From NCBI RefSeq assembly GCF_013343295.1, contig NZ_CP049074.1, positions 1,717,501-1,781,500 of the forward strand: a DNA stretch of 64,000 bases. Reading direction: 5' to 3'. Of this stretch, positions 1-64,000 are shown piece by piece (position 1 is the stretch's first letter; every line of letters begins with the position of its first letter). This stretch comes from Metallosphaera tengchongensis (GTDB lineage: Archaea; Thermoproteota; Thermoprotei_A; Sulfolobales; Sulfolobaceae). Under the pieces are notes generated by a model. The model saw nothing but the letters and a program-made list of their open reading frames with translations. It searched no databases and was not told where the DNA came from. A program made the translations under genes and the position numbers.

Positions 1-4
1 AGAA

Positions 5-802
5 TTATAAGACTAGGGACAGTTGAGCTAATCTTTCAGACATGAACTTCATCGCCTCCCTAAGCACAGCCTTGTTATTGTAATTTGAAATTAGCTTTTG
101 AACCTCATCCTCTTTCATTTTCTTCATTTCCTCGACCTTTTTTATTAATAAGGGAAGAGCCCTAGTTACGTTATCCACTATGGTTACATTCGCAGTTAGG
201 GAAGTCCTAGATAGGGGATTCAAGTCAATGGCTATGACTTTTTTCCCCATTTTAACGAGAGCTTCCGTCCTGTCTCCGTCCTCCATACCCAACAGAACAA
301 CATCTGCGGTGAAAATCCCCTCTCTACTGACTTTTCTTCTCTCGCTAAATAATTCAGGTATCACCTCTGAAGTGTCATCTACTCCTAGAACTTTCTTCGC
401 CCCGTGGTCTTCTAACACCTTCTTTATGGCCAACTCCCTTTCCCTGTCTCTATAGAACAGGTTAACCTCTATCTTAGCTGGTATTATCTCACTTAACCTC
501 ACCACTTCAGCAGGGACAAGGGACGCCATGTTACCGTTCACAGATATAACAGGGTTCTTTGCGGTTATTAGAAGAGCACTTGCGTTCTCTATTGCAGTTT
601 CTGCAAACCGTTCAGTCTTCTCCCCAATAATATAGTCAAAGCACTCCCCTCTTCCGTGAGCTATTAACCCTTGTGGAACCACAACGTGATTCTCCATGGC
701 CTCAACCAACTTCTCCCTAACCAAGATAGAATCCCTTCTGGGGTGGTTTTCCGGGACTACTCCACGAATGCCCCTTGATTTGCTATCTTGTGTCTTATCC
801 AT
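5..802 (-). CDS. 4-phosphopantoate--beta-alanine ligase (archaeal phosphopantothenate synthetase)
   Basis: This 265 aa protein matches the archaeal phosphopantothenate synthetase family, which joins 4-phosphopantoate to beta-alanine with ATP in coenzyme A synthesis. The visible family block runs from about residue 17 ([20 protein letters not shown]) to 60 ([17 protein letters not shown]). It ends in a TAA at 5-7, so it is complete. Its annotated start overlaps the upstream pantoate kinase gene by 46 bases; homology begins near residue 15, so a shorter start is possible. The neighbouring kinase supplies its substrate, which supports the call. Confidence 0.9.
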
Positions 803-1500
803 GATTCAGATTCAGGTGATCCCAATTTAAGGATTAAGCCTTTTTTCCTTATGGAGTCGGGATAGGGGCTTTTGAATCCCATGGCTTCGGTGAATCTCCT
901 AGAACATGAAATGAAGTTCTGAAGGGAGGGGCTTTTCTTGAACTCATCTATTAACTCCAGGGCCTGTTTAAGCGGTTTGAGGATACTTCTGGTAGGAATT
1001 GCTTCAATAGGTTTAGAATATAGCTGGTCACTTTCCAATTCAAATATAGTGATCCTGCCGTAAGGAGGAACTCCTGGGGACTCCCTAAGGACTAGATTCC
1101 TTCCGTAGTATTGCGAGACCACATCTCCCAGTCCGTTCCCTGAGACCACTTCGCTTTCATGTGCGACTGAGATGGCATTATCAGGATTCATGGAGAACAA
1201 CTCTGATGCACCTAAAGCGTAGGCAATACTAATGGACGCACTCATTCCGTATCCGTATCCCAAAGGAACTGAGCTTTGTAAGTCTACTTTCAACTTTCCC
1301 AATTTAGCTTGTAGGATTTCTTGATTCGAAATCTTCACCAACTTACCGTTTAAGTATATTCCCTCCCCTTGGGTTACGCGAGCGTAAGAGAAGGGCTCCA
1401 GTATTAATGTCAGACCAATTGACCCTGACTTCTTAGGCTCTTCAAGGTCTATTGGATACCATATCCCGGAAACACTAATTGGTATTACAATGTCCACCAT
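757..1500 (-). CDS. Pantoate kinase (GHMP superfamily)
   Basis: A 247 aa GHMP-fold kinase. The ATP-binding glycine/serine motif is visible as [19 protein letters not shown] (about residues 79-97), followed by [16 protein letters not shown], a block shared by archaeal pantoate kinases. It phosphorylates pantoate to 4-phosphopantoate, replacing the bacterial order of steps in CoA synthesis. It is first in a two-gene operon with the overlapping ligase gene and starts 27 bases from a symmetric TATA-like box shared with the gene on the other strand. Confidence 0.88.
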
Positions 1501-1521
1501 TAGGACACACTAGATATAAAC

Positions 1522-1531
1522 AAATTTAAAT
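1522..1531. promoter_or_regulatory. Symmetric TATA-like box serving two divergent genes
   Basis: The sequence aaatttaaat is centred 27 bases from the start codon at 1500 (minus strand) and 27 bases from the ATG at 1554 (plus strand). That is the spacing expected for leaderless archaeal transcripts in both directions. Nothing else fits in the 53-base gap. Confidence 0.55.
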
Positions 1532-1553
1532 CCAAAGATTTATTGATCTTCAG

Positions 1554-3806
1554 ATGCTATTAGACGCTTCCATCTTCAGTAGGGCCTTGTCCGTAATGGG
1601 TTTGGATACTGTACGGAAACAGTTGATCCAGGGGGAGAGGGAGGTTATAGTAGGCAAGGGGACGTCCATGTCAGGTTCTATACTGCAGTTCATGAACCCT
1701 AAGGTGATCTCTCCTCCCTCCCGTTTTGAAGATGGAAGCGTTTTCAGAATTGAAAGTAACAGCGGAACCTACTCAAGATTATTGGTCCCATCTGGGGTAA
1801 GCTTTAAGGACTTGATAGAAAGGCTTTCAAGGGACGGGCTGTTCCCGGCCCTTTTCCCCTTATACCTTGAGGGCACAGTCGGAGGTTTTGTTGCGACCAA
1901 CGGGTCAGGCTTCGGAAGCTATAAGTTTGGATTTGTAAATTTTAGAAAGACTGTTCATGAATTGAAGGATAACATGTCAGTTTCCTTACTCGCGGTGAAC
2001 TACAGCGAGTTAATAGAGACAAGAGAGGAGTCGAAATTCTCTTGGGCTGGGATAGTTGGAAAGGACGGAGAGGTATTCTACTATGTTCCTACAATATATT
2101 CTAGCCTCGTGAATAAGAAAGAAAGATCGTTAGATACAATGGAGCTGATAAAGGAGCTGTCCTCTCAAATAGAGAAGACCCTAACTCCCGGTAAGATACC
2201 AGTTTGTTTAAGGTCGGATACACTCCATGATCTACCCTTCCTTGAAAGGACTGTGGGATATGTTATAAACTACAACTCTCCTTCTAGAATGTACGTCCAG
2301 TGCGGTTCCATAGACAGGGACAAACTTGATGACCTGTTTTCGTTTTTAAAGAAAAATCCAAGGACATACCCCTTCCCCAATTTACAGGATTATAATGAAT
2401 TACAAAAGATTCTAATAAATAAATTTGATAATAAATTGAACTTACCCAAGAAAGTCCAGCCAATAAAGGTTGAGTACCTGGACGCTTTAAAATGCGTCAG
2501 TTGTGGAAAGTGCCTAGACTCATGCCTCGCATATAAGGTTACACGTGACTTTACGAGGTCCCCTCCTGGGAAGTTCAGTAGGTTATTCACTGGTTATACG
2601 GAATTTGAGGCTTGTTTTGGATGCATGGAATGCCAAGACGTTTGTCCTGAAGGGATAAAGATCTCCGCGATTACTGAGGTACTTCCAACACTTGCCGAGA
2701 GGAAGAACCCAAGTTCCATAGACACTCCCAAAGTCTCCTTAAGAGTTAGGGAAATGGAGAAGATGGTTGAAGCCAAGTACAGGAACAGGGCCCCTGTGAT
2801 GTTGTTTGTTGGGTGCGCGTCCAAATATGATATGCAAGGGGTTGAGGGGTTTCTAATGTTTCTTTACGAACACGGAGAGGGAATTAAGTTATCTCCTAGG
2901 GTGAGGGTAATTGACGGTATGTGTTGCGGATACGAGAAATATATAGCAGGAGATGTAGAGGGAGCTAAGCAGGATGTGGCGAGAATTAAGGAGTTAAAAG
3001 AAAAGCAAACCCTACAAGACGTGTACTTCCTCTGCCCAGAGGGGCTATACGTCTATAACAAACTCTCAGGAGATAGAGGAGTCCTTGCGTATGAATTGTT
3101 GAAAGATAAAGTTCAGGGAGATGTCCATGCGGGTTGCTGGGCTAGAAAGCTGGGTTATGAGGGAAAGGATAAGGAATGCGCAGGACTCTTTATGACCACA
3201 TATCACGGTAAGCCTGTTCCAATGAGAAACAAGAATCTCCTTACCATATGTCCATTCTCTACGTGGAAGTTTAACACGACTTCAGTTTACGGTTCCTTTT
3301 CAAAGGGGGAGATCAAGGAACAGGTAAGTAAGGAGGTTGAAATAAACGAGGAGGAGCTCATAGAGTGGATGACCGAGGCCTTGAGAAACTCAGTTCTGAT
3401 GTCGGGTGATGACGTCGCGGAGAGGGCAAACTCGTGGAGTCTAGGTGGTAAATCTTACTTCGTCCTACTAACTACGCCTTTAATAAGAAAAAGGTTTACA
3501 GGTCTAATAATTCAGAGAGTTTCCTTAAACAGAGATATCAAAAATTATTTCATGAAATTAGTCAACAATAGCGTACTACTTATTGAGAAAGCTGATAGGT
3601 GGAGCGAGATAATAAACGGAATGAACTTTGATGAGTTGGCAGAGGAGTTAATAAAGAGGGTAGCAAACTCCAGTAGGCTTGAGTATGAGTCAAGGAACTT
3701 AGTTAGCGGTGATGAGTTCAAGAAGGCCTTGAGGGATGAAGTACTTAAGAAGGTTGTAACTCCTAACGTAATCCAGGAAATAGTGAAGAACGTGGCGTAC
3801 TCATGA
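1554..3806 (+). CDS. FAD-linked oxidase fused to Fe-S/CCG-type domain (GlcD-GlcF-like)
   Basis: A 750 aa fusion. Residues about 30-190 look like an FAD-binding PCMH-type domain, with LVPSGVSFKDLI and the glycine-rich LEGTVGGFVATNGSGFGSYK. Residues about 305-375 carry two 4Fe-4S cluster motifs, CVSCGKCLDSC and CFGCMECQDVCPEG. Next comes one CCG-type segment (VGCASKY...MCCGYEK) related to the GlcF/HdrB family. About 190 C-terminal residues are unrecognised. It resembles D-lactate/glycolate dehydrogenases, but the substrate cannot be read from sequence. The stop codon overlaps the next gene as ATGA, so the two are probably cotranslated. Confidence 0.75.
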   Translation: MLLDASIFSRALSVMGLDTVRKQLIQGEREVIVGKGTSMSGSILQFMNPKVISPPSRFEDGSVFRIESNSGTYSRLLVPSGVSFKDLIERLSRDGLFPALFPLYLEGTVGGFVATNGSGFGSYKFGFVNFRKTVHELKDNMSVSLLAVNYSELIETREESKFSWAGIVGKDGEVFYYVPTIYSSLVNKKERSLDTMELIKELSSQIEKTLTPGKIPVCLRSDTLHDLPFLERTVGYVINYNSPSRMYVQCGSIDRDKLDDLFSFLKKNPRTYPFPNLQDYNELQKILINKFDNKLNLPKKVQPIKVEYLDALKCVSCGKCLDSCLAYKVTRDFTRSPPGKFSRLFTGYTEFEACFGCMECQDVCPEGIKISAITEVLPTLAERKNPSSIDTPKVSLRVREMEKMVEAKYRNRAPVMLFVGCASKYDMQGVEGFLMFLYEHGEGIKLSPRVRVIDGMCCGYEKYIAGDVEGAKQDVARIKELKEKQTLQDVYFLCPEGLYVYNKLSGDRGVLAYELLKDKVQGDVHAGCWARKLGYEGKDKECAGLFMTTYHGKPVPMRNKNLLTICPFSTWKFNTTSVYGSFSKGEIKEQVSKEVEINEEELIEWMTEALRNSVLMSGDDVAERANSWSLGGKSYFVLLTTPLIRKRFTGLIIQRVSLNRDIKNYFMKLVNNSVLLIEKADRWSEIINGMNFDELAEELIKRVANSSRLEYESRNLVSGDEFKKALRDEVLKKVVTPNVIQEIVKNVAYS

Positions 3807-4372
3807 TGACCTCTATCGGGGCAGTTATACTAGCTGGCGGGGACTCAACCAGGTTCGGGAAGAACAAGCTACTAGTGAAATTGAAGGGCGTTCCCATACT
3901 GTTGAGAGTGATCTCGGCAATACCTCAACCTAGGATAATTGTGGCTGGAAAATACGCCGTGGATATTATAGCGCAGTTTCCAGACGAGATCGTCATCTAC
4001 AATCCCAACTGGACGTTAGGTATGTCTACTTCGTTGAAATTGGGTTTGAGGTATTTTCAAGATAAAGATGGAGTTCTGGTAGCCTTAGGCGACATGCCCC
4101 TACTGACTAGGGAGATCGTTGAGAAAATAGTTAGCTCCTATACCAATAACTGCGTAGCTGTCGTCCCTACCTACAAGGGAAAGTGGGGAAACCCAGTGAT
4201 CCTCTCCAGAGCCCTTTTCTCAGAGGTGGAGAAATTACAAGGAGATGTTGGGGCTAAAAATATCCTAAGAAGAAAAATGGAAAACATATGCTTTGTGGAG
4301 ACAGGTGAAGAAGTCCTCATTGATGTTGATACTGAGGCTGACCTAGTCGAAGTTTCTCGGAGGCTGCCTTAA
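3803..4372 (+). CDS. MocA/MobA-like molybdenum cofactor nucleotidyltransferase
   Basis: A 189 aa NTP-transferase-fold protein. It has the signature [15 protein letters not shown] (residues 10-24), a catalytic-type GDMPLL near 95, and [13 protein letters not shown] near 130, as in MocA enzymes that attach CMP to molybdopterin. Such proteins mature xanthine-dehydrogenase-family enzymes, which fits the CutB/CutC genes convergent with it. Its last 56 bases overlap the 3' end of the CutC gene on the other strand. It starts with an ATGA overlap on the FAD-oxidase gene; a second ATG lies one codon in. Confidence 0.8.
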
Positions 4373-4829
4373 TAGCCTCGACTATGTTCTGATATCCAGT
4401 GCATCGGCAAAGGTTTCCAGAGATCCCTTCTCTTATTTCCTCCTCAGTGGGGTTCGGGTTTTCCTTAAGTAGCCAGACGCTCTGCATAATCATACCTGGG
4501 GTGCAGTAGCCGCACTGTAACGCGTGATGGTCCCAGAAAGCCTCCTGGACTGGATGTAACTTTCCGTCCTTTGCCAACCCCTCTACAGTGACAATTTCGG
4601 AATTGTTAGCTTCCACAGCGAGTAGGGTACAGGACTTGACGCTCTTCCCGTTCATTAATACGGTGCACGCCCCACAGTTGGAGGTGTCACATCCTATGTG
4701 TACTCCGGTGAAACCCAGATCTCTCAGCACATGTACCAATAGCCTTCTAGGCTCAACCTCGGTCTCTAAGGTCTTTCCATTTACCTTTAACGTGATCTTT
4801 ACTTTTTGGTCCTTTTCATAGACTTTCAT
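4317..4829 (-). CDS. 2Fe-2S small subunit of xanthine-dehydrogenase-family oxidoreductase (CutC/CoxS type)
   Basis: A 170 aa protein with the two 2Fe-2S motifs of this family: [21 protein letters not shown] in the plant-ferredoxin-like half, then [12 protein letters not shown] and [13 protein letters not shown] in the helical half. In Sulfolobales such subunits belong to glyceraldehyde or aldehyde dehydrogenases with a molybdenum large subunit. It lies 4 bases after the FAD subunit gene in an operon. The large subunit gene is not adjacent. The carbon monoxide dehydrogenase reading of the family name is less likely in this lineage. Confidence 0.88.
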
Positions 4830-4833
4830 AAAA

Positions 4834-5670
4834 TCACCTCTTCAGAGCCTCAAGAAGAGCCCTCTTGGTCATTACTTTCGTCATCTTCTTTTTATACTCA
4901 GCTGATCCCCTAATGTCTGAGGTCGGGTTGGCATATCCCATGGCTTTCTCCGCTGCCTCTTCGATCAGCTTTTCATTGGGTTCCCTGTCTAAGAGTACTT
5001 TCTCAGCTTCGAGAGCCCTAACGGCCTTGTTGTTTACAGCGGTTAGCCCTATCCTCAAGTCCTTGACCACGTCTCCTTCCCTTCTCATGAGGACAGCTAC
5101 CCCCACTATGGCGTAGTCTCCAGCCCTCCTTTCAAGTTTCTTGTAGGAAAAGGTATACCCTGCGAACTCCGGGGTTATGACCTCCTTCACAAGTTCCCCT
5201 GGCGCCAGATCTGGGGAGAACATGTCCTTGGCGAAATCTTTGAAGGGGACCTCCCTTTCTCCCTTGGTTCCCTTAATCTTCACCGTCGCATCCATAGCAA
5301 TTAAGGATGCTGGGTAGTCAGCTGCAGGGTCAAGGTGAGAAATTACTCCTCCGATAGTCCCCATGTTTCTTACCTGAGGGTCAGCCACTGTGGAGGCAGC
5401 TTCGCTCAATAGAGGTAAGTTTCCCTTAAGAATTTCGTAGTGAGTAGTTAAAGCACCTATATGTATCTTGCCTGCCTCCCTCCTCATGTAGTGAAGATCG
5501 TTGAGTCCCTTCAGTTCAACCAAGTAAGAAGGCCTCAGAATTCTTAACTTTAGCATTGGAATAAGGCTATGTCCTCCAGCTAAAGCCTTAGCGTCCTCAT
5601 GGGTCTCTAGAAACTCGTTTGCCTCATCCAGCGAGTCAGGTATTACATATCCGAACTTAGGCGGGTACAT
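4834..5670 (-). CDS. FAD-binding medium subunit of xanthine-dehydrogenase-family oxidoreductase (CutB/CoxM type)
   Basis: A 278 aa protein of the FAD_binding_5 family. [13 protein letters not shown] (about residues 32-44) and the block [21 protein letters not shown] (about 100-120) are the FAD-pyrophosphate contacts of CoxM-type subunits. It passes electrons from the 2Fe-2S subunit to the acceptor in an aldehyde-oxidising complex. A TATA-like box 24 bases before the ATG suggests a leaderless operon of this gene and the 2Fe-2S gene. Confidence 0.9.
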
Positions 5671-5689
5671 GAGATTAAGTAAGGCACAT

Positions 5690-5699
5690 CATATAAATG
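5690..5699 (-). promoter_or_regulatory. TATA-like box of the CutB-CutC operon
   Basis: Read on the minus strand, catttatatg is centred about 24 bases before the start codon at 5670, the usual position for a leaderless crenarchaeal gene. Confidence 0.45.
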
Positions 5700-5841
5700 T
5701 TTTCAGGTCATGGGTGATGCTCAAGGTTAATTTTTCCCCTTTATCTACTTGGGAATAGAATAAACCCATAGAGAGGACTCCGATTTGCTTCGACCCAACA
5801 CTGTCCAATATCTAGAGCCAACATAAGCTAAGACCAACTAG

Positions 5842-5988
5842 TCACTTCGCGTATTTTTCAGGTCTCTTTTTAAACTCAGCCATGCACATGGGACTGCAGA
5901 AGTAGAACGACTTACCCTTGTAGTTGTAAACGTAAGTAGTGTGAGTGACCTCCTCTCCGCAAACAGGATCCTTCAAGGTTCCCACCAT
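5842..5988 (-). CDS. YHS-domain micro-protein (48 aa)
   Basis: This 48-codon gene begins [14 protein letters not shown] and continues with [19 protein letters not shown]. That is the full YHS domain pattern: DPVCG followed by FCSxxC and a basic tail. YHS domains are small metal-binding modules often linked to heavy-metal ATPases, oxygenases or metal handling. Its ATG is 3 bases from the stop codon of the upstream cobA gene at 5992, so it probably lies in the same transcript. Its exact partner is unknown. Confidence 0.8.
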
Positions 5989-5991
5989 TAT

Positions 5992-6717
5992 TTATTGGTA
6001 CTTCCACAATTTATCTCTTAATTTAATTACCTCCCCAACCACGATAACAGCAGGTGCCTCAACCCCGTTCTCGAAAACGCACTGATCAAGGTCCTTTAAG
6101 GTGCACGCAAAAACTCTCTGTTGCAGAGTGGTACCCCTCTCGACTATGGCCGCTGGAGTATCTGGGGATCTCACTTTAAGGAGTGCCTCCTTGACCTCCT
6201 CTATTTTGGAGACGCCCATCATAATGATTAGTGTTCCCTTTTTGGGAATGTAATCTAGGTCTATGCCTGACCCTTCAGATTTAGAGCCCGTAACTACAGT
6301 AAATCCAGACGAGAACCACCTTGAGGTTACAGGTATGCCAGCGTAGGCTGGGGCCGCGATGGCACTTGTCACTCCAGGCACCACTTCACATGGAACTCCT
6401 CGTTGGATGAGGAATGAGCACTCCTCTTCTCCCCTCCCGAACACGTAAGGGTCTCCCCCCTTTAGTCTCACAACCAATTTTCCTTCTAAGGCCTTGCGTA
6501 GAAGGAGATGGTTTATCGCGTCTTGACTTTGCGACTCACCCAAGTTCTTTCCAGCGTAAATAAGCTCAGCTTCGCCCCTGACTAGTTTAAGTACTTCCTC
6601 AGAGACCAACCTGTCGTAAACCACAACGTCACAACTTTTTAGCATCTCCATCCCCTTCAATGTAAGTAACCCAGCGTCTCCTGGTCCTGCCCCCACGAGC
6701 ACTACCTTTCCCTTCAT
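5992..6717 (-). CDS. cobA: Uroporphyrinogen-III C-methyltransferase
   Basis: A 241 aa tetrapyrrole methylase. GAGPGDAGLLTLKG (residues 9-22) and VRLKGGDPYVFGRGEEE (about 83-99) are the SUMT signatures that bind S-adenosylmethionine and substrate. It methylates uroporphyrinogen III to precorrin-2 on the path to siroheme, archaeal heme and cobalamin. It is the size of a stand-alone CobA, with no fused CysG dehydrogenase or HemD domain. A YHS gene follows directly. Confidence 0.93.
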   Translation of the reverse strand: MKGKVVLVGAGPGDAGLLTLKGMEMLKSCDVVVYDRLVSEEVLKLVRGEAELIYAGKNLGESQSQDAINHLLLRKALEGKLVVRLKGGDPYVFGRGEEECSFLIQRGVPCEVVPGVTSAIAAPAYAGIPVTSRWFSSGFTVVTGSKSEGSGIDLDYIPKKGTLIIMMGVSKIEEVKEALLKVRSPDTPAAIVERGTTLQQRVFACTLKDLDQCVFENGVEAPAVIVVGEVIKLRDKLWKYQ

Positions 6718-6814
6718 CTATCTAAATTCAGGGGGAAGGAGTAAAAAGCTGATCTTTCAAATGAGGGGAAGCCTTAGTATTTAACGTGGAGATCTCATCG
6801 TTTCCTGGACCAAT

Positions 6815-7408
6815 TCATATGGCGTTTATTCGCCTAACTACGTATAGACCGAAGGCAATTCCTTCCAGTAACTTCACTCCATACACTAAAACTAAGACGT
6901 CATTTAAAAGAACGGTCTGGGAGATCTGAAACAAGGAGGAATAAATGTATAGTAAAAGCACGAAAAAAAGGTCCGACGCGAAGCCTAGGGAATACAGGAT
7001 GAACCTCTCCATGAACTTCAACGATGTAATAACGTACCCTATCATGAATCCCCCTACGAACTGGGAGAGGAAAGATCCTACGAAAAGGACCTGGTAGTTC
7101 AAAGTGTATGAGTAAACCCATGGAGTCAACCAGGGTACAATCAGGCCTATCCCAGCTACAATTATCATCCATGCCCTCCTCCTGATCAGAATTGATGCTA
7201 CGGGTACGTTCTCTCCGTCCTGGTTTTCCGCATACTTATCAAGGGGTGTGTATCTATAGAGTGTGTACCATCCAAGAACTCCTCCGGAGAGGACGGGACC
7301 CTGATAGGAGATTAATCTGATTAAAGGATCCCCAACGCTATACACAACAATGGAGACCAGGAGGATTGAAAACCCTGCGATCAACCCTAACTTAAGCTTG
7401 TTCATCAT
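6815..7408 (-). CDS. Polytopic membrane protein of unknown function
   Basis: A 197 aa hydrophobic protein with about five probable membrane segments: residues 8-24, 80-97, 110-128, 137-158 and 170-188. A short charged loop (DKYAENQDGENVP) follows the second third of the N-terminal half. No family is recognised. It starts one base after the TusA-like gene ends, so the two are probably cotranscribed with the SIS gene upstream. Confidence 0.6.
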   Translation of the reverse strand: MMNKLKLGLIAGFSILLVSIVVYSVGDPLIRLISYQGPVLSGGVLGWYTLYRYTPLDKYAENQDGENVPVASILIRRRAWMIIVAGIGLIVPWLTPWVYSYTLNYQVLFVGSFLSQFVGGFMIGYVITSLKFMERFILYSLGFASDLFFVLLLYIYSSLFQISQTVLLNDVLVLVYGVKLLEGIAFGLYVVRRINAI

Positions 7409-7409
7409 A

Positions 7410-7661
7410 TCACGGCAGGTGTATTATGTATACCATCATATTATTTTCGTTATCCTTTTTTAATATCTTCACTCCCTGCTCTCCCATGGCTGTAGCCCAC
7501 ATCTCAACCTGGTCAGACTGTACCCCAGGAGTCGCCAGAACCTTCACCTCTCTATTTCCACCTGATTCAAGCCAGTACTTCATTAAGGTTACTGCAGGGG
7601 AGTTCGCTCCGCATCCTCCAGACTGTTTAGTTAAGTCAATCTCGTCAACCACTCTCGACAC
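7410..7661 (-). CDS. TusA/SirA-like small protein
   Basis: An 83 aa protein with a beta-alpha-beta-alpha-beta-beta pattern like TusA sulfur carriers. It has a hydrophobic first strand (VVDEIDLTKQ), then GGCGANSPAVTLMKYWLES, where Cys17 sits at the start of the first helix where the TusA catalytic Cys sits, and a final MVYIIHLP strand. The usual CPxP is replaced by CGANSP, so sulfur transfer is likely but not certain. It lies directly after the SIS-domain gene and before a membrane-protein gene. Sulfur carriers are common in sulfur-metabolising Sulfolobales. Confidence 0.55.
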   Translation of the reverse strand: MSRVVDEIDLTKQSGGCGANSPAVTLMKYWLESGGNREVKVLATPGVQSDQVEMWATAMGEQGVKILKKDNENNMMVYIIHLP

Positions 7662-8483
7662 CTAATATATCATATCCGAGCTAAACTTTAAGATGTTTTT
7701 GTTTTCTAAGAACCATATTTTGTCCCAATTTCTTTGTTTCATTTCTTCAATAATTGAAAGTACTACGGTCTCAGCGTTACACAAGGAAGATTTACATGGG
7801 GAGAAGAGAAAGTTCTCGTAATTGTAGTTCTCTATGGTCTTTTCCCGCCAATCTCCGGAGGAGAGGAAGACAACTCTTCTCCCTCCTGAAGAGAAGACCG
7901 GAGAGTGAAGGAACTGTTCTAATCTCTCTGCGTTACTAATTTCCCCAAATATCTCAGCCATTTTTAAGTAGGCAAAGTAGGCCACACCGTAGTTCTCTCC
8001 TCTGCCCACGAAGAAGGGTGACCTACCTAGCTTCATAGGCTTACCCCTTTCCGGTTCCTCCCATATTCCGGCTAAGGAGTAAAGCGTTTTGAGAGTGGCA
8101 ACAAATGAAAGAGTTCCAGGAAGGGTCTGAGCAGGCTGGTAGGGCACCTTTACCACCCTGTCGACTAAGTTTAGTAACTTGGAGTTTTCGCTCGCTGTTA
8201 CCAGAACAATCTCAGATTTGCCTCGTAGCTTTTCAACCAAAGCTAGATATACCTTGGGCTTAGCAGAGACTGACACGATAATCAAGGTATTTGGAGGGTT
8301 CCAATCCAGAAGATCGTAGGGATCCACGCATCTGAACCTCCCCAAGCTCTTACCCTCAAGGGCTAGACAAGCTGCGAAGGAGTCTCCGGAACCTGTGATC
8401 ACTCCTCCTTCTATGCGTTCACTAACCTCGGACTTCAGGTCTGGAATGCGTTTAGCTTCCTCCTCTAAAGCCTCTATGTACAT
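7662..8483 (-). CDS. SIS-domain (sugar isomerase-like) protein
   Basis: I take the start at the ATG at 8483 (MYIEALEEEAKRIPDL; 273 aa) because the longer reading runs into the divergent gene. A SIS phosphosugar-binding fold is indicated by GGVITGSGDSFAACLAL near the N-terminus, then IIVSVSAKPKVY and EIVLVTASENSKLLNLVD. A weaker second half (VVFLSSGDW) may be the second SIS lobe, as in phosphosugar isomerases. The bound sugar is unknown. It is divergent from an amidohydrolase-fold gene 52 bases away, a pairing reminiscent of amino-sugar catabolism. Confidence 0.65.
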   Translation of the reverse strand: MYIEALEEEAKRIPDLKSEVSERIEGGVITGSGDSFAACLALEGKSLGRFRCVDPYDLLDWNPPNTLIIVSVSAKPKVYLALVEKLRGKSEIVLVTASENSKLLNLVDRVVKVPYQPAQTLPGTLSFVATLKTLYSLAGIWEEPERGKPMKLGRSPFFVGRGENYGVAYFAYLKMAEIFGEISNAERLEQFLHSPVFSSGGRRVVFLSSGDWREKTIENYNYENFLFSPCKSSLCNAETVVLSIIEEMKQRNWDKIWFLENKNILKFSSDMIY

Positions 8484-8535
8484 ATGTTCTAGTAACCAAC
8501 AAAAACTTAATTCGCTTTTTGTAATCTCTCCTGAG

Positions 8536-9672
8536 TTGAAGATCCTCATCAAGGCGAAATTGGCATACGTTAAGGACGAGGTTCTTAGAGGAGTATATCT
8601 TGGGATAGATAACTCGAAGCTGGTCTCAATCACAAGGGAGGAGCCAGAGGAATTTGAAGACGCGGAGCTCATACTAGGGGGAGAAGATAGGATACTGTCC
8701 CCCGGATTTATATCCGTGCATACCGTGCTGTCCTTATACCCTTTCAGGTATAACCTAGTCTCAGGTAGACAAAATGTAAACGATGTTATATCCGTGTTGG
8801 GGCAGAAGGATGTTTACTCACTGTCCATGATGGGGGCATATCACCTCCTTAGGTCAGGAGTAACTACTGCGGTGACTGCGGATCCTTTCCCGGAGAGCGT
8901 AGCTAGAGCCATGATAAAGGTCGGGATCAGACCCATCATCGCGGTTCCAGTGAACTGTAGCTGGGGTTCCTCTGACTGGAAGAGGGAGTTCAAGGTTCTT
9001 TACGATAGGTGGAAAGGTCAGGATACCAGGATTGTCTTTAAGCTCTGCAGTCAAGAGGAAACCGACGAAGTGGTCGGGTTGTCACGGGAGTTTAAGGTCC
9101 CCATCCTAGTGGACAGGTTAGTTGACCTTTCCCAAAGTAAGGGGTTGACCAGCAATGACCTAATAGTTGGTATGGGCGGCGCGTCCAGGGGGGATCTGGA
9201 GTTCATAAGGGAGAGGAAGCTTGGAATTTCTTTCCTCCCGTCCATTGAGGTATGTAAATTCACCTTGGGCGCCTTACTCCCCTCAGTATCCCTTGACCTT
9301 AGCCTTAGTTATGATATTAGAAGGGAGCTAGGCTACGCTGTCTCCAGACTGTTATTGACACCTGAAGAGGCAGTGAGGTCTGGGACTCTGTGGGGTTACA
9401 GACAGTTGAGGTTAAATTACCCCCTGGAGCTGGGGGTCACGCCGGATTTCGCCCTCTACCAGGTAAACGAACCTCCATTTTATCCTTTGGACTATAGCTC
9501 CCCTTACGAGACTCTACTTTTCTCCACGGGAGTCCCAGAAACTGTGGTGGTTGGGGGAGAGCCAGTTCTCGACGGCACAGTCCCCTTAAACGTGGGCTTG
9601 AAGGATGTAGAGAGCGCACAGGAGATAGTGAGGGATATTGGAGGGAAGAAGTCAACTCTGGAAAAAAATTGA
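8536..9672 (+). CDS. Amidohydrolase-fold protein lacking most metal ligands
   Basis: I place the start at the TTG at 8536, since the longer reading overlaps the divergent SIS gene and homology begins there; this gives 378 aa. The layout follows TRZ/ATZ/cytosine-deaminase amidohydrolases: LSPGFISVHTVL, then YHLLRSGVTTAVTAD, and a late LLLTPEEAVRSGTLWGYRQL and VVVGGEPVLDG. The usual HxH is HTV, the middle histidine region reads GMGGAS, and no late GTD aspartate is seen. It is probably a pseudoenzyme or has changed chemistry. Confidence 0.6.
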   Translation: MKILIKAKLAYVKDEVLRGVYLGIDNSKLVSITREEPEEFEDAELILGGEDRILSPGFISVHTVLSLYPFRYNLVSGRQNVNDVISVLGQKDVYSLSMMGAYHLLRSGVTTAVTADPFPESVARAMIKVGIRPIIAVPVNCSWGSSDWKREFKVLYDRWKGQDTRIVFKLCSQEETDEVVGLSREFKVPILVDRLVDLSQSKGLTSNDLIVGMGGASRGDLEFIRERKLGISFLPSIEVCKFTLGALLPSVSLDLSLSYDIRRELGYAVSRLLLTPEEAVRSGTLWGYRQLRLNYPLELGVTPDFALYQVNEPPFYPLDYSSPYETLLFSTGVPETVVVGGEPVLDGTVPLNVGLKDVESAQEIVRDIGGKKSTLEKN

Positions 9673-10423
9673 GATTGTTGGAGACATAGCCATAATTCCG
9701 GTTCCCTTCCACTTCGACCCAGACGAGTTGAGGAAGTACGCCCAGGAGGTCATGGATAGGACGAAGGTGAAGTCCGTGTGGGGGCGTAAGAGGGACGTTG
9801 GAGGGACTTTCAGGCTCCCCACCTATCTCCATTTGGCAGGAGATGAAAGAAGCGACACCCTTTATAGAGAACACGGCTCTCTCTTCTACCTGGACATTAG
9901 GAAGGTCTTCTTCTCCCAGAAGCTGACCTTCGAGCACAGGAGAATAGCTGAAGCTGTTAAAAGGGACGAGATAGTCGTAAACATGTTTTCAGGGTTCGGT
10001 GCCATCTCGATTCTCTCCTATAAGATCGGAAGACCGAAGGTGGTTTACTCCATTGACTTAAACCCTCACGCTTACTACTATATGATGGTTAACGTAGAGC
10101 TCAACAACGCTTACGGCGTGATCCCAATTTACGGCGACGCCTTTAGCAAGATGAGGAAACTAGAGGAGGCAGACAGAATAATATCTCCTTTACCAGAAAG
10201 GGATAAAGAGGCGTATTCGGTAGCCATGGAAAAACTTAAGCCTGGAGGAACGTTGCACCTTTTCGCTGAAGTCAAGGTAGAGAGGGGAGAGGATCCAGTA
10301 GTCAAGGCAATGTCTAGGTTTCCTGGCTCCGTGAACGGTAGGATCGTTAGGAGCACTAATCCTGGAAAGTATCACGTGGTTCTAGATATCGTTAAAAAAC
10401 CAGGTATTAGAGAAGGGATTTGA
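9638..10423 (+). CDS. Trm5/Taw-type class I SAM methyltransferase
   Basis: A 261 aa protein with the Trm5/TYW2 architecture. An N-terminal block (VGDIAIIPVPFHFDPDELRKYA) precedes the catalytic fold, with motif I NMFSGFGAISI (about residues 117-127), VVYSIDLNPHAYYYM, and SPLPERDKEAY in motif IV position. These enzymes methylate G37 of tRNA or take part in wyosine synthesis at the same site. It overlaps the end of the amidohydrolase gene by 35 bases from a TTG start. Which of the Trm5a/b/c subfamilies it belongs to cannot be settled here. Confidence 0.78.
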   Translation: MEGRSQLWKKIEIVGDIAIIPVPFHFDPDELRKYAQEVMDRTKVKSVWGRKRDVGGTFRLPTYLHLAGDERSDTLYREHGSLFYLDIRKVFFSQKLTFEHRRIAEAVKRDEIVVNMFSGFGAISILSYKIGRPKVVYSIDLNPHAYYYMMVNVELNNAYGVIPIYGDAFSKMRKLEEADRIISPLPERDKEAYSVAMEKLKPGGTLHLFAEVKVERGEDPVVKAMSRFPGSVNGRIVRSTNPGKYHVVLDIVKKPGIREGI

Positions 10424-10640
10424 TCCACTCCCCCGCGAAAAGTGTGGCCTTACTGAAGTCGGTGAAGATGCCCACCTGGATTTTTCTTCCCATGAACTTT
10501 ATCTCGATAACGTAAAAACTCTCATTATCCCTCCTTAAAACTCGGAAGTATACCTCGTAATTGCCAAGTGTCGTCCTCTTCCTTTGACAAGCCATAACAC
10601 CTAGGTTCATAATCTCCAACTTATTTAGGTCTGGTTCCAT
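10407..10640 (-). CDS. Small conserved-looking protein of unknown function
   Basis: A 77 aa mixed alpha/beta protein (MEPDLNKLEIMNLGVMAC... IEIKFMGRKIQVGIFTDF) rich in predicted strands and ending in a helix. No family is recognised. It is convergent with the methyltransferase gene and overlaps it by 17 bases. Its composition fits a real gene better than the opposite-strand reading. Confidence 0.45.
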   Translation of the reverse strand: MEPDLNKLEIMNLGVMACQRKRTTLGNYEVYFRVLRRDNESFYVIEIKFMGRKIQVGIFTDFSKATLFAGEWIKSLL

Positions 10641-10817
10641 GTAGTTAACTTTGGCGCAGAATTAAATTAACTTTAGTATCCAACGTGAATTACCAAAAAG
10701 TTCTACTCTTTAAACAATATTTACTGACCAAGAGCTAATAAACTCAGTGGCGTGAACCTTTATCCTGTCGTGGGCTCTAGCGTTCTAAATGGGTATCTAA
10801 AGTTGTTATTACAATTG

Positions 10818-10853
10818 GCGAAAGCTTCGCCTTTGGGGCTGAGAGGAGGTCTG
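10818..10853 (+). repeat. Solo IS200/IS605-type terminal hairpin remnant
   Basis: The stretch from gcgaaagcttcgcc through gaggaggtct matches the end hairpin next to the TnpB pseudogene at 24728-24760 (aaagcttcgccctttaggg), with a few substitutions and no tnpB beside it. It lies upstream of the glutamine-synthetase-like gene. Confidence 0.55.
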
Positions 10854-10904
10854 ATCCCAGATTTAAGGCTTTTATTTTCTGCTAATTCACATATCGAGAT
10901 AGAT

Positions 10905-12188
10905 TTGTCAAAGCCAGAATTAATGGACGCGTTAAAATCAGGGAGAGTGGATTACGTAAGAGTTGAGTTCATTGATGTTCTAGGACACGTGAGGGGTAGA
11001 TCCCTGAGGAGAGCAGAGTTTGAGAAGGTGATTAATGGAAACGTTGGAGTGCCCTACGCGGAATCTCTCCTCGTTCTGGACTACCGAGATAAACCTCTGA
11101 AGACGGAGTATGGTGATGCCTTGGCTTTTCCAGATCCTCAGTCATTCGTGATAATCCCTTACCTTGAGAGAACGGCTAGGGTGCTATCATTCCTATTTAG
11201 CCCTGACGGTACGCCCTCCAAATATTGCACCAGGAGCCTCCTGCAGAGGGCAAACCAGAAACTGGAGGAGAGAGGGTTGAAATTGGAAGTAGCTTTTGAG
11301 CCAACCTTTTACCTCTTAAAGGAGGAGGAGGGGAGCTTAAGACCTTCGGACAACAGTAAGGCGTTCTCTCCAGAGGGGCTCATGGATCAGCAGGTTTTCT
11401 TAAAAGATGTAATAAAATATCTTGAACTAGTGGGAATTGAGGTAGAGATGATAAACAAGCACTATGGACCAGGACAATACGAGATAACATTCTCAGCGAA
11501 GGAGTCCCTAGGAGCAGCTGACGAATTGGTGACAGCCAGGGAGGTAATTAGAGACGTTGCTAAACTTCACAATAAGCTAGCCACCTTTATGCCTAAACCT
11601 TACTCCACCCACCCAGGTAGTAGTATGGACATATATCTTAGGTTGACTAAAACGGACGGGACTGACGTGATGCTGGATCCTAATGACCCTAAGGGTATAG
11701 GACTGAGCAAGACAGCTTACAGCTTTTTCGGAGGTATATTGGAACACTTGGGAAGTATTCTAGCTATAGCCTCCCCAACAATAAACTCTTACAAGAGATT
11801 CAAGGACGTGATCACGCCCGGCTTGGGAGGGATAGGGACGGAGAGACATTATATCTTGAGGATACCCAGTAACTTGAAGGAGAACAGATCTGTGGAGTTC
11901 AGGCTGGCAGACCCCCTGTCCAACTCTTATCTGTTGCTTTCCGCATTGATCTACGCCGGAATGGAAGGCATAGATAAGGGACTGGACGCTGAAGTAGACA
12001 ACGTTGTTGTAAATATACCTAGGGACATGAGGGAAGCACTGTCCAATCTTGATAAGGATAGCTTGAAGTATAACCTTGATGAAAAGCTCGTGAGCGCCTT
12101 TTTAGAGCTCAAGAGAAGGGAGATCGAGGATTATGAGAGTTTCATTACGGAATGGGAAAGGGATGCGTATTTAAAGGCCGGATGGTAA
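10905..12188 (+). CDS. Divergent glutamine-synthetase-fold ligase
   Basis: I place the start at the TTG at 10905 ([19 protein letters not shown], 427 aa). It sits 31 bases after a TATA-like cttttatttt, and the longer reading to 10752 runs through a transposon remnant. The GS fold is clear: [45 protein letters not shown]. Key positions differ from true GS: the metal-site EPE is EPT, and the conserved GSGMHxH reads GSSMDIY, losing both histidines. Gamma-glutamylation of an amine other than ammonia, or another ligase role, is possible. The next gene is an alcohol dehydrogenase. Confidence 0.75.
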
Positions 12189-13157
12189 ATGTTAGCCGCT
12201 GTTTTTAGTGAAAGAGGGAAACCCCTTCAGCTACAGGAAGTTTCAGACCCATTAAATCCGATAAGGGTGGGAGCTACAGGCCTTTGTCACGGGGACGTTC
12301 ATATAATAATGGGGGACTGGGGATGGGATGTTAACGTCTCCCCTCCATTAATTTTAGGTCACGAGATAGCTTTAGTTGACGACCAGGGTAACACCCACCT
12401 TCTATACAACTCCAAGGGGTGCGGAGTTTGTAAGCAGTGCAGGTCTGGTTTTCCCCAATACTGTGAGAGGCTTAAGGTGATAGGTGTCCACGTTAATGGA
12501 GGTTTTGCCAATTACATGGAGAAACCGGAGGGTTATCCTTTGGTTCCGGTTAAGGGAAATCCTGCAGACGTAGCTCCCCTCGCTGATGCCGGTACCACTG
12601 CGGTTAACAGCGTTGAGGGAATCAGTGAAGGCGATGTGGTAGCCGTGTTAGGGACCGGTGAGGTAGCTCTTCTATCCATACAACTTCTAAAGCTTGTGGG
12701 CGCTGAAACTTGGGTGGTCGGTAGAAACCAGAGTAAGTTAAGGAAGGCGAGGGAACTCGGGGCAGATGAGGTAATTTTCTCCAAGGGACAGTACTCAAGC
12801 AGTCTGTCTGAGTCGGCTGGTCTTAAGAAATTTGATTATATTTTGGACTACGTTGGTAGTGACGAAAGTCTGAGGGACGTCCCCTGGCTGTTAAGGAGAA
12901 CGGGAGAGTTGAGAATTATTGGTGAATTTGGTGGCGAGCTTAGGATACCGGAGCAGTTGTTGGTTTTAAGGGGTCTGAGGGTGAAGGGAATCCTGTACGG
13001 TTCCCTATCCCACATGAAGGAGGCAGTAAGGATTTACGAGAAGGGAATGCTAAAGACTCTATCAGTCCCTTACTCATTGAGTGAAATAAATCAGGCAATT
13101 TCAGACTTACTTGAGGGAAAGGTTGTGGGGAGGGTAGTTATAATACCCTCTTTCTGA
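12189..13157 (+). CDS. Zinc-dependent alcohol dehydrogenase (MDR superfamily)
   Basis: A 322 aa MDR dehydrogenase. Catalytic zinc ligands are visible as GLCHGD (Cys33) and GHEI (His58), with Asp133 a possible third. The structural zinc site is complete at Cys78, 81, 84 and 92 (CGVCKQCRSGFPQYC). The NAD(P) fold is VAVLGTGEVALLSI near 151-164. It starts directly after the TAA of the glutamine-synthetase-like gene, so the two form an operon, possibly for an amine or alcohol pathway. Its 3' end overlaps rtcA on the opposite strand by 20 bases. Confidence 0.88.
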   Translation: MLAAVFSERGKPLQLQEVSDPLNPIRVGATGLCHGDVHIIMGDWGWDVNVSPPLILGHEIALVDDQGNTHLLYNSKGCGVCKQCRSGFPQYCERLKVIGVHVNGGFANYMEKPEGYPLVPVKGNPADVAPLADAGTTAVNSVEGISEGDVVAVLGTGEVALLSIQLLKLVGAETWVVGRNQSKLRKARELGADEVIFSKGQYSSSLSESAGLKKFDYILDYVGSDESLRDVPWLLRRTGELRIIGEFGGELRIPEQLLVLRGLRVKGILYGSLSHMKEAVRIYEKGMLKTLSVPYSLSEINQAISDLLEGKVVGRVVIIPSF

Positions 13158-14148
13158 TTTCAATGTGGAACGGTTTGTCGCCTTTGAGCGAAACTTCAAT
13201 GTCTAAAAATTTCCTTATTATGGACAGGTTGGTCTTGCAGTGTTCAGTGAACTCCGAACCTGTGTAGCTAAGGTTAGCGAAAAAGCTGAAGTTCATTATC
13301 ATATCGGACATATGATCGTCCAGCGACGCTTTAGTTTCTAGAACTTTGAGGAGTCCCTTAGCTGATCTCTCCCCCACGGTCTCAGCCCTCACTCCTCTCT
13401 CTCCTAGACTGCTAGACCCAACCACAGAGGAGCCTATACCAGAGAGAGTTATCCCTGAGCCCGTACTTTCCTCAGCCCTCACTTCCTCCTCAATGTGGAT
13501 GGGCACAGCCAAGGTTTTTAAAACCTCCCTGGCACCTTCTGCCTGCCTCCGGGCGATATGGCCCGGGAGGGAAGAAACGTGAGATACTCCTCTGACCTCA
13601 ACCAGAGTTCCAAACTCCTTTAGATTAAGGTCTACAGGGTTTCCCCTAAAGCTGTCAAGGAGTACTTCTCCTCCTCCCTTCGGGTAATGTCCCCTCCTCA
13701 GAAGTTTGATCTTTCCTCTAATACCCATTTTCTCGATTACAGGGAGATACACTAGTCTCATGTAGTCTATGGGAGGGGAGAGAGGAACATCTGTACCACC
13801 TAAAATTCTCAATGTGGTTCTCCTGTTTATCATGAGCGGAATTGCAGTCACGGAAACTAAGCTTACGCTCCCAGCCGTGCCTATATCTATGGTAAAGTCT
13901 CCCTCTTGTATCTCCTTAGGACGAAACTCCAGGAGAGTGGAACCTAAAAAGTCTCCCTTGACTTCCGCGTCAGCTAGGAGCTTAGCGACCTTCACTGAGG
14001 CCAGATGCTGTGCCTGTAGGCCTGGGTTCTTTCTCCTTATCCTAATGTTGTTAAGCCTGAAGGGCCTTCCTGTCAACGCTGATAGCGTAAGTGAAGTCCT
14101 AAGTATCTGTCCTCCCCCCTCACCGAAAGACCCATCTATTTCTAGCAT
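13138..14148 (-). CDS. rtcA: RNA 3'-terminal phosphate cyclase
   Basis: A 336 aa protein with the RtcA hallmarks: the N-terminal [18 protein letters not shown], the AQHLASV block, HYPKGGGEV, and a DDHMSDM segment holding the catalytic histidine late in the protein. It converts RNA 3'-phosphates to 2',3'-cyclic phosphates with ATP, for RNA repair or processing. The length is standard. It is divergent from the next gene with only 11 bases between starts. Confidence 0.93.
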
Positions 14149-14159
14149 GAGGTAAATTT

Positions 14160-14600
14160 GTGAAAGTTAAAATAAAGTCTCTAGGCTACCTTAAGGGTAG
14201 GGATTCTCTAGTCGTCATCCCATTAGCTGAGTCCGGAAAGTACGTCCTATGTCTCAATTTCTTCGAGGATGTGGAGGACGGTAGGTTGGCTAGGTTCGTC
14301 ATAGTGGAGGATAAATATGGGGAACTGACCGACGTCAAACTCGTGGAGGGGGACGAGGTGATGGTGGAGGCGGAGGAAGTGAAGGGCGATATGGACACGT
14401 TATCCAAACTTATAAGGATAGAGAGGGCAAGAAAGTCGAGTGTCGTCCCTCTCTTTATAAACGTGGAAGTGAAGGATGAGATTAGGGGAGACGGGAGAGG
14501 CGTTAGAGGGTACTTCAATTACGTCAGGAAATATGGACAGATAAACCTTCAAAAATTAAGGGGAAAGTTGACCCTCTCATTTGAGGAAGTCCCTGAGTGA
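14160..14600 (+). CDS. Archaeal protein of unknown function
   Basis: A 146 aa mainly beta, acidic protein (VIVEDKYGELTDVKLVEGDEVMVEAEEV) starting with GTG. The N-terminal half could be an OB- or barrel-like fold, but no family is recognised. It is 11 bases from rtcA and overlaps the 3' end of the polymerase gene by 24 bases on the opposite strand. The promoter must lie inside rtcA. Confidence 0.5.
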   Translation: MKVKIKSLGYLKGRDSLVVIPLAESGKYVLCLNFFEDVEDGRLARFVIVEDKYGELTDVKLVEGDEVMVEAEEVKGDMDTLSKLIRIERARKSSVVPLFINVEVKDEIRGDGRGVRGYFNYVRKYGQINLQKLRGKLTLSFEEVPE

Positions 14601-15629
14601 CGACGATCTGGTCACCTTACCTAGCCTGACACCAACTCTCCTCAATTTCCTCTTGTCGCTCTCTATGATCTTTCTTAGGAGATCAGAGGATATTTCCAAG
14701 GCCTTGTCTTCCTCAACTCCGAACTTGAGGCTTTTTCCTCTGCTAACAATATCTAAGTCCTCCATTATTGCCACGACGTAGATCTCCCTTGGAAGTCCAT
14801 CAATCTTGGCGAAAGCCTCCTCGATCGCTCTCCTCAAGTATGGTAGTATCTCTTTCATTTCCCTGGTGTTTTTCCCTAATGTAACGTACCTTCCCTTGTG
14901 GTGCTTCTCCTTAGGCCTCACAGGCTCCATGTAAGTGTTGTTAGCCAGGCTAATGAGGTATATAGCCTTACTCTTCCCCACAAGTCTAGCTAGTTCCTCA
15001 AACTTTACACGCTTAACTTTCCCAAGCGTTGTGATCCCCTGTCCCTTCAAGACGCTCTCCAGTTTTCCTCCGATCCCCGGTACTTTGGATATGTCCAGTT
15101 TCTCAACGAAATCGTTAACCTTGTCGTTTCTCACTATCCCGAGGCCGTTGGGCTTATTCATGTCAGCCACAATCTTAGCTATAACCTTGTTGGGGCCTAT
15201 ACCAACAGTGACTGTGATTTTCTCCTTGTCAAGTATTTCCCTCTTTAGTTCCATAGCTATTTTTTCAGCTTCCTGAAAATCCCTTGCTCTCCTGGTTATG
15301 TCCAGGAAGGCTTCATCTATACTAGAGACCTCCATCTGATCCCCATATTTTGATATTATGCCCATAATACGTCCTGAGACCTCTGAGTAAATCTCCTTTC
15401 TCATGGGGAGGAACACAGCGTCCTCCCCTAGCTCCTTAGCCTTCACGATCGGCATACCAGCCTTGATGCCTAACTTCCTAGCTTGATAGTTCGAAGTCGC
15501 CACTGCCCCACTATCCTTTGTTCTCCCAGAGTAGACGCAAACAACTACAGGTTTTCCTCTCAAACTCGGATTTAAGACCTCCTCCACTTGGGCGAAAAAG
15601 TAGTCTATGTCCACAAATAATACAATCAT
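14577..15629 (-). CDS. dbh: Y-family translesion DNA polymerase IV (Dbh type)
   Basis: A 350 aa Y-family polymerase. Catalytic acidic residues are Asp7 (FVDIDYFF), Asp105 and Glu106 (SSIDEAFLD), matching the positions in Dpo4/Dbh. The steric-gate residue is Phe12. Thumb HhH motif VPGIGGKL and a little-finger region follow. The C-terminus, SSLRDFLK, looks like a PCNA-interacting (PIP-like) tail. It bypasses DNA lesions during replication. The start overlaps the PfkB gene's stop by 4 bases, so the two genes share a transcript. Confidence 0.93.
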   Translation of the reverse strand: MIVLFVDIDYFFAQVEEVLNPSLRGKPVVVCVYSGRTKDSGAVATSNYQARKLGIKAGMPIVKAKELGEDAVFLPMRKEIYSEVSGRIMGIISKYGDQMEVSSIDEAFLDITRRARDFQEAEKIAMELKREILDKEKITVTVGIGPNKVIAKIVADMNKPNGLGIVRNDKVNDFVEKLDISKVPGIGGKLESVLKGQGITTLGKVKRVKFEELARLVGKSKAIYLISLANNTYMEPVRPKEKHHKGRYVTLGKNTREMKEILPYLRRAIEEAFAKIDGLPREIYVVAIMEDLDIVSRGKSLKFGVEEDKALEISSDLLRKIIESDKRKLRRVGVRLGKVTRSSSLRDFLK

Positions 15630-16462
15630 CTACAATTAATTTTCGCGTTTGACTTTTTGAGCCTTTCCATAACCTCATGGATAGACGGGGAGCTAACCCC
15701 GCCTAACCTTTCAACCTTAATTGCCGAGGCCACTATGGCAAACCTAAGCGCCTCAGAGACCTCAGAATCAGTCGAGTACTTAACGTTGAAAGCTGCATCG
15801 AAGACGTCACCAGCCCCTGTGGTGTCCAGAACGTTTACTTTTAACCCATCACCCTGACACTCCACTCCATCTCCGAAAACCGCTGCTCCGTTAGCCCCTC
15901 TCTTAACCACCACTAGCTTAGAGTTCACCCTGCTTCCAAGTCTCTTGTATTCCTCCGAGTTGACAAAAATAACGTCCACCTTTTCCCCTCCGTATTCTGA
16001 CGCGTAAGGGCCTGGATCGTAGGTCACTAGTCTCGCACCTTCATCGTATATCACAGATGAGGGGGGAATTGATGCGAAGTGTATTACGTCGAACATACCT
16101 CTCATTTTGCTAACGTCCTCTGCAGTTGGCAATAGGATAGGATTAGTCCTCCTTATCATGGAAACTTTGCCGTCGCTTCTAAGGAAAATTAGGGTGATGT
16201 TGGGCTCCTCGTTTACTTCTTCCAAGTAGTCCAAACCCACTCCCTCCTCAGCCAATTGGGTCATTAACGCCTTGACTATGGGAGACTTTCCAACTTTGGT
16301 TAGGATCTTCGAGCTGTGCCCTAGCCTTAGCACGCTTAGGGCGTAGTTTGTGGCAGACCCTCCTGGGAAAAGTTTCAGCAGATCGGTGAACATCGGCCTG
16401 TCCGGCTCAGGGATGCCCTCCGCCCTAACGAGTATATCCACGTTAAGCTTTCCTACAGACAA
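15626..16462 (-). CDS. PfkB-family carbohydrate or nucleoside kinase
   Basis: A 278 aa ribokinase-fold enzyme. The N-terminal glycine pair is FPGGSATNYA (residues 32-41). The C-terminal signature is LDTTGAGDVFDAAF with catalytic Asp219. The start is a TTG at 16462, and SVGKLNVDIL is the first strand. Substrate cannot be told: the family covers ketodeoxygluconate, ribose, fructose and nucleosides. It is translationally coupled to the polymerase gene through a 4-base overlap. Confidence 0.85.
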   Translation of the reverse strand: MSVGKLNVDILVRAEGIPEPDRPMFTDLLKLFPGGSATNYALSVLRLGHSSKILTKVGKSPIVKALMTQLAEEGVGLDYLEEVNEEPNITLIFLRSDGKVSMIRRTNPILLPTAEDVSKMRGMFDVIHFASIPPSSVIYDEGARLVTYDPGPYASEYGGEKVDVIFVNSEEYKRLGSRVNSKLVVVKRGANGAAVFGDGVECQGDGLKVNVLDTTGAGDVFDAAFNVKYSTDSEVSEALRFAIVASAIKVERLGGVSSPSIHEVMERLKKSNAKINCR

Positions 16463-16674
16463 ATGTACAGGAATGCTCAGCTAGCCGCCACCTCGTCACA
16501 GTTCTGCATCTATCAAGATCTCGTCACTGCTATTTAACCTGATCTATTCCGCCTTTTAACCATTTAACAACATAGTTCAATCATAAAAGTCTGTGGTAAA
16601 TCTTTCAATCTCTCTAATTTTTTACGCCCTAAAGCTGGGATAGATCTAGCGTAGGTCAAAAGGAGGAGTACTCT

Positions 16675-17061
16675 TCAACTAGTCTGGCTTGAAACGGTTT
16701 CAGCATTTTTCTGGATTGCGTATAAGACGTCCTTAACAGTAATAACTCCCTCCACTTTACCCCTCTTCATGAGGAGTAGACAGTCCAATTTGTTCTTTAT
16801 CATCAAACTTAGAACATCAAGCAGATCCTCATTTCCGTTGACCGTAATAATGTTTCTATTCATGATCTCCTGGACTTCACAACTTAGTCTTTCAGGACTA
16901 TCCAAGTTTTTCGTGCTCAGCCACCCAATTGGTGTCCCCTTCCTCACAACGAGGACAATATCGATTCCTCTCCCTTTCAGCTCCCTAACAAGATCAGACA
17001 CTTTAGTCCCCTCCTCGACTATGAAGGGCTTAGTAACGCGTATGTAATTACTATGTGACAT
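16675..17061 (-). CDS. Two-CBS-domain protein
   Basis: A 128 aa protein made of two CBS motifs, about residues 8-58 (FIVEEGTKVSDLVRELKGRG) and 65-122 (IMNRNIITVNGNEDLLDVL... GVITVKDVLYAI). CBS pairs bind adenosine nucleotides and sense energy state. It has no catalytic domain, so it is probably a stand-alone sensor. A minus-strand TATA-like box (17077-17090) lies about 23 bases before the start. The 212 bases between it and the PfkB gene hold nothing I recognise. Confidence 0.8.
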   Translation of the reverse strand: MSHSNYIRVTKPFIVEEGTKVSDLVRELKGRGIDIVLVVRKGTPIGWLSTKNLDSPERLSCEVQEIMNRNIITVNGNEDLLDVLSLMIKNKLDCLLLMKRGKVEGVITVKDVLYAIQKNAETVSSQTS

Positions 17062-17245
17062 AGGTAATTGTAATGTTAAATTTTTAAATACCTTTCTCCT
17101 CTTGATTCAAATGAAACTATACAAACCCTTACCTGTACCTTTTAAGAAACGTTATAAATATACACATAGCTCTAATGATAGAAAGATATTTATAGCAGTT
17201 CCCATCAGTCTGAGAATTTGTTGAAAATGAAGAAAGTCCCTTTAA

Positions 17246-17488
17246 CTACCCCCTTTTTAGCGACATGCATACCCCGCTTAGTGTATACACCTTAGAACGG
17301 GCGTCACTTAGACAGGGTTCTATATCCAACAGCTGTGCTTCCCTCAAAATTCTCAAGGCCTCCCTAAGAGTTCTATCAGGAATTCTCGCCTCAGTCTTTA
17401 GTTCTTGAAAGGTAGCCTTCCCCCTTATCTCAAGGATTTTGAAGACCAGCTTGGCTGAGCATGGAAGTTCATCGATTTTGATGGGCAT
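17246..17488 (-). CDS. Winged helix-turn-helix regulator
   Basis: An 80 aa protein whose core (LVFKILEIRGKATFQELKTE... RTLREALRILREAQLLDI) is a winged-helix DNA-binding domain of the TrmB/MarR type. A short wing (SKVYTL) follows. No effector domain is present. It is transcribed away from the TIP49 gene and may regulate it or itself. The upstream region holds a TTAACGTTAA palindrome at about 17527-17536 that could be its operator. Confidence 0.7.
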   Translation of the reverse strand: MPIKIDELPCSAKLVFKILEIRGKATFQELKTEARIPDRTLREALRILREAQLLDIEPCLSDARSKVYTLSGVCMSLKRG

Positions 17489-17742
17489 AGAGACAGGAGG
17501 GATTTTTGACTTTTAAGATTTACTAACTTAACGTTAATAATGTAACTATTGTGATTTAGAGAGCTTTGGAAGTCGAGGTGGCCACGATTCTAGTCCATTT
17601 CACACTGTAAAGTTCATCTTAGCTAACTAGCAGAGACGTCCCTATGCCAGTGCGAACTTTAGCGGAATCAGGCTTAGTACATTTCAAGTAAAGAGAAGAG
17701 TTAAATTCAAAAGTATCACAGCAGAACTATATTCGATGTCCC

Positions 17743-19104
17743 ATGGCGGAAATAAGGGAGGTAAGGAAGATCGAATCTCAGGAAAGGGCAAGTATACATA
17801 GTCACATCTCTGGTCTAGGCGTTGATGAGAGCGGAAAACCTAAATTCAAGGCTAACGGTCTAGTGGGACAGATTGAGGCAAGGGAAGCTGCTTGGGTAGT
17901 AGTTCAACTTATTAAGCAGGGTAAGATGGCAGGGAAAGGGATCCTACTTGTAGGTCCCCCAGGTACAGGGAAAACTGCCCTCGCCGTGGGAATAGCTAGA
18001 GAGCTGGGCGAAGACACTCCTTTTAATACTCTCAACGCCTCTGAGATTTACTCAGTTGACCTAAAGAAGACTGAAGTCCTAACTCAGGCCATAAGAAAGT
18101 CCATAGGTGTTAGGGTAAGACAGAGGAGACTGGTTTACGAAGGAGTGGTAAAGGAAGTGAGGATGAAGGTAGCGAGAAGTAAGCTTAACCCGTATGTTCA
18201 GATGCCCAGGGAGGCCGAAATCAAACTTGCCACCAAGGACGAGGAGAAAACCCTCACAGCTGGGGAGTCCATAGCTGAGCAGTTCAACAGGCTTGGAATA
18301 AGGAAAGGAGACGTAATATGGATAGACGCAGAGACCGGAAACGTAGTTAAGGTGGGAAGGGCTAAGGAGATCGAGGGAGCTAAGAGCTACGATATAGATT
18401 CAGTGAGGTCTGTGGAAATCCCAGGCGGTCCAGTAAAGAAGGAAAAGGAACTTACAAATACTCTCACACTTTATGATTTAGATCTAAGTTTGGCCGCTCA
18501 AAGCATTTCCATCACCGCGTTATTCTCGTTATGGAGTGAAAGGGAAATAAGCCAGGACATTAGGAAACAGGTAGACAGCTACGTGAAGGACTTAATAAGC
18601 AAGGGGAACGGTGAGCTAATTCCTGGAGTCCTTTTCATTGATGACGCACATATGCTGGACATGGAGACCTTCTCCTTCCTAACCAAGGCCCTAGAGGCCG
18701 AACTTGCGCCTATCCTGGTTCTTGCCACAAACAGGGGTACCACTAAAATAAGGGGCGCCGAGGTAGAAGCTCCCCACGGCATGCCGTTAGACTTACTGGA
18801 CAGGTTGCTCATAATTACCACGAGACCCTACAGCAAGGAGGAAAGCAAGGAAATCATTTCCATAAGGGCAGAGGAGCTTGACGTTGAACTGGACCAGTCG
18901 GCCCTAGAGGAGTTGACCAATCTATCTCAATCAGAGAGTCTAAGGTACGCTATCCAGCTACTGGAACCTTCCCTAATCGTAGCCAAGAGAGCCGGTAGAA
19001 ACGTAGTTAAGGCGGATGACGTAAGGGAGGCGTCGAGGCTCTTCGTTGACGTAAAGAAAAGCGTAAAATATGTAAAGGAGTACGAGAACCTATTCCTCAA
19101 GTGA
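17743..19104 (+). CDS. TIP49/RuvB-like AAA+ ATPase
   Basis: A 453 aa archaeal homologue of Rvb1/Rvb2 (pontin/reptin). Walker A is GPPGTGKT at residues 71-78. An inserted OB-like domain II spans roughly 125-240 ([19 protein letters not shown]...[11 protein letters not shown]). Walker B is [10 protein letters not shown], with Asp-Asp instead of the usual Asp-Glu. Sensor 1 is LATNRG. In eukaryotes the family builds chromatin and snoRNP complexes; the archaeal role is unsettled. The gap upstream (17489-17742) holds only promoter-like sequence. It overlaps the NUDIX gene by 15 bases at the 3' end. Confidence 0.92.
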
Positions 19105-19563
19105 TGACTGGTCGACGGCTTGGAATTGATGACTTGATCGTTGCCGGGCTGAGAGATAGTCCTTAATAATCCTATACGTCATCCCCCAAATGACGTATCC
19201 GGAGTAGACGTAACGTCCACCTTGATCCACGAGATCCTTTGGATCTATCCAAAAGTATTTGGCTACCTCATTGTCTGGGGTCACGTCAGTACTGTCAGTT
19301 TCGCCCAGGTATACCGCAACGTGTAGATCCTTTCTGTTGTTTGGCCAATAAATTCCAAGGAATTGGATGTTCTTTGGAGTAAGCCCAACCTCTTCCTTAA
19401 CTTCTCTCAAGGCAGTTTCCTCACAACTTTCCTGACCGTCCCTGTGACCACCTGGGAGGGCCATATGACCGCTCCAAGGGTCTCCCTTTTGTTCAGCCCT
19501 TTTTATTATAAGTAGCTTTCCGTCGTTACTTTTTATCAGGATGACTGCAGCATCGCATTCCAT
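19090..19563 (-). CDS. NUDIX hydrolase
   Basis: A 157 aa protein with a complete NUDIX box, [24 protein letters not shown] in its spaced pattern (GX5EX7REVKEEVG), about residues 38-60. The segment around [11 protein letters not shown] is like CoA-pyrophosphatase (NudL/Nudt7-type) enzymes, which makes nucleoside diphosphate derivatives such as CoA plausible substrates. It lies tail to tail with TIP49. Confidence 0.85.
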
Positions 19564-19650
19564 GTAAATAATTAAAGTTTTTAGATATATATTTTCTAAC
19601 TTAAGTTTTGTTCATTAGAATGACTACCATCTCTTTTATAAATGGAAGGG

Positions 19651-19690
19651 AAAACCTCGCCCTTCAGGGCGGAAAGGAGGTCGGCCAACC
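19651..19690 (+). repeat. Solo IS200/IS605-type terminal hairpin remnant
   Basis: The sequence aacctcgcccttcagggc followed by ggaaaggaggtc forms a GCCC/GGGC hairpin and matches the end of the TnpB element at 24728-24760. It stands alone, right before the glycosyltransferase gene, and may supply part of its leader. Confidence 0.6.
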
Positions 19691-19728
19691 TTAAACTTTT
19701 AGGTTGATTGGGCGAAAGGGAAGGGAAA

Positions 19729-20766
19729 ATGCAGGAAGTTTTTCTAGCTCTCATGGCTTTACCAGTGCTTGCCGATGTGCTGTTAATTCTTCAGATAATG
19801 AAGGAGAGGTCCTTCTTCAGGTACAACGGAAACTTCATCTCCTCAGCCTCTGTCATAATACCGATAAGGGGGAGTGAACCCCTGCTGGAGAAAACCGTAG
19901 GTTCCCTTAAGGATCAAGACTTCCCTGGCAATTATGAGGTCATATTTGTAGTGGATCCGGATCAGCCGGATCTGGCTGAGCGTTTGTCGAGCATGGGAGT
20001 AAAGGTTGTCTTAACGAACTATCCGTGCTCTAAATGTAGCGGGAAGATAAGGGCCCAACTTACCGGTCTGTTGGAGTCCTCTAACGATGTCATAGTGTTT
20101 GGGGACTCAGACACGATCTACCCCAAGGACTGGTTGAGAACTATGGTCGGGAATCTGGATAAAAACATGGCCGTGACTACTTTCTCGTGGCCTGTTCCCA
20201 TAAGATTATCGTTGGGGAACCTAATTAGAGCCGGTTTCTGGACTCTGGGATATGAGTCCCAGGGGCTCGGTGGAACTTTCCTGTGGGGTGGATCAATGTC
20301 CTTTAGACGGGAACTTTTTGATGAGACGGTAATCCGGGAACTGTCAAAAGAATGGTGCGACGATTGCACTCTGACCAGGATCGTGAAAGAAAGGGGAGGG
20401 AAAATCGCATTTCAAGCCAAGTCCATACCTCTAAACGTTTATGACGAGAACAATCTGTGGTCCTGGTCCTCAAGACAGGTAATTACCATCGTAAAATACT
20501 CCAGGAGGGGGGCAAAGGCTTTCATTGTCATCGGGTCCTTTATGTTAATTCTTCTAGCTATCTTCTTACTTACCCTAAACTTCGTGTTCCTTACGCCTTT
20601 GCTCCTCTGGGTTTTAAAGAACTTTGCGAGGTCAAGGAAATTGGGAAAATATTCATTAATACCCTCAATCCTTTCCGTTGTGGGGCTCTACTATGGATGG
20701 CTGAAGTTACTGCTAGACTTTAAGAAGAGGAACGTAGTTTGGAGGGATAGGGAGTACACTCTTTAA
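19729..20766 (+). CDS. Family 2-like membrane glycosyltransferase (ceramide-glucosyltransferase-like)
   Basis: I choose the ATG at 19729, 7 codons inside a TTG reading and preceded by a purine-rich ggaaggga; this gives 345 aa. An N-terminal membrane segment precedes a GT-A domain: ASVIIPIRG, the metal-binding GDSDTIYP, an acceptor site around WGGSMSFRRELF, and WCDDCTL. At least two membrane helices follow (about residues 260-320). It likely transfers a sugar to a lipid or dolichol-type carrier. Its leader contains a transposon-end hairpin. Confidence 0.8.
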   Translation: MQEVFLALMALPVLADVLLILQIMKERSFFRYNGNFISSASVIIPIRGSEPLLEKTVGSLKDQDFPGNYEVIFVVDPDQPDLAERLSSMGVKVVLTNYPCSKCSGKIRAQLTGLLESSNDVIVFGDSDTIYPKDWLRTMVGNLDKNMAVTTFSWPVPIRLSLGNLIRAGFWTLGYESQGLGGTFLWGGSMSFRRELFDETVIRELSKEWCDDCTLTRIVKERGGKIAFQAKSIPLNVYDENNLWSWSSRQVITIVKYSRRGAKAFIVIGSFMLILLAIFLLTLNFVFLTPLLLWVLKNFARSRKLGKYSLIPSILSVVGLYYGWLKLLLDFKKRNVVWRDREYTL

Positions 20767-20837
20767 CGGGGTTTAATGTACACATTTTACCACATTTATA
20801 GATAACTTTAATTAGGTAACATAGATATCTACTCGTT

Positions 20838-21185
20838 ATGCCTTTGGCTTGCGAGGTAGGATCTAAGGAAGTGGTGCCAGCCATACGGTCAATAATAGTC
20901 AAGGAGTTACTTTTAATGGGGGTATCTTACTCAAGGATATCCAAGATGATGGGCGTATCGACAACTACAATATCAAAGTACAACTATTCAACCAACCCTC
21001 TAATAGAGATGATATCAAAGGACGAGGAGCTGATGGACGACATCAAGACCCTCTCTCTCATGGTAAACAAAGGATCTGCTAATTATCACCATATCTGTGA
21101 AATTTGTCACATGGTGAGGAAAAAATTTTTTACAGGCTCGCTTAGATGTCCTGTGGATGATGACGTTCTACCCCACGATGGATGA
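20838..21185 (+). CDS. COG2522-like helix-turn-helix regulator
   Basis: A 115 aa protein. The opening MPLACEVGSKEVVPAIRSIIVKELL followed by GVSYSRISKMMGVSTTTISKY is a helix-turn-helix of the crenarchaeal COG2522 type. The tail carries CEICHMV and CPVD, a possible metal-binding pair. A TATA-like box (actttaattagg, about 20807) precedes the ATG by 26 bases. Its regulon is unknown. Confidence 0.7.
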   Translation: MPLACEVGSKEVVPAIRSIIVKELLLMGVSYSRISKMMGVSTTTISKYNYSTNPLIEMISKDEELMDDIKTLSLMVNKGSANYHHICEICHMVRKKFFTGSLRCPVDDDVLPHDG

Positions 21186-21254
21186 AATGACATAAGGGAT
21201 AAAGCTGATTAAGAGGATCAATTACTATTTCACAGTGATGAGGTCGAGCACTGC

Positions 21255-21854
21255 ATGAGTTGTGATGAGCGGACCACCGCTGAAGACTTCAGGATAGAAC
21301 TCCATTTAAATCCATTCACTTTTAGGGAGACCACATTGAGATATAGGGTCATAGAGGAGGATAACTGGCTAAGGTTAACAGGGAAGGAGGGTGATTACCT
21401 AGCAAAGGACTTTGAAAGCTACGCCATTCTGCTCTTCCCTATCCAAATGATTCCTAGAGAAGTCCTAAACTCTCTAGACGTCAGGCTTACCTCCATCGAC
21501 ATGTTGAGGGAAGTGTTGATGAAACCTAACGTGTGGAGAGACTACCTGACCCTGAGGGTTAGGGAAGGGAGAGTTATCACGGCCGACTTAATGTTGGAGA
21601 ATTTCATGGGGAGGGATCTAGTTAATGATATCATTGCAGATATTGGAGTAAAGTACGTGGAAGGACAGGACGGTTTGGAAATATCTTCCATCTTAACCAA
21701 TTTCTCATGGAGAGAGTTGAATGAAGCCTTCAAAAGGATATCCTTTGCTCTCTCACTTTATAACCAGATTAGGCGCAATCAGGAAGAGATTGCTCTAAAT
21801 TTGGCTAACTCTTTCATGACAAACTACAGGTCAAGGGATACAGGGCTTCCGTGA
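21255..21854 (+). CDS. Protein of unknown function
   Basis: A 199 aa soluble alpha/beta protein with no recognised family (FRIELHLNPFTFRETTLRYRV near the start, an amphipathic helix at the end). The start is uncertain because the first codons overlap a possible C/D-box-like RNA signature at 21234-21283. Downstream, 21855-22236 has no clear gene: it includes a 49-codon open stretch (21925-22074) without a good start and the promoter of the Tat operon. Confidence 0.5.
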   Translation: MSCDERTTAEDFRIELHLNPFTFRETTLRYRVIEEDNWLRLTGKEGDYLAKDFESYAILLFPIQMIPREVLNSLDVRLTSIDMLREVLMKPNVWRDYLTLRVREGRVITADLMLENFMGRDLVNDIIADIGVKYVEGQDGLEISSILTNFSWRELNEAFKRISFALSLYNQIRRNQEEIALNLANSFMTNYRSRDTGLP

Positions 21855-22236
21855 AATTACAGCATTTTATAAGTATTAAAGTCTGTATCTTAGACCTTCT
21901 CCTCATCCAGAAGGATGGGTTTGAAGTCCTGACAAGGAATACGACTCCACAAAGGGTGAGCCTCCGTCAATTCTAGTCTTTCTTACGGCCTATAAGTCCA
22001 TGAATAAGGAAAGATATCAACGTAAGGACAAAACACGTCGCAATGCCTTCAACGAGACAGCAGATAAGGTGTGAGTCAGACCCCTAAAGATTAACACGTG
22101 CTTTCCAACTGGTTCAAATCAATACGAGAGGGTCAATTATGTAGCCCACTCTACATGGAAGCTTTAAGAGAGAGATGAAATTATAAAAAAGAAAGTTTTT
22201 AAACAACTGGTTAGATATTTTATATAACGTGATATA

Positions 22237-22539
22237 ATGGTCGCAATTAACCCGTCGGATATAGCCATAATAATTATAGTAGCACTAGTGCTTTTCGTGG
22301 GGAGCAGCAAAATACCAGAGCTGTTCAGGTCCATGGGTAAAGCCTTAGGTGAGTTTAAGAAGGGTAGAATGGAGGCTGAAATGGAAATAAACCAGATGCA
22401 GAATCAGCCACCAGCCTCAACCTATCAATCGCCACAAAGTAATCAACAGAAAGCGGCTAGTCCCGAGGACCTAGAGAAGCAGATAAAGGATCTACAAAAA
22501 CAGCTAGATGAAATGAAAAAACAGCAAAAAACTCAGTGA
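22237..22539 (+). CDS. tatA: Sec-independent protein translocase TatA
   Basis: A 100 aa TatA protein. An N-terminal membrane helix (IAIIIIVALVLFVGSSKIPEL) leads to the FR-SMGKALGEFKKG amphipathic helix, and a Gln/Pro-rich tail ends in a short coiled coil. TatA forms the pore that lets folded proteins cross the membrane. It is first in a cluster with a second TatA-like gene and tatC. TATA-like boxes lie at about 22196 and 22219. Confidence 0.93.
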   Translation: MVAINPSDIAIIIIVALVLFVGSSKIPELFRSMGKALGEFKKGRMEAEMEINQMQNQPPASTYQSPQSNQQKAASPEDLEKQIKDLQKQLDEMKKQQKTQ

Positions 22540-22613
22540 GCCATTATAGAGGTCACGTAAAGTAGGCGTAATTTTTTGTTTGTAAGTTAGGAAGGGGGAG
22601 GGGAGGCTAACAA

Positions 22614-22967
22614 ATGATAGGTAGTCTGAGTGATGCCCTTATAATGGTAATAGTAGCTATACTGCTGCTTGGCGGGGAGAAGAATCTCTCCGGTACGGTG
22701 AGAAATCTTGGGAAGACCCTAAGTGAACTTAGGAAAAGGCAAGACGAATTCAAGAGGGAGCTCATGAAGGAGTTATCTGAGACCGGTGATATTACGCAGG
22801 AGGTGAGGAATGACCTCTCATTTAACTCTAATTCTGGGCCCATGGTAAGACCACTCTACAACCTCCCTAAAACGTCTGAGGAAGAGAAGATCAAACAACT
22901 AGAGGAACAGATAAGGAGGATGCAAGCGGAACTTGAGAGGTTGAAGAAGGGTGACGGAAAAAACTAG
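22614..22967 (+). CDS. Second TatA/TatB-like protein
   Basis: A 117 aa protein with the TatA plan: a short N-terminal helix (LIMVIVAILLLGG), then TVRNLGKTLSELRKRQDEF as the amphipathic helix, then a long acidic tail and C-terminal coiled coil (IKQLEEQIRRMQAELERLKK). Glu/Lys content resembles TatB-like partners, but archaea generally have only TatA-type proteins. It overlaps the tatC start by 17 bases. A short poly-purine stretch precedes the ATG. Confidence 0.85.
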   Translation: MIGSLSDALIMVIVAILLLGGEKNLSGTVRNLGKTLSELRKRQDEFKRELMKELSETGDITQEVRNDLSFNSNSGPMVRPLYNLPKTSEEEKIKQLEEQIRRMQAELERLKKGDGKN

Positions 22968-23766
22968 CGAGCTGCAGAAATCAGGAGAGAGGCCCCTGTT
23001 AGAACACTTGAATGAGCTTATATACAGGGCTAGGAGAGCTCTAATATCGCTTGTTTCGGCCTTCGTGATATTCTTCTTCTTCGGGATTAAGGAAGTGTCC
23101 TTCAACGGATTTAATTTCCCTATCCTATACCCCAATCTTTTCAACAGTATTTCCTCATATTTTATCAGGCTATTTATACATACTGAACTCCCACCTCAAC
23201 TAAAATTACTGAACTTAAACCCCTTTGATACTTTGTTTTCAGCGGCTTACGTTTCCTTCTTCCTTTCACTTTTTATAGCTATGCCTATCATAATCCATGA
23301 GATATGGGGGTTTGTATCACCTGGGCTTTACGAAAACGAAAAAAAGATGGCTAAGTCCCTAATACTTCCAGCCTTCGTTCTGTTTGCTGCAGGTTCTAGT
23401 TTTGCGTATTTTATCATTATTCCTGTAATGATGAAGTTCGTACTTCTATATACTACTTCTTTAGGTGTTGAGCCCACACTTAGCCTGAGAGCATTTATCA
23501 ATACCGTGATGTCGCTCATGCTAACGGTGGGTCTAGGCTTCGAATACCCCTTAATAATGACCATGTTAACTATGGCAGGGGTAGTGAAAGCCGAAAGTTG
23601 GAGGAGAAACTGGAGGTACGGTGTCCTGGGAGCGTTCATCATAGCTTGGTTTATATCACCAGGTACCACGGGAGGAGTCATAGAGACCACAATTGGGGTT
23701 ACGTTGTCGACCCTTTACTTTGTAGGGGTAGCGTCATCCTATTTGGCCCAGAAAAGGCGTAAATAG
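22951..23766 (+). CDS. tatC: Sec-independent protein translocase TatC
   Basis: A 271 aa TatC protein, the receptor for twin-arginine signal peptides. The N-terminal family block PLLEHLNELIYRARRALIS is followed by six likely membrane segments. FVSPGLYENEKKMAKSLI after the second one and the GLGFEYPLIM stretch are typical. It starts inside the previous gene (GTG start). Twin-arginine substrates exist in this window: the 37077 molybdoenzyme begins with RRDFLK. Confidence 0.93.
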   Translation: MTEKTSELQKSGERPLLEHLNELIYRARRALISLVSAFVIFFFFGIKEVSFNGFNFPILYPNLFNSISSYFIRLFIHTELPPQLKLLNLNPFDTLFSAAYVSFFLSLFIAMPIIIHEIWGFVSPGLYENEKKMAKSLILPAFVLFAAGSSFAYFIIIPVMMKFVLLYTTSLGVEPTLSLRAFINTVMSLMLTVGLGFEYPLIMTMLTMAGVVKAESWRRNWRYGVLGAFIIAWFISPGTTGGVIETTIGVTLSTLYFVGVASSYLAQKRRK

Positions 23767-23873
23767 CTGTATACATATGTATAATTTTTAAGTAACCCAT
23801 CAGGGTTAGAGCTGCAGTTTGTATATTCCTGAAGTCAATTTGTTTAAAATTAATACAGTAATAACAGTTATAC

Positions 23874-23987
23874 ATGAACCTCCCAGTCCAAATCTGGATT
23901 GAATTTAGTTTGGTCATTGTATTCGTTGGTTTGGATATTTACTTGCTGATAGACGGTGTCAAGCAATCCTTAAAGACTACGAACTAG
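23874..23987 (+). CDS. Putative 37 aa single-membrane-segment micro-protein
   Basis: The reading MNLPVQIWIEFSLVIVFVGL continues with DIYLLIDGVKQSLKTTN and stops at TAG. It is one hydrophobic helix flanked by charges. A TATA-like stretch (tttaaaattaata, about 23842-23854) lies about 26 bases before the ATG, as for a leaderless gene. No homologue is recognised and it may not be a gene. It lies 107 bases after tatC. Confidence 0.4.
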   Translation: MNLPVQIWIEFSLVIVFVGLDIYLLIDGVKQSLKTTN

Positions 23988-24028
23988 TAGGGAAAAAGTC
24001 TATTTCCTTCCAGTCAAGTTGATATAGA

Positions 24029-24661
24029 ATGGTAAGGAAAAAGAACGATGACGGGAGGGATCCCCTTCACTTTAAGCTCTTACCTGTTAGAGGGAGGCAG
24101 GAGAGCGAGCTCAGGGAACTTATGAAAACTATGATGGAAAGGGGGAGTTTCCCAAAGGAGGCCGGGTGGAAGGACTTCATCGACAAGGCCCTGGAGTCAC
24201 TCATAACCCTCATCAAACTCTCCCCTGAACAAACCTTTGAGGAAAGGAATGACTTGTTGAGGGACTTCTACAATTCGAAGGTTATGGGCTTCATACCTTT
24301 ACCTATTCACGTGTTGCAGACGATTGTGGACAAAAACCCTGAGATAGCTGAAGATATAGTTTCAACGTACTCATCCCTGTTTAAGCACTATTTTTTGGAT
24401 ACCGGCGAGAAGGACGTGAATGCTAAGTTGAACACTCTCAAGAGGTTTTTCCTCACCATTACTCCCATGCAGAACAAGCAGAACATTGTCGTCAAGACAG
24501 AAGGGAACTGCGGAGCATTTAGTATTTTTACAACTATATTAAGTAAAACCCTATTAGATAGGATTTATGCCCCCCTTCTTCATCAGGTTCTCCTTGAAAT
24601 GGGGGCAGAAGTTAAGTCTTTAAAAGGGGATAATTTAGTCCTTGAGGCAAAGTTTTGTTGA
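24029..24661 (+). CDS. Protein of unknown function
   Basis: A 210 aa, mostly helical, charged protein (LRELMKTMMERGSFPKEAGW, then AEDIVSTYSSLFKHYF). No domain is recognised. The last third (TEGNCGAFSIFTTILSKTLLDRIYAPLLHQVLLEMG) may be a separate alpha/beta part. Its end is 67 bases before the first recognisable bases of a transposon remnant. Confidence 0.5.
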   Translation: MVRKKNDDGRDPLHFKLLPVRGRQESELRELMKTMMERGSFPKEAGWKDFIDKALESLITLIKLSPEQTFEERNDLLRDFYNSKVMGFIPLPIHVLQTIVDKNPEIAEDIVSTYSSLFKHYFLDTGEKDVNAKLNTLKRFFLTITPMQNKQNIVVKTEGNCGAFSIFTTILSKTLLDRIYAPLLHQVLLEMGAEVKSLKGDNLVLEAKFC

Positions 24662-24727
24662 TACTGTGGTGAAAATTTAATAGGATTTGGTAATCCATTT
24701 CAAAAATAAATTGACGATTACAAAGTC

Positions 24728-25909
24728 GGGGAAAGCTTCGCCCTTTAGGGCGGGGATAACAAAGGGTATAAAACTCTTTCCTACCCGTCTTATGGATAGA
24801 AGGGCCAAAAAGAGTGGGAACGAAATCAGACTACAGTTCCAATGAGGGTTTTCCCTACCCCCCGCTCGCTCTCTTATCTAGTTACGAAAAAGGTCTCCGT
24901 TTCGTCCTCTCTTGGTCAACGGAAAGTAGAACAGAGGACTTGTTGAAAGACATACAAGGGTACTACGAGACTCTAATAGGGTCTGATCTACCCTCTAAAC
25001 CTGCCCAAGACTGCTATAGCGACGTCATCGCAGTATACAAATCCTGGTTAAACAGCCCATGCGGTAGGTACCCTACGATCCGCAACGTCTCTGTATGGTT
25101 AACCCAACCCTATCTCTTCAACCGACTTCGAAAAAAGATCGTAAAGGTAGCAGGAGTTGGTGAACCGTAATAGAAGGTTATCCAAGGGAATTACCGGAGT
25201 ACAAGGACTGGCAAATGAGGGAGTAGGTTAATGCTGAGGAATGGAAAAGCCCACTTGAAGGTCCCCTTCCTCAAGGGGTGGAAAGGGAGTTAAGGACTGT
25301 GTCGAGGACGACATCATGGCTGAACTCGAACTAGGTAAAGACGACGAAAAGTACGTCAGAATACCAACATGTTTGGAGGACGCCCACCACAACAAGTCAT
25401 CAGCTGAGTCACTACAGAAGTACTAAAAAGGTGGAAAGATGACAGAATCCTACGCAGGTCAAAGTCTCACCACAAGAGAGCTAGAAACACCAGGACTCAG
25501 CTAGGTAAATAGGTGGTCAAAGCAGTTAACTCATTAAACGTCTCTGCCATCGCCCTGATGACCTTAACGACCTCATCAGGAGAGTAAAGAGACGACCCCT
25601 GAGTTCACAGACGTGCTCTGCCTCATGCAGTACCGTAGACTGCAGTAGTGGGCAGAGTTGCAAGGGAGCACGCGCTTAAGGTAGTGTACGTAGACCCTCA
25701 CTACTCCTCTCACTGTCCAAAGTGCGGGAAAGAAATGGAAGAGGAAGGACATAGGTACTCCCTTGTCCAAGTGGTTATGAGAACGATCGTGACGTAATCG
25801 CAGTCATGAACGTGTATGGTAAGGGTTCTCTTTCCTCTCGACTGCCCTCACATGAGGGATGTAACTCTGAACCGATGAGGGAAACCCTCTAATAGTGGGA
25901 GGAAGTCAG
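24728..25909 (+). mobile_element. Decayed IS200/IS605-group element carrying only a tnpB remnant
   Basis: The left side is the hairpin gaaagcttcgccctttaggg plus cgg. The right side is the gggaaaccctc...gtgggaggaagtc stretch characteristic of ends of archaeal OrfB-type elements. Between them is a tnpB reading frame broken many times. No tnpA (Y1 transposase) gene is seen, so even an intact copy would have needed a transposase in trans. Boundaries are inferred from similarity between copies and are not exact. Confidence 0.75.
24814..25892 (+). pseudogene. tnpB: tnpB (IS605 OrfB) pseudogene
   Basis: The first 118 codons are open and include YKSWLNS...YPTIRNVSVWLTQPYLFN. Beyond 25170 the coding trail jumps frames: VIEGYPRELPEYKDW, then [45 protein letters not shown] and [13 protein letters not shown]. 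These are TnpB RuvC and zinc-ribbon landmarks. Stops interrupt it, and a lost cysteine leaves the second zinc knuckle as CPSG. It cannot make an active RNA-guided nuclease. Confidence 0.85.
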
Positions 25910-25987
25910 TTTTCTTTTTATAATCAGCACTCTTGTTTAAAAGAACGATTTAAATTTGGAGATACGCAATTTAGTTTCAAGGTTTAA

Positions 25988-26782
25988 ATGGACGAGACAG
26001 ATCGGAAGATACTTTACTCACTTTTCCGAGATGGTAGGGTAAGTCAAAGGAAGTTAGCTGAGGAGCTGAACCTAACTCCACCAGCCCTAAATTATAGGTT
26101 CAAGAAGCTAGAGGAAGACGGTATATTGAAAGGATACAGGGTTTTTATAACTCCTTCCTTTGTCTCTAAGTATTACGGGTTTGTTGCCTTCATAAATCAG
26201 AGGGACTTCGATTCAGATTGGATATTTCTGAAGTTTAAGTGTGTGGAGTGGTTGAATGTATATGGCGTGATTGGAAGCAGCTTGAGAGATCTAGATGACA
26301 AAATCGATAAGATGTCCGCAGCTCTGGGGGAGGCGAGGCTTAAGTATGTTCCGGAACAGTCCTTGGAGCCCCTAAAACCTCTGGACCTTAGGATCCTAGC
26401 AGAACTTTCAAAAAACCCTAGAGCTACTGAGAGTGAGATCGGAAGTAAGCTAGGCATGCCATCTAAGACAGTAGCCAAGAGATTAAGAATATTGGCCAAG
26501 AGAGGCGTTTATTCTGTCTTTCCGGTTTTAGACGTATCCAAGGCAGGATTAGTTATGTTCTCAATGTTTTCAAGAGAAATACGGAAAATTACAGGAGTTC
26601 TTGAGCCATGTACCATATTTAGAATTACAGATGGGAAAGCTGGAATCAACGTCTGTTTAGTGGAGAGCATGCTTCAGGCAAGAAATTACGTAAATAGCGC
26701 GAGACTGCAGGAGCCTGACTCTGACGTTATGATAATTTATGACTACTATTTAAATCTGGATTCAAGCATAACAGCAGTTTAA
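25988..26782 (+). CDS. Lrp/AsnC-like regulator with two helix-turn-helix domains
   Basis: A 264 aa protein. Residues 1-50 (DETDRKILYSLFRDGRVSQR...LNLTPPALNYRFKKLE) are a Lrp/AsnC winged helix. A second HTH occupies about 130-175 (LDLRILAELSKNPRATESEI...MPSKTVAKRLRIL). The middle holds a conserved MSAALGEARLKYVPEQ. A paralogue with the same plan is at 60155-60922. Lrp proteins usually have one HTH plus a RAM ligand domain, so this is an unusual architecture. Confidence 0.8.
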   Translation: MDETDRKILYSLFRDGRVSQRKLAEELNLTPPALNYRFKKLEEDGILKGYRVFITPSFVSKYYGFVAFINQRDFDSDWIFLKFKCVEWLNVYGVIGSSLRDLDDKIDKMSAALGEARLKYVPEQSLEPLKPLDLRILAELSKNPRATESEIGSKLGMPSKTVAKRLRILAKRGVYSVFPVLDVSKAGLVMFSMFSREIRKITGVLEPCTIFRITDGKAGINVCLVESMLQARNYVNSARLQEPDSDVMIIYDYYLNLDSSITAV

Positions 26783-26815
26783 AATCCAATTCCAAGTAGT
26801 GGTATCATTGGATTT
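26782..26815. repeat. 9-bp inverted repeat after the regulator gene
   Basis: The arms aaatccaat (26782-26790) and attggattt (26807-26815) are perfect complements separated by 16 bases. The position, right at the stop codon, suits a transcript 3' end or an operator of the neighbouring gene. The rest of the 26783-27045 gap is AT-rich with a TATA-like ggtatataacg about 31 bases before the next gene. Confidence 0.4.
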
Positions 26816-27045
26816 GGTTTAAACTCAAGTTTAGCTAAGGATATTCTGAACAAGAACAGAAGGTTTTGTGATTATTCAATTTTATAGACATTTTATTTTT
26901 TATGGAGTGTTCAGTATAAGAGGTTTTACATGGTAGATCTTGAAATTATTCAAAAAATTTCAGAATATGGGCTATAAAAGAGTACCTCTTCTTAAAAGAG
27001 ATATGGAAAAGGTATATAACGACCGGTGTTAATATATAAATTATC

Positions 27046-27345
27046 ATGAGCTCCGCCGAGATAAAATCTACCGATGAGTTCGTTAACAGACTGAAATCAG
27101 CCATATACATGATCAGTGTCCTGGCATACCTATTAAACGGAGAGGATAGGGAAGACGCAATTATTATCAGGAAAATGATGAAAGAGCTTTATAATAAAAT
27201 TTCTAAAAACTCTATTACGACAATTGAGTTTAACGACTTGTACGGAGCGATATTATTAGGCCTCTCGATCCTTTATTCAGAGATAAAGGAGGAGTTGAAG
27301 AGGGACCAGGTGCTAAGGATCCAAGAGACATTAGCGGTCAATTAA
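27046..27345 (+). CDS. Small helical protein of unknown function
   Basis: A 99 aa protein predicted to be nearly all helix (EFVNRLKSAIYMISVLAYLLNGED, LYNKISKNSITTIEFNDLYG). A hydrophobic stretch at residues 20-30 is too short and mixed to be a certain membrane segment. No family recognised. A TATA-like tatataacg lies about 30 bases upstream. Confidence 0.5.
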   Translation: MSSAEIKSTDEFVNRLKSAIYMISVLAYLLNGEDREDAIIIRKMMKELYNKISKNSITTIEFNDLYGAILLGLSILYSEIKEELKRDQVLRIQETLAVN

Positions 27346-27471
27346 TCAACGGAACGTAACCATGTTTGACTAAATCTCTGGATATACGTGTCGTAATAGA
27401 ACTCGAGTTTAGGATTTACACTTTACTTCCTGTATTCATAAGCTCTTATACTCCTCCGTCTATTTCTACAC

Positions 27472-27669
27472 ATGATAGTTCATTTGGAAAATGGCAAAGT
27501 GTATGTGGAGGGTGTAGTTCCAGCCAAGTGTTCTTTGAGAGGCTACAGAGTCAAGTTGGAGTTAATGAACAACAAAATAGTTGGTGGATCTTGTGAGTGC
27601 GGTCTTTTCCCTTGTTCACATTCCTCGAAACTCTATCTAAGATATATGAGGAGTAAGGGCATTAGATAA
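27472..27669 (+). CDS. 65 aa SWIM zinc-finger-like protein
   Basis: Cys41, Cys43, Cys48 and His50 lie in CECGLFPCSH, which fits the SWIM pattern CxCxnCxH. The sequence before it (GYRVKLELMNNKIVGGS) supplies the expected beta strands. SWIM modules bind DNA or protein partners and are usually parts of larger proteins; here the whole gene is 65 aa. The 27366-27596 alternative frame looks like a shadow. Conserved neighbours would decide it. Confidence 0.6.
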   Translation: MIVHLENGKVYVEGVVPAKCSLRGYRVKLELMNNKIVGGSCECGLFPCSHSSKLYLRYMRSKGIR

Positions 27670-27680
27670 CAAAGTCGATG

Positions 27681-27713
27681 CAAGCCTTACCCTAGGGCTA
27701 AGAGAGCAGGCCG
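27681..27713 (+). repeat. Possible degraded IS200/IS605 end
   Basis: Bases caagccttaccctagggc followed by taagagagcagg echo the GCCC-loop-GGGC hairpin and trailing gaggaggtc seen at 19651, 24728 and 45495, with more mismatches. The rest of the 27670-27998 gap is AT-rich and holds the promoter of the next gene. Confidence 0.35.
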
Positions 27714-27960
27714 ATTTTGACGGAAAATTTGAGCTCCCTATCCGGTTAGGACGACGAGATAAGGACTCGTATCATCTCCATCATCCGCCCTGGAATTAAT
27801 CTCTTTAAAATATTCTCCTAATGTTATAACTAGATATAGAGGATGGATTGGATCAAGGTTAAGTTTATACATCTAAGAATCTTTATATAAAGTCTATATA
27901 TAAGTCCAAATGATTATTTTCCTTAATTTAACAAGAATAAATAGAATATTTTATAAACCC

Positions 27961-27975
27961 CTTATATTTATAAAG
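27961..27975 (+). promoter_or_regulatory. TATA-like box of the beta-propeller gene
   Basis: The run cttatatttataaag is centred about 31 bases before the ATG at 27999. Other AT-rich TATA-like stretches lie at 27879-27905, so the active one is not certain. Confidence 0.4.
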
Positions 27976-27998
27976 ATATTAGTAAACCTAAACATACA

Positions 27999-29606
27999 AT
28001 GAAGAAAGTAATTTTAGGTATAATGGTCGTCTCGGTGTTTTTATTGGGAGCGTTCTTGGGCTCTCCTGTTATGCAGTTTTTCTCTCAGGTCATCACACCA
28101 ATACCTCAACCCATTGTAAGGACTTACGATATGTATAACACTACTTACTTCCCCTATGAGGTTAAGGTAGTGTATTATCCAGGGAACTACACGAACTTAA
28201 ACCTAGGTCTTCCAACTTCATGGGAGGTTACAAATGGAGGTCAATCTCACAACGCTGCCTTCACCACAACGTGCACTCAACTAATCCAGGGAGTGGTGTG
28301 GCAACAGGACTTCGCCCACATGGCTGGTGCAGCTCTCATACCTCTGTCTGCACCTCAGAACATGTTACCTGGAGCAAATGTGATGGGTACTAGATCCGCT
28401 TTGGTGATGTTAACTCAAATGGTCGGAGAACCCTTGGGAGTCACCCTTGCTGATAATCTCCTTTTTGTGGAAGAAGATAGCGGCCCTGGTAGTATTTTTG
28501 CAGTGAATCCGTTAAATGGCCAAGTAGTCTGGTACGCAACTGGTTTGGCTAGTTACGCTATGAACAATCCCATAGTCTATAACGGAATAGTGTTCGTGAC
28601 TGTGGGCGACGTTGGGTTCAACTTCGCCAACTTCGTACATTACGAAAAAGGTCAGTTCTCCTCAATACACAGGGGAATGGCGTATGGAGCGATATATGCG
28701 TTCAATGCTACGGACGGTGAACTGCTCTGGATGAAGTTTACCATGGGCGAGGCCATGCCTGCGCCAGCCGTTTACGATGGTATCTTAGCGTACTCCGACG
28801 GAGGTGGAGAATTCATAGGAGTAAACGCCACCACTGGACAGGTCCTGTGGATGGACTCAATGCCAGGCCTTTTCGATAGTATGAGCAGCGTAAACTATTA
28901 CGTTATGCCTAATGGGACGCCAATCTTCATAGCAGGTTTCACCAGCCTCAGCCAACCTTTCGGTCTATTGGTAGCTGTGGATGGACTTAATGGCAAGGAA
29001 GTATGGAACGCAACTTTACCCTCACCAAATAGACCGTTTAATACCGGAATGGGTGATGTCCCACCTGCAGTAGATCAGCAACTAGGTATAGTGGTTCAGA
29101 GTACGGTCGCCAACGCTGAGCCTAACGGCACTGTTGACACCTTGGTTGTGGGTGTGAACGCTACGACCGGACAAGTTCTCTGGGTTACTAACCTGGGAAG
29201 AGGTTACACTCCACCTGCATTCAAGGGAGCAATTCCAACGATATACAACGGTACCGTCTACGTGGGGGCACCTTCCCTTGGCAAAGAGTACGCAATTAAT
29301 ATAAAGACTGGTCAAATTCTATGGCAGACCAGGTTAAATGGGATATCGACGCCACCATCTGCGCCAGGAGGTCCTAGGGGAGGGGCGACCTACTACGACA
29401 ATCTGCTGTGGGTCGTGGGTGGACCAAACGTTTACGTCCTTAATCCTAAGACAGGAGAGGTACTCCAGCAGTATTATGTTGGAGGAAGGTTCGGAATAGT
29501 AAATCCAGTGATTGTAGGTAGCACCATGTACTTGACCAACAGTTACGGATGGGTAATAGCGATACCCCTCTACCAGGTCTATCCTAACTACGTCCTTTAC
29601 GCTTAG
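27999..29606 (+). CDS. Membrane-anchored PQQ-like beta-propeller protein
   Basis: A 535 aa protein with an N-terminal membrane segment (VILGIMVVSVFLLGAFLG) and a large outer domain. Repeats of the PQQ-enzyme propeller kind are visible: IFAVNPLNGQVVWYATG, IYAFNATDGELLWMKF, ATTGQVLWMDS, ATTGQVLWVTN, TGQILWQTRL. These build an eight-bladed-type propeller outside the cell. PQQ binding or quinoprotein dehydrogenase activity is not shown, since no catalytic Asp-Cys pair is clear. It stands alone, convergent with an ABC transporter operon. Confidence 0.75.
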   Translation: MKKVILGIMVVSVFLLGAFLGSPVMQFFSQVITPIPQPIVRTYDMYNTTYFPYEVKVVYYPGNYTNLNLGLPTSWEVTNGGQSHNAAFTTTCTQLIQGVVWQQDFAHMAGAALIPLSAPQNMLPGANVMGTRSALVMLTQMVGEPLGVTLADNLLFVEEDSGPGSIFAVNPLNGQVVWYATGLASYAMNNPIVYNGIVFVTVGDVGFNFANFVHYEKGQFSSIHRGMAYGAIYAFNATDGELLWMKFTMGEAMPAPAVYDGILAYSDGGGEFIGVNATTGQVLWMDSMPGLFDSMSSVNYYVMPNGTPIFIAGFTSLSQPFGLLVAVDGLNGKEVWNATLPSPNRPFNTGMGDVPPAVDQQLGIVVQSTVANAEPNGTVDTLVVGVNATTGQVLWVTNLGRGYTPPAFKGAIPTIYNGTVYVGAPSLGKEYAINIKTGQILWQTRLNGISTPPSAPGGPRGGATYYDNLLWVVGGPNVYVLNPKTGEVLQQYYVGGRFGIVNPVIVGSTMYLTNSYGWVIAIPLYQVYPNYVLYA

Positions 29607-30256
29607 ATATCTACTAAAAACAGGGGTCTTCCCTTAAAGTCAACCCTTTTTATTTTAATCTCATAAACTTTTTCCAATAAATCCTCGGTAACTTCCTCTG
29701 GCGTCGATTGAAGGACTATCTGTCCAGATTTCATTAAGGTCACGTAATCTGCGTAACCCAACCATTGTAGGTCGTGGGTAGATGCTAGGAAGGTCTTGTT
29801 TCGCTTCAGGTGATTTATAACTTCAAGTACCTTCCGTTGGTTCTTGAGGTCTAGTCCTGACGTAAGTTCATCCATGATGATCAAATCTCCTTCCGTAAGA
29901 GCCTTGCAGATCAGGACCATTCTCTTCTCACCTGTGCTTAAGGTGGAGAACCTCTTCCCGAAGAGTTTGCCTACGTCGAGGAGCTCAACGTATTGCCTAT
30001 ATTTTTCGAGCTTATTTCTCGTCCCAGAAAGAAGAATGTCCTCCACTGGAATGTCTGAGGAAAAGAACTCCGCAGGAACATATCCCTTTTCCATACCTTG
30101 CAAGCTGTTGAGAGCCCTTATCACTGATCTTAGGAGGGTAGTCTTCCCTGCTCCGTTGGGTCCTATAACTAGGTTCAGGCCCCTTCTTACCTCTAGAGAG
30201 AAATCTGACAGGATTAATCTGTCCCCTACCTTTACCTTAGCTCCCTGAATAAGCAA
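29603..30256 (-). CDS. ABC transporter ATPase (FecE/BtuD type)
   Basis: A 217 aa ATPase. Walker A GPNGAGKTT (32-40), signature LSTGEKR (106-112), Walker B LIIMDELTSGLD (125-136) and a switch histidine in STHDLQWLG are all present. It powers import with the permease and binding-protein genes directly upstream on the same strand; its start overlaps the permease gene by 20 bases. The set is like iron-siderophore or cobalamin importers. Confidence 0.9.
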   Translation of the reverse strand: MLIQGAKVKVGDRLILSDFSLEVRRGLNLVIGPNGAGKTTLLRSVIRALNSLQGMEKGYVPAEFFSSDIPVEDILLSGTRNKLEKYRQYVELLDVGKLFGKRFSTLSTGEKRMVLICKALTEGDLIIMDELTSGLDLKNQRKVLEVINHLKRNKTFLASTHDLQWLGYADYVTLMKSGQIVLQSTPEEVTEDLLEKVYEIKIKRVDFKGRPLFLVDI

Positions 30257-31205
30257 TTCCCTTCACCAGGACCATAACGATTATGGGAGATGCCATTAGG
30301 GAGGTTATCGCGGTCAGAGGAATCTTGAAGCCTAAAACCCCGTTGGAGACGATCTGACTTGATATCATGATTATCATCCCCAGTAGCCCAGAGTAAGGTA
30401 CTAGTCTCGTAGCACTTCCTGAGGCGAAAGTCCTGACGATGTGTGGCACAATTATTCCCACAAATCCTATTATTCCGGCAATGGAAACAATGAATGCTAC
30501 AGCGAGGCTAATGAGGATCACCCACATGATTCTGAACCTCTGAGGGTCCACCCCCTTCGACAACGTCATGTCATCGCTTACTGAGCTTAAGTCTATCATA
30601 CGAGACGTCCTAATCCCCACCAGGAAGATTAGGGAGAGGAAAAGGGCTAAAACCAGGTCGTACCTCCACCCGACTACCTCAATTTCCCCTAGGAGCCAGA
30701 AATTAAGAGGTGGGACCTGAGGGAACCTCAGTGTCAACTCGGTTAGCATAATTGTTACCAGAGAGGAGAATATGTATGAGACCACCACTCCTCCAATAAC
30801 CATCCCGTAAACTCCGGTTCTCCTCCCAACTGCTAATGTAAGTAATGTGGAGACCATGGAGAAGACGAAGGCCACCAGGGGAGAAAAGTAAGCTACCCAA
30901 TAAAAGGGTAGGTTAAAGGCCAGAAGAAAGTAGGATAGCACAGCCCCAAAGGCTCCCCCTGAGGCCGTACCGCTCACGTAGGGATCCATTAGGGGGTTTC
31001 TAAAGAGTAGCTGCATTACTGCACCGGATATTGCGAGGATAGCTCCTATCAGCGCTGACGCAACCACGGTTGGTAACCTTATGTCCAGTAGTATCTCACC
31101 GTATACCCCAGTTGGATGTAGAATGTATTGAGGTGGTATGTAAACCTCCCCAAACATTACCCCCAGGATAAGTACGGGAGGTAAAAGGAGTATGAGCCAC
31201 CTCAA
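30237..31205 (-). CDS. ABC transporter permease (FecCD/BtuC family)
   Basis: A 322 aa protein with nine to ten membrane segments and the FecCD family motifs, such as DIRLPTVVASALIGAILAISG, LFRNPLMDPYVSGTASGGAFGA and GIIGFVGIIVPHIVR. It forms the channel of the importer with the ATPase encoded next. The gap to the binding-protein gene is one base. Confidence 0.93.
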   Translation of the reverse strand: MRWLILLLPPVLILGVMFGEVYIPPQYILHPTGVYGEILLDIRLPTVVASALIGAILAISGAVMQLLFRNPLMDPYVSGTASGGAFGAVLSYFLLAFNLPFYWVAYFSPLVAFVFSMVSTLLTLAVGRRTGVYGMVIGGVVVSYIFSSLVTIMLTELTLRFPQVPPLNFWLLGEIEVVGWRYDLVLALFLSLIFLVGIRTSRMIDLSSVSDDMTLSKGVDPQRFRIMWVILISLAVAFIVSIAGIIGFVGIIVPHIVRTFASGSATRLVPYSGLLGMIIMISSQIVSNGVLGFKIPLTAITSLMASPIIVMVLVKGIAYSGS

Positions 31206-31206
31206 T

Positions 31207-32157
31207 TCAGAACACCGGCATAGTGACGTTCAACTCTCTCATGACGTAAGAAGTGTTAACGTAGCTTGGGGCGTTGCCCTTTAGAATTTGACTCATAAGT
31301 CCAACTCCGTATACCGATAGAGGACCTGGCTCATTCATTAAGTCGGTTGGGAGGTTTCGAGAGAGGACGTAGATTCTGTGGTCCTTATAGGCTTTGGTGC
31401 CCTGTATCCCAGGTATGTGGTTCACCATGTAATAGGTGTAACTTAGGTTGTACATCTCTTGAACGAGTATTACCTGCGGGTCGCTAAGAATTAGGGATGA
31501 GGGCCCTAGGAGCGGATATCCAGAGTAATTTCCAAACACGTTGACCCCACCAGCTAGTGTCAGGATGTTATTAATGAAGACGTTTCCCCCAGCGGAGTAG
31601 AATTCGTAATTTGGGCACACCCAGATTAGGTAAGCTACAGTGGTGTTACCGTGAGTTTCGTAGGAGGACAGCTTAGAGTTCATCCAAGACACTAGATTCT
31701 CACCCTCACCCTTCACCCCAAGGCCGGTGGAGAGGTTTAGAACGGAGCCCTCTATCTCTGAGAAGTTTTGCGCATAGTCGTTATTTGTGAGTAATAGGTT
31801 CAGACCAGCCTCCTGGAGTTGAGTCACGCTGTTTCCTAATATTCCCTCTTCCCCTACCACTAGGGTGGGCCGTAGTAGAACTATTCCGCTAACGTTAGGG
31901 GGAAGCGAGACTACGGTAAGGTTTTTAGGAACGTAACCAGTCCCGTTGACAAGTTCCAGAAGGGAGAGCGAGTACTGATCCATCCCAACTATCTCCTTAC
32001 CAAGTCCCAACGACAATAAGATCTGTGTGTCGCTGGGCGATAGGGAGACTATCCTCTGATTTACAGATTTTTGAGGAGAACTGGAGAAGTGTATTGAATA
32101 GACCAAAGTTAACGCAACTACTAGGACTAATATAAGGGCTATCAGCTTAAACTTCAT
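31207..32157 (-). CDS. Extracellular substrate-binding protein (iron-siderophore/B12 type)
   Basis: A 316 aa protein. The hydrophobic first 20 residues serve as a signal or membrane anchor (LIALILVLVVALTLVYS). The binding lobes follow the BtuF/FhuD plan: RIVSLSPSDTQILLSLGLGKEIVG near the start, LRPTLVVGEEG, and LILSDPQVILVQE later. It captures the substrate outside the cell. Its start codon overlaps a 19-bp palindrome like an iron box, which favours an iron substrate. Confidence 0.87.
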   Translation of the reverse strand: MKFKLIALILVLVVALTLVYSIHFSSSPQKSVNQRIVSLSPSDTQILLSLGLGKEIVGMDQYSLSLLELVNGTGYVPKNLTVVSLPPNVSGIVLLRPTLVVGEEGILGNSVTQLQEAGLNLLLTNNDYAQNFSEIEGSVLNLSTGLGVKGEGENLVSWMNSKLSSYETHGNTTVAYLIWVCPNYEFYSAGGNVFINNILTLAGGVNVFGNYSGYPLLGPSSLILSDPQVILVQEMYNLSYTYYMVNHIPGIQGTKAYKDHRIYVLSRNLPTDLMNEPGPLSVYGVGLMSQILKGNAPSYVNTSYVMRELNVTMPVF

Positions 32158-32174
32158 AGGCTAGGATAGCCTAT
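32156..32174. promoter_or_regulatory. Iron-box-like 19-bp palindrome over the transporter start codon
   Basis: Arms ataggct (32156-32162) and agcctat (32168-32174) are perfect complements around aggat. The 7-5-7 layout and the TAGG/CCTA arms match DtxR/IdeR-type iron boxes. On the minus strand it lies between a TATA-like box (32179-32188) and the start codon, where a bound repressor would block initiation. Confidence 0.5.
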
Positions 32175-32178
32175 CCAT

Positions 32179-32188
32179 GTATATAAGT
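32179..32188 (-). promoter_or_regulatory. TATA-like box of the ABC importer operon
   Basis: Minus-strand acttatatac is centred about 27 bases before the start codon of the binding-protein gene. Confidence 0.5.
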
Positions 32189-32266
32189 CTTGTTAAACTA
32201 GTTCCAAGCTTATCTAAAAAAATTATTATATACTTACTAGACTAAAAGACATTCAAGAGATCCTGA

Positions 32267-33283
32267 TTGTCCCTTAGATCTACACTACTTGATATCGCTG
32301 AGTTCATCGTGGCACCATACTCTGTTCTCAGGAAGATATTTCCTCAAATCTTTCTCCTAGCCTTAGTGGTGTTCTCAAACGCTGTCATTTTCGTGAACTA
32401 CCAACATTTGGACTGGGTCTCCGCAATCTACGCCGGAGTAAACGTTGTAACTACAGTTGGGCTCTACGCACCCAACATAAACGCAATGCCCTCCGTGGAG
32501 AAGCTCCTTTTGGTTGTGACCATCATCATGGCAGTAGGTCTTTATACTAGCATAATACAATCTGTAGTAAATACTGTAGTCAGAAGGTCCTCGTGGAAGG
32601 ACGCGAGGGCAAGGTGGAGGGGTTCCCACATGAAGGATCACATAGTGTTGATCGGCACTGGAAGGGTAATCATTAGCGCAGCCCAGAGGCTGTCGAAGTT
32701 GGGAAAAGATCATATTGTACTTACCCCATCCCAAGAGGTTTTCGAAGCTCTCAAGGAAGATCACGTGATCCTTGGAAACCCCGAGGATGAGAGAGACCTG
32801 ATGAGTGCTGGGATTCCCTCAGCGTCATCCGTGGTAATAGCCATGGAGGATGACACCAAGTCGCTTCTGGTCACTTTGAAGGTTCAGAGGATAAACCCGC
32901 CCCTCAACACAATATGTGTAGTTAAACAAAGTTCCCTTATAGACGTTTTTAGAACGGCAGGTGCAGATGAAGTTATTCCGTATGAGGATATAGTTGGGAG
33001 GATAACCGCTGCCGCCTCCATATCCAGGAACGTCGGTGGAGTGATATTCACTATGGAAAGGAAGGCTGACATGGTCGTGGGATTTTTCGACGTGAAGCAG
33101 GAGGTCGCTCTTTCCTCTTTACCAAAAGAAGTCATACCAATAGTCATCGTGGAGAACGGAAGTTTAAACCCATACTTTTCCAAGGACACGAGATTGAAGC
33201 CTGGACAGACCCTCATCGTATTGGGAAACCCTGATCTATTCAGGTCTATAACCGAAATACTTTCTGGGAATGGGAAAAGCTAA
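32267..33283 (+). CDS. Two-TM channel-like protein with RCK (TrkA-N/TrkA-C) domain and altered filter
   Basis: A 338 aa protein with a TTG start. TM1 is about residues 26-44, a pore loop 51-68, TM2 80-103. An RCK NAD-binding domain begins at about 124 (HIVLIGTGRVIISAAQ) and a TrkA-C domain follows near 255. The pore helix is like a K+ channel, but the filter reads TTVGLYA where K+ channels have TVGYG. Ion selectivity is therefore uncertain. Confidence 0.75.
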   Translation: MSLRSTLLDIAEFIVAPYSVLRKIFPQIFLLALVVFSNAVIFVNYQHLDWVSAIYAGVNVVTTVGLYAPNINAMPSVEKLLLVVTIIMAVGLYTSIIQSVVNTVVRRSSWKDARARWRGSHMKDHIVLIGTGRVIISAAQRLSKLGKDHIVLTPSQEVFEALKEDHVILGNPEDERDLMSAGIPSASSVVIAMEDDTKSLLVTLKVQRINPPLNTICVVKQSSLIDVFRTAGADEVIPYEDIVGRITAAASISRNVGGVIFTMERKADMVVGFFDVKQEVALSSLPKEVIPIVIVENGSLNPYFSKDTRLKPGQTLIVLGNPDLFRSITEILSGNGKS

Positions 33284-33403
33284 GCATGACTAGCTTAAGG
33301 GACAAAATTGCAACCTAATACTTTTTTAATCATCTTAATATAAAGCTTAATCTTAACAGTATTTTATTCTAATAGCAACTATTTAAGCTGGAGAAATATA
33401 TCA

Positions 33404-34039
33404 ATGATAATGTATGTGAGTTTCCTCGATCAGCGCGACTTAGACGTTATAGAGCTAATGGTCACACTGATGCACGTTTCATCTTACAAATTATCTAAAA
33501 TATCTGGAATCCCAGCTTCAACTTCTTGGAGGATTCTAATGAAGTTAAAGTCCATGGGGTTGATCGCTAAGGACAGCAAAGAGTACTACATCACCCCTAG
33601 GGGCCTGGTCATGGCCTACTATCTCTCTAAGAGACCTACAATTAGGGAGACTTCCCTTAAGAACTTGAAGGAAGCGTGGAAATACGAGGGGTCACAGGAA
33701 GAGTTAAGGAATTTTCTAGATTCATTAAGGGAATTCCTAAGACGATTCGAGATTTCGCCCATGAGCATATGTTTCAATCAACCACTCTCAGCCATTAGTT
33801 TGATGTTACCTAGAGCTAAGGATCTGGATGAGATGAGCAAGAAGGTATTAGCTAGGTTTATCTTAAAGACGTTCCCAAGCGTGGTTTTACCCTCGGGCTG
33901 TAAGGTAGTCCTTAGCTTCGATGAGAGCGGAGAACCTTACGCTTTGGCTTCTGACTGTAAGGAGGAAGGGGTTCATATTTTCCACAAGTGTTCTCTCATA
34001 AATTCAGTGATAAAGTCGGAGGTAAAAGGAACCAGATGA
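33404..34039 (+). CDS. Winged-helix regulator-like protein
   Basis: A 211 aa protein. The N-terminal third (DLDVIELMVTLMHVSSYKLSKISG...STSWRILMKLKSMGLI) is a winged-helix domain. The rest is unrecognised and includes two conserved-looking cysteines near HIFHKCS. It overlaps the next gene as ATGA, so they are translationally coupled, and the two products may act together. A TATA-like ctatttaag lies about 22 bases before the start. Confidence 0.6.
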   Translation: MIMYVSFLDQRDLDVIELMVTLMHVSSYKLSKISGIPASTSWRILMKLKSMGLIAKDSKEYYITPRGLVMAYYLSKRPTIRETSLKNLKEAWKYEGSQEELRNFLDSLREFLRRFEISPMSICFNQPLSAISLMLPRAKDLDEMSKKVLARFILKTFPSVVLPSGCKVVLSFDESGEPYALASDCKEEGVHIFHKCSLINSVIKSEVKGTR

Positions 34040-34953
34040 GGGACTTCATGGGAAACGTCAGGACATTAATGAACAAGGGTTTCCACCCTACGGTAATAAT
34101 GAACGGTTGTATGAGAAGGGGTCTTCAGGGAAGCGCGGATGTAAGTTCAGATGGAAGTTTAGGCGGTTCAATCTCACTGGAGAAGTGTCTGATTTTAGGC
34201 CATGAGAAGGAGGGTCCATGCAATTTTTACCCCTCGACCAAGAGGACTCTTCTCAAGAAGGAACTTAGGACCGAACCTGGTCAAGGCAGGTTAATTTTGG
34301 GTGCAGACGGAATGCCGTTCGTTGACATTTTGAGACCTGAGAGAAATTCAGAACTGCTAAAGGCTTATCTGAGCACTTCGATAGGAATCCACTCTCCCAC
34401 CTGGTATGGGGTAGAACAACACGACGTTGCGGGTTTCTTTTGGGGGTTTAGGGACTCTCCTCCTTTAAGGGTCGAACAGGGTATGGCCACTGGTCTGATA
34501 AATAGACCTGGAGGACTGGTCCCGGTGAAGGCCCTCTATAGAGCGCTGAACGGAGCCGAGGAGTACTTTGAGAGACGTGGTTTCCCTCTGAGAGATCTGA
34601 TAAAGCTCTCTGAGGAGACCTTGGAGAGGGCAGGCAAGGCACTTGTGTTTGACAGTGATGTGAGGGCCTTCAATCTAACTAGAGCGGGAATTCACGGTCT
34701 ACAGGACGTGGTCATGACTCTAGGATTTGACATGGAGGTAGAGTTACCAGATCCGTGGTACCCAAATCTGTGGGAGTCGACAAAGGCTTTCGGAGAAGTG
34801 ACACACTCCGAGGTCTTGGTGCTTGTAATAGGAAGGGAGTATGATGTAGACTCTGCGCTCTCCAAAGCTGAGAGTATTGGTATTCCGTCCTTCAATGTAG
34901 GTAAGATAAAAGATAAAGGTAAAAACGTTTTTCTAAAAAAAAGAAAAGTATAG
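34036..34953 (+). CDS. Unknown protein, possible PurM/AIR-synthase-like C-terminus
   Basis: I place the start at the ATG at 34036, four bases into the previous gene's stop (ATGA), giving 305 aa. Much of the sequence is unrecognised. The end, EVLVLVIGREYDVDSALSKA then GIPSFNVGKIKDKGKNVFL, resembles the last strands of PurM/HypE/ThiL-type proteins (GIPAxxIGxV then VxL). The rest does not show the family's ATP motifs clearly, so the link is weak. It ends near the NrfD gene on the other strand. Confidence 0.4.
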   Translation: MRDFMGNVRTLMNKGFHPTVIMNGCMRRGLQGSADVSSDGSLGGSISLEKCLILGHEKEGPCNFYPSTKRTLLKKELRTEPGQGRLILGADGMPFVDILRPERNSELLKAYLSTSIGIHSPTWYGVEQHDVAGFFWGFRDSPPLRVEQGMATGLINRPGGLVPVKALYRALNGAEEYFERRGFPLRDLIKLSEETLERAGKALVFDSDVRAFNLTRAGIHGLQDVVMTLGFDMEVELPDPWYPNLWESTKAFGEVTHSEVLVLVIGREYDVDSALSKAESIGIPSFNVGKIKDKGKNVFLKKRKV

Positions 34954-34959
34954 CTTAAC

Positions 34960-36027
34960 TTAACCTCTCCACCCAAACGATCCTATAGGAACGGGTTGAT
35001 TGGTAACTATTTGGAAAGGTGTTAGAGGAGCCAACTGATAAGCGTATTGCCCTGCGAACAACACGTCAGCCCTAGTCAAGTAGCCTGCTACTAAGGCTAG
35101 TATGGCTGCCACTACGAGTAAGTACTTCATAACTGCTGGTAAATCCATGACTGGTAGCTCCCCCACTGCCTTGCTGGTCGTTGCTCCCTTCATCCCCATC
35201 ATGGGTATTCCAGAAATGGAGAGATAGCCTATCCCTGAGAGGACTAAGGTAAGGGAAGTAAGCCCCAAATCAGCTAGGAAAGAGCTTGAGGTTATCAGAT
35301 AGTTGTAGGCAACCTGGTCAAACACGTAGATGAAGTTTACCGAAGCCATGAACAAGAACCAAGCGGCTAGTTCGGCAACGCTTGAGAAGAACAATAGCTT
35401 TGACAGGGTAACTCTGGCTCTTATAACATCCTCGTTCTTACCAGCAAGTGCGACTATGTAAGCTAAACCTGTGGCTGCGAAAATCCCGTCCGCTAAATAA
35501 AGTACAGGTATCCCAGCGTTGTTCCAGAAGGGAACCCCAGTAGTAGCAGCAAGCTCGAATCCGCTGTAGGTGGTGGAAAATATACCAGCAAAAACTCCTA
35601 TAACCGCTATTACACCTCTAACCAGCCTGTTCTTCATGTTTAACAATGAGACAGCCATATATAGGAAGGAGAAGAGCAATAGACCTCCAACGAAAATTAT
35701 ACCCCTAGCCATCCACGAGTGACCGAAGTTAGCAATAGCCTCTATGGGTGAAGACAAGGCAGCTGCAGGTCTCCCTAGATCCATATCAAAAAATCCCAAA
35801 GCAAGCACCGCAGCGATGAACGTGACAACCGATGCCCTCTTGTTAAAGGAAGTGAACTTTCCCTTGACTTCCATCAACCCTATTATAGCCATTAGCATAC
35901 CGGCAATCTCCGTGAAATATAGGGCTAGAGCTACGTAATCTCCCCAGAGAGGGTACTGGTTTATCTGTATTATGGGCGCCTGGATGCCGAAGGACGTTCC
36001 TGGAGAAGGTGATGTGAACAGACCCAT
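34960..36027 (-). CDS. NrfD/PsrC-type quinol-linked membrane anchor subunit
   Basis: A 355 aa polytopic protein with eight to nine membrane segments. [13 protein letters not shown] and the [13 protein letters not shown] segment fall in the conserved NrfD family region between helices. Such subunits pass electrons between membrane quinol and a periplasmic-side Fe-S subunit. It fits the catalytic and ferredoxin genes encoded on the other strand at 37077-42240, and resembles SreC of sulfur reductases. The promoter attatattttaaataaag lies 24-41 bases upstream. Confidence 0.87.
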
Positions 36028-36050
36028 TTTTATCTAGATAGACGCTTAAC

Positions 36051-36068
36051 ATTATATTTTAAATAAAG
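36051..36068 (-). promoter_or_regulatory. TATA-like region of the NrfD gene
   Basis: On the minus strand the AT-rich run ctttatttaaaatataat is centred about 30 bases before the start codon at 36027. Confidence 0.4.
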
Positions 36069-36139
36069 TTTCATTTCATTAAACCGATATATCCAGTCAA
36101 ACATATTTCCCTTATCTTAAGGCCTCTTATTTAGACACG

Positions 36140-36150
36140 CTTTTATTTTT
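36140..36150 (+). promoter_or_regulatory. TATA-like box of the TPR gene
   Basis: The run cttttattttt is centred 25 bases before the ATG at 36170. This spacing is why I prefer that ATG over the TTG at 36155. Confidence 0.45.
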
Positions 36151-36169
36151 CACGTTGAATAATTCATCA

Positions 36170-37033
36170 ATGGGAGAGGATTTACTCTTTAAGGCTGATG
36201 AGATGTTTCGCAGGGGTGAATATCTAGAAGTCCTAGACCTCTTAGACGGTGTGGAGCTTGTTGAAGCCTTCATGATGCGTGCGGAGTCTATGGTCATGTT
36301 GGGGAGATATGAGGACGCATTAACGGAGTTGGAGAGGGGGCTGTCTATTTTCCCGTACAGTTACGTGATGCTCACCAGGCAAGCAGAGATCCTTGAGAGT
36401 ATGGGAAAATATGAGGACGCCTTGGAGAAGGTTAACAGGGCTCTAGAACTCATTCCCTTCTCCTCAGAGCACCACTTTTTGAGGGCCAGGGTCCTCTTTA
36501 AGTTACAAAGGTACGAGGACGCTAACCTTGAGCTAGCTGAGGTCCTGAGGACAAACCCTAAGAACGTCGAAGCCAGGATCATGAAGGCGTCGTCTTACTA
36601 CAATATGGGGCTGAAGCTGGACGCCCTCTCAGAGGTCAATAGGGCCTTGGCCTTCAGAAAAGAAGATCCTAAACTTCACGAACTTAAGGGGAAGATATAC
36701 TTTGAGTTAGGTTACCATAAGCTGGCCCTGAGCGAATTCAAGATAGCTTCCCACTACGATCCAAACAACTCTGACTACTACTACGAGATTGCCAGCTGTC
36801 ATTACTACCTAGGCATGTATGATGATGCGTTAATTTACCTTAACGAGGCCTTAAAGATATCCAGGAAGGCCCCTTACCTAGCACTCATGGCAGTCCTCAA
36901 GAAAGAGAGGGGGGAGGACCCCTCCCAGGAAGTGAGGGAAGCAGTGGAGCTGGACAAGTCAATGAGGACCGTCTTGGAAAACCTGCTTAACGTAAAAATA
37001 TCTCCAACTGGTTATATCGAGGGAGTGAAGTGA
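36170..37033 (+). CDS. TPR-repeat protein of the sulfur-reductase-like cluster
   Basis: A 287 aa protein built from about seven tetratricopeptide repeats, e.g. [54 protein letters not shown] and [21 protein letters not shown] arrays hold protein partners. It lies between the NrfD gene (opposite strand) and the catalytic molybdoenzyme gene, with 43 bases to the latter, so it may help assembly or regulation of the complex. No signal peptide is seen, so it should be cytoplasmic. Confidence 0.8.
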
Positions 37034-37076
37034 GGGCTTAAATAAACATGTTTAGGAAACTTGGTTTAGATAGGCA

Positions 37077-40000
37077 ATGAGCCACTTAAAGCTAACGAGA
37101 AGGGATTTTCTTAAGGTAAGTGGTGCAGCGGCATTAGGTACTGCAATTATCTTAGGAGGTAGTTCTGTAGCTAAGAGGCTTTTCGACACGTTCTCACAAA
37201 CGGACACGGGTTATACCCTCAACTATCCGGGCGATGAGATAGTGTACTCCAACTGCTTCCAGTGTCTGGGCAGATGTGGCCTTGAGATAGTTAGAACGCC
37301 AACAGGTTTCCCAAGGTTTATTACAGGCACCATAGGTTGGCATATAAACGATGGTGGAGTTTGTCCGAGAGGGGCTTCAGACGTCTACTACTATTTTGCC
37401 CCAGCCAGGTTAAGGTACCCATTGCTCAGGGCAGGGGATAGGGGTTCCGGGAAGTGGATCGCAATAGATTACGATACAGCGTTTGACATCATAGTTAATG
37501 GGGCTTCGGCAAGCAGCTGGAGCAAGCTTGGGGTGACACCCCAGAGTTTGGGCGTAGGTAACTTCCAGGGTTTCTTAAAAATCAGGGAGACCAATCCGCA
37601 TTCCTTAGGCTTCTGGCAGGGTAGAGACCAACTTATTCCAGGAATAACGGCAGGCTTCTTTGCGGGTAACTTCGGTACAGCCAACTCAGGAGCCCACGGT
37701 GGTTTCTGCTCAATGAACGTCTACGCAGCAGGAGTTTATGTGACTGGGGCTCCAGTGTGGGAGTACGCTGGTCCAGATGAGGAGAGGGCACAGTACTTCA
37801 TACTGGCTGGATTGGCTGGAGATCACTTCCCCAACTGGATGAGGAGGATCATAGCTAGAATAAGAGAGAACGGCGGAAAGGTGGTAACAATTGCTCCAGA
37901 GAGGTTCGGTTTCTACTCAGTATCGGATGAGCACTTGTTCATAAATCCCGCCACAGACGGAGCACTTGCCATGGGGTGGATAAGAGTTCTAGTGGACTTC
38001 CACTACTACGTGTACAAGGCCTATCTAGCGTCCACGGGTCAGGGTCCTGCTGTGATCAACCCCATGACCTTACAGTCCGTACAACCAGCGTACGATTCAG
38101 CATCAGGGCAACTAATAATGCAGGCTCCGACTCCCTCGGGCCAGGTACAACCTATCGCTTCCCTAGGCGACATACCGTCAACAGCAGTTTTCCCACACAT
38201 CGATGAGGAATTCCTTAGGTACTACACTAACCTTTCGTGGTTGGTGATAGTTAACCCCACTCCCCAAAATGGAGACTCCTTAGACCCAACAGATCCAACC
38301 GCAGGGAATAACGTTGGTTTGCACTTGAGGATGCCAGTGAGTAACTCTGAGTATAGTAAGTCTCATCCGTGGTTGGAGGCTATTATGGGTAACGATGGAA
38401 ATGTTTACTCCTTTGTAGACACTCCATGGCAGAAGAACGTCATGCCTATATTGACCATGGACGAGTTACCCTCGTCGATGCAGTCCAATATTGTGCAGGT
38501 ACCATACAAACTGAAGAACGGGACTACTGTGAAGGTACCAGCTATACAGGTAACCGTACCTAAGTCATTGGGTTCCTCAGATACCATTACTCTCACTGTG
38601 ACTACAGCCTTCGAGCTCTTTAGGGCTGAGCTTATGAACTACGATCCGTATACCCCTTCAGGCTCGTCACCCCAGTTTGGGGCCCTCAACGTGGCTGAAG
38701 TGACAGGGATTCCTCACAACACTGTAGTCAGAATTGCCAACGAGTTGGCTACTGTAGCTTTCCAGAAGTCCATTTACGAACCCGCTCAGTGGGTCGATTA
38801 TTTAGGCCGTTACCATGACCACGTGGTGGGCAGACCCGTTTCCATATACTTCATGAGGGGACTTGCGGCCCACGCCAACGGCTTCATGAGCGCTTCATCT
38901 CTCTACTACCTAGTTTTGACTCTAGGGGCCTGGGACAACCCAGGGGCTGACCTTTATAAGTACCCTTACCCTCACTATTTCCCTGGTCATGCAGTACCTC
39001 CTCACCCTCTAGCCAACGCACCAAGCGTAGACTCAAACATTGCTTCAGCTATTCAAGGAACCAACATATCTATACCTAAGGGAAGGTCTGGATTCCTGAA
39101 GACCGAGTATATCTACAACGATGGAACGGTGGACATCAAGAACGTGACTGTTGTAGGTGCCGGTCCCTACGGTTTCCCTGATGGTCCGGACGACCTAGTT
39201 CTATACAGTAACGGAAGACCTCTTCTCATGGACAGAGGGTATAGTTGGGAACTCCCCCTTGCAGTACAGAGGAGCATCTCAGCTGTGGCTTACACAGCTT
39301 ACTACATGAACAAGTACCCTAATCAGGTAATGCCATATACTGTGAACGCATTAATGTGGTACATTACCGCCCCGTACTGGAACAACGCTTATACCCTGAC
39401 TGATCTCTTGCAAAAAGTGACCGAGAAGGATAGCAGTGGGAATTACATCATACCGTTCACAGTCCAGTTCGACCTCTTTATGCAGGAGACGGACAACGTA
39501 GTGGATCTAGTTATGCCCGACCTTTCGTTCCTGGAGATTTATGGATTTCACAGCACATTTGACAGACCTACCTCCCTCCCACAGGGCCCATCAGATTCCT
39601 TGAACTGGCCAGCTTTACCATCAATGTATCCAGTTCTCTCCACAGGGGACACCCTACTCACGTTATTGTGGTTACTGAGGGCTTATCCAAATCAAAAATC
39701 CATAACGCCAACTGACAACCCCCACTATACAACCCAAGACCCCATCACGGGAGGAAACCTAGTCAGCCCAGTAAACGTCCACGACCCCATAACTGGGACG
39801 CAAATTTTGGCCCAAGGTCAACCAGGACTGATATCGACGGGCATGTATATATTAAAGTCCGGGACTCTCCTTGCGGGCTACGGAAGCAACTTCGAGTACA
39901 TACTAACGGATGAGTCTGGTAAGCAGTCCCCGAACCCTCAACAGTTGAAGCTATACGCCTCATTTGTACCAGCCTCCGGGAATCAGAGCAGTGTCATTAA

Positions 40001-41384
40001 TCAGATACTATCCAGCGTCCCCAGCGGTCAGACGTTCTCCACAGCACCTACTTTCAAGATAGGGGCAAGTAATAGGTCATCCGGAACGGAGCACTACTTC
40101 AGGATACCAGTGAAGTTCCAGCCTGGTCTTGCGAGCAAACTACAGGACATAATCAACAAGTATGCCCCCAACATGTCCTTAAGCGACATAAATCCAGGCA
40201 CAGTTAAGGTCGGGAAAGGAGGAGCAGCGTACGTCCTTCCACCTTCCATCAGATACATGAGGAACGTAAACATGTTCTACTTCCTTGGATGGGGCGCTTA
40301 CATGCCAGGAGGTTACGGGCCTATAGGGCTCCCCTACGTTCACAGGATTTACCTAGAGTACCTCCAGAAGTTTAGGCTGGCAGGAGCAGGGAAGTGGACT
40401 GGGTATAACGCAGCCTACTACTATTACTATCTCAAGACCGGCAACTCTCAATTCAAGGTTCCCTCCGTGGTGCCTAACGACAGCTACGGGAAAGCGGTCG
40501 CCAACAACCTGTTAAGCTACCACAGACCCTTTGGAGGCTATTACCCTGTCCCAGCCTGGAACTCAAGCATAACTCCAGACGGAATAAACGAGAGTGACTA
40601 TCCACTAACCTTCTTCGTGAGGAGGCACGATAGGACGTACCACACGTGGTCCTTTAACGTACCTTGGTTGATTGCCATAATGCCTTATACCCCAGTGATG
40701 CTGAGTGCAGCCGACCCATATGTGAAGAGCACGGGGATTCAGTCTGGTGATCTAGTACAGTTTGAGGCCATAAACGAACCTTGGAGTGGAGGTCTGAGGA
40801 CTACTCTTACAGCAGTAGCCTTCCTTGACAACGCCACTAGGCCAGGAGCAGCTTGGGTTGTTGTGTCAGCTCAGGCCTTGCCAGGGTTCAGGAGCCAGAC
40901 TGCGGACTCCCCACAGGTCAAGTACAGTGTGTTAAATAACTGGGCTAACATCTCGTACATGCCACCATCTAGGGGTGGACAACTCTCTCCAACCTCTGAT
41001 AACGCTTTCCCGATAATGTATCTAGATCCCATAACGGGTCAGACATCGTGGCACGACAGCAGAATAAAGATCATAGGTAAGTCATCCTCTAGCCAGGTCC
41101 AGGTCACAGCCAATAGGTTCACATACATGGGACAGGACTTCTCCAACCAGGACATACTGTCCGTTATCTCCAACCAGATGGGCGGACAGATATCTGTGAG
41201 CAACTCTCCCTCACAGGCTACCTTCGCCCAGCCTGTGAACGTACCTCACTTAAGGTTCAATGCCAACCAGATGACCTCAACTAGTATATGGAGCTACGTG
41301 TCTCCTGGATCCCTCGCCCCCAGCTACCAGATAGGTCAATACAAGGTGAGGTACGGGTTTGCCACAGACCCCACAAGTCAATAG
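37077..41384 (+). CDS. Large Tat-exported molybdopterin oxidoreductase (sulfur/polysulfide-reductase SreA-like)
   Basis: This 1435 aa protein begins with a twin-arginine signal, [14 protein letters not shown] (R8, R9). A 4Fe-4S site of the DMSO-reductase family follows at Cys60, 63, 67 and 96. Cys211 ([10 protein letters not shown]) lies where the molybdenum ligand is expected, as in sulfur- and thiosulfate-acting members. The middle and end hold long unrecognised insertions; the molybdopterin-binding end includes the [20 protein letters not shown] block. It is far longer than most PsrA/PhsA-type enzymes (about 750-1000 aa). The substrate is inferred from the neighbours, not proven. Confidence 0.75.
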
Positions 41385-41415
41385 GTTTTTCCTTAATCAT
41401 GTTTGAGGTGATAAT

Positions 41416-42240
41416 ATGTCCCAAACACCACAAATCCAATTGGATATAAGACAAGGTGGAGTCCAAAAGGCTCTCCCATACACTCCAGTAGCTAACTACG
41501 CGATAATAACGGATCTCAACAAGTGCTTCGGATGCGCAGGTTGCCAAATGTCGTGCAAGGAGTGGAACACATCAGGGATGTTCGGACCTTTGCCTGATCT
41601 TGATCCCTATGGGAACCTAGACGTAATGTTCTGGCTGAGAGTGCTTTACGTTGAGGTAGGGAACTACCCCCAAACCAAGGTATACAACATACCCATCAAC
41701 TGCTTCCACTGTATGAATGCCCCCTGTGTGGAGGTGTGCCCAGTTGGCGCTACCTTTAAGAGGACACAGGACGGCATCGTCTTAGTCGACTATGAGGAGT
41801 GCATAGGGACCAAGTACTGTATCTACGCATGTCCATACGGAAACAGGTTCTTCGATTACATTGAGGGCGTGACCAAGAAGTGCACCCACTGCTTTGACAG
41901 GATATATGACCCAACCCTACCGCCAGAGGAGAGGATCCCAGCCTGCATTCACGGATGTATGGTCCAGGCTAGGATCTGGGCAAATAGGCTTGACCCCACT
42001 GACCCAGGTAACATCCTGTTCGTGGACAAGGGAGGCTTCGTTTTAGGTCCTGAGACTGGAGCCAACCCCGCCAGCGGATATTTGCCATGGCATAGCGCCT
42101 ATGCAGCGAATAACGACGTAGAGCTCCTCAGCGAATCCGAGTACTACAACGTCTGGACATCCAACGGGGTTGTTCAGTTGGGTTCCCAAGGGAACAATTC
42201 GACCTATACGGAGAGCAATGGCTCCAACTCCAGCTCGTAA
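41416..42240 (+). CDS. Four-cluster ferredoxin subunit (SreB/PsrB/DmsB type)
   Basis: A 274 aa protein with the cysteine pattern of the DmsB family: [11 protein letters not shown] (37-47), [26 protein letters not shown] and CTHCFD...CIHGC. Four 4Fe-4S clusters carry electrons between the catalytic subunit and the membrane anchor. It lies 31 bases after the catalytic gene. No signal peptide is seen, as expected if it is co-exported with the Tat partner. An acidic/Ser-Asn-rich tail ([14 protein letters not shown]) is unusual. Confidence 0.92.
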
Positions 42241-42283
42241 GACATCTTTATTTTTTATTGTCCTCTTTTTATGGTGATTAAAC

Positions 42284-42937
42284 TTGTCAGTTTCCATTCT
42301 TGACGTGCTAAACGTTAGGCATGCGACTTACGATATGTTTTCTGAGCTCTTTCTATACAAGTTCCATGAGGAGGAATACAACGAGTTATTGAACAAGTTG
42401 AAGTTTTTGGACGAGAACCTCTCTAAGTATATGGAGGAGACCGGAGTAAACGTGGGGGAAATAAGGAGAGCCTTCCATGAAGCTAAGAGGAGCGACTACC
42501 TAATTGAGTATTCCACTCTCTTCTTAACAGGGATGGGTGTGAAACCCTTAACTCCTGTGGAGAGCAAAAGGATGTTCTCCTTGATGGGCGAGAAGGTAGC
42601 TACTTTCAAGTACACGGATGTCGTCAGGTTCCTTAAGTCAAGGGGTATTGTACCTAAGATGTCCTCACAGTTTAGCCCAGAACTCGATCATATATCTTCC
42701 CTGCTGGCCTTCATGTCGATCCTCATTGAGGAGGAGTTTAATCTTAGATCTTCAAAACAGGACGCGTTTAAGTCAGTCCAGGACCAGAAGAACTTCGCCA
42801 CAACCCACCTGTTTTCATGGGTTCCTGACTGGGCAAACGATGTCGTGAGCGATCCTAGGTCAAACCTATATAAGGTAGTTTGTAGGGAACTGGACAACTG
42901 GTTGAAGTTCGAGAAGGATTTCCTAGGGGAGAGATGA
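42284..42937 (+). CDS. TorD/DmsD/NarJ-like maturation chaperone
   Basis: A 217 aa all-helical protein with a TTG start. [22 protein letters not shown] at the N-terminus and [20 protein letters not shown] are recognisable TorD-family landmarks. It likely binds the Tat signal of the molybdoenzyme and aids cofactor insertion, like SreE. It overlaps the next gene by 4 bases. A T-rich run between the ferredoxin gene and this start (42246-42272) could be a terminator or just leader. Confidence 0.82.
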
Positions 42938-44412
42938 TGCTGAACGCAGGTCTTTTGGTCTCAAGGAAAGCTAGGGAGGTAATAGGGGACGATATCCTGA
43001 AGGAAGTTTTTGAGAGAGCTAAGTTAGCGTACGCGGCTGACTTGACTGACTTTGTCCAAGAGGATATTAAGCAAAACGATCTGAGGGCCCTCCTTATCGT
43101 TAATGAGACCGGAAGGGAGAGGTGGATGGAGGATCTAGATCAAAAATACGGAGTCTCCCCATTGGCGGTCTCGGTCATACCCTCGTCTTGGTTCCTTGAA
43201 AAGACAAGGGATTACATAATCTCTCTTCTGGTAGCTTACTCCTTAAGGGCAGAGATGATGGATCTAGTTTACAGGGTTCAACCCACGCGCTCCCCTTCAG
43301 TGTCCAGGAGGTCCTTACTCAAGTTTAAGCTCTACGAGTATAAGCCCTACCCAGTTCTGTTCGACGAGGTCCATGCGGAGAGGGAGATAAATAAAGCGGT
43401 GGAGTCATGTCCCTTGGGTCTGATTGCGAAGTCCCCAGAGGGACCTTCCGTGACCAACCCTGAGAAGTGTACAGCTTGCGGTTACTGCTCCGCTTCGTCT
43501 TACTTGGGCTATCTAGAGGTTCCAACGTTCACTACAGAGCAGTTCGTGTCGTTCGTTAACTCCTTGGTAAGGTTTTATCCTAGACCTGCGGGGATCCTCT
43601 TCACCGATTCGAGGCTTGAGAGGACTAGCGAGGGCATCTTCCCGTTCCTTGTTCCTTGCGTCGCTTCGGTCCACGATTCCTTCGTGTTGGCTACTTACGC
43701 TGCAGGGTTCATACCCATAGTCCACGCGTCCTCCACGTGTGAGACTAGGGACATGGCGTTGAGGAGACTGGAGGAACTCCCCTCCAAGTTCCCTGGAACT
43801 AATCTGGAGGTTAGGAAAGCGAAGAGCGACGAGGAGCTCACCAAGGTTCTGGAGACCCCCCTAATCTCCATACCAAGGGCAGAAATCCCTGAGGAGGTCT
43901 CGCTAAACAGGGGAAGAAGGAGGAACCTCCTGATCTGGTCAATCAACGAGATGTCCAAAAAGGTGTCGTTGAACCAGGACGATGAGATCCCTGGAGTTTA
44001 TGACGTTGTAGTAGACCCTAGCAAATGTGTACTTTGTGGGGTCTGTGTGAGGGCTTGTCAGATGCTCGTCCCAGATCTATCTGGAGGGTCAGAACTAGAG
44101 TTATCTTACAATATCCCCTACTGTATAGGCTCGCAGAGGTGCGTCAAGAACTGTCCGGAGAACGCCATAACCGTTCCAGGCTTCGCTAAACTTTCTAGTT
44201 TCAGGAAGAAAGTCGTCAACAAGGCAAGCGTTGCCAAGTGCAGGATCTGCGGAAAGCCCATAGGTTCGGAAAAGGTAAAGGTAAGGGTTGACTCCATGCT
44301 TCTGAGCCAGGGATTTCAGGGAACAGCTCAGTACACCGATATATGTAACGAGTGTAAACAGAAGGAGCTGACTAAAATGTGGGTTCAGAGAATACTGGGT
44401 GGTAAGAAATGA
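42934..44412 (+). CDS. Multi-cluster Fe-S protein of the sulfur-reductase-like cluster (SreD-like)
   Basis: A 492 aa protein. About residues 159-185 carry CP...CTACGYC, and about 370-420 carry [13 protein letters not shown] and [12 protein letters not shown]. The last 50 residues add CRICGKPIG and CNECKQ, a zinc-ribbon-like pair. Between lies [21 protein letters not shown]...[10 protein letters not shown], which echoes the MvhD/HdrA-linked domain that takes electrons from hydrogenases. No signal peptide is seen, so it is likely cytoplasmic. It overlaps the chaperone and the next gene by 4 bases each. Confidence 0.65.
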
Positions 44413-44993
44413 ATCCCATTCTACTCGATTTGGACTCTATAATAGATTTCTCCTCAGTCCAGGGGATTCAGGAGTACAGATCCCTAACGTTCTCCCTGTC
44501 GCTGGTGTCTAAGTACTACCCGGTGAGCCAGCTCGTAAAGGAAGTTTTAAAGGGCTCTCTCACGGAGGCTAAGCCATACCCTGATTCCCTGACCTTGGAG
44601 GAGTTGGGGTATAGGTCAAGGATACTCGTTGTGACCAATCTACCCAAGATGGAAGGAAAGAGATTGCTGATGAGGTATAACTTAGACGCTTTCGTCCAGG
44701 ACCTCGTTTCTCCTGAGGACGTTAACAGGTTTTTCCCTTCGAAGGAGTTCCTAGACTTTTCAGCGAGGAAACTGAACAGCGTCAGGGGAATAATGACCTT
44801 AATAACTCCACACGTAGACCAAGCCATAGTAGCGAGGGCTCAGGGTCTTAGGGTGATCCTCTTGAGGAGTAAAGTTTCCCTACCGCAGGATCTTGGTATT
44901 GGGATCAGGGATGACCTAACGCAGGTAGCTGAATCTCTTGCACAACACAGGGTTGACTCTACCATGGGGGACTCTAGTTTGAGGTGTACTTGA
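44409..44993 (+). CDS. HAD-superfamily-like protein
   Basis: A 194 aa protein. LLDLDSIIDFSS (residues 5-16) resembles the first HAD motif DxD, and LVVTNLPKMEGKRLL lies where the second (T/S) is expected. The LVSPEDV and LTLITPHVDQAIVARAQGLRVI parts fit later strands. The exact reaction is unknown. It overlaps the Fe-S gene by 4 bases and probably belongs to the same operon. Confidence 0.55.
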   Translation: MNPILLDLDSIIDFSSVQGIQEYRSLTFSLSLVSKYYPVSQLVKEVLKGSLTEAKPYPDSLTLEELGYRSRILVVTNLPKMEGKRLLMRYNLDAFVQDLVSPEDVNRFFPSKEFLDFSARKLNSVRGIMTLITPHVDQAIVARAQGLRVILLRSKVSLPQDLGIGIRDDLTQVAESLAQHRVDSTMGDSSLRCT

Positions 44994-45400
44994 TGGCAAG
45001 CGACACTGACTTGTTCTCTTGGTTCAAGGAGCTGAACATGAAAGTCGATAAGGTCAGCAGTTCTGGTATCTACTTTCACTTCACCATTTCTCCACCCATG
45101 GGAGGTGTGCCCGTGTCTGTCATAAGGACGACACCGGATTCAAGTTACTACATAGTAGCAGTGGTGTTGGACCTAGATCAGCAAAAGTTCAAGTCCAACC
45201 CAGAACTCTCATCACAAATAAAGAGAGAACTCATCAAAATGAACGTGGAATTTTTCTTCACCCCTGACGATAAGGCCCCAAAAAGCATTCAGATAGCAAG
45301 GATAATGTTCTCGCAGGACCTTACGAGAAATGAGGCCCTCAACAACGTAACGCTTGTCAAGAACGCTGCTCTACTGGTACTAGAGATGACGAGCAGGTGA
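44993..45400 (+). CDS. DUF2299-like protein
   Basis: I place the start at the ATG at 44993, overlapping the previous stop by one base; this gives 135 aa. The pattern LFSWFKELNMKVDK, then FHFTISPPMGGVPVSVIRT, and a helical end with VEFFFTPDD matches an archaeal family of unknown function (DUF2299). It closes the run of overlapping genes that starts at the chaperone, so it may contribute to the complex. Confidence 0.55.
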   Translation: MASDTDLFSWFKELNMKVDKVSSSGIYFHFTISPPMGGVPVSVIRTTPDSSYYIVAVVLDLDQQKFKSNPELSSQIKRELIKMNVEFFFTPDDKAPKSIQIARIMFSQDLTRNEALNNVTLVKNAALLVLEMTSR

Positions 45401-45494
45401 AGGGTTAATTTCCCTGTGAGCGTCGAAAAATCCGCGAGACATTTTTGAGGCCGAGAGGGGGCTTGATCGGCCGGAACTCAGGTTGATCGGAACG

Positions 45495-45522
45495 GTAAAC
45501 CTCTCAGGGCGGTAAGGAGGTC
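45495..45522 (+). repeat. Solo IS200/IS605-type terminal hairpin remnant
   Basis: The bases taaacctctcagggcggtaa followed by ggaggtca match the hairpin end at 19651 (aaacctcgcccttcagggc) with a shortened stem. It lies in the 207-base gap between the DUF2299-like gene and the MscS gene. No tnpB remains. Confidence 0.5.
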
Positions 45523-45607
45523 AGTCGTGTTCAAGATAGCCCGTCCAGGTTTTTGTCCAGAACCGTCTGCAGAATAAATTTTAACGTGAAACTCTTAAGG
45601 AAGTATC

Positions 45608-46519
45608 ATGAAAAGCGAGACCAGGATAATCTCCCTTGTTATATCGTCCATTATTGCTGTTGTAGTGGTGGGGTTAGCCATTTACGTTCTGGGAATGGTG
45701 AAGATCTTACCAGGTAACTACACACTCTACTTGGAAATAGGTGTCTGGGTCATTGGAGTTTTGGGGATTACCTATCTCATTTCCTTGCTGATCAAGAATA
45801 GACTCGGACCAGCTATTGGCTTGGATAACGCTTCTTCTCTGAGCTTTGTGGTGAGGGTAATAGGCTACGTATTGGCCATAGCTGGAGTTCTAGCAGCATT
45901 TAAAGTAGGGCTGGGAGAGGCGTTAGCGGCAGGTGGTTTCGCAGGTTTGGTCCTGGGTCTGGCCTCTCAGGACGTGCTCTCTAACGTCTTCGGCGGGATA
46001 ATGCTCCTTATTTCCAGGCCTTACAAGGTAGGGGAAAGGATCACGGTATCCACCTGGCAATACAGTCTTAGTTTCCCCACATACCCACCCAAGTACTTCT
46101 CCAACGATTACCTTATCCCAGGGTACACTGGTAAAGTCATGGACATAACCCTTCTTTACACTATCATACTCACGGACGAGTTCACGGAGCTAAGGATCCC
46201 CAATAGCATCATGATCCAGGCAGCCATATTTGTACACGATAAGAACGAGAAGAGAAAGATACGAACTAGATACGAGATCCCTAAGGATATGGAGCCCGAT
46301 GAGGCGATAGAGGCGATAGGGAGATCACTACAGGATATGGAAGGTCTTCTGGAGCCCCCTGTGGTGAGGATATTGGAGGCTTCACAAAACACTTTGGTGC
46401 TCGGAATAGACGTCGTTTCAAAATCAATATACGAGGAACCGGTTAGAAGTGAAGTTATCAAGAGGGCAACCAAGGCACTAAAGAAGATGCGTGAGGATTC
46501 CATAAAATTGAACAAATAA
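45608..46519 (+). CDS. MscS-family mechanosensitive channel
   Basis: A 303 aa protein with three probable membrane segments (about residues 8-28, 42-60, 75-95) before the pore helix. The family core GGFAGLVLGLASQDVLSNVFGGIMLLISRPYKVGERI is intact. Length and plan fit small-conductance channels that open under osmotic stress. A soluble C-terminal domain with a DKNEKRKI loop follows. Confidence 0.9.
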   Translation: MKSETRIISLVISSIIAVVVVGLAIYVLGMVKILPGNYTLYLEIGVWVIGVLGITYLISLLIKNRLGPAIGLDNASSLSFVVRVIGYVLAIAGVLAAFKVGLGEALAAGGFAGLVLGLASQDVLSNVFGGIMLLISRPYKVGERITVSTWQYSLSFPTYPPKYFSNDYLIPGYTGKVMDITLLYTIILTDEFTELRIPNSIMIQAAIFVHDKNEKRKIRTRYEIPKDMEPDEAIEAIGRSLQDMEGLLEPPVVRILEASQNTLVLGIDVVSKSIYEEPVRSEVIKRATKALKKMREDSIKLNK

Positions 46520-46551
46520 GGTTTTTAATTCTTGAATAGATAAAGTCTATC

Positions 46552-47025
46552 ATGACAAAGGAACTTACTCCCCTAGAGAAGCTCCAGTTGATGGTTCCTG
46601 GCTATAGGGGGTATAAGGCTAAGGACTTAGTGAGACAGGATGACTTTTTAATAAGGAATTCCGTTAAGCAGAAGCTGGAGAACGCTCTAAACAAGTTAGG
46701 AGAGCTAGAGGCGATCACTGCGTCGTCCTCTCCGTTCTCCCCTGAGCTTAAGAAGATGGAGTTTATAGCATCTAAGATAAGGAGCTTTATTGGTGAGTTG
46801 ACTGCCATGCAGGGAGGAGGATCAGACGTTTACGCGAGGTTTAAGATAACGACTGAACAGCTGGACGAGATAGTGAAGAACGATCTTAATATGATTAACG
46901 TGGCAGAAGAGATTTACAATAGCATAGCTTCGGGAAATATTAACCAAGTTGACCCACTACTAAACAAGTTGAGGGAAATCATTATTGGTAGACAGAAGCT
47001 GTTCTTCCCACAAGAGTACAGATGA
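46552..47025 (+). CDS. Helical protein of unknown function
   Basis: A 157 aa soluble protein, nearly all helix (LTPLEKLQLMVPGYRGYKAKDL at the start; MINVAEEIYNSIASGN and PLLNKLREIIIG near the end). No family is recognised by motif, but the MVPGYRGY start is distinctive. A TATA-like tttttaatt lies 26 bases upstream, suggesting a leaderless gene. An SPFH gene follows on the other strand. Confidence 0.5.
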   Translation: MTKELTPLEKLQLMVPGYRGYKAKDLVRQDDFLIRNSVKQKLENALNKLGELEAITASSSPFSPELKKMEFIASKIRSFIGELTAMQGGGSDVYARFKITTEQLDEIVKNDLNMINVAEEIYNSIASGNINQVDPLLNKLREIIIGRQKLFFPQEYR

Positions 47026-47035
47026 CGAGGGGATA

Positions 47036-47064
47036 GCAAACCTCTCCCGTTGGGGCATGGGAGT
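47036..47064 (+). repeat. Possible degraded IS200/IS605 end
   Basis: The run agcaaacctctcccgttggg then gcatgggag resembles the hairpin copies at 19651 and 45495 (aaacctc-gccc...gggc) but is weaker. A further candidate (taagccctacctgggctt) lies near 47204-47221. The 47026-47326 gap otherwise holds no clear gene. Confidence 0.3.
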
Positions 47065-47326
47065 TACATCTAAATTCTTTAAGGGTACGGAGTTTAAGCT
47101 TTTCATTGAATGGAAAAGTTGATAAAATGTCGACGTATACACTTTAGGTAAAAAGGCGTTGGATGGGCTTGACCTAGCTAACTCTGGAGACCGATGTGTA
47201 CAAGGTAAGCCCTACCTGGGCTTATAGGGAAACACATGCTCTTAAACTACCTTCGGCAATCAATTTAGGACTCTAAGGTTCTCTACCCTTAAAAACATCA
47301 AACGTGAACTTTGATCGTTGACGTCC

Positions 47327-47752
47327 TTAGCTTAAGGAGGACGCCACGCCTCCTACCACTCCGTTAATAACGTTAAAGGCTATAACTAAACCCACGTATG
47401 TCTGCAAATAATTGGTAGTGATAGCGTAAGGGAGTAACGAGAGAACTAGGTAACCCACTGATACGTAAATAACTAGTTTCCTGACCTCTTTCAACTCCCT
47501 CTGAATGGTGACGCTCCTAACTGGCAAAGCGAACGCCAACAACACTAGAATTACCAATATCTGAACGACCCCCTCAACTGGGGATATCACTAGAGACCTG
47601 ATGGGAGATATGGAGAATTGAAAAGGAGGGTAAAAGGCTTTGACCAACAGGGAGACAACTGCGGTAACTATTGTTAGGATGAAGGAGTAGCCTATGCCAG
47701 CCGCTACGCTCCAGCTAAGAGCCCTGGGGTTTGCTCTGCTCGTTACTCTCAC
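47327..47752 (-). CDS. Four-helix membrane protein of unknown function
   Basis: A 141 aa hydrophobic protein with about four membrane segments (about 15-36, 58-77, 92-108, 115-136) and short basic ends. It overlaps the SPFH gene by 38 bases, so it is cotranscribed and may be its membrane partner. No family recognised. Confidence 0.55.
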   Translation of the reverse strand: MRVTSRANPRALSWSVAAGIGYSFILTIVTAVVSLLVKAFYPPFQFSISPIRSLVISPVEGVVQILVILVLLAFALPVRSVTIQRELKEVRKLVIYVSVGYLVLSLLPYAITTNYLQTYVGLVIAFNVINGVVGGVASSLS

Positions 47753-48590
47753 CCTTCTCAGAGCCCATGGAGAACTGGAGTAGCCTTTGAGGTAGGTTTA
47801 CAAGTGTAGCCAGGTTGGGGTAGTATGGCATCCCTATGGCCATGTTTACGCTAGCTGGATTCCCCTGTTCAGTCAATATTCTTGCTAACCCCATCCTTAC
47901 TGCTCTCTCCACCTCTAACCCTAGGTCCCTCAACTGGATTATCCTCCTAAGTTCGGGATCCTCAGGGATAAGCCTGGTCACCCTGACTGATATCAGCTCG
48001 ACGCCTATCTCAGCCAGGAACTGCTTCAAGGCTGCAGTAATCGCAGTGGAGATATCGGAGAACTTCTTGTACACGTCCACTAGCTTGACCTGATTAAGGA
48101 TTGAACTTACCTCTTGGTCCACAACTGGTGCAAGATAAGCTGCAAGTTCTCCGTCCTTGAAGAAGAGTCCAGAGAACTGAATGTTCGTCACTAATTTAGC
48201 AGCGTCCGTTACCCTGTAATATACTGCTACCTCATAGTCCAAAGGAACAAGATCGTCCGTCTGACTTTTACCTTGGATCCTCACCTCATGTCTGGTCATG
48301 GAGGTGAAGAAGGCTATGGTGTCAAAGGGCAATTGGTTGTACCTAAACCTTGAGAGGAAGTTGGAGAGTGGATTTTGGGGAGACTGGATGTTGTGAGTCC
48401 CTGGGGGTAGAACAGCCTGAACCTGTCCCTGGATAACGACCACACAGTTCTCCTGAGGTTGTACGATGAAAATCGATTTGGAAGTGATTTGCTCCCTAGG
48501 ATACCTAAAAAGGAGAACGTCAGGAGCCATGAAAGAAGTTCCATCTTCCCTCTCCGTGCTTATAACTTGACCTCTGATTTGAAGAGACAT
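47715..48590 (-). CDS. SPFH/Band-7 domain protein
   Basis: A 291 aa protein. IVQPQENCVVVIQGQVQAVLPPGTHNI and DYEVAVYYRVTDAAKLV with QFLAEIGVELISVRVTRLIPEDPEL follow the SPFH (stomatin/band 7) plan of strands and a long helix. There is no N-terminal membrane helix, so it may sit on the membrane through the small protein encoded next. The tail (KGESNEQSKPQGS) is polar. Its exact role is unknown. Confidence 0.8.
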   Translation of the reverse strand: MSLQIRGQVISTEREDGTSFMAPDVLLFRYPREQITSKSIFIVQPQENCVVVIQGQVQAVLPPGTHNIQSPQNPLSNFLSRFRYNQLPFDTIAFFTSMTRHEVRIQGKSQTDDLVPLDYEVAVYYRVTDAAKLVTNIQFSGLFFKDGELAAYLAPVVDQEVSSILNQVKLVDVYKKFSDISTAITAALKQFLAEIGVELISVRVTRLIPEDPELRRIIQLRDLGLEVERAVRMGLARILTEQGNPASVNMAIGMPYYPNLATLVNLPQRLLQFSMGSEKGESNEQSKPQGS

Positions 48591-48793
48591 ATGAAATTAA
48601 GATGCAGGAACATTATAAACTTTTTCCATATAATTTCCTCTCATAGCAAAAGACTGAAACAGCCAATTTTTACTTAGAAACCTTAACAATTGAGAAAAGC
48701 CAGGGTAGGGAATAAGTCAGAACTTATCAATTTCGAAGGTTGAAGTTTCTAGACGCACTTTCATTTGTGCCCAACTTAAGGTCAGAAAAAACC

Positions 48794-49081
48794 TCATGGA
48801 ATAATTTTCCTTACTCTAGCCTGCCTCTCGATCTCCTTGAGTATTTCATCAATCTCCTTTAGGTTCCACTTCGCCTTAACTTGATCTAAAGTCTCCTTCC
48901 TCTCCTGATACACCTTTATGATGACCTCGCTTACTAACCTGTGGGCTGGGCTACCGTGACCGGTCTTTACGCCTGCCTTCTGGAACATAACCCTTAGCTC
49001 AGGGCTCTCCTCTATCTCATCCACCACGCACAGTGGGGCCTCCTTTACCTCTACCTTTGAGCTCTTAACTGTCCATTCCAT
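48794..49081 (-). CDS. Small helical protein of unknown function
   Basis: A 95 aa protein with charged helical ends (EIEESPELRVMFQKAGVK, VYQERKETLDQVKAKW). No family is recognised. The short VDEIEESPELR and the AHRLVSEVII helix might be a nucleic-acid-binding or structural module, but nothing proves it. It is separated by 203 bases from the SPFH gene. Confidence 0.45.
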   Translation of the reverse strand: MEWTVKSSKVEVKEAPLCVVDEIEESPELRVMFQKAGVKTGHGSPAHRLVSEVIIKVYQERKETLDQVKAKWNLKEIDEILKEIERQARVRKIIP

Positions 49082-49202
49082 GCAACTGTATTAACTTTTG
49101 AACTATAAAAGATTGAGATCTTAATTTTTGAAATACGGTCAACTAGTTTATAATAAAGAAACGGGGAAAGGTGTATTTACCCATCTCACGTAGTTTAACC
49201 CC

Positions 49203-49994
49203 ATGAGGTTAAGTAAAGAGGTGGAAGTACTCCCCGGAAGTCCCAACACCCTAATATATCAAGGGAGGGCTGTGGTGGACTTAGGTGGTAAGAACTCTTC
49301 AGTGGATGTGAACGCAGAGCTACAGCTAGCTACACACGGCCACATGGACCACATAGCCGGTCTTTTGAAGAACTCTAAGAGGAAGTTCATTCCCAAGGAG
49401 GATCTTTGGGCCCTATCCCTCATGGGGAGGAGGGTGATGACCTACGGGTTTAGTTCTAAGGACTCGTCACTTTTCACCTTTGACCTGATAAAGGATAGCA
49501 TTTCCATTGAACCGGGAGATTCGGAAGTGGAAGTGGTGAAACTACCCGGACACACTCCAGGACATAGCGGGTACATCCTAGGGGACACCCTGTATGCGGG
49601 GGACGCGTTCTTTGGGAAAAAAGTCCTGGAAGGTTTCGTATTCCCTTTCTACTTAGACTTTTGGCAGGCAATGGAGTCCCTGGAGAAGCTAAGGGATATT
49701 GCTAAGGGAGTCAACAACTTAGTGATATCCCATGGACCGATACAAGAGGCGAAAAAGATGAGGGAACTCTTGGAATACAATTTGGAGTACGGGGCTAAAC
49801 TGGTGAAGTGGGTTAAGGAAGAGATAAGCACTCCCTCCACAGCAGAACAGGTCGTTGTACGAGTGATGAGAAGGCTGGGTGCAAAGATTTCTCCAGCTAA
49901 CGTGTTCCTAAACGAGATCGTAGTCAAGTCAATATTGGCCCAAGTTGGTAGGGCTGAGGTGGGAGATGACGGAGTGATCTTCGTAAGTAACTGA
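49203..49994 (+). CDS. Metallo-beta-lactamase-fold hydrolase
   Basis: A 263 aa protein with the metal motif THGHMDHIAG (about residue 43), KLPGHTPGHSGYILGDTLYAGDAFFG (histidine and aspartate), and VISHGP near 180. This is a complete zinc site of the glyoxalase-II/MBL fold. The substrate is unknown. Confidence 0.87.
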   Translation: MRLSKEVEVLPGSPNTLIYQGRAVVDLGGKNSSVDVNAELQLATHGHMDHIAGLLKNSKRKFIPKEDLWALSLMGRRVMTYGFSSKDSSLFTFDLIKDSISIEPGDSEVEVVKLPGHTPGHSGYILGDTLYAGDAFFGKKVLEGFVFPFYLDFWQAMESLEKLRDIAKGVNNLVISHGPIQEAKKMRELLEYNLEYGAKLVKWVKEEISTPSTAEQVVVRVMRRLGAKISPANVFLNEIVVKSILAQVGRAEVGDDGVIFVSN

Positions 49995-50080
49995 GACAAA
50001 GGGGAGGTTTAATGGAAATTTAAACGTCTTGTACGAGGGGTGACCAGCAAGGTCTCATCTAAAGTTTTTCACGTCACGGA

Positions 50081-51232
50081 CTAGGCTAAGGTGTTCTGTA
50101 CAGCCCTAACTCCCTCCCCCAAGTTAATAGGTTCTCCCATCCTCTTGAGTACTCTTTCCAGAACTGCAATGGTAGTCACGGCGTCGTTGGGGTTTACCCA
50201 GCCCATATGTCCTATCCTAAAGTACTTACCTGCCAAGGCAGGGTGAACTCCTGGGGCGAGCTCAAGCCCTTCAGATACCACAGCCTTAAGGACCTCAGAA
50301 GGGTTAGCCTTCTTCACTATCACCCCAGTTACCGTGTTGCTGTAGGCCTCAGGTTTCCTTGCCACTATGTCCAACCCCATACTTTCGATCCCTGCCCTTA
50401 TTCCCTTTGCCACTCTCTCATGTCTCTTTATCCTGTTCTCTAGGCCCTCCCTTTCCATGAGCTCAAACGCTTTCACCAACATGAATATGAGGTGGACTGG
50501 GAGAGTGGCGAAGTAGGAACCCTTCCCCTCTTCCAGGTTTCTCATGACGTCTACCCAGTTCTTAAGGTTTAGGTAATACCCAGCCACAGACTCTTCCGAC
50601 AACCTTGAGACCGCCCTCTCGGAGAGGACCAGAAGGCCTGCTCCAGGTGGAACTCCAATGGCTTTTTGGCTGGCTGTCAGATAGATGTCCACCTGGTTAT
50701 CCTTGGCCTTCACCGTCTCTGCACCCACACTACTGACACCGTCAACTGCTATGAGGTCTACCTTGTCCCTGATCCTCTTGGTCACTTCACCTATGGGTTC
50801 CTTAACTCCAGTACTGGTCTCCACATGCGTCATGGTTACCAGGCTGTACTTCTCTTCCTCCACGGCCTTCTCCACTTCCTCCGGTTTCACGTACTCCCCT
50901 GGATTTGCCTTGAGGACGTCCACCGCAACTGAGTACCTGTTGAAGATCGCCTTCCATCTGTCTCCGAATACACCGTTGGAAACTACGAGGACCTTGTCTC
51001 CCCTCCTCAAGACAGATGCCACGCTCTCCATGGCTGAGGTCCCTCCCCCTGGGATAATGAACGGTTGATAAGTCTCGTCTGCTCCCATCAATTTCCGAAG
51101 GTACTTTAGGGAGAAAGACATAGCATCAATGAACTCTTGAGAGGTGAACCCAGTGTCCCCTCGAAGACCCGCAACTAAAATATCATAGTCTATGGTGACT
51201 GGACCTACGTGCATGAGAAGTTTTCTAGTCAT
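50081..51232 (-). CDS. Class V PLP-dependent aminotransferase (serine/alanine-glyoxylate type)
   Basis: A 383 aa enzyme. The PLP lysine is Lys190 in [12 protein letters not shown], with Asp164 in [10 protein letters not shown] stacking near the cofactor. The GGGTSAMES phosphate-binding loop is near 62-70. The family covers serine-pyruvate, alanine-glyoxylate and serine-glyoxylate aminotransferases. The gap beyond it (51233-51697) is without a gene but includes a possible transposon-end trace around 51340-51400 and an AT-rich tract. Confidence 0.9.
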
Positions 51233-51663
51233 AATATTACCTCACCTCTGTGCTTAAATCTGTTGCTAATTTCTCAGAGGCATGAATTTTCGGTTACCAT
51301 GCTTAAACTTCAATTTACCCACTCTGCGGAAACAAGGTTTTTCACCCACCCAGCGCTTGCCCTGCCCGAAGGAAGTTCGTGAAGAGGCAGGGAAGTCATA
51401 GGGATGTAGTTCCCCTGTTTAACCCCTTGAAAGCTGCTTATATAGCCCCGTTTAGGTCCGAGGAGCTCCATGCCTCACTATCCTTTAGGTGGTAGATGGT
51501 TGAGGATTAAACCCCAACGCTTGAACAACAATTAAACAAGAGGAGTGAAAGTGTAGGGACAAACGGTTAAACCCACCTTACCTTACCTTAATTTAAGTTA
51601 TCCCAAAAAATCCTTTCAATAACACCGATTAAGACCGAGGCTGAATGACCGTCGGTACCTAGT

Positions 51664-51675
51664 TAAATTTTAAAG
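51664..51675 (+). promoter_or_regulatory. TATA-like box of the tRNA gene
   Basis: The run taaattttaaag is centred about 29 bases before the first tRNA base at 51698. Confidence 0.5.
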
Positions 51676-51697
51676 GTGTAAGCGTATTAGATTAATT

Positions 51698-51790
51698 GCC
51701 GCGGTAGTATAGCCCGGTCAAGCGAAAGCGCCGGAAGTATGCAGGCCTCTCAAGCCTGTGGCCCGGGTTCAAATCCCGGTCGCGGCACCA
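51698..51790 (+). tRNA. tRNA-Glu (anticodon CTC) with a 15-base D-loop insertion
   Basis: The acceptor arm gccgcgg pairs with tcgcggc, followed by A73 and an encoded CCA. The anticodon stem is caggc/gcctg with loop ctctcaa, giving anticodon CTC at 51749-51751. The T-arm is ccggg-ttcaaat-cccgg. The D-arm (gtat/gtat, using G-U pairs) encloses a loop enlarged by agcgaaagcgccgga at 51721-51735. Without it the tRNA is 75 bases plus CCA. The insertion could be a noncanonical archaeal intron. Confidence 0.85.
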
Positions 51791-51976
51791 TCTTTCCTTT
51801 AAACGCACTAGAAATGTTCCAATGGTCTCATCTAAAAGGCCTAGATAGTTCTGACTTTCCTTACTACCTTCGTCCCTATAAAAAGGAGAACTTCACCTTT
51901 CAGAGAGAGGGAGGATCTCAGTTAGAGCAACAAAAGGCCGCAGTAGTCTGAACGTTGAATTTGGGAAAATCCTTAA

Positions 51977-52678
51977 ATGGATATCATCGTCCTCCATCTC
52001 ATGAAAGTCTGGCAAATAGTCCTTATCATAGTAGTGATCGTCGCGGTTGCCTTGTCAACCCTCATAATTGCTCATCGCACCAGTAATCCCCCTGTAAATC
52101 AAACTGTAAGTCCTGTAAAGAACGTTACATCCCCTCCCCCAGCCCCTTCCAACTCCTCAAGTTCCATGAACACGACTTCCATCAAGTCCAATAACGTCAC
52201 TAATGTCACAGTGAAGACCAATTCCACCACCGTTAAGTTACCGAGCGGAGCGTCTCCACTTAATTATAATGCCTCCAACAGGACGGTGTTCATATACCTC
52301 TATGCGTCCAACCAGGATCCCAATCCCCTCAACTTCAATGGCACCACTTACGGTACAATGAAGATTTACGTCCCAGAGAACTGGAGCTTATACTTCACCT
52401 TCTACAACCCAGAGCCCCTGGGTCATGCCTTGGCCGTTGTCCAGAACAACACTGCTGAACCTAATCAGCTTGAGCTCTCTCAAAACGGAAAGATAATCTT
52501 CGAGATCGGTTACAACGGAGGGAATGGGATTTCAGGGGGCGTCAGCGTATCAGGTCTGTTAACTCAGTTACCTCGCGGTTATTACTGGATAGCCTGCCCA
52601 ATACCCGGTCACGCCCAGAGTGGGATGTGGATTGACCTGATTTCAACTAACGTTACAGTACCCTATGTAGTAACTTAA
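51977..52678 (+). CDS. Sulfocyanin-type blue copper protein
   Basis: A 233 aa membrane-anchored cupredoxin. The anchor is about residues 10-32; a second start at 52001 fits a leaderless gene with TATA-like ccttaaatgg. A Ser/Thr/Asn-rich linker (35-90) is full of N-glycosylation sequons. The copper ligands are His150, Cys207, His212 and Met217 in YYWIACPIPGHAQSGMW. Sulfocyanins carry electrons to terminal oxidases in Sulfolobales. The motif is intact. Confidence 0.88.
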   Translation: MDIIVLHLMKVWQIVLIIVVIVAVALSTLIIAHRTSNPPVNQTVSPVKNVTSPPPAPSNSSSSMNTTSIKSNNVTNVTVKTNSTTVKLPSGASPLNYNASNRTVFIYLYASNQDPNPLNFNGTTYGTMKIYVPENWSLYFTFYNPEPLGHALAVVQNNTAEPNQLELSQNGKIIFEIGYNGGNGISGGVSVSGLLTQLPRGYYWIACPIPGHAQSGMWIDLISTNVTVPYVVT

Positions 52679-52699
52679 ATTTACGAAAAACTAGAAAAA

Positions 52700-53029
52700 T
52701 CACTTTATTGGGAGTTGGGAAAGGAAACTCCTGATGGAATTAATCAACTTATATACTAAACCATCGACGATCCTCCTGTAAAGGAAGATGAGGAAGTACC
52801 TCACCTTTAGGACTGTTAGTATCTTTTTCGCTATCCTCTCTTGCTCCAGTAGGTTCCTCTTGAGCCATTCTGAGTAAACTGCACCCTTGAGGCTCTTGAT
52901 GAACTCCATGAAGTCCCTTATGACCAGCATAAGGTCCTTAATCTTACTGGTTCTAAGGTTAACCTCGTATTCTTCATATCTCTTCTTCAAGAGACCCCCG
53001 TCTATGATATCATTAAATGTGACAGTCAT
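52700..53029 (-). CDS. Small helical protein, possibly GINS-like
   Basis: A 109 aa, wholly helical, basic protein. The pattern TSKIKDLMLVIRDFMEFIKSLK...LLEQERIAKKILTVLKVRYFL is reminiscent of the helical A-domain of GINS (Gins15) replication subunits, which end with a conserved Ile-Leu-Arg-rich helix. The match is by pattern only; no unique motif proves it. It is convergent with the sulfocyanin gene. Confidence 0.35.
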   Translation of the reverse strand: MTVTFNDIIDGGLLKKRYEEYEVNLRTSKIKDLMLVIRDFMEFIKSLKGAVYSEWLKRNLLEQERIAKKILTVLKVRYFLIFLYRRIVDGLVYKLINSIRSFLSQLPIK

Positions 53030-53220
53030 ACTACTAATATTATTTATTGGTAATATTATTTAGGGCGTGGGGTTCAACAGCGATCAATTAAACATATAAT
53101 CTCAATGATTCAGGGCTTTATTTCAAATATTTTGAGGAATGGTTGCCAGAAGTTAAGACATTGATTTACACACATTAAAAAGGTCAGGGGGCACATCTAG
53201 TCTAAGAGGCAAAAAAGGAG

Positions 53221-53703
53221 ATGAGACTTGAGGACCGGGTACTGAGGTGGAAGATGTTCTCCGAGGTCTGTAGTAGGTTCGCCTCTGAGGCCTTTTACGA
53301 TTATCCGCTCCTTATGGCCCTTCAGATCAACGAGATGGAGACAGAGCTCGAGGAAATAATGAACAAGTTCTTCCGGGATAACCTTGTCCTGAAGGGGGAG
53401 AAATACCAGGCGAGGAGGGGCAGCTTCTACTTTGACGATGAGAACGCTACTGAGGGCTATGAGAATGACTACCTGGCCTTCCAGGTTATATATGCTGATA
53501 AGAGGGAGTACCTATCGGAGAAGGAGGAACTGCTAAAGGGCCTAAAGGAGGATTCTGAAGAGACCGAGGACGCGGAGATCTACGCCTTCATAACGACCCT
53601 AATGGAGTACACCTTAACTGCCCTCCTTTTTAAGGGCAGGGAAGGGGAGCCAGACTGCGTCAAGAACAAGAAGTGCTATCTATCGCTTAAGTATAAGAAG
53701 TGA
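53221..53703 (+). CDS. Protein of unknown function
   Basis: A 160 aa acidic helical protein (MFSEVCSRFASEAFYDYPLLMAL, EELLKGLKEDSEETEDAEIYAFI). It has four cysteines, two of them in CVKNKKC. A purine-rich aaaaaagga just before the ATG acts as a ribosome-binding site. No family recognised. It is divergent from the helical gene at 52700. Confidence 0.5.
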   Translation: MRLEDRVLRWKMFSEVCSRFASEAFYDYPLLMALQINEMETELEEIMNKFFRDNLVLKGEKYQARRGSFYFDDENATEGYENDYLAFQVIYADKREYLSEKEELLKGLKEDSEETEDAEIYAFITTLMEYTLTALLFKGREGEPDCVKNKKCYLSLKYKK

Positions 53704-53765
53704 AGCCGAATCAGGGGAGGTCAAAGCTTCCAGCTTACCTTACCAGAGAGGAGACCTGGGACTAT

Positions 53766-54929
53766 TTACTCTAACCATTTCGATGTCCATCTAAAGAGTA
53801 ATCCGCCAATAACGGTAGAGAACAGGGCCATGAGTACAACGGCGCTAAACTCGGCTGAATTCAGTGCACCTACACTCAGGCCTATGGATCCCACAACTAA
53901 CCCTGTTTCGCCCCTTGGAACCATACCCAAAGAGGTGGAGATCGAAGCTTTCAAGTTCCTTAGGGCAAGGTAAGCAAAGGGGAGTACTCCTAGGATCTTG
54001 AACGCAACAGCTATTGCAGTAATCTCCAGGGCTAAGAGCAGTTGGTTCATATTAATAGCAGCTACGTCGACTTGGGCCCCTACTGTGACGAAGAATATGC
54101 TCCCGAAAACAGAGAGAAGAACTGTCACCAGTTGGTGTACTCTCTCCTTCTTAACGCTCTCAGCTAGGGCTACTCCAGCTATAAATGAAGATATCACAGG
54201 GGAGAAGTTGAGGGAGGTCATGAGGGCCGTGAGACCGAAGATGATCAACATGGAGAACTCCTCGATGTAGACATCTCCCAATCTGTTGGCCACGATGGGT
54301 ATAACCTTTATGGAGACCAGGAAGATCACAGCCCAAGCCACGATATAAAACACCGTAGCTTTGGCTATGGCCAGGGGAGAGCTCTGGCCTGCCAGAGTAC
54401 CTAGAATTATGGAAAGGAGCACTAAATCAACCACGTCGTCGGTTGAAGCCATGGACATCAGTAGGTCGATCCCTCTTCCCTTAAGCTTCCCGCTCTCTAT
54501 TATAGATGCAGCTGCAGCCATGCTGGTCGCCCCCACAGCGGATCCCAGAATTAGGGCAGAGTCGGTTCCTACGCTGTTGGAGAAAGCCAGGAACGCAGCT
54601 AGGAAAGGTAAAATGGCACCTAGTGTTGCCCCAAGTATTCCATGTACGCCTGAGTTTTTAATGGGAGAAATTCCATGCTCTAGGCCTGAGGAGAAGATGA
54701 GGAGTATCATTGAGAACTCAGATATGAAGAGTAGATAGTTATTGAGAGTGAAGATCTTAACTCCAGTTGCGGAGTCTATGAGGCCACCTAAAGCGTAGGG
54801 ACTTAAAAGAAGACCTGCCAAGATTTCCCCTATGAGTGAAGGTACTGAGACTTTGCTCAACGATGTCCTCAACGCTTCGGCCACGAAGATCATTACTGAA
54901 ATCTCAAGTAGAACTAGAGTAACATCCAT
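53766..54929 (-). CDS. CPA2-family cation/proton antiporter
   Basis: A 387 aa protein with about 11-12 membrane segments. The GSAVGATSMAAAASIIESGKL stretch and the STDDVVDLVLLSII stretch with its DD pair are the transport-site features of KefB-like Na+(K+)/H+ antiporters. There is no C-terminal TrkA domain. It likely moves Na+ or K+ against protons. Confidence 0.85.
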   Translation of the reverse strand: MDVTLVLLEISVMIFVAEALRTSLSKVSVPSLIGEILAGLLLSPYALGGLIDSATGVKIFTLNNYLLFISEFSMILLIFSSGLEHGISPIKNSGVHGILGATLGAILPFLAAFLAFSNSVGTDSALILGSAVGATSMAAAASIIESGKLKGRGIDLLMSMASTDDVVDLVLLSIILGTLAGQSSPLAIAKATVFYIVAWAVIFLVSIKVIPIVANRLGDVYIEEFSMLIIFGLTALMTSLNFSPVISSFIAGVALAESVKKERVHQLVTVLLSVFGSIFFVTVGAQVDVAAINMNQLLLALEITAIAVAFKILGVLPFAYLALRNLKASISTSLGMVPRGETGLVVGSIGLSVGALNSAEFSAVVLMALFSTVIGGLLFRWTSKWLE

Positions 54930-54993
54930 GAATTTCTTAAACGAACCTGAAACTTAAATGATTTCTGTGTTGCATTAAGTAAAACACCTCTTA

Positions 54994-57045
54994 TTATTCC
55001 TCGAACTTGAACTTGACGCTCCCTTCATCAAGGTAAACTATGGCGCTGAACCTCCTTCCACTCTTTGACCTGAAACCGCTCATTTTCAACTCCTTGCCCT
55101 GGAAGAGACCCCTTGCTTGATTGAAGGAAATCCTCTTACCCAGAATCTGTCTCCAGACCACGGTCCCGCAACTCTTACACTTCCACCCCTTGCTGAATCC
55201 GTACACTTCCCCTCCACACTTGCAGAGTATCTTGGTCTGGGGCAGATATTTGTCAAGGAAATTCCTCACGTAGTCCATCGAGGTACTTTCCAGTTTGACC
55301 CCAAGGTCCTTGGAAACTACCCTGGCAAGTCTGATCATGTCTGGGGGTGCTCTTGGTTCTACATTTAGCTCCACCTTGGACAACCTCCTGACTTCCTCAG
55401 CGGTGAACTCCTTTATCTTCTCTATGAACGATCTGTAGCCTTCCTCTCCCTTTTTCCCTACGTAAATGTCCTCAAGTTCCCTCTCCCACTCTGAGGTCAT
55501 CTCCGGACTGGTGACCTTGCTGTCCCCGAGTTTAGAGATTAGCTCCCTTCCCTTCTCCGTTGATATCAAGGATTTACCTCTTCTCTCCACATAGCTCCTC
55601 TCCAAGAGGGTCTCAATAATCCCAGCCCTGGTAGCAGGAGTCCCGAGTCCTAACCTCTCCATCTCCTTTAGGAGGATGGACTCGGTGAACCTTGGAGGGG
55701 GTTTGGTCTTCCTCTCCTCTGACTTTACCCAGTCCTTGATCAACCTCTCCCCTTCCTTTAGGTGTGTAAGAGGGCTATCCTGATGAGGATAGAGCTCCAT
55801 CCAACCAAGTTGGAGGTTCTTCTTCCCTTGGCATAGAAAGACCTCAGATCCCAACCCTATGAAAACCTTCTGGGTATCATAAAGGTAGTTATCCATGAAG
55901 GCCCCAATGAACTTCCTTAGGACTAGGTCGTAAATCTTCTTCTCAGGTTGGGGTAGGTTGGTTGGGGCCTTGTCCAAGGGAATTATGGCATGGTGATCAG
56001 TGAGCTTACTGGAGTCAAAGACCCTCTTCCCCACCTTATCCACCTTGGGGATCAAGTCCTCCCTTCCCAGTTTCCTCAGAACATCCTTCGCAAGGCCTTT
56101 ATTGCTCTCACCCAGGTATCTGGCGTCTGTTCTAGGGTAGCTTATCAGCTTCCATTCCTCATATAGGGATTGGGCTAGGTCTAGAGTCTTCTTGGCTGAG
56201 AAACCGTACAACACGTTGGCCTCCCTTTGCAGAGAGGTCAGTGAGTGAAGTAGAGGAGGCCTTTCCTCTTTTCTTTCTATCTCAACTTTCTTAACCACCC
56301 CCTCTTTCTCCATCTTCAACTTAGATAGTGTGAGGTCAGCTTCCTCCTTGGTTAATCTGGCCTCAGTCCCATCCCTGATCAACGTTCCTTCCATCCCTGA
56401 GAAGCTCCCAAGAATGACGTAATAGGTGGTCGGTTTGAAGCTCTCTATCTCCATGTCCCTTTTGACTATCATGGAGAGCGTAGGGGTCTGAACCCTTCCG
56501 ACGCTCCATACTTCCCCTCCACCCGCCTTTAGAGTTATCAACCTAGTGAGGTTTATACCAACTATCCAGTCGCCGTTTTGTCTAGCCAAGGCGCTATAGT
56601 ATAGACTGTCGAAAAGGTTAGAGGGTTTCAGCTCCCTGAATTCCCTCAGGACAACCTCCCTTGTTAGGGCCTCAGAGGTCCACAGCCTTAGAACCTTACC
56701 CCCATAGTTCAGGTATTCAAGGACCTCCCTGACTATTAGCTCACCCTCCCTCCCAGCATCCCCGCAATTAACTACCACTTCAGCCCTCTCCAATAGTTTC
56801 TTAATTATGGAGAGCTGCGTCTGCTTTCCGGACACGACATCGTAGGTGAACTTCTCTGGGAATATGGGGAGGTCCTTCAAGTCCCATCTCTTTGGAGCGA
56901 TCTCCCCGATCTCTAGGATGTGACCGTAGGTCCACGTGATGTAGTACCCTCCTGCTATCAAGTAACCCTGCTTCCTCTCTACCTTACCGAGGGCCCTAGC
57001 TATATCTAGGGCCACACTTGGCTTCTCTGTTATTACCACTCTCAA
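54994..57045 (-). CDS. topA: Type IA DNA topoisomerase (TopA/topoisomerase III-like)
   Basis: A 683 aa enzyme. The toprim acidic site is GDAGREGELI (about 95-104). The catalytic tyrosine is Tyr303 in LISYPRTDARY. The C-terminus has one zinc ribbon (CKCGGEVYGFSKGWKCKSCG) and a short tail. It relaxes negative supercoils or decatenates DNA; it has no reverse-gyrase helicase. It is adjacent to the CBS protein gene on the same strand and starts one base after that gene's stop. Confidence 0.93.
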   Translation of the reverse strand: MRVVITEKPSVALDIARALGKVERKQGYLIAGGYYITWTYGHILEIGEIAPKRWDLKDLPIFPEKFTYDVVSGKQTQLSIIKKLLERAEVVVNCGDAGREGELIVREVLEYLNYGGKVLRLWTSEALTREVVLREFRELKPSNLFDSLYYSALARQNGDWIVGINLTRLITLKAGGGEVWSVGRVQTPTLSMIVKRDMEIESFKPTTYYVILGSFSGMEGTLIRDGTEARLTKEEADLTLSKLKMEKEGVVKKVEIERKEERPPLLHSLTSLQREANVLYGFSAKKTLDLAQSLYEEWKLISYPRTDARYLGESNKGLAKDVLRKLGREDLIPKVDKVGKRVFDSSKLTDHHAIIPLDKAPTNLPQPEKKIYDLVLRKFIGAFMDNYLYDTQKVFIGLGSEVFLCQGKKNLQLGWMELYPHQDSPLTHLKEGERLIKDWVKSEERKTKPPPRFTESILLKEMERLGLGTPATRAGIIETLLERSYVERRGKSLISTEKGRELISKLGDSKVTSPEMTSEWERELEDIYVGKKGEEGYRSFIEKIKEFTAEEVRRLSKVELNVEPRAPPDMIRLARVVSKDLGVKLESTSMDYVRNFLDKYLPQTKILCKCGGEVYGFSKGWKCKSCGTVVWRQILGKRISFNQARGLFQGKELKMSGFRSKSGRRFSAIVYLDEGSVKFKFEE

Positions 57046-57891
57046 TTAGCGCTCTACCTTTCCCCTCAACTTCGCGTAGGGCAGGTGGAGTTGATAGTGT
57101 AGGGCTATGAGGAGATCCCTCTCGGTTATTATCCCCTTAGCTCTTCCCTCATTATCCAGGATAAGCAGGGATCCTACGCCCTTATTAATAAGGATTGAGG
57201 CCGCTTCGTTCACCGACCTATCCTCCTCCACAGTTATCACTGGAGACTTCATAACGTCCTTCACCCTCCTGGAGAAGAATATCTCTGGCTCAAGCTTTTC
57301 AACAGCCTTGGAGGCTACCTTAACAGCGTCCGCGGCCGTGATCATGCCCACAACCTTCTCGTCCTCATCTACCACAGGTAGTCTCCTGAACCCTCTACGC
57401 AACATGAGCCTTACAGCTTCCTGTAACACGGTCTCCTTGAAGACCCTGTTTACCCTTGGAGTGACGAAGTTAGAGACAGAAAATAGGTTGTCGAGGTCCT
57501 GGAACATGAGAAGGAAGTCGCGCTCCGTGACAAGGCCAACGACCCTGCCAACCGAGTTCACCACAGGCAAGGAACCAAAATTCCTAGTCACCATAATGGT
57601 TATAGCATCAAGGGAGTCCATCTCCTCCTCCACTACGAACGGGTTTGGGGTCATGTAGTTGGAAGAGGGGGAGACACCCATCTTATAGAGGTCAGCCTGA
57701 GTGCAAGAGACTGGACAGAAACTCATGATTACCCCGAGGAGATCCCTAGTGGAAAGGATACCCTTAACTAAGTTCTCAGCTACTATGACCCTCCCCAGCC
57801 CCCTATCGTTAACCTTCTTAAATGCCTCCTTTAGACCGTCATTTGGGGACACTATAGGTGGATTTGCGTTCATGAACGTTTTAACTTTCAT
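57046..57891 (-). CDS. Four-CBS-domain protein
   Basis: A 281 aa protein with four CBS motifs, two Bateman pairs, e.g. [57 protein letters not shown] and [21 protein letters not shown]. The pairs likely bind adenosine nucleotides. It has no enzyme domain, so it may be a free sensor. It is upstream of the topoisomerase gene with no gap. The region before it holds a palindrome that could be an operator. Confidence 0.87.
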
Positions 57892-57922
57892 GTGATAATC
57901 TCCCGTCTAGGATTAAAAGTAT

Positions 57923-57958
57923 TTCACATTACGTGAACATTGGGGAATTGTTAACAAT
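57923..57958. promoter_or_regulatory. Two inverted repeats upstream of the four-CBS gene
   Basis: Arms ttcac/gtgaa (57923-57937) with five bases between, and the 12-bp perfect palindrome attgttaacaat (57947-57958). A TATA-like run (ctttta on the minus strand) sits near 57916, so both would lie just upstream of it, where an activator or repressor might bind. Confidence 0.4.
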
Positions 57959-58105
57959 GTTAATTTTTTATGAACCTGTAAATCATTAGCTTCATCAGCT
58001 TTGGAGTGGTACCTGAAACCTTTCAAGGTTTAGATGGAAATGTTGAGAGCCTAGTCGGTTTCTTAAAACCTCCTCGGGGACGATGTGAAGTGAGCTCACT
58101 CCATA

Positions 58106-60076
58106 TTAAAGCAGTGCCGACTCCTTAAAGGGTAAGTTGTACTCGTTTTTCACCAGGTATATGAGTTCTCGCCTCATTTGTTCCAGGGTAGTCTCTCCCC
58201 TAATTCCTGACAGTATAATCTCCCTGTATTCCGGAGGGACGTAGTCCATTCTGGGCTCCACGTTATAGAAATCGTTAAGCGCGGACTGCCTCTTCTCCGG
58301 GGAGGAAATGGCTTCCTCCATCTCCCTCTCCAACCACTCCGGGAACGGGAAGTTATTGGTTAATGTCACGTAAAGGGACACAGTGAAGGAATACACGTCC
58401 ATATAGGTCTCCGCCCTGCCTCCAAACCTTTGTGAGGGATGAGCGTAGTAAGGGGTGTAATGGATCACAGGAAATCCCGTCCTGATGGCGCTCCCGAAAT
58501 CCGATAGTTTTGGAACGACCTCCTCGTTGAGTAGCTGGTTTTCAGCCTCTTCACCGTACCTAGATAGGGGTCTATTGAACAGTATGTTGGATGGCTTTAC
58601 GTCAGCGTGGACGTAACCCTGTTTGTGAATGTGCACTAGGGCTTCTGCAACCCTAGAATAAATTAACCCAACTATCCTGGTCCACCTCACTGAATGCCTT
58701 AGTGAGGAGTACTCCTCCTCGGCCAAAATTCGTCTTAGATCTCCTCCCTCCATGAACTCCATCACTATGGCTGGAGGTGAACTGTAGTAGTCGGTCCAAT
58801 TCTCGTCAATGAAGTTAGCAAGTATCCTGACCATGTACCTCGAGCCCCTTGAGATTTCCTGCATCTTAGCGACCTCGTAAAGGAATTCGTCCATCTTGTA
58901 CTCCCTCTTCATCACCTTCATGGCGAACTTCCTAGTGTTCTTCTCCGCGAGAAGGACGTAGCCCATACCACCTTTTCCGAGGACGTCCCTAATCTCGTAA
59001 CCGTAAAGCACGTACCCTATCCACGACTCTGGATCGAATTCATTCCCGTTCCTCTCCGTGGGCGTCACTTTAGAGCAGGCTTCAACTAACCCCTCCCTAC
59101 AGGCATAGGCGAACTCCCTCATGGCATTAGGAGTTGAGTTTAAGGAAAGGAAGGTCAACCCTCTCAGGTAAGCCAAGGGGGCGGTTCTCCTTATCTTCTG
59201 GGCCTCGTCCAATACCTCCAAGGCCCTCTTGTTTTCTCCAGCCTCTAGAAGGGTAGAACCAAGGATTACCAGGTTTTGAAAGCTCTTGTTCCTCTTTAGA
59301 GCTTCCTCGAACATGTTTATTGCGTCCTGAACCTTATTCTTTTTTAAATAATAGAAACCTAGCTTAATCGCGGGTACGTCATATGTTGGTAATACGGAGA
59401 GAGATTCGTATAGGAGCTTTGGGTTCCCGGTCTTCTCGAAGTCTGCGATGAGGGAGTTGGCCTTTGATATCAACTTGAGTTCCAGTTCTCTATACTTCTC
59501 CTCAGAGAAATAGGAGTATATCCTTAACGCCTCCAATTCCTTTCCAAGCCTTTCTAAGCACTCAGCAGCAGCTAGGGACTCCTCAGGGTACTTCTCATCG
59601 AGCTTGGAGAAGAGGGAAACAGCGTCTTCACACCTGTTTAATCTAGATAGGTGTAGGATAGCCTGCCTGAGCACCTCGGGATCCTTATACCTCTCCACGG
59701 CGAACTTTATTACCTGGTAGTCGTCCATCTCACTCAAGATTGAGGCCTTATCTCCCCTCAAGAACACCTTCCCGTTAACTATGTCGTAAGACGCACCTAT
59801 CACTAACTTGTCCCTTGGGTTTGGGAGGATGCAGGCTGCGTCCTGTGACTCGAATAGCGCCAGGGAGGGTTCCTTGATTATAGCCTTGAGGACTCCTGAG
59901 AAGTCACTCTTGGTGCAGTCCAGAACGGGGACCTTAGTGAACTTTATCTTATCCTTCTCTGTGGAGACAAGATACCCTATTACATCGTCCTTAACCTTGA
60001 CTTTTTCATTTATTTCCCTGAGGTTCCCGTCAGCAAAGAGGTAACATTTATCATTGTAGGCGAAAGCGTAGCTCAC
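58106..60076 (-). CDS. TPR-containing Ser/Thr protein kinase
   Basis: A 656 aa protein with a GTG start. The N-terminal about 340 residues look like helical repeats (TPR-like, e.g. AINMFEEALKRNKSFQNLV and RALEVLDEAQKI). The kinase domain runs from about 355: glycine loop GKGGMGYV (367-374), Lys387 (FAMKVMK), Glu401, HADVKPSNILF (His490, Asp492, Asn497) and DFG at 526. The loop reads HAD, not HRD, which suggests altered activation control. Substrate unknown. Promoter aaataaag at about 60097-60106. Confidence 0.88.
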   Translation of the reverse strand: MSYAFAYNDKCYLFADGNLREINEKVKVKDDVIGYLVSTEKDKIKFTKVPVLDCTKSDFSGVLKAIIKEPSLALFESQDAACILPNPRDKLVIGASYDIVNGKVFLRGDKASILSEMDDYQVIKFAVERYKDPEVLRQAILHLSRLNRCEDAVSLFSKLDEKYPEESLAAAECLERLGKELEALRIYSYFSEEKYRELELKLISKANSLIADFEKTGNPKLLYESLSVLPTYDVPAIKLGFYYLKKNKVQDAINMFEEALKRNKSFQNLVILGSTLLEAGENKRALEVLDEAQKIRRTAPLAYLRGLTFLSLNSTPNAMREFAYACREGLVEACSKVTPTERNGNEFDPESWIGYVLYGYEIRDVLGKGGMGYVLLAEKNTRKFAMKVMKREYKMDEFLYEVAKMQEISRGSRYMVRILANFIDENWTDYYSSPPAIVMEFMEGGDLRRILAEEEYSSLRHSVRWTRIVGLIYSRVAEALVHIHKQGYVHADVKPSNILFNRPLSRYGEEAENQLLNEEVVPKLSDFGSAIRTGFPVIHYTPYYAHPSQRFGGRAETYMDVYSFTVSLYVTLTNNFPFPEWLEREMEEAISSPEKRQSALNDFYNVEPRMDYVPPEYREIILSGIRGETTLEQMRRELIYLVKNEYNLPFKESALL

Positions 60077-60154
60077 ATTCCCTATCTTGTGGTAAAACTT
60101 TATTTGGTGATTAACTTGATAATACGTTTAGAAAATTACTAAGAAAGACTTGGT

Positions 60155-60922
60155 TCAGGCTACGTCGTAAGACTCGGCTATCATGAGGTCGGCATCTGGG
60201 TCATACTCCCTGAACTTCTTGACTTTGTCTGAAACCTCCTGAATGGAATTTCCAATGTTTACGAAGATTCCTCCGTTTTTGTCAGAGATCTCCCTGAAGT
60301 TAACGTTCTCGAAGAACTTCTTGGCCACTTCCACATTCTTGGTAAACACTGCGTACATCACAACGTTACTCTTGTTGATGTCCACTATGGGGACAAGTCT
60401 GATGAACTCTTTCTTGTAAAGATACCTCAGGTGTCTCCTCACGGTCTTGGATGAGACCTTCATTCTCTCGCTTATCTCAACTGGAGTCATAACTGGGTTC
60501 TCCTTGAGGACTGAGAGCAACCTGAGGTCGAAGGAGGAAGGACTATAGGGATGTTGTTCAGGGATGTATACCATCCTGGGCTCGCCTAGGGCTGAGGACA
60601 TTTCGTTTATCTTTCCCTTTATGTCCTCCAAAGTATCTCCTTCAATCTCATACACGTTAACGTCCTCAATGCACTTCACCTTAAACACGTACTCTCCTTT
60701 CCACTCCTTCCTGTTGGAGAAGGAAGCGTATCCGTGGTACTTTCCGTAGAAATTGGGGTTAACGTAGAGGGATACTTTCTTTATAATTCCCTCCTTGGTC
60801 ATTCTCTCTACTCTGTAGTTGACCGCAGGAGGAGAGATGTTCAGCTCCTTGGCTATCTTCCTTTGGGAGTACCTGTAGTCCTTCATCAGGTACAAAACTA
60901 TTTTTTTATTTACATCATCCAT
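60155..60922 (-). CDS. Lrp/AsnC-like regulator with two helix-turn-helix domains
   Basis: A 255 aa paralogue of the protein at 25988-26782, with the same plan: N-terminal HTH (YSQRKIAKELNISPPAVNYR), a middle MSSALGEPRMVYIPEQ, and a second HTH (TPVEISERMKVSSKTVRRHL). A TATA-like ttatataatat is 23 bases before the ATG. Two copies in one 64-kb window suggest a lineage-specific regulator type. Confidence 0.82.
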   Translation of the reverse strand: MDDVNKKIVLYLMKDYRYSQRKIAKELNISPPAVNYRVERMTKEGIIKKVSLYVNPNFYGKYHGYASFSNRKEWKGEYVFKVKCIEDVNVYEIEGDTLEDIKGKINEMSSALGEPRMVYIPEQHPYSPSSFDLRLLSVLKENPVMTPVEISERMKVSSKTVRRHLRYLYKKEFIRLVPIVDINKSNVVMYAVFTKNVEVAKKFFENVNFREISDKNGGIFVNIGNSIQEVSDKVKKFREYDPDADLMIAESYDVA

Positions 60923-60939
60923 GCTCTACACTTCCAAAG

Positions 60940-60950
60940 TTATATAATAT
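60940..60950 (-). promoter_or_regulatory. TATA-like box of the second two-HTH regulator
   Basis: The run ttatataatat (plus strand) is centred about 23 bases before the start codon at 60922. Confidence 0.5.
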
Positions 60951-61099
60951 GGTTTCTCCAAATTATATTTTTCGCTTGTCCCCAATATTGGCAACTGTGT
61001 AAAAATTATTTCGTTTTTAATCAACTATCATCTTAAAAATTTTCCATATAACGGAATGGGCCTACTCCCTTTTAAGCCTCATTGGTGATAGACCTCATT

Positions 61100-61255
61100 A
61101 TGGCAAGAAGAACTTGCCCGTCCTGTAAGCAGGTAGTTGAGGAGAACCTAAAGAGAGAAGGGAACGTGGTGATCAAGTCTTGCCCCAAGTGCGGACATGT
61201 GTTTGTGTCCTACGAAAAAGGTAAGGGGTACATATCAACATCAACCAATAGTTAA
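61100..61255 (+). CDS. Zinc-ribbon micro-protein (51 aa)
   Basis: A short gene starting MARRTCPSCKQVVEE and containing KSCPKCGHVFV. The two CxxC pairs, spaced by about 18 residues, form a complete zinc ribbon. A hydrophobic-aromatic tail (VFVSYEKGKGYIS) follows. It may bind nucleic acid or a protein partner. It is separated from leuC by a 62-base promoter region. Confidence 0.75.
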   Translation: MARRTCPSCKQVVEENLKREGNVVIKSCPKCGHVFVSYEKGKGYISTSTNS

Positions 61256-61285
61256 TACGAAAAACGAACCTCTTTTAATGAAAGA

Positions 61286-61297
61286 CTTATTTTTAAC
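61286..61297 (+). promoter_or_regulatory. TATA-like box of leuC
   Basis: The run cttatttttaac is centred 26 bases before the ATG at 61318, as expected for leaderless transcription of the leuCD operon. Confidence 0.5.
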
Positions 61298-61317
61298 TAA
61301 TCATAGAATCACTCGAT

Positions 61318-62565
61318 ATGACAGGTACATTAACTGAGAAAATACTTTCAAGGGCCTCGGGGAAAACAGTCTCCCCTGGAGACGTTATAGAGGCTAAGAC
61401 GGACATAGTCGCCTTCCATGACTTAACCGGTTACCACGTCATAGAGGTCATGGAAAAGGCTAATATGGTGAAAGTTTTTGACAAGAGTAAAATAGTAGTT
61501 GCCTTTGATCATCTAGCTCCTCCACCTGACGTTAGGAGCGCCGAGATTCAGGGCAACATAAGGAAGTTCGTGAAGGACGTTAGGCTACCAAACTTCCACG
61601 ATATCAACGTAGGGATACTCCACGAGTTGTTGATTGAGAAGTATGCCCTACCCGGGCAGGTTATAGTGGCAGCAGATAGTCATACTACAACCTCGGGAGC
61701 AGTTGGGGCTTTTGCCCAGGGGATGGGCGCGAGTGATGTGGCAGCAGCGGTAATCACAGGGAAGACCTGGTTGGTAGTTCCGCAACCCTTTAAGGTCCAG
61801 CTGAAAGGTTCACCTGGGAAGTGGATAAACGGTAAGGATGTAGCCCTAGAGCTCCTGGGTAAGTTTAAGGCCGACTATTTCAACGGAATGTCCATCGAAG
61901 TTCATGTGGATAACCCGAAGGCGTTTCCGACGGACTACAGGGCCACCGTCTCTAACATGGGCATAGAGATGAACGCGGACGCCCTGATGTTTGTCCCGGA
62001 CTCAGAGACGAAGGATTACATAAAGACCATGAGGGGGGTGGAGGCTGAACTGATGACTCCGGATCAAGGAGCGAGATATACAGATGAGTACACAATTGAG
62101 CTGAACAAACTAGAACCCCTCGTCGCAGCCCCTTACAGCGTAGATAACGTGAAGACTGCTAGGGAAGAAAGTAAGGTACCAGTGGACCAGGTGTATATAG
62201 GTTCCTGCACCAATGGTAGGATCTCCGACTTCAGAATGGCAGCAGAGATACTCAAGGGTAAAAAGGTCAAGGCGAGGTGCATAGCTATACCTTCCTCCTA
62301 TGAGATGTTCAAGCAGGCTATGGAACTGGGATATATAGAGACGCTAGTCAATGCTGGGTGCATTGTAACTTACGGTACCTGCGGCCCCTGCTTGGGCGGG
62401 CATTTTGGTGTTGCCGGTCCAGGCGAGGTAATAGTTTCTACAAGTTCCAGGAATTTCAGGGGAAGGATGGGAAGCAATGAGGCAAAGGTCTACCTATCCG
62501 GACCCAGTGTGGCAGCTGCCTCAGCCGCAACTGGGTATATAACAGACCCGAGGGATCTACAATGA
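61318..62565 (+). CDS. leuC: 3-isopropylmalate dehydratase large subunit (or homoaconitase)
   Basis: A 415 aa aconitase-superfamily subunit. [20 protein letters not shown] holds active-site residues, [10 protein letters not shown] gives one Fe-S cysteine and [12 protein letters not shown] the other two. It isomerises 2- to 3-isopropylmalate in leucine synthesis with LeuD. In Sulfolobales a related enzyme can also act in the LysW lysine pathway, so a dual role cannot be excluded. It overlaps leuD by 4 bases (ATGA). Confidence 0.92.
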
Positions 62566-63047
62566 TAGTAGAGGGTCCGGTTCTTAAGTATGGTGACAAG
62601 ATAGACACTGATATTATCATCCCAGCTCGTCATCTGAAGTATACCGACCCGGCCTATCTAGCACAGCATGCTATGGAGCCCATCGACCCGGAGTTTTATA
62701 AGAAGGCTTCAAAGGGAGTAATTATAGTAGCTGGGAAAGTCTTTGGTATGGGCTCGTCAAGGGAGCAAGCTGCCATAGCCCTAAAAGCCGCGGGGGTGAA
62801 AGTAGTTATAGCGGAGAGCTTTGCGAGGATATTCTACAGGAACTGTATTAACAACGGTCTTCCCCTCATAACGTTGCCCAACGCGACAAAGGAGATCAAT
62901 GAGGGAGACATTGTAAAGGTGAACGTCGAGACCGGTGAAGTCCAGGTTAACGGAAGGACTCTGAAGGGGAAGGGAATTTCTGGAATGGCCTTGGATATCT
63001 TGAAGTCTGGAGGCATAATGGAATATTTGAAGAAAGTTTCGGCTTGA
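62562..63047 (+). CDS. leuD: 3-isopropylmalate dehydratase small subunit
   Basis: A 161 aa subunit with the swivelling-domain motifs [19 protein letters not shown] near the start and [20 protein letters not shown] (about residues 64-83), which bind substrate. The length is typical of archaeal LeuD. It begins inside the leuC stop (ATGA) and pairs with it. Confidence 0.93.
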
Positions 63048-63097
63048 GGCAGAGACCCCACTGAAACAAATTAATTTTTATTTGATGAAACTAATAC

Positions 63098-63370
63098 ATG
63101 ATCATGGGAAAGTTTAGTATCGTTATTGTGTCCCTCCTATTTTGGTTTTTGGATTATCCTATCAGCGTGGGCATTCTGAGGGGAGTATACGGTGTAGATT
63201 CAACTCCTCAGTTACTCTTGTTTGGCGTAATTGACTACTTGGTTGAAGCGATTGCCACGTTGATCATGTATGGGGTTGCAAGGACCGTAAAGTTGCATCT
63301 CTTAAGACGAGTTAATGTTGATGCTAAGTTTCAAGGACTCACTAGAAATAAGGAAAGGCAAATAGGTTAA
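63098..63370 (+). CDS. Small two- or three-helix membrane protein
   Basis: A 90 aa protein with hydrophobic segments at about residues 5-20 and 40-60, and a basic tail. The pattern is that of a small integral membrane protein. No family recognised. After it, 63371-63761 has no gene that I can support; a minus-strand 18-codon reading (63612-63668) is only a trace. Confidence 0.5.
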   Translation: MIMGKFSIVIVSLLFWFLDYPISVGILRGVYGVDSTPQLLLFGVIDYLVEAIATLIMYGVARTVKLHLLRRVNVDAKFQGLTRNKERQIG

Positions 63371-63761
63371 GGTTGAAGATTCTTGGTCTATAGGCGTCTA
63401 GTAGGAGAAAACCGAGTCCCCTGCTTAGGCAACATGAGCTCAAGATCCCTTATTTTGTGGATCGAATGTTAAGAATGGACCTCACGTCTGATGGAGTCCA
63501 GCGCTTCTGATTAAGAACGTGAAATCTTATTGAGATCCCTGGGTCGAACCCTAAGCTCAAGTAGTAAGACCTCAAGAGATGTAATTGTAATAGAAATAGA
63601 CGTCTAATCCCTTAGGTACCGTTCTTAATGACGTCGATTACGTCGTCGTACTCTATGTAGTCCTTCATTAGCGAGAGCCTAATCTCCTAGTTTGTAATCC
63701 TAATGCCAATTGGCAGAAGTTGGGAAAAACTATTAAACTTCTCACTGATATTATACAATAA

Positions 63762-64000
63762 ATGCAGAAAATTTTGATTTCTACAACATTAATGCTGGTT
63801 TCCTTCCTCATATTTCTAGCCTTCCCGAAAGGGGGAATAGCTATGTCCTTGTTGTCAGGTTCTATCTTTTGGGTTGGAGTCGGTCTCACCGTTCTCCCTA
63901 AAGTAGGTTGGGGAAAAGGGAAGCTCTTCCTTGTACCCTTTCTGGCATATTTTCTTTACCACTCCCTACTTTACAGCTTTACACTGACATTGTTGGAACC
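63762..64000 (+). CDS. Membrane protein, N-terminal part (runs off the window)
   Basis: An open frame begins MQKILISTTLMLVSFLIFLA and continues with a GSIFWVGVGLTVL segment and a LFLVPFLAYFLYHSLL segment, giving at least three hydrophobic helices in 79 residues. It is cut by the window end. A TATA-like tattaaactt lies about 27 bases before the ATG. Function unknown. Confidence 0.5.
   Translation, partial: MQKILISTTLMLVSFLIFLAFPKGGIAMSLLSGSIFWVGVGLTVLPKVGWGKGKLFLVPFLAYFLYHSLLYSFTLTLLE

Follow-up and report, generated by a model that had tools for sequence, protein, structure and literature searches.

The cluster of eight genes at positions 34960-45400 of the window, a 64-kb stretch of the Metallosphaera tengchongensis genome, raises the question whether it encodes the SreABCDE sulfur reductase of sulfur-reducing Sulfolobales, as a sequence-only reading of this DNA had proposed, or a distinct enzyme class or larger complex, which the same reading had also considered. 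All eight genes are open, and their order, motifs and family matches (NrfD PF03916, PF13247, PF02613 and PF10061) were confirmed. The cluster and its relevant neighbours are as follows:

27999-29606, + strand: TetH (tetrathionate hydrolase), a neighbour outside the operon (PDB 6l8a, E 5e-75)
33404-34039, + strand: HTH (winged-helix) regulator, 211 aa (PcaR/IclR-type HTH, E 9e-6)
34036-34953, + strand: protein of an uncharacterised family, 305 aa (ATGA overlap with the HTH gene)
34960-36027, - strand: NrfD-type membrane anchor, 355 aa (PF03916, E 5e-9; hydropathy)
36155-37033, + strand: TPR protein, 292 aa (Pfam TPR)
37077-41384, + strand: MopA, predicted Tat-exported Mo/W-bisPGD catalytic subunit, 1435 aa (motifs, ortholog alignment, profile matches)
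41416-42240, + strand: FeSB, electron-transfer Fe-S subunit (PF13247, E 4e-19; TtrB/DMSO-II beta-like)
42284-42937, + strand: TorD/NarJ-type chaperone, 217 aa (PF02613, E 5e-17)
42934-44412, + strand: FeSD, polyferredoxin, 492 aa, SreD homolog (Fe-S motifs; BLAST, hhalign)
44409-44993, + strand: HAD-like protein, 194 aa (weak HAD match, E 1.7e-5)
44984-45400, + strand: DUF2299 copy specific to the cluster, 138 aa as called (PF10061, E 2e-35)

The tight spacing described earlier holds from the TPR to the DUF2299 gene, with gaps of 31-43 nt (TPR-MopA 43, MopA-FeSB 31, FeSB-TorD 43) or overlaps of 4 nt (TorD-FeSD and FeSD-HAD) and 10 nt (HAD-DUF2299), but not for the NrfD gene, which lies 127 nt from the rest on the opposite strand and is therefore divergent, with a separate transcript. 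A scan with a sigma-70 promoter model, which is unsuited to archaea, gave fewer matches than in shuffled sequence.

Judged by its sequence, MopA is a member of the DMSO reductase superfamily with a predicted Tat signal. It has the N-terminal CxxCxxxC...C motif with [4Fe-4S] ligands C60, C63, C67 and C96, a predicted Mo ligand (C211) at the position used by its relatives, and a dinucleotide-binding domain at about residues 1186-1330, and a four-cluster Fe-S subunit and a membrane anchor are encoded alongside it. These five cysteines are invariant in MopA orthologs and in a 1230-aa relative, MopA2; a NarG row, serving as a positive control, has Asp in the Mo-ligand column. MopA of the window and most orthologs contain no other cysteines. 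PF01568 matches MopA2 and maps onto MopA 1186-1261, and no match of MopA to the Pfam molybdopterin domain PF00384 was found. The RRDFLK Tat motif is clean, the TAT_signal match (22.1 bits) being just under the cut-off of 22.7, and RR[DE]FLK is kept in all aligned orthologs. The low K+E+R+D content (13% versus 19% in SreA) is in keeping with a location outside the cell, where the pH is low. The outsize length that had been pointed out is a family trait, since all unbroken orthologs checked measure 1421-1456 aa, against 1036-1050 aa for SreA from the same family of genomes and 765 aa for Thermus PsrA. The nearest profiles are PhsA and TtrA, with MopA scoring 63 bits against the NCBIfam PhsA cut-off of 694 and 55 bits against the TtrA cut-off of 1750. 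The best solved relative is Thermus PsrABC (PDB 2vpw, E 1e-15 using the family profile); PsrABC and PhsABC share the three-subunit architecture and the Cys at the Mo site, but the alignment with Thermus PsrA is restricted to MopA residues 7-308 and MopA is 670 aa longer. AlphaFold, run on MopA 146-1345 with few input sequences, gave an unusable model (pLDDT 28).

The 1435-aa form was found in 22 of the 31 Sulfolobaceae genomes searched, including all those of Metallosphaera; the sampled Thermoproteia genomes from outside this family all lacked it. In all 22, the genes for the TPR, polyferredoxin, HAD-like and DUF2299 proteins accompany mopA, in two gene arrangements, and the NrfD gene is linked to it. 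The linked set is larger than had been noticed: it also takes in the HTH regulator (22 of 22 genomes) and the 305-aa protein, a probable relative of which adjoins the cluster in 16 of 22. The TetH gene lies 7.5 kb upstream of mopA, a position that is the same in all six Metallosphaera loci (the window and five others); this linkage is limited to Metallosphaera and is not operonic. A 1223-aa frame of M. yellowstonensis (L083) was set aside as a relative, because the match is confined to some 100 residues and the translation seems to be in a wrong frame.

MopA2 was found in three genomes (G119, G222 and G223) and forms with MopA a clade of its own (support 99/98), the SreA clade lying elsewhere in the tree. 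It is 36-39% identical to MopA over nearly its full length and is likewise accompanied by NrfD, FeSB (50% identical), TorD and polyferredoxin genes, with an HTH gene in two of three genomes; it differs in being about 200 aa shorter and weakly recognised by Pfam, and in lacking the TPR, HAD-like, DUF2299 and 305-aa-protein genes in its neighbourhood. The doxDA genes (thiosulfate:quinone oxidoreductase) flank the MopA2 cluster in G119 and G223, not in G222, and were not found flanking MopA.

Regarding the partner proteins, FeSB contains four cluster motifs and 15 Cys (the second Cys is missing from one motif) and is predicted to be able to carry four Fe-S clusters. FeSB differs between two lineages, one having a Cys-to-Thr form, as in the window, for which a [3Fe-4S] cluster is predicted, and the other a 16-Cys form, for which it is not; the NrfD protein, with at least seven hydrophobic spans by hydropathy, is the predicted membrane anchor, in which we infer a quinone site, and TorD the predicted dedicated chaperone. 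No transmembrane or export signals were found in the TPR, HAD-like and DUF2299 proteins, which makes the suggested larger complex less likely than a role as cytoplasmic assembly factors. The catalytic DxD motif of the HAD-like protein is not conserved between orthologs, so this protein is probably inactive as a HAD enzyme. Its conserved tail GDSALRC[TS] had been considered as a sign of a DsrC-like sulfur carrier, which was dropped for the LRC part because GAGGTG, which resembles a Shine-Dalgarno sequence and would serve the following gene, DUF2299, lies within the codons of that part. The true start of the DUF2299 gene may be an in-frame ATG located three codons after the called one. The 305-aa protein (34036-34953) gave no Pfam or PDB match and an unusable AlphaFold model from few input sequences (pLDDT 44); a C-terminal pattern had suggested a PurM/HypE-like ATPase, rejected after hhalign against HypE gave a probability of 4%.

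The SreABCDE complex of Acidianus ambivalens, a reductase of S0 supplied with electrons by hydrogenase and reportedly described by Laska et al. in 2003, was compared by way of the sre operons at L080, L081 and L084. The subunit plan is indeed parallel: both systems have a Mo subunit with Tat signal and a Cys at the Mo site, an Fe-S subunit, an NrfD-type anchor, a TorD-like protein (SreE) and a polyferredoxin, FeSD being homologous to SreD (BLAST E 8e-17; hhalign probability 99%, E 5e-19). The match does not extend to the catalytic subunit and the anchor. MopA is about 400 aa longer and lies outside the SreA clade, the alignment of the two is confined to the first 300 or so residues (26% identity; hhalign E 1e-13), and the cluster's anchor showed no BLAST similarity to SreC, though both are of the NrfD family. 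SreABCDE is without the extra TPR, HAD-like, DUF2299, HTH and 305-aa proteins, and the MopA cluster, unlike SreABCDE, is not beside hydrogenase genes. The earlier identification with the reductase of sulfur reducers also fails on distribution: genuine sreABCDE operons occupy separate sites in some MopA-bearing genomes, and the cluster occurs where published surveys find no SRE (PMC5127849, PMC11143483), one of them counting M. yellowstonensis and no other Metallosphaera (PMC11143483). Among the genomes without SRE is G050, putatively strain A20, reported to have neither SOR nor SRE (PMC5127849). MopA, by these comparisons, is clearly not SreA, and that it is a long SreA in a known sulfur reductase, as the same subunit types and the aligned N-termini might suggest, is very improbable, being contradicted by the separate supported clades and the co-existence of both operons. 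The enlarged catalytic subunit does form a class of its own. Since the insertions are absent from SreA and the TPR, HAD-like and DUF2299 genes recur in 22 of 22 genomes, neither of the outcomes named earlier as speaking against a distinct enzyme class, insertions common to all SreA proteins or extra genes never found with the cluster elsewhere, was observed.

A second, divergent reductase of polysulfide, S0, thiosulfate or tetrathionate, fed by quinol in anaerobic or microaerobic respiration, would agree with the top profile matches, all to reductases (PhsA, TtrA, PsrA), and with the gene plan and polyferredoxin held in common with SreABCDE. We consider it rather unlikely, as MopA is present in all genomes searched of Metallosphaera, whose members are described as oxidising sulfur aerobically, and is independent of SRE, with SreA lacking MopA in G114, G136 and G146 and the converse in other genomes. 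A membrane-bound sulfite-oxidising enzyme like SoeABC, likewise of Mo/Fe-S/NrfD type, is quite improbable: SoeA is cytoplasmic and has no Tat signal, whereas the Tat motif of MopA is present in all aligned orthologs. SoeAB homologs have been reported in all Metallosphaera genomes (PMC7325606), and as a profile search of the M. tengchongensis genome gave only three PF00384 genes besides MopA, MopA/FeSB could be the SoeAB of that report. A substrate other than inorganic sulfur (arsenic, selenium, another oxyanion or a metal) is unlikely; the superfamily spans such substrates and the weak profile matches of MopA2 include ArrA and the DMSO/selenate family, but the neighbourhoods contain sulfur genes, and the annotated neighbours of the cluster included no recognisable genes for arsenic or selenium.

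The reading preferred here, to which we give about an even chance, is that of a membrane-attached respiratory molybdoenzyme run as a dehydrogenase that oxidises an external sulfane-sulfur compound, the direction and exact substrate being proposed; the association with sulfur oxidation comes from TetH nearby in Metallosphaera and doxDA beside MopA2 in two of three genomes. MopA and FeSB would fold in the cytoplasm with TorD, probably assisted also by the TPR, HAD-like, DUF2299 and polyferredoxin proteins, and would be exported jointly by Tat; on the outer side of the membrane they would rest on NrfD, and NrfD would exchange electrons with caldariellaquinone. Outside the cell, at pH 2-3, a polysulfide, S0-derived or polythionate/thiosulfate species, candidates including those released by TetH, would be oxidised and the electrons would feed the aerobic respiratory chain. 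Several points count against assigning a dehydrogenase: enzymes of the superfamily can work in both directions, the sequence reveals no motif for a substrate, and the links to TetH and doxDA are limited to Metallosphaera and MopA2, respectively. Also counted against this model was the retention of the cluster in G042, a putative Sulfolobus acidocaldarius genome, that species being reported to be without SOR, SRE and TQO (PMC5127849). More tentatively, and with less confidence, MopA could represent a separate, Sulfolobaceae-specific class of extracellular, quinone-linked sulfur-oxidising molybdoenzyme with its own assembly proteins, which may perform S0/sulfane-sulfur oxidation in SOR-less species.

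In 2008, Auernik and Kelly reportedly observed that transcripts of a 'polysulfide/sulfur/DMSO reductase-like complex' of M. sedula, which we take to be Msed0812-0818, were stimulated by reduced inorganic sulfur compounds. If TetH is Msed0804, as we assume, gene counting places the genes from NrfD to HAD exactly at Msed0812-0818, which suggests that the MopA cluster is orthologous to that complex and that the operon has therefore been noticed before. The complex was reportedly described only as such induced transcripts; a search for the Msed0812-0818 tags returned nothing, and neither family analysis nor biochemistry was found in the literature searched. The family identity, spread and accessory genes seem undescribed.

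In the literature, the S0-oxidising step in SOR-less Sulfolobales is stated to be unknown (PMC8551704, PMC5127849) or is only proposed to proceed via Hdr (PMC11143483). A conserved exported respiratory molybdoenzyme was not found in the sections consulted of these reviews and surveys (PMC8551704, PMC5127849, PMC11143483), which list SOR, SQR, TQO, TetH, Hdr, SAOR/Soe and SRE. The presence of the cluster in the putative genome of S. acidocaldarius, a genetically tractable species, makes the question testable. The cluster may be a missing step in the sulfur-based energy gain of the heat- and acid-loving Sulfolobaceae, and knowing which substrate the enzyme uses would either close a gap in the known energy metabolism of bioleaching archaea or rule it out.

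All eight genes that the sequence-only reading had placed in the cluster are present as it described, with support somewhat stronger than first stated. Pfam matches were obtained for the NrfD (membrane anchor), TPR, Fe-S, TorD (chaperone) and DUF2299 proteins; the match of the HAD-like protein to HAD was weak. The genes from TPR through DUF2299 are tightly spaced (-10 to +43 nt) and the NrfD gene is divergent from them. MopA, the catalytic subunit, has 1435 aa (157 kDa), a length which is no assembly artefact since orthologs of 1421-1456 aa (72-90% identity) were found in other genomes.

The 1435-aa form occurs in all six Metallosphaera genomes searched and in 22 of the 31 Sulfolobaceae genomes, while no full-length relative was found outside this family among the 229 sampled genomes of the class. 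A pattern scan of 84,980 GTDB genomes gave matches in Sulfolobaceae alone, although it picks up close relatives only and distant homologs in other phyla could escape detection. In genome G224, mopA is present as two frames, split near residue 627 around a 316-aa ORF (stretch L097, G224:C1:192000-211000, positions 6714-14300); nrfD is likewise broken in two and the remaining cluster genes appear intact, a "natural wreck".

MopA has ~1090 residues between its last Fe-S cysteine (C96) and its dinucleotide-binding domain (~1186, located via the PF01568 match of the 1230-aa relative), against ~760 in the sulfur reductase subunit SreA. Segments without counterpart in the 1230-aa relative total ~224 residues, chiefly in 310-372, 464-490, 870-1040 and 1351-1406. 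They are conserved between orthologs, with 73% identity versus 82% in the rest of the protein, and most of the longer insert regions that were examined are charge-poor; the insertions are thus not random. Exactly five cysteines occur in the window's MopA, each of them a predicted cofactor ligand.

The label of sulfur reductase (SRE, SreABCDE) does not hold for the cluster. Operons in sreABCDE order (sreA of 1036-1050 aa, sreB, sreC, sreD, sreE) lie elsewhere in three genomes (G131, adjoining hydrogenase genes, G072 and G136), and SreA aligns with MopA over about the first 300 residues only (26% identity). A tree of residues 51-319 united MopA and the 1230-aa relative in one clade (support 99/98) and placed SreA elsewhere (95/93); its deep branches are long and the exact sister group is unsure. 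PF00384 was matched by SreA (E 1e-24), weakly by the 1230-aa relative (9e-8) and, in the Pfam search, not by MopA. Genomes with MopA and genomes with SreA overlap only partially. The cluster is carried by G050, which we take to be strain A20; G042 is presumably S. acidocaldarius. This distribution agrees with the SRE counts of two papers, where SRE was counted in M. yellowstonensis and not in other Metallosphaera (PMC11143483), and was reported to be lacking from both strain A20 and S. acidocaldarius (PMC5127849).

Two gene arrangements were found. In arrangement A (16 loci) a reversed NrfD gene precedes TPR, MopA, FeSB (Fe-S subunit), TorD, FeSD (polyferredoxin), HAD and DUF2299, all forward. 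In arrangement B (6 loci) MopA-FeSB-TorD remain together and the HTH regulator, unknown protein, TPR, FeSD, HAD, DUF2299 and NrfD genes lie upstream of MopA, mostly divergent. NrfD, TPR, FeSB, TorD, FeSD, HAD, DUF2299 and HTH genes each accompany MopA in 22/22, DUF2299 copies beyond the analysed stretches being located by a separate search. The unknown protein adjoins MopA in 16/22; its A and B versions (plain BLAST E 0.17) are probably homologous, judging from position and shared invariant residues. The strongest evidence for a joint function of the extra genes with the MopA enzyme is that the set has been preserved despite rearrangement.

Beyond this cluster, DUF2299 is widespread as an archaeal family (127/229 genomes), and the cluster copy is therefore an extra paralog. 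Two more DUF2299 genes lie in tandem away from the cluster in the window's genome (G000:C1:134091-134971), and tandem pairs occur in other Metallosphaera genomes (e.g. G102, G084, G108, G022). Nearly all orthologs of the HAD-like protein (44409-44993) share the C-terminal sequence GDSALRC[TS], the remainder being ~30% identical. The LRC codons also supply a Shine-Dalgarno-like GAGGTG for DUF2299; the GDSA codons vary synonymously and are not accounted for by this overlap.

The third cysteine group of FeSB (window 41416-42240; also L074-L076, L078, L079, L098) reads CIGTKYC (15 Cys) in arrangement A (16/16 loci) and CIGCKYC (16 Cys) in arrangement B (6/6 loci), and FeSB of the 1230-aa relative's cluster has Phe at the Thr position. 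This predicts a [3Fe-4S] versus [4Fe-4S] difference tracking gene order.

Sulfur and export genes lie near the cluster or near that of the 1230-aa relative:
L082 11153-12195 and L095 4251-5290, doxD-doxA pair (thiosulfate:quinone oxidoreductase) near the 1230-aa relative's cluster
window 22237-23766, tatC (TatC E 5e-47) preceded by two small ORFs, TatA-like by eye

The doxD (PF04173, E 4e-67) and doxA (PF07680, E 6e-38) genes adjoin that cluster in G119 and G223. The tatC region lies ~13 kb upstream of the Tat-dependent MopA. Every Metallosphaera locus has a TetH gene (PDB 6l8a match, E 5e-75) upstream of the cluster, with an ABC transporter and other genes in between. In G102, presumably M. 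sedula, exactly seven genes lie between TetH and NrfD; NrfD-to-HAD likewise comprises seven genes, counts that would fit TetH as Msed0804 and NrfD-to-HAD as Msed0812-0818. These counts suggest that the cluster corresponds to Msed0812-0818. It was reportedly noticed already at the transcript level: the 2008 abstract of Auernik and Kelly is said to describe Msed0804 and Msed0812-0818 as induced by reduced inorganic sulfur compounds.

Cofactor motifs, an export motif, the subunit set, conservation and sulfur-gene neighbours are evident from the sequences of the cluster. The MopA complex would face outward, be coupled to quinone and run in the oxidative direction, with sulfane-sulfur as putative substrate. 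No export or membrane signals were found in the TPR, HAD-like and DUF2299 proteins, the HAD nucleophile is not conserved, and the three genes are absent beside the 1230-aa relative, which together suggest cytoplasmic assembly roles. As judged by these comparisons, the MopA cluster is a distinct, Sulfolobaceae-specific variant of a known enzyme kind.
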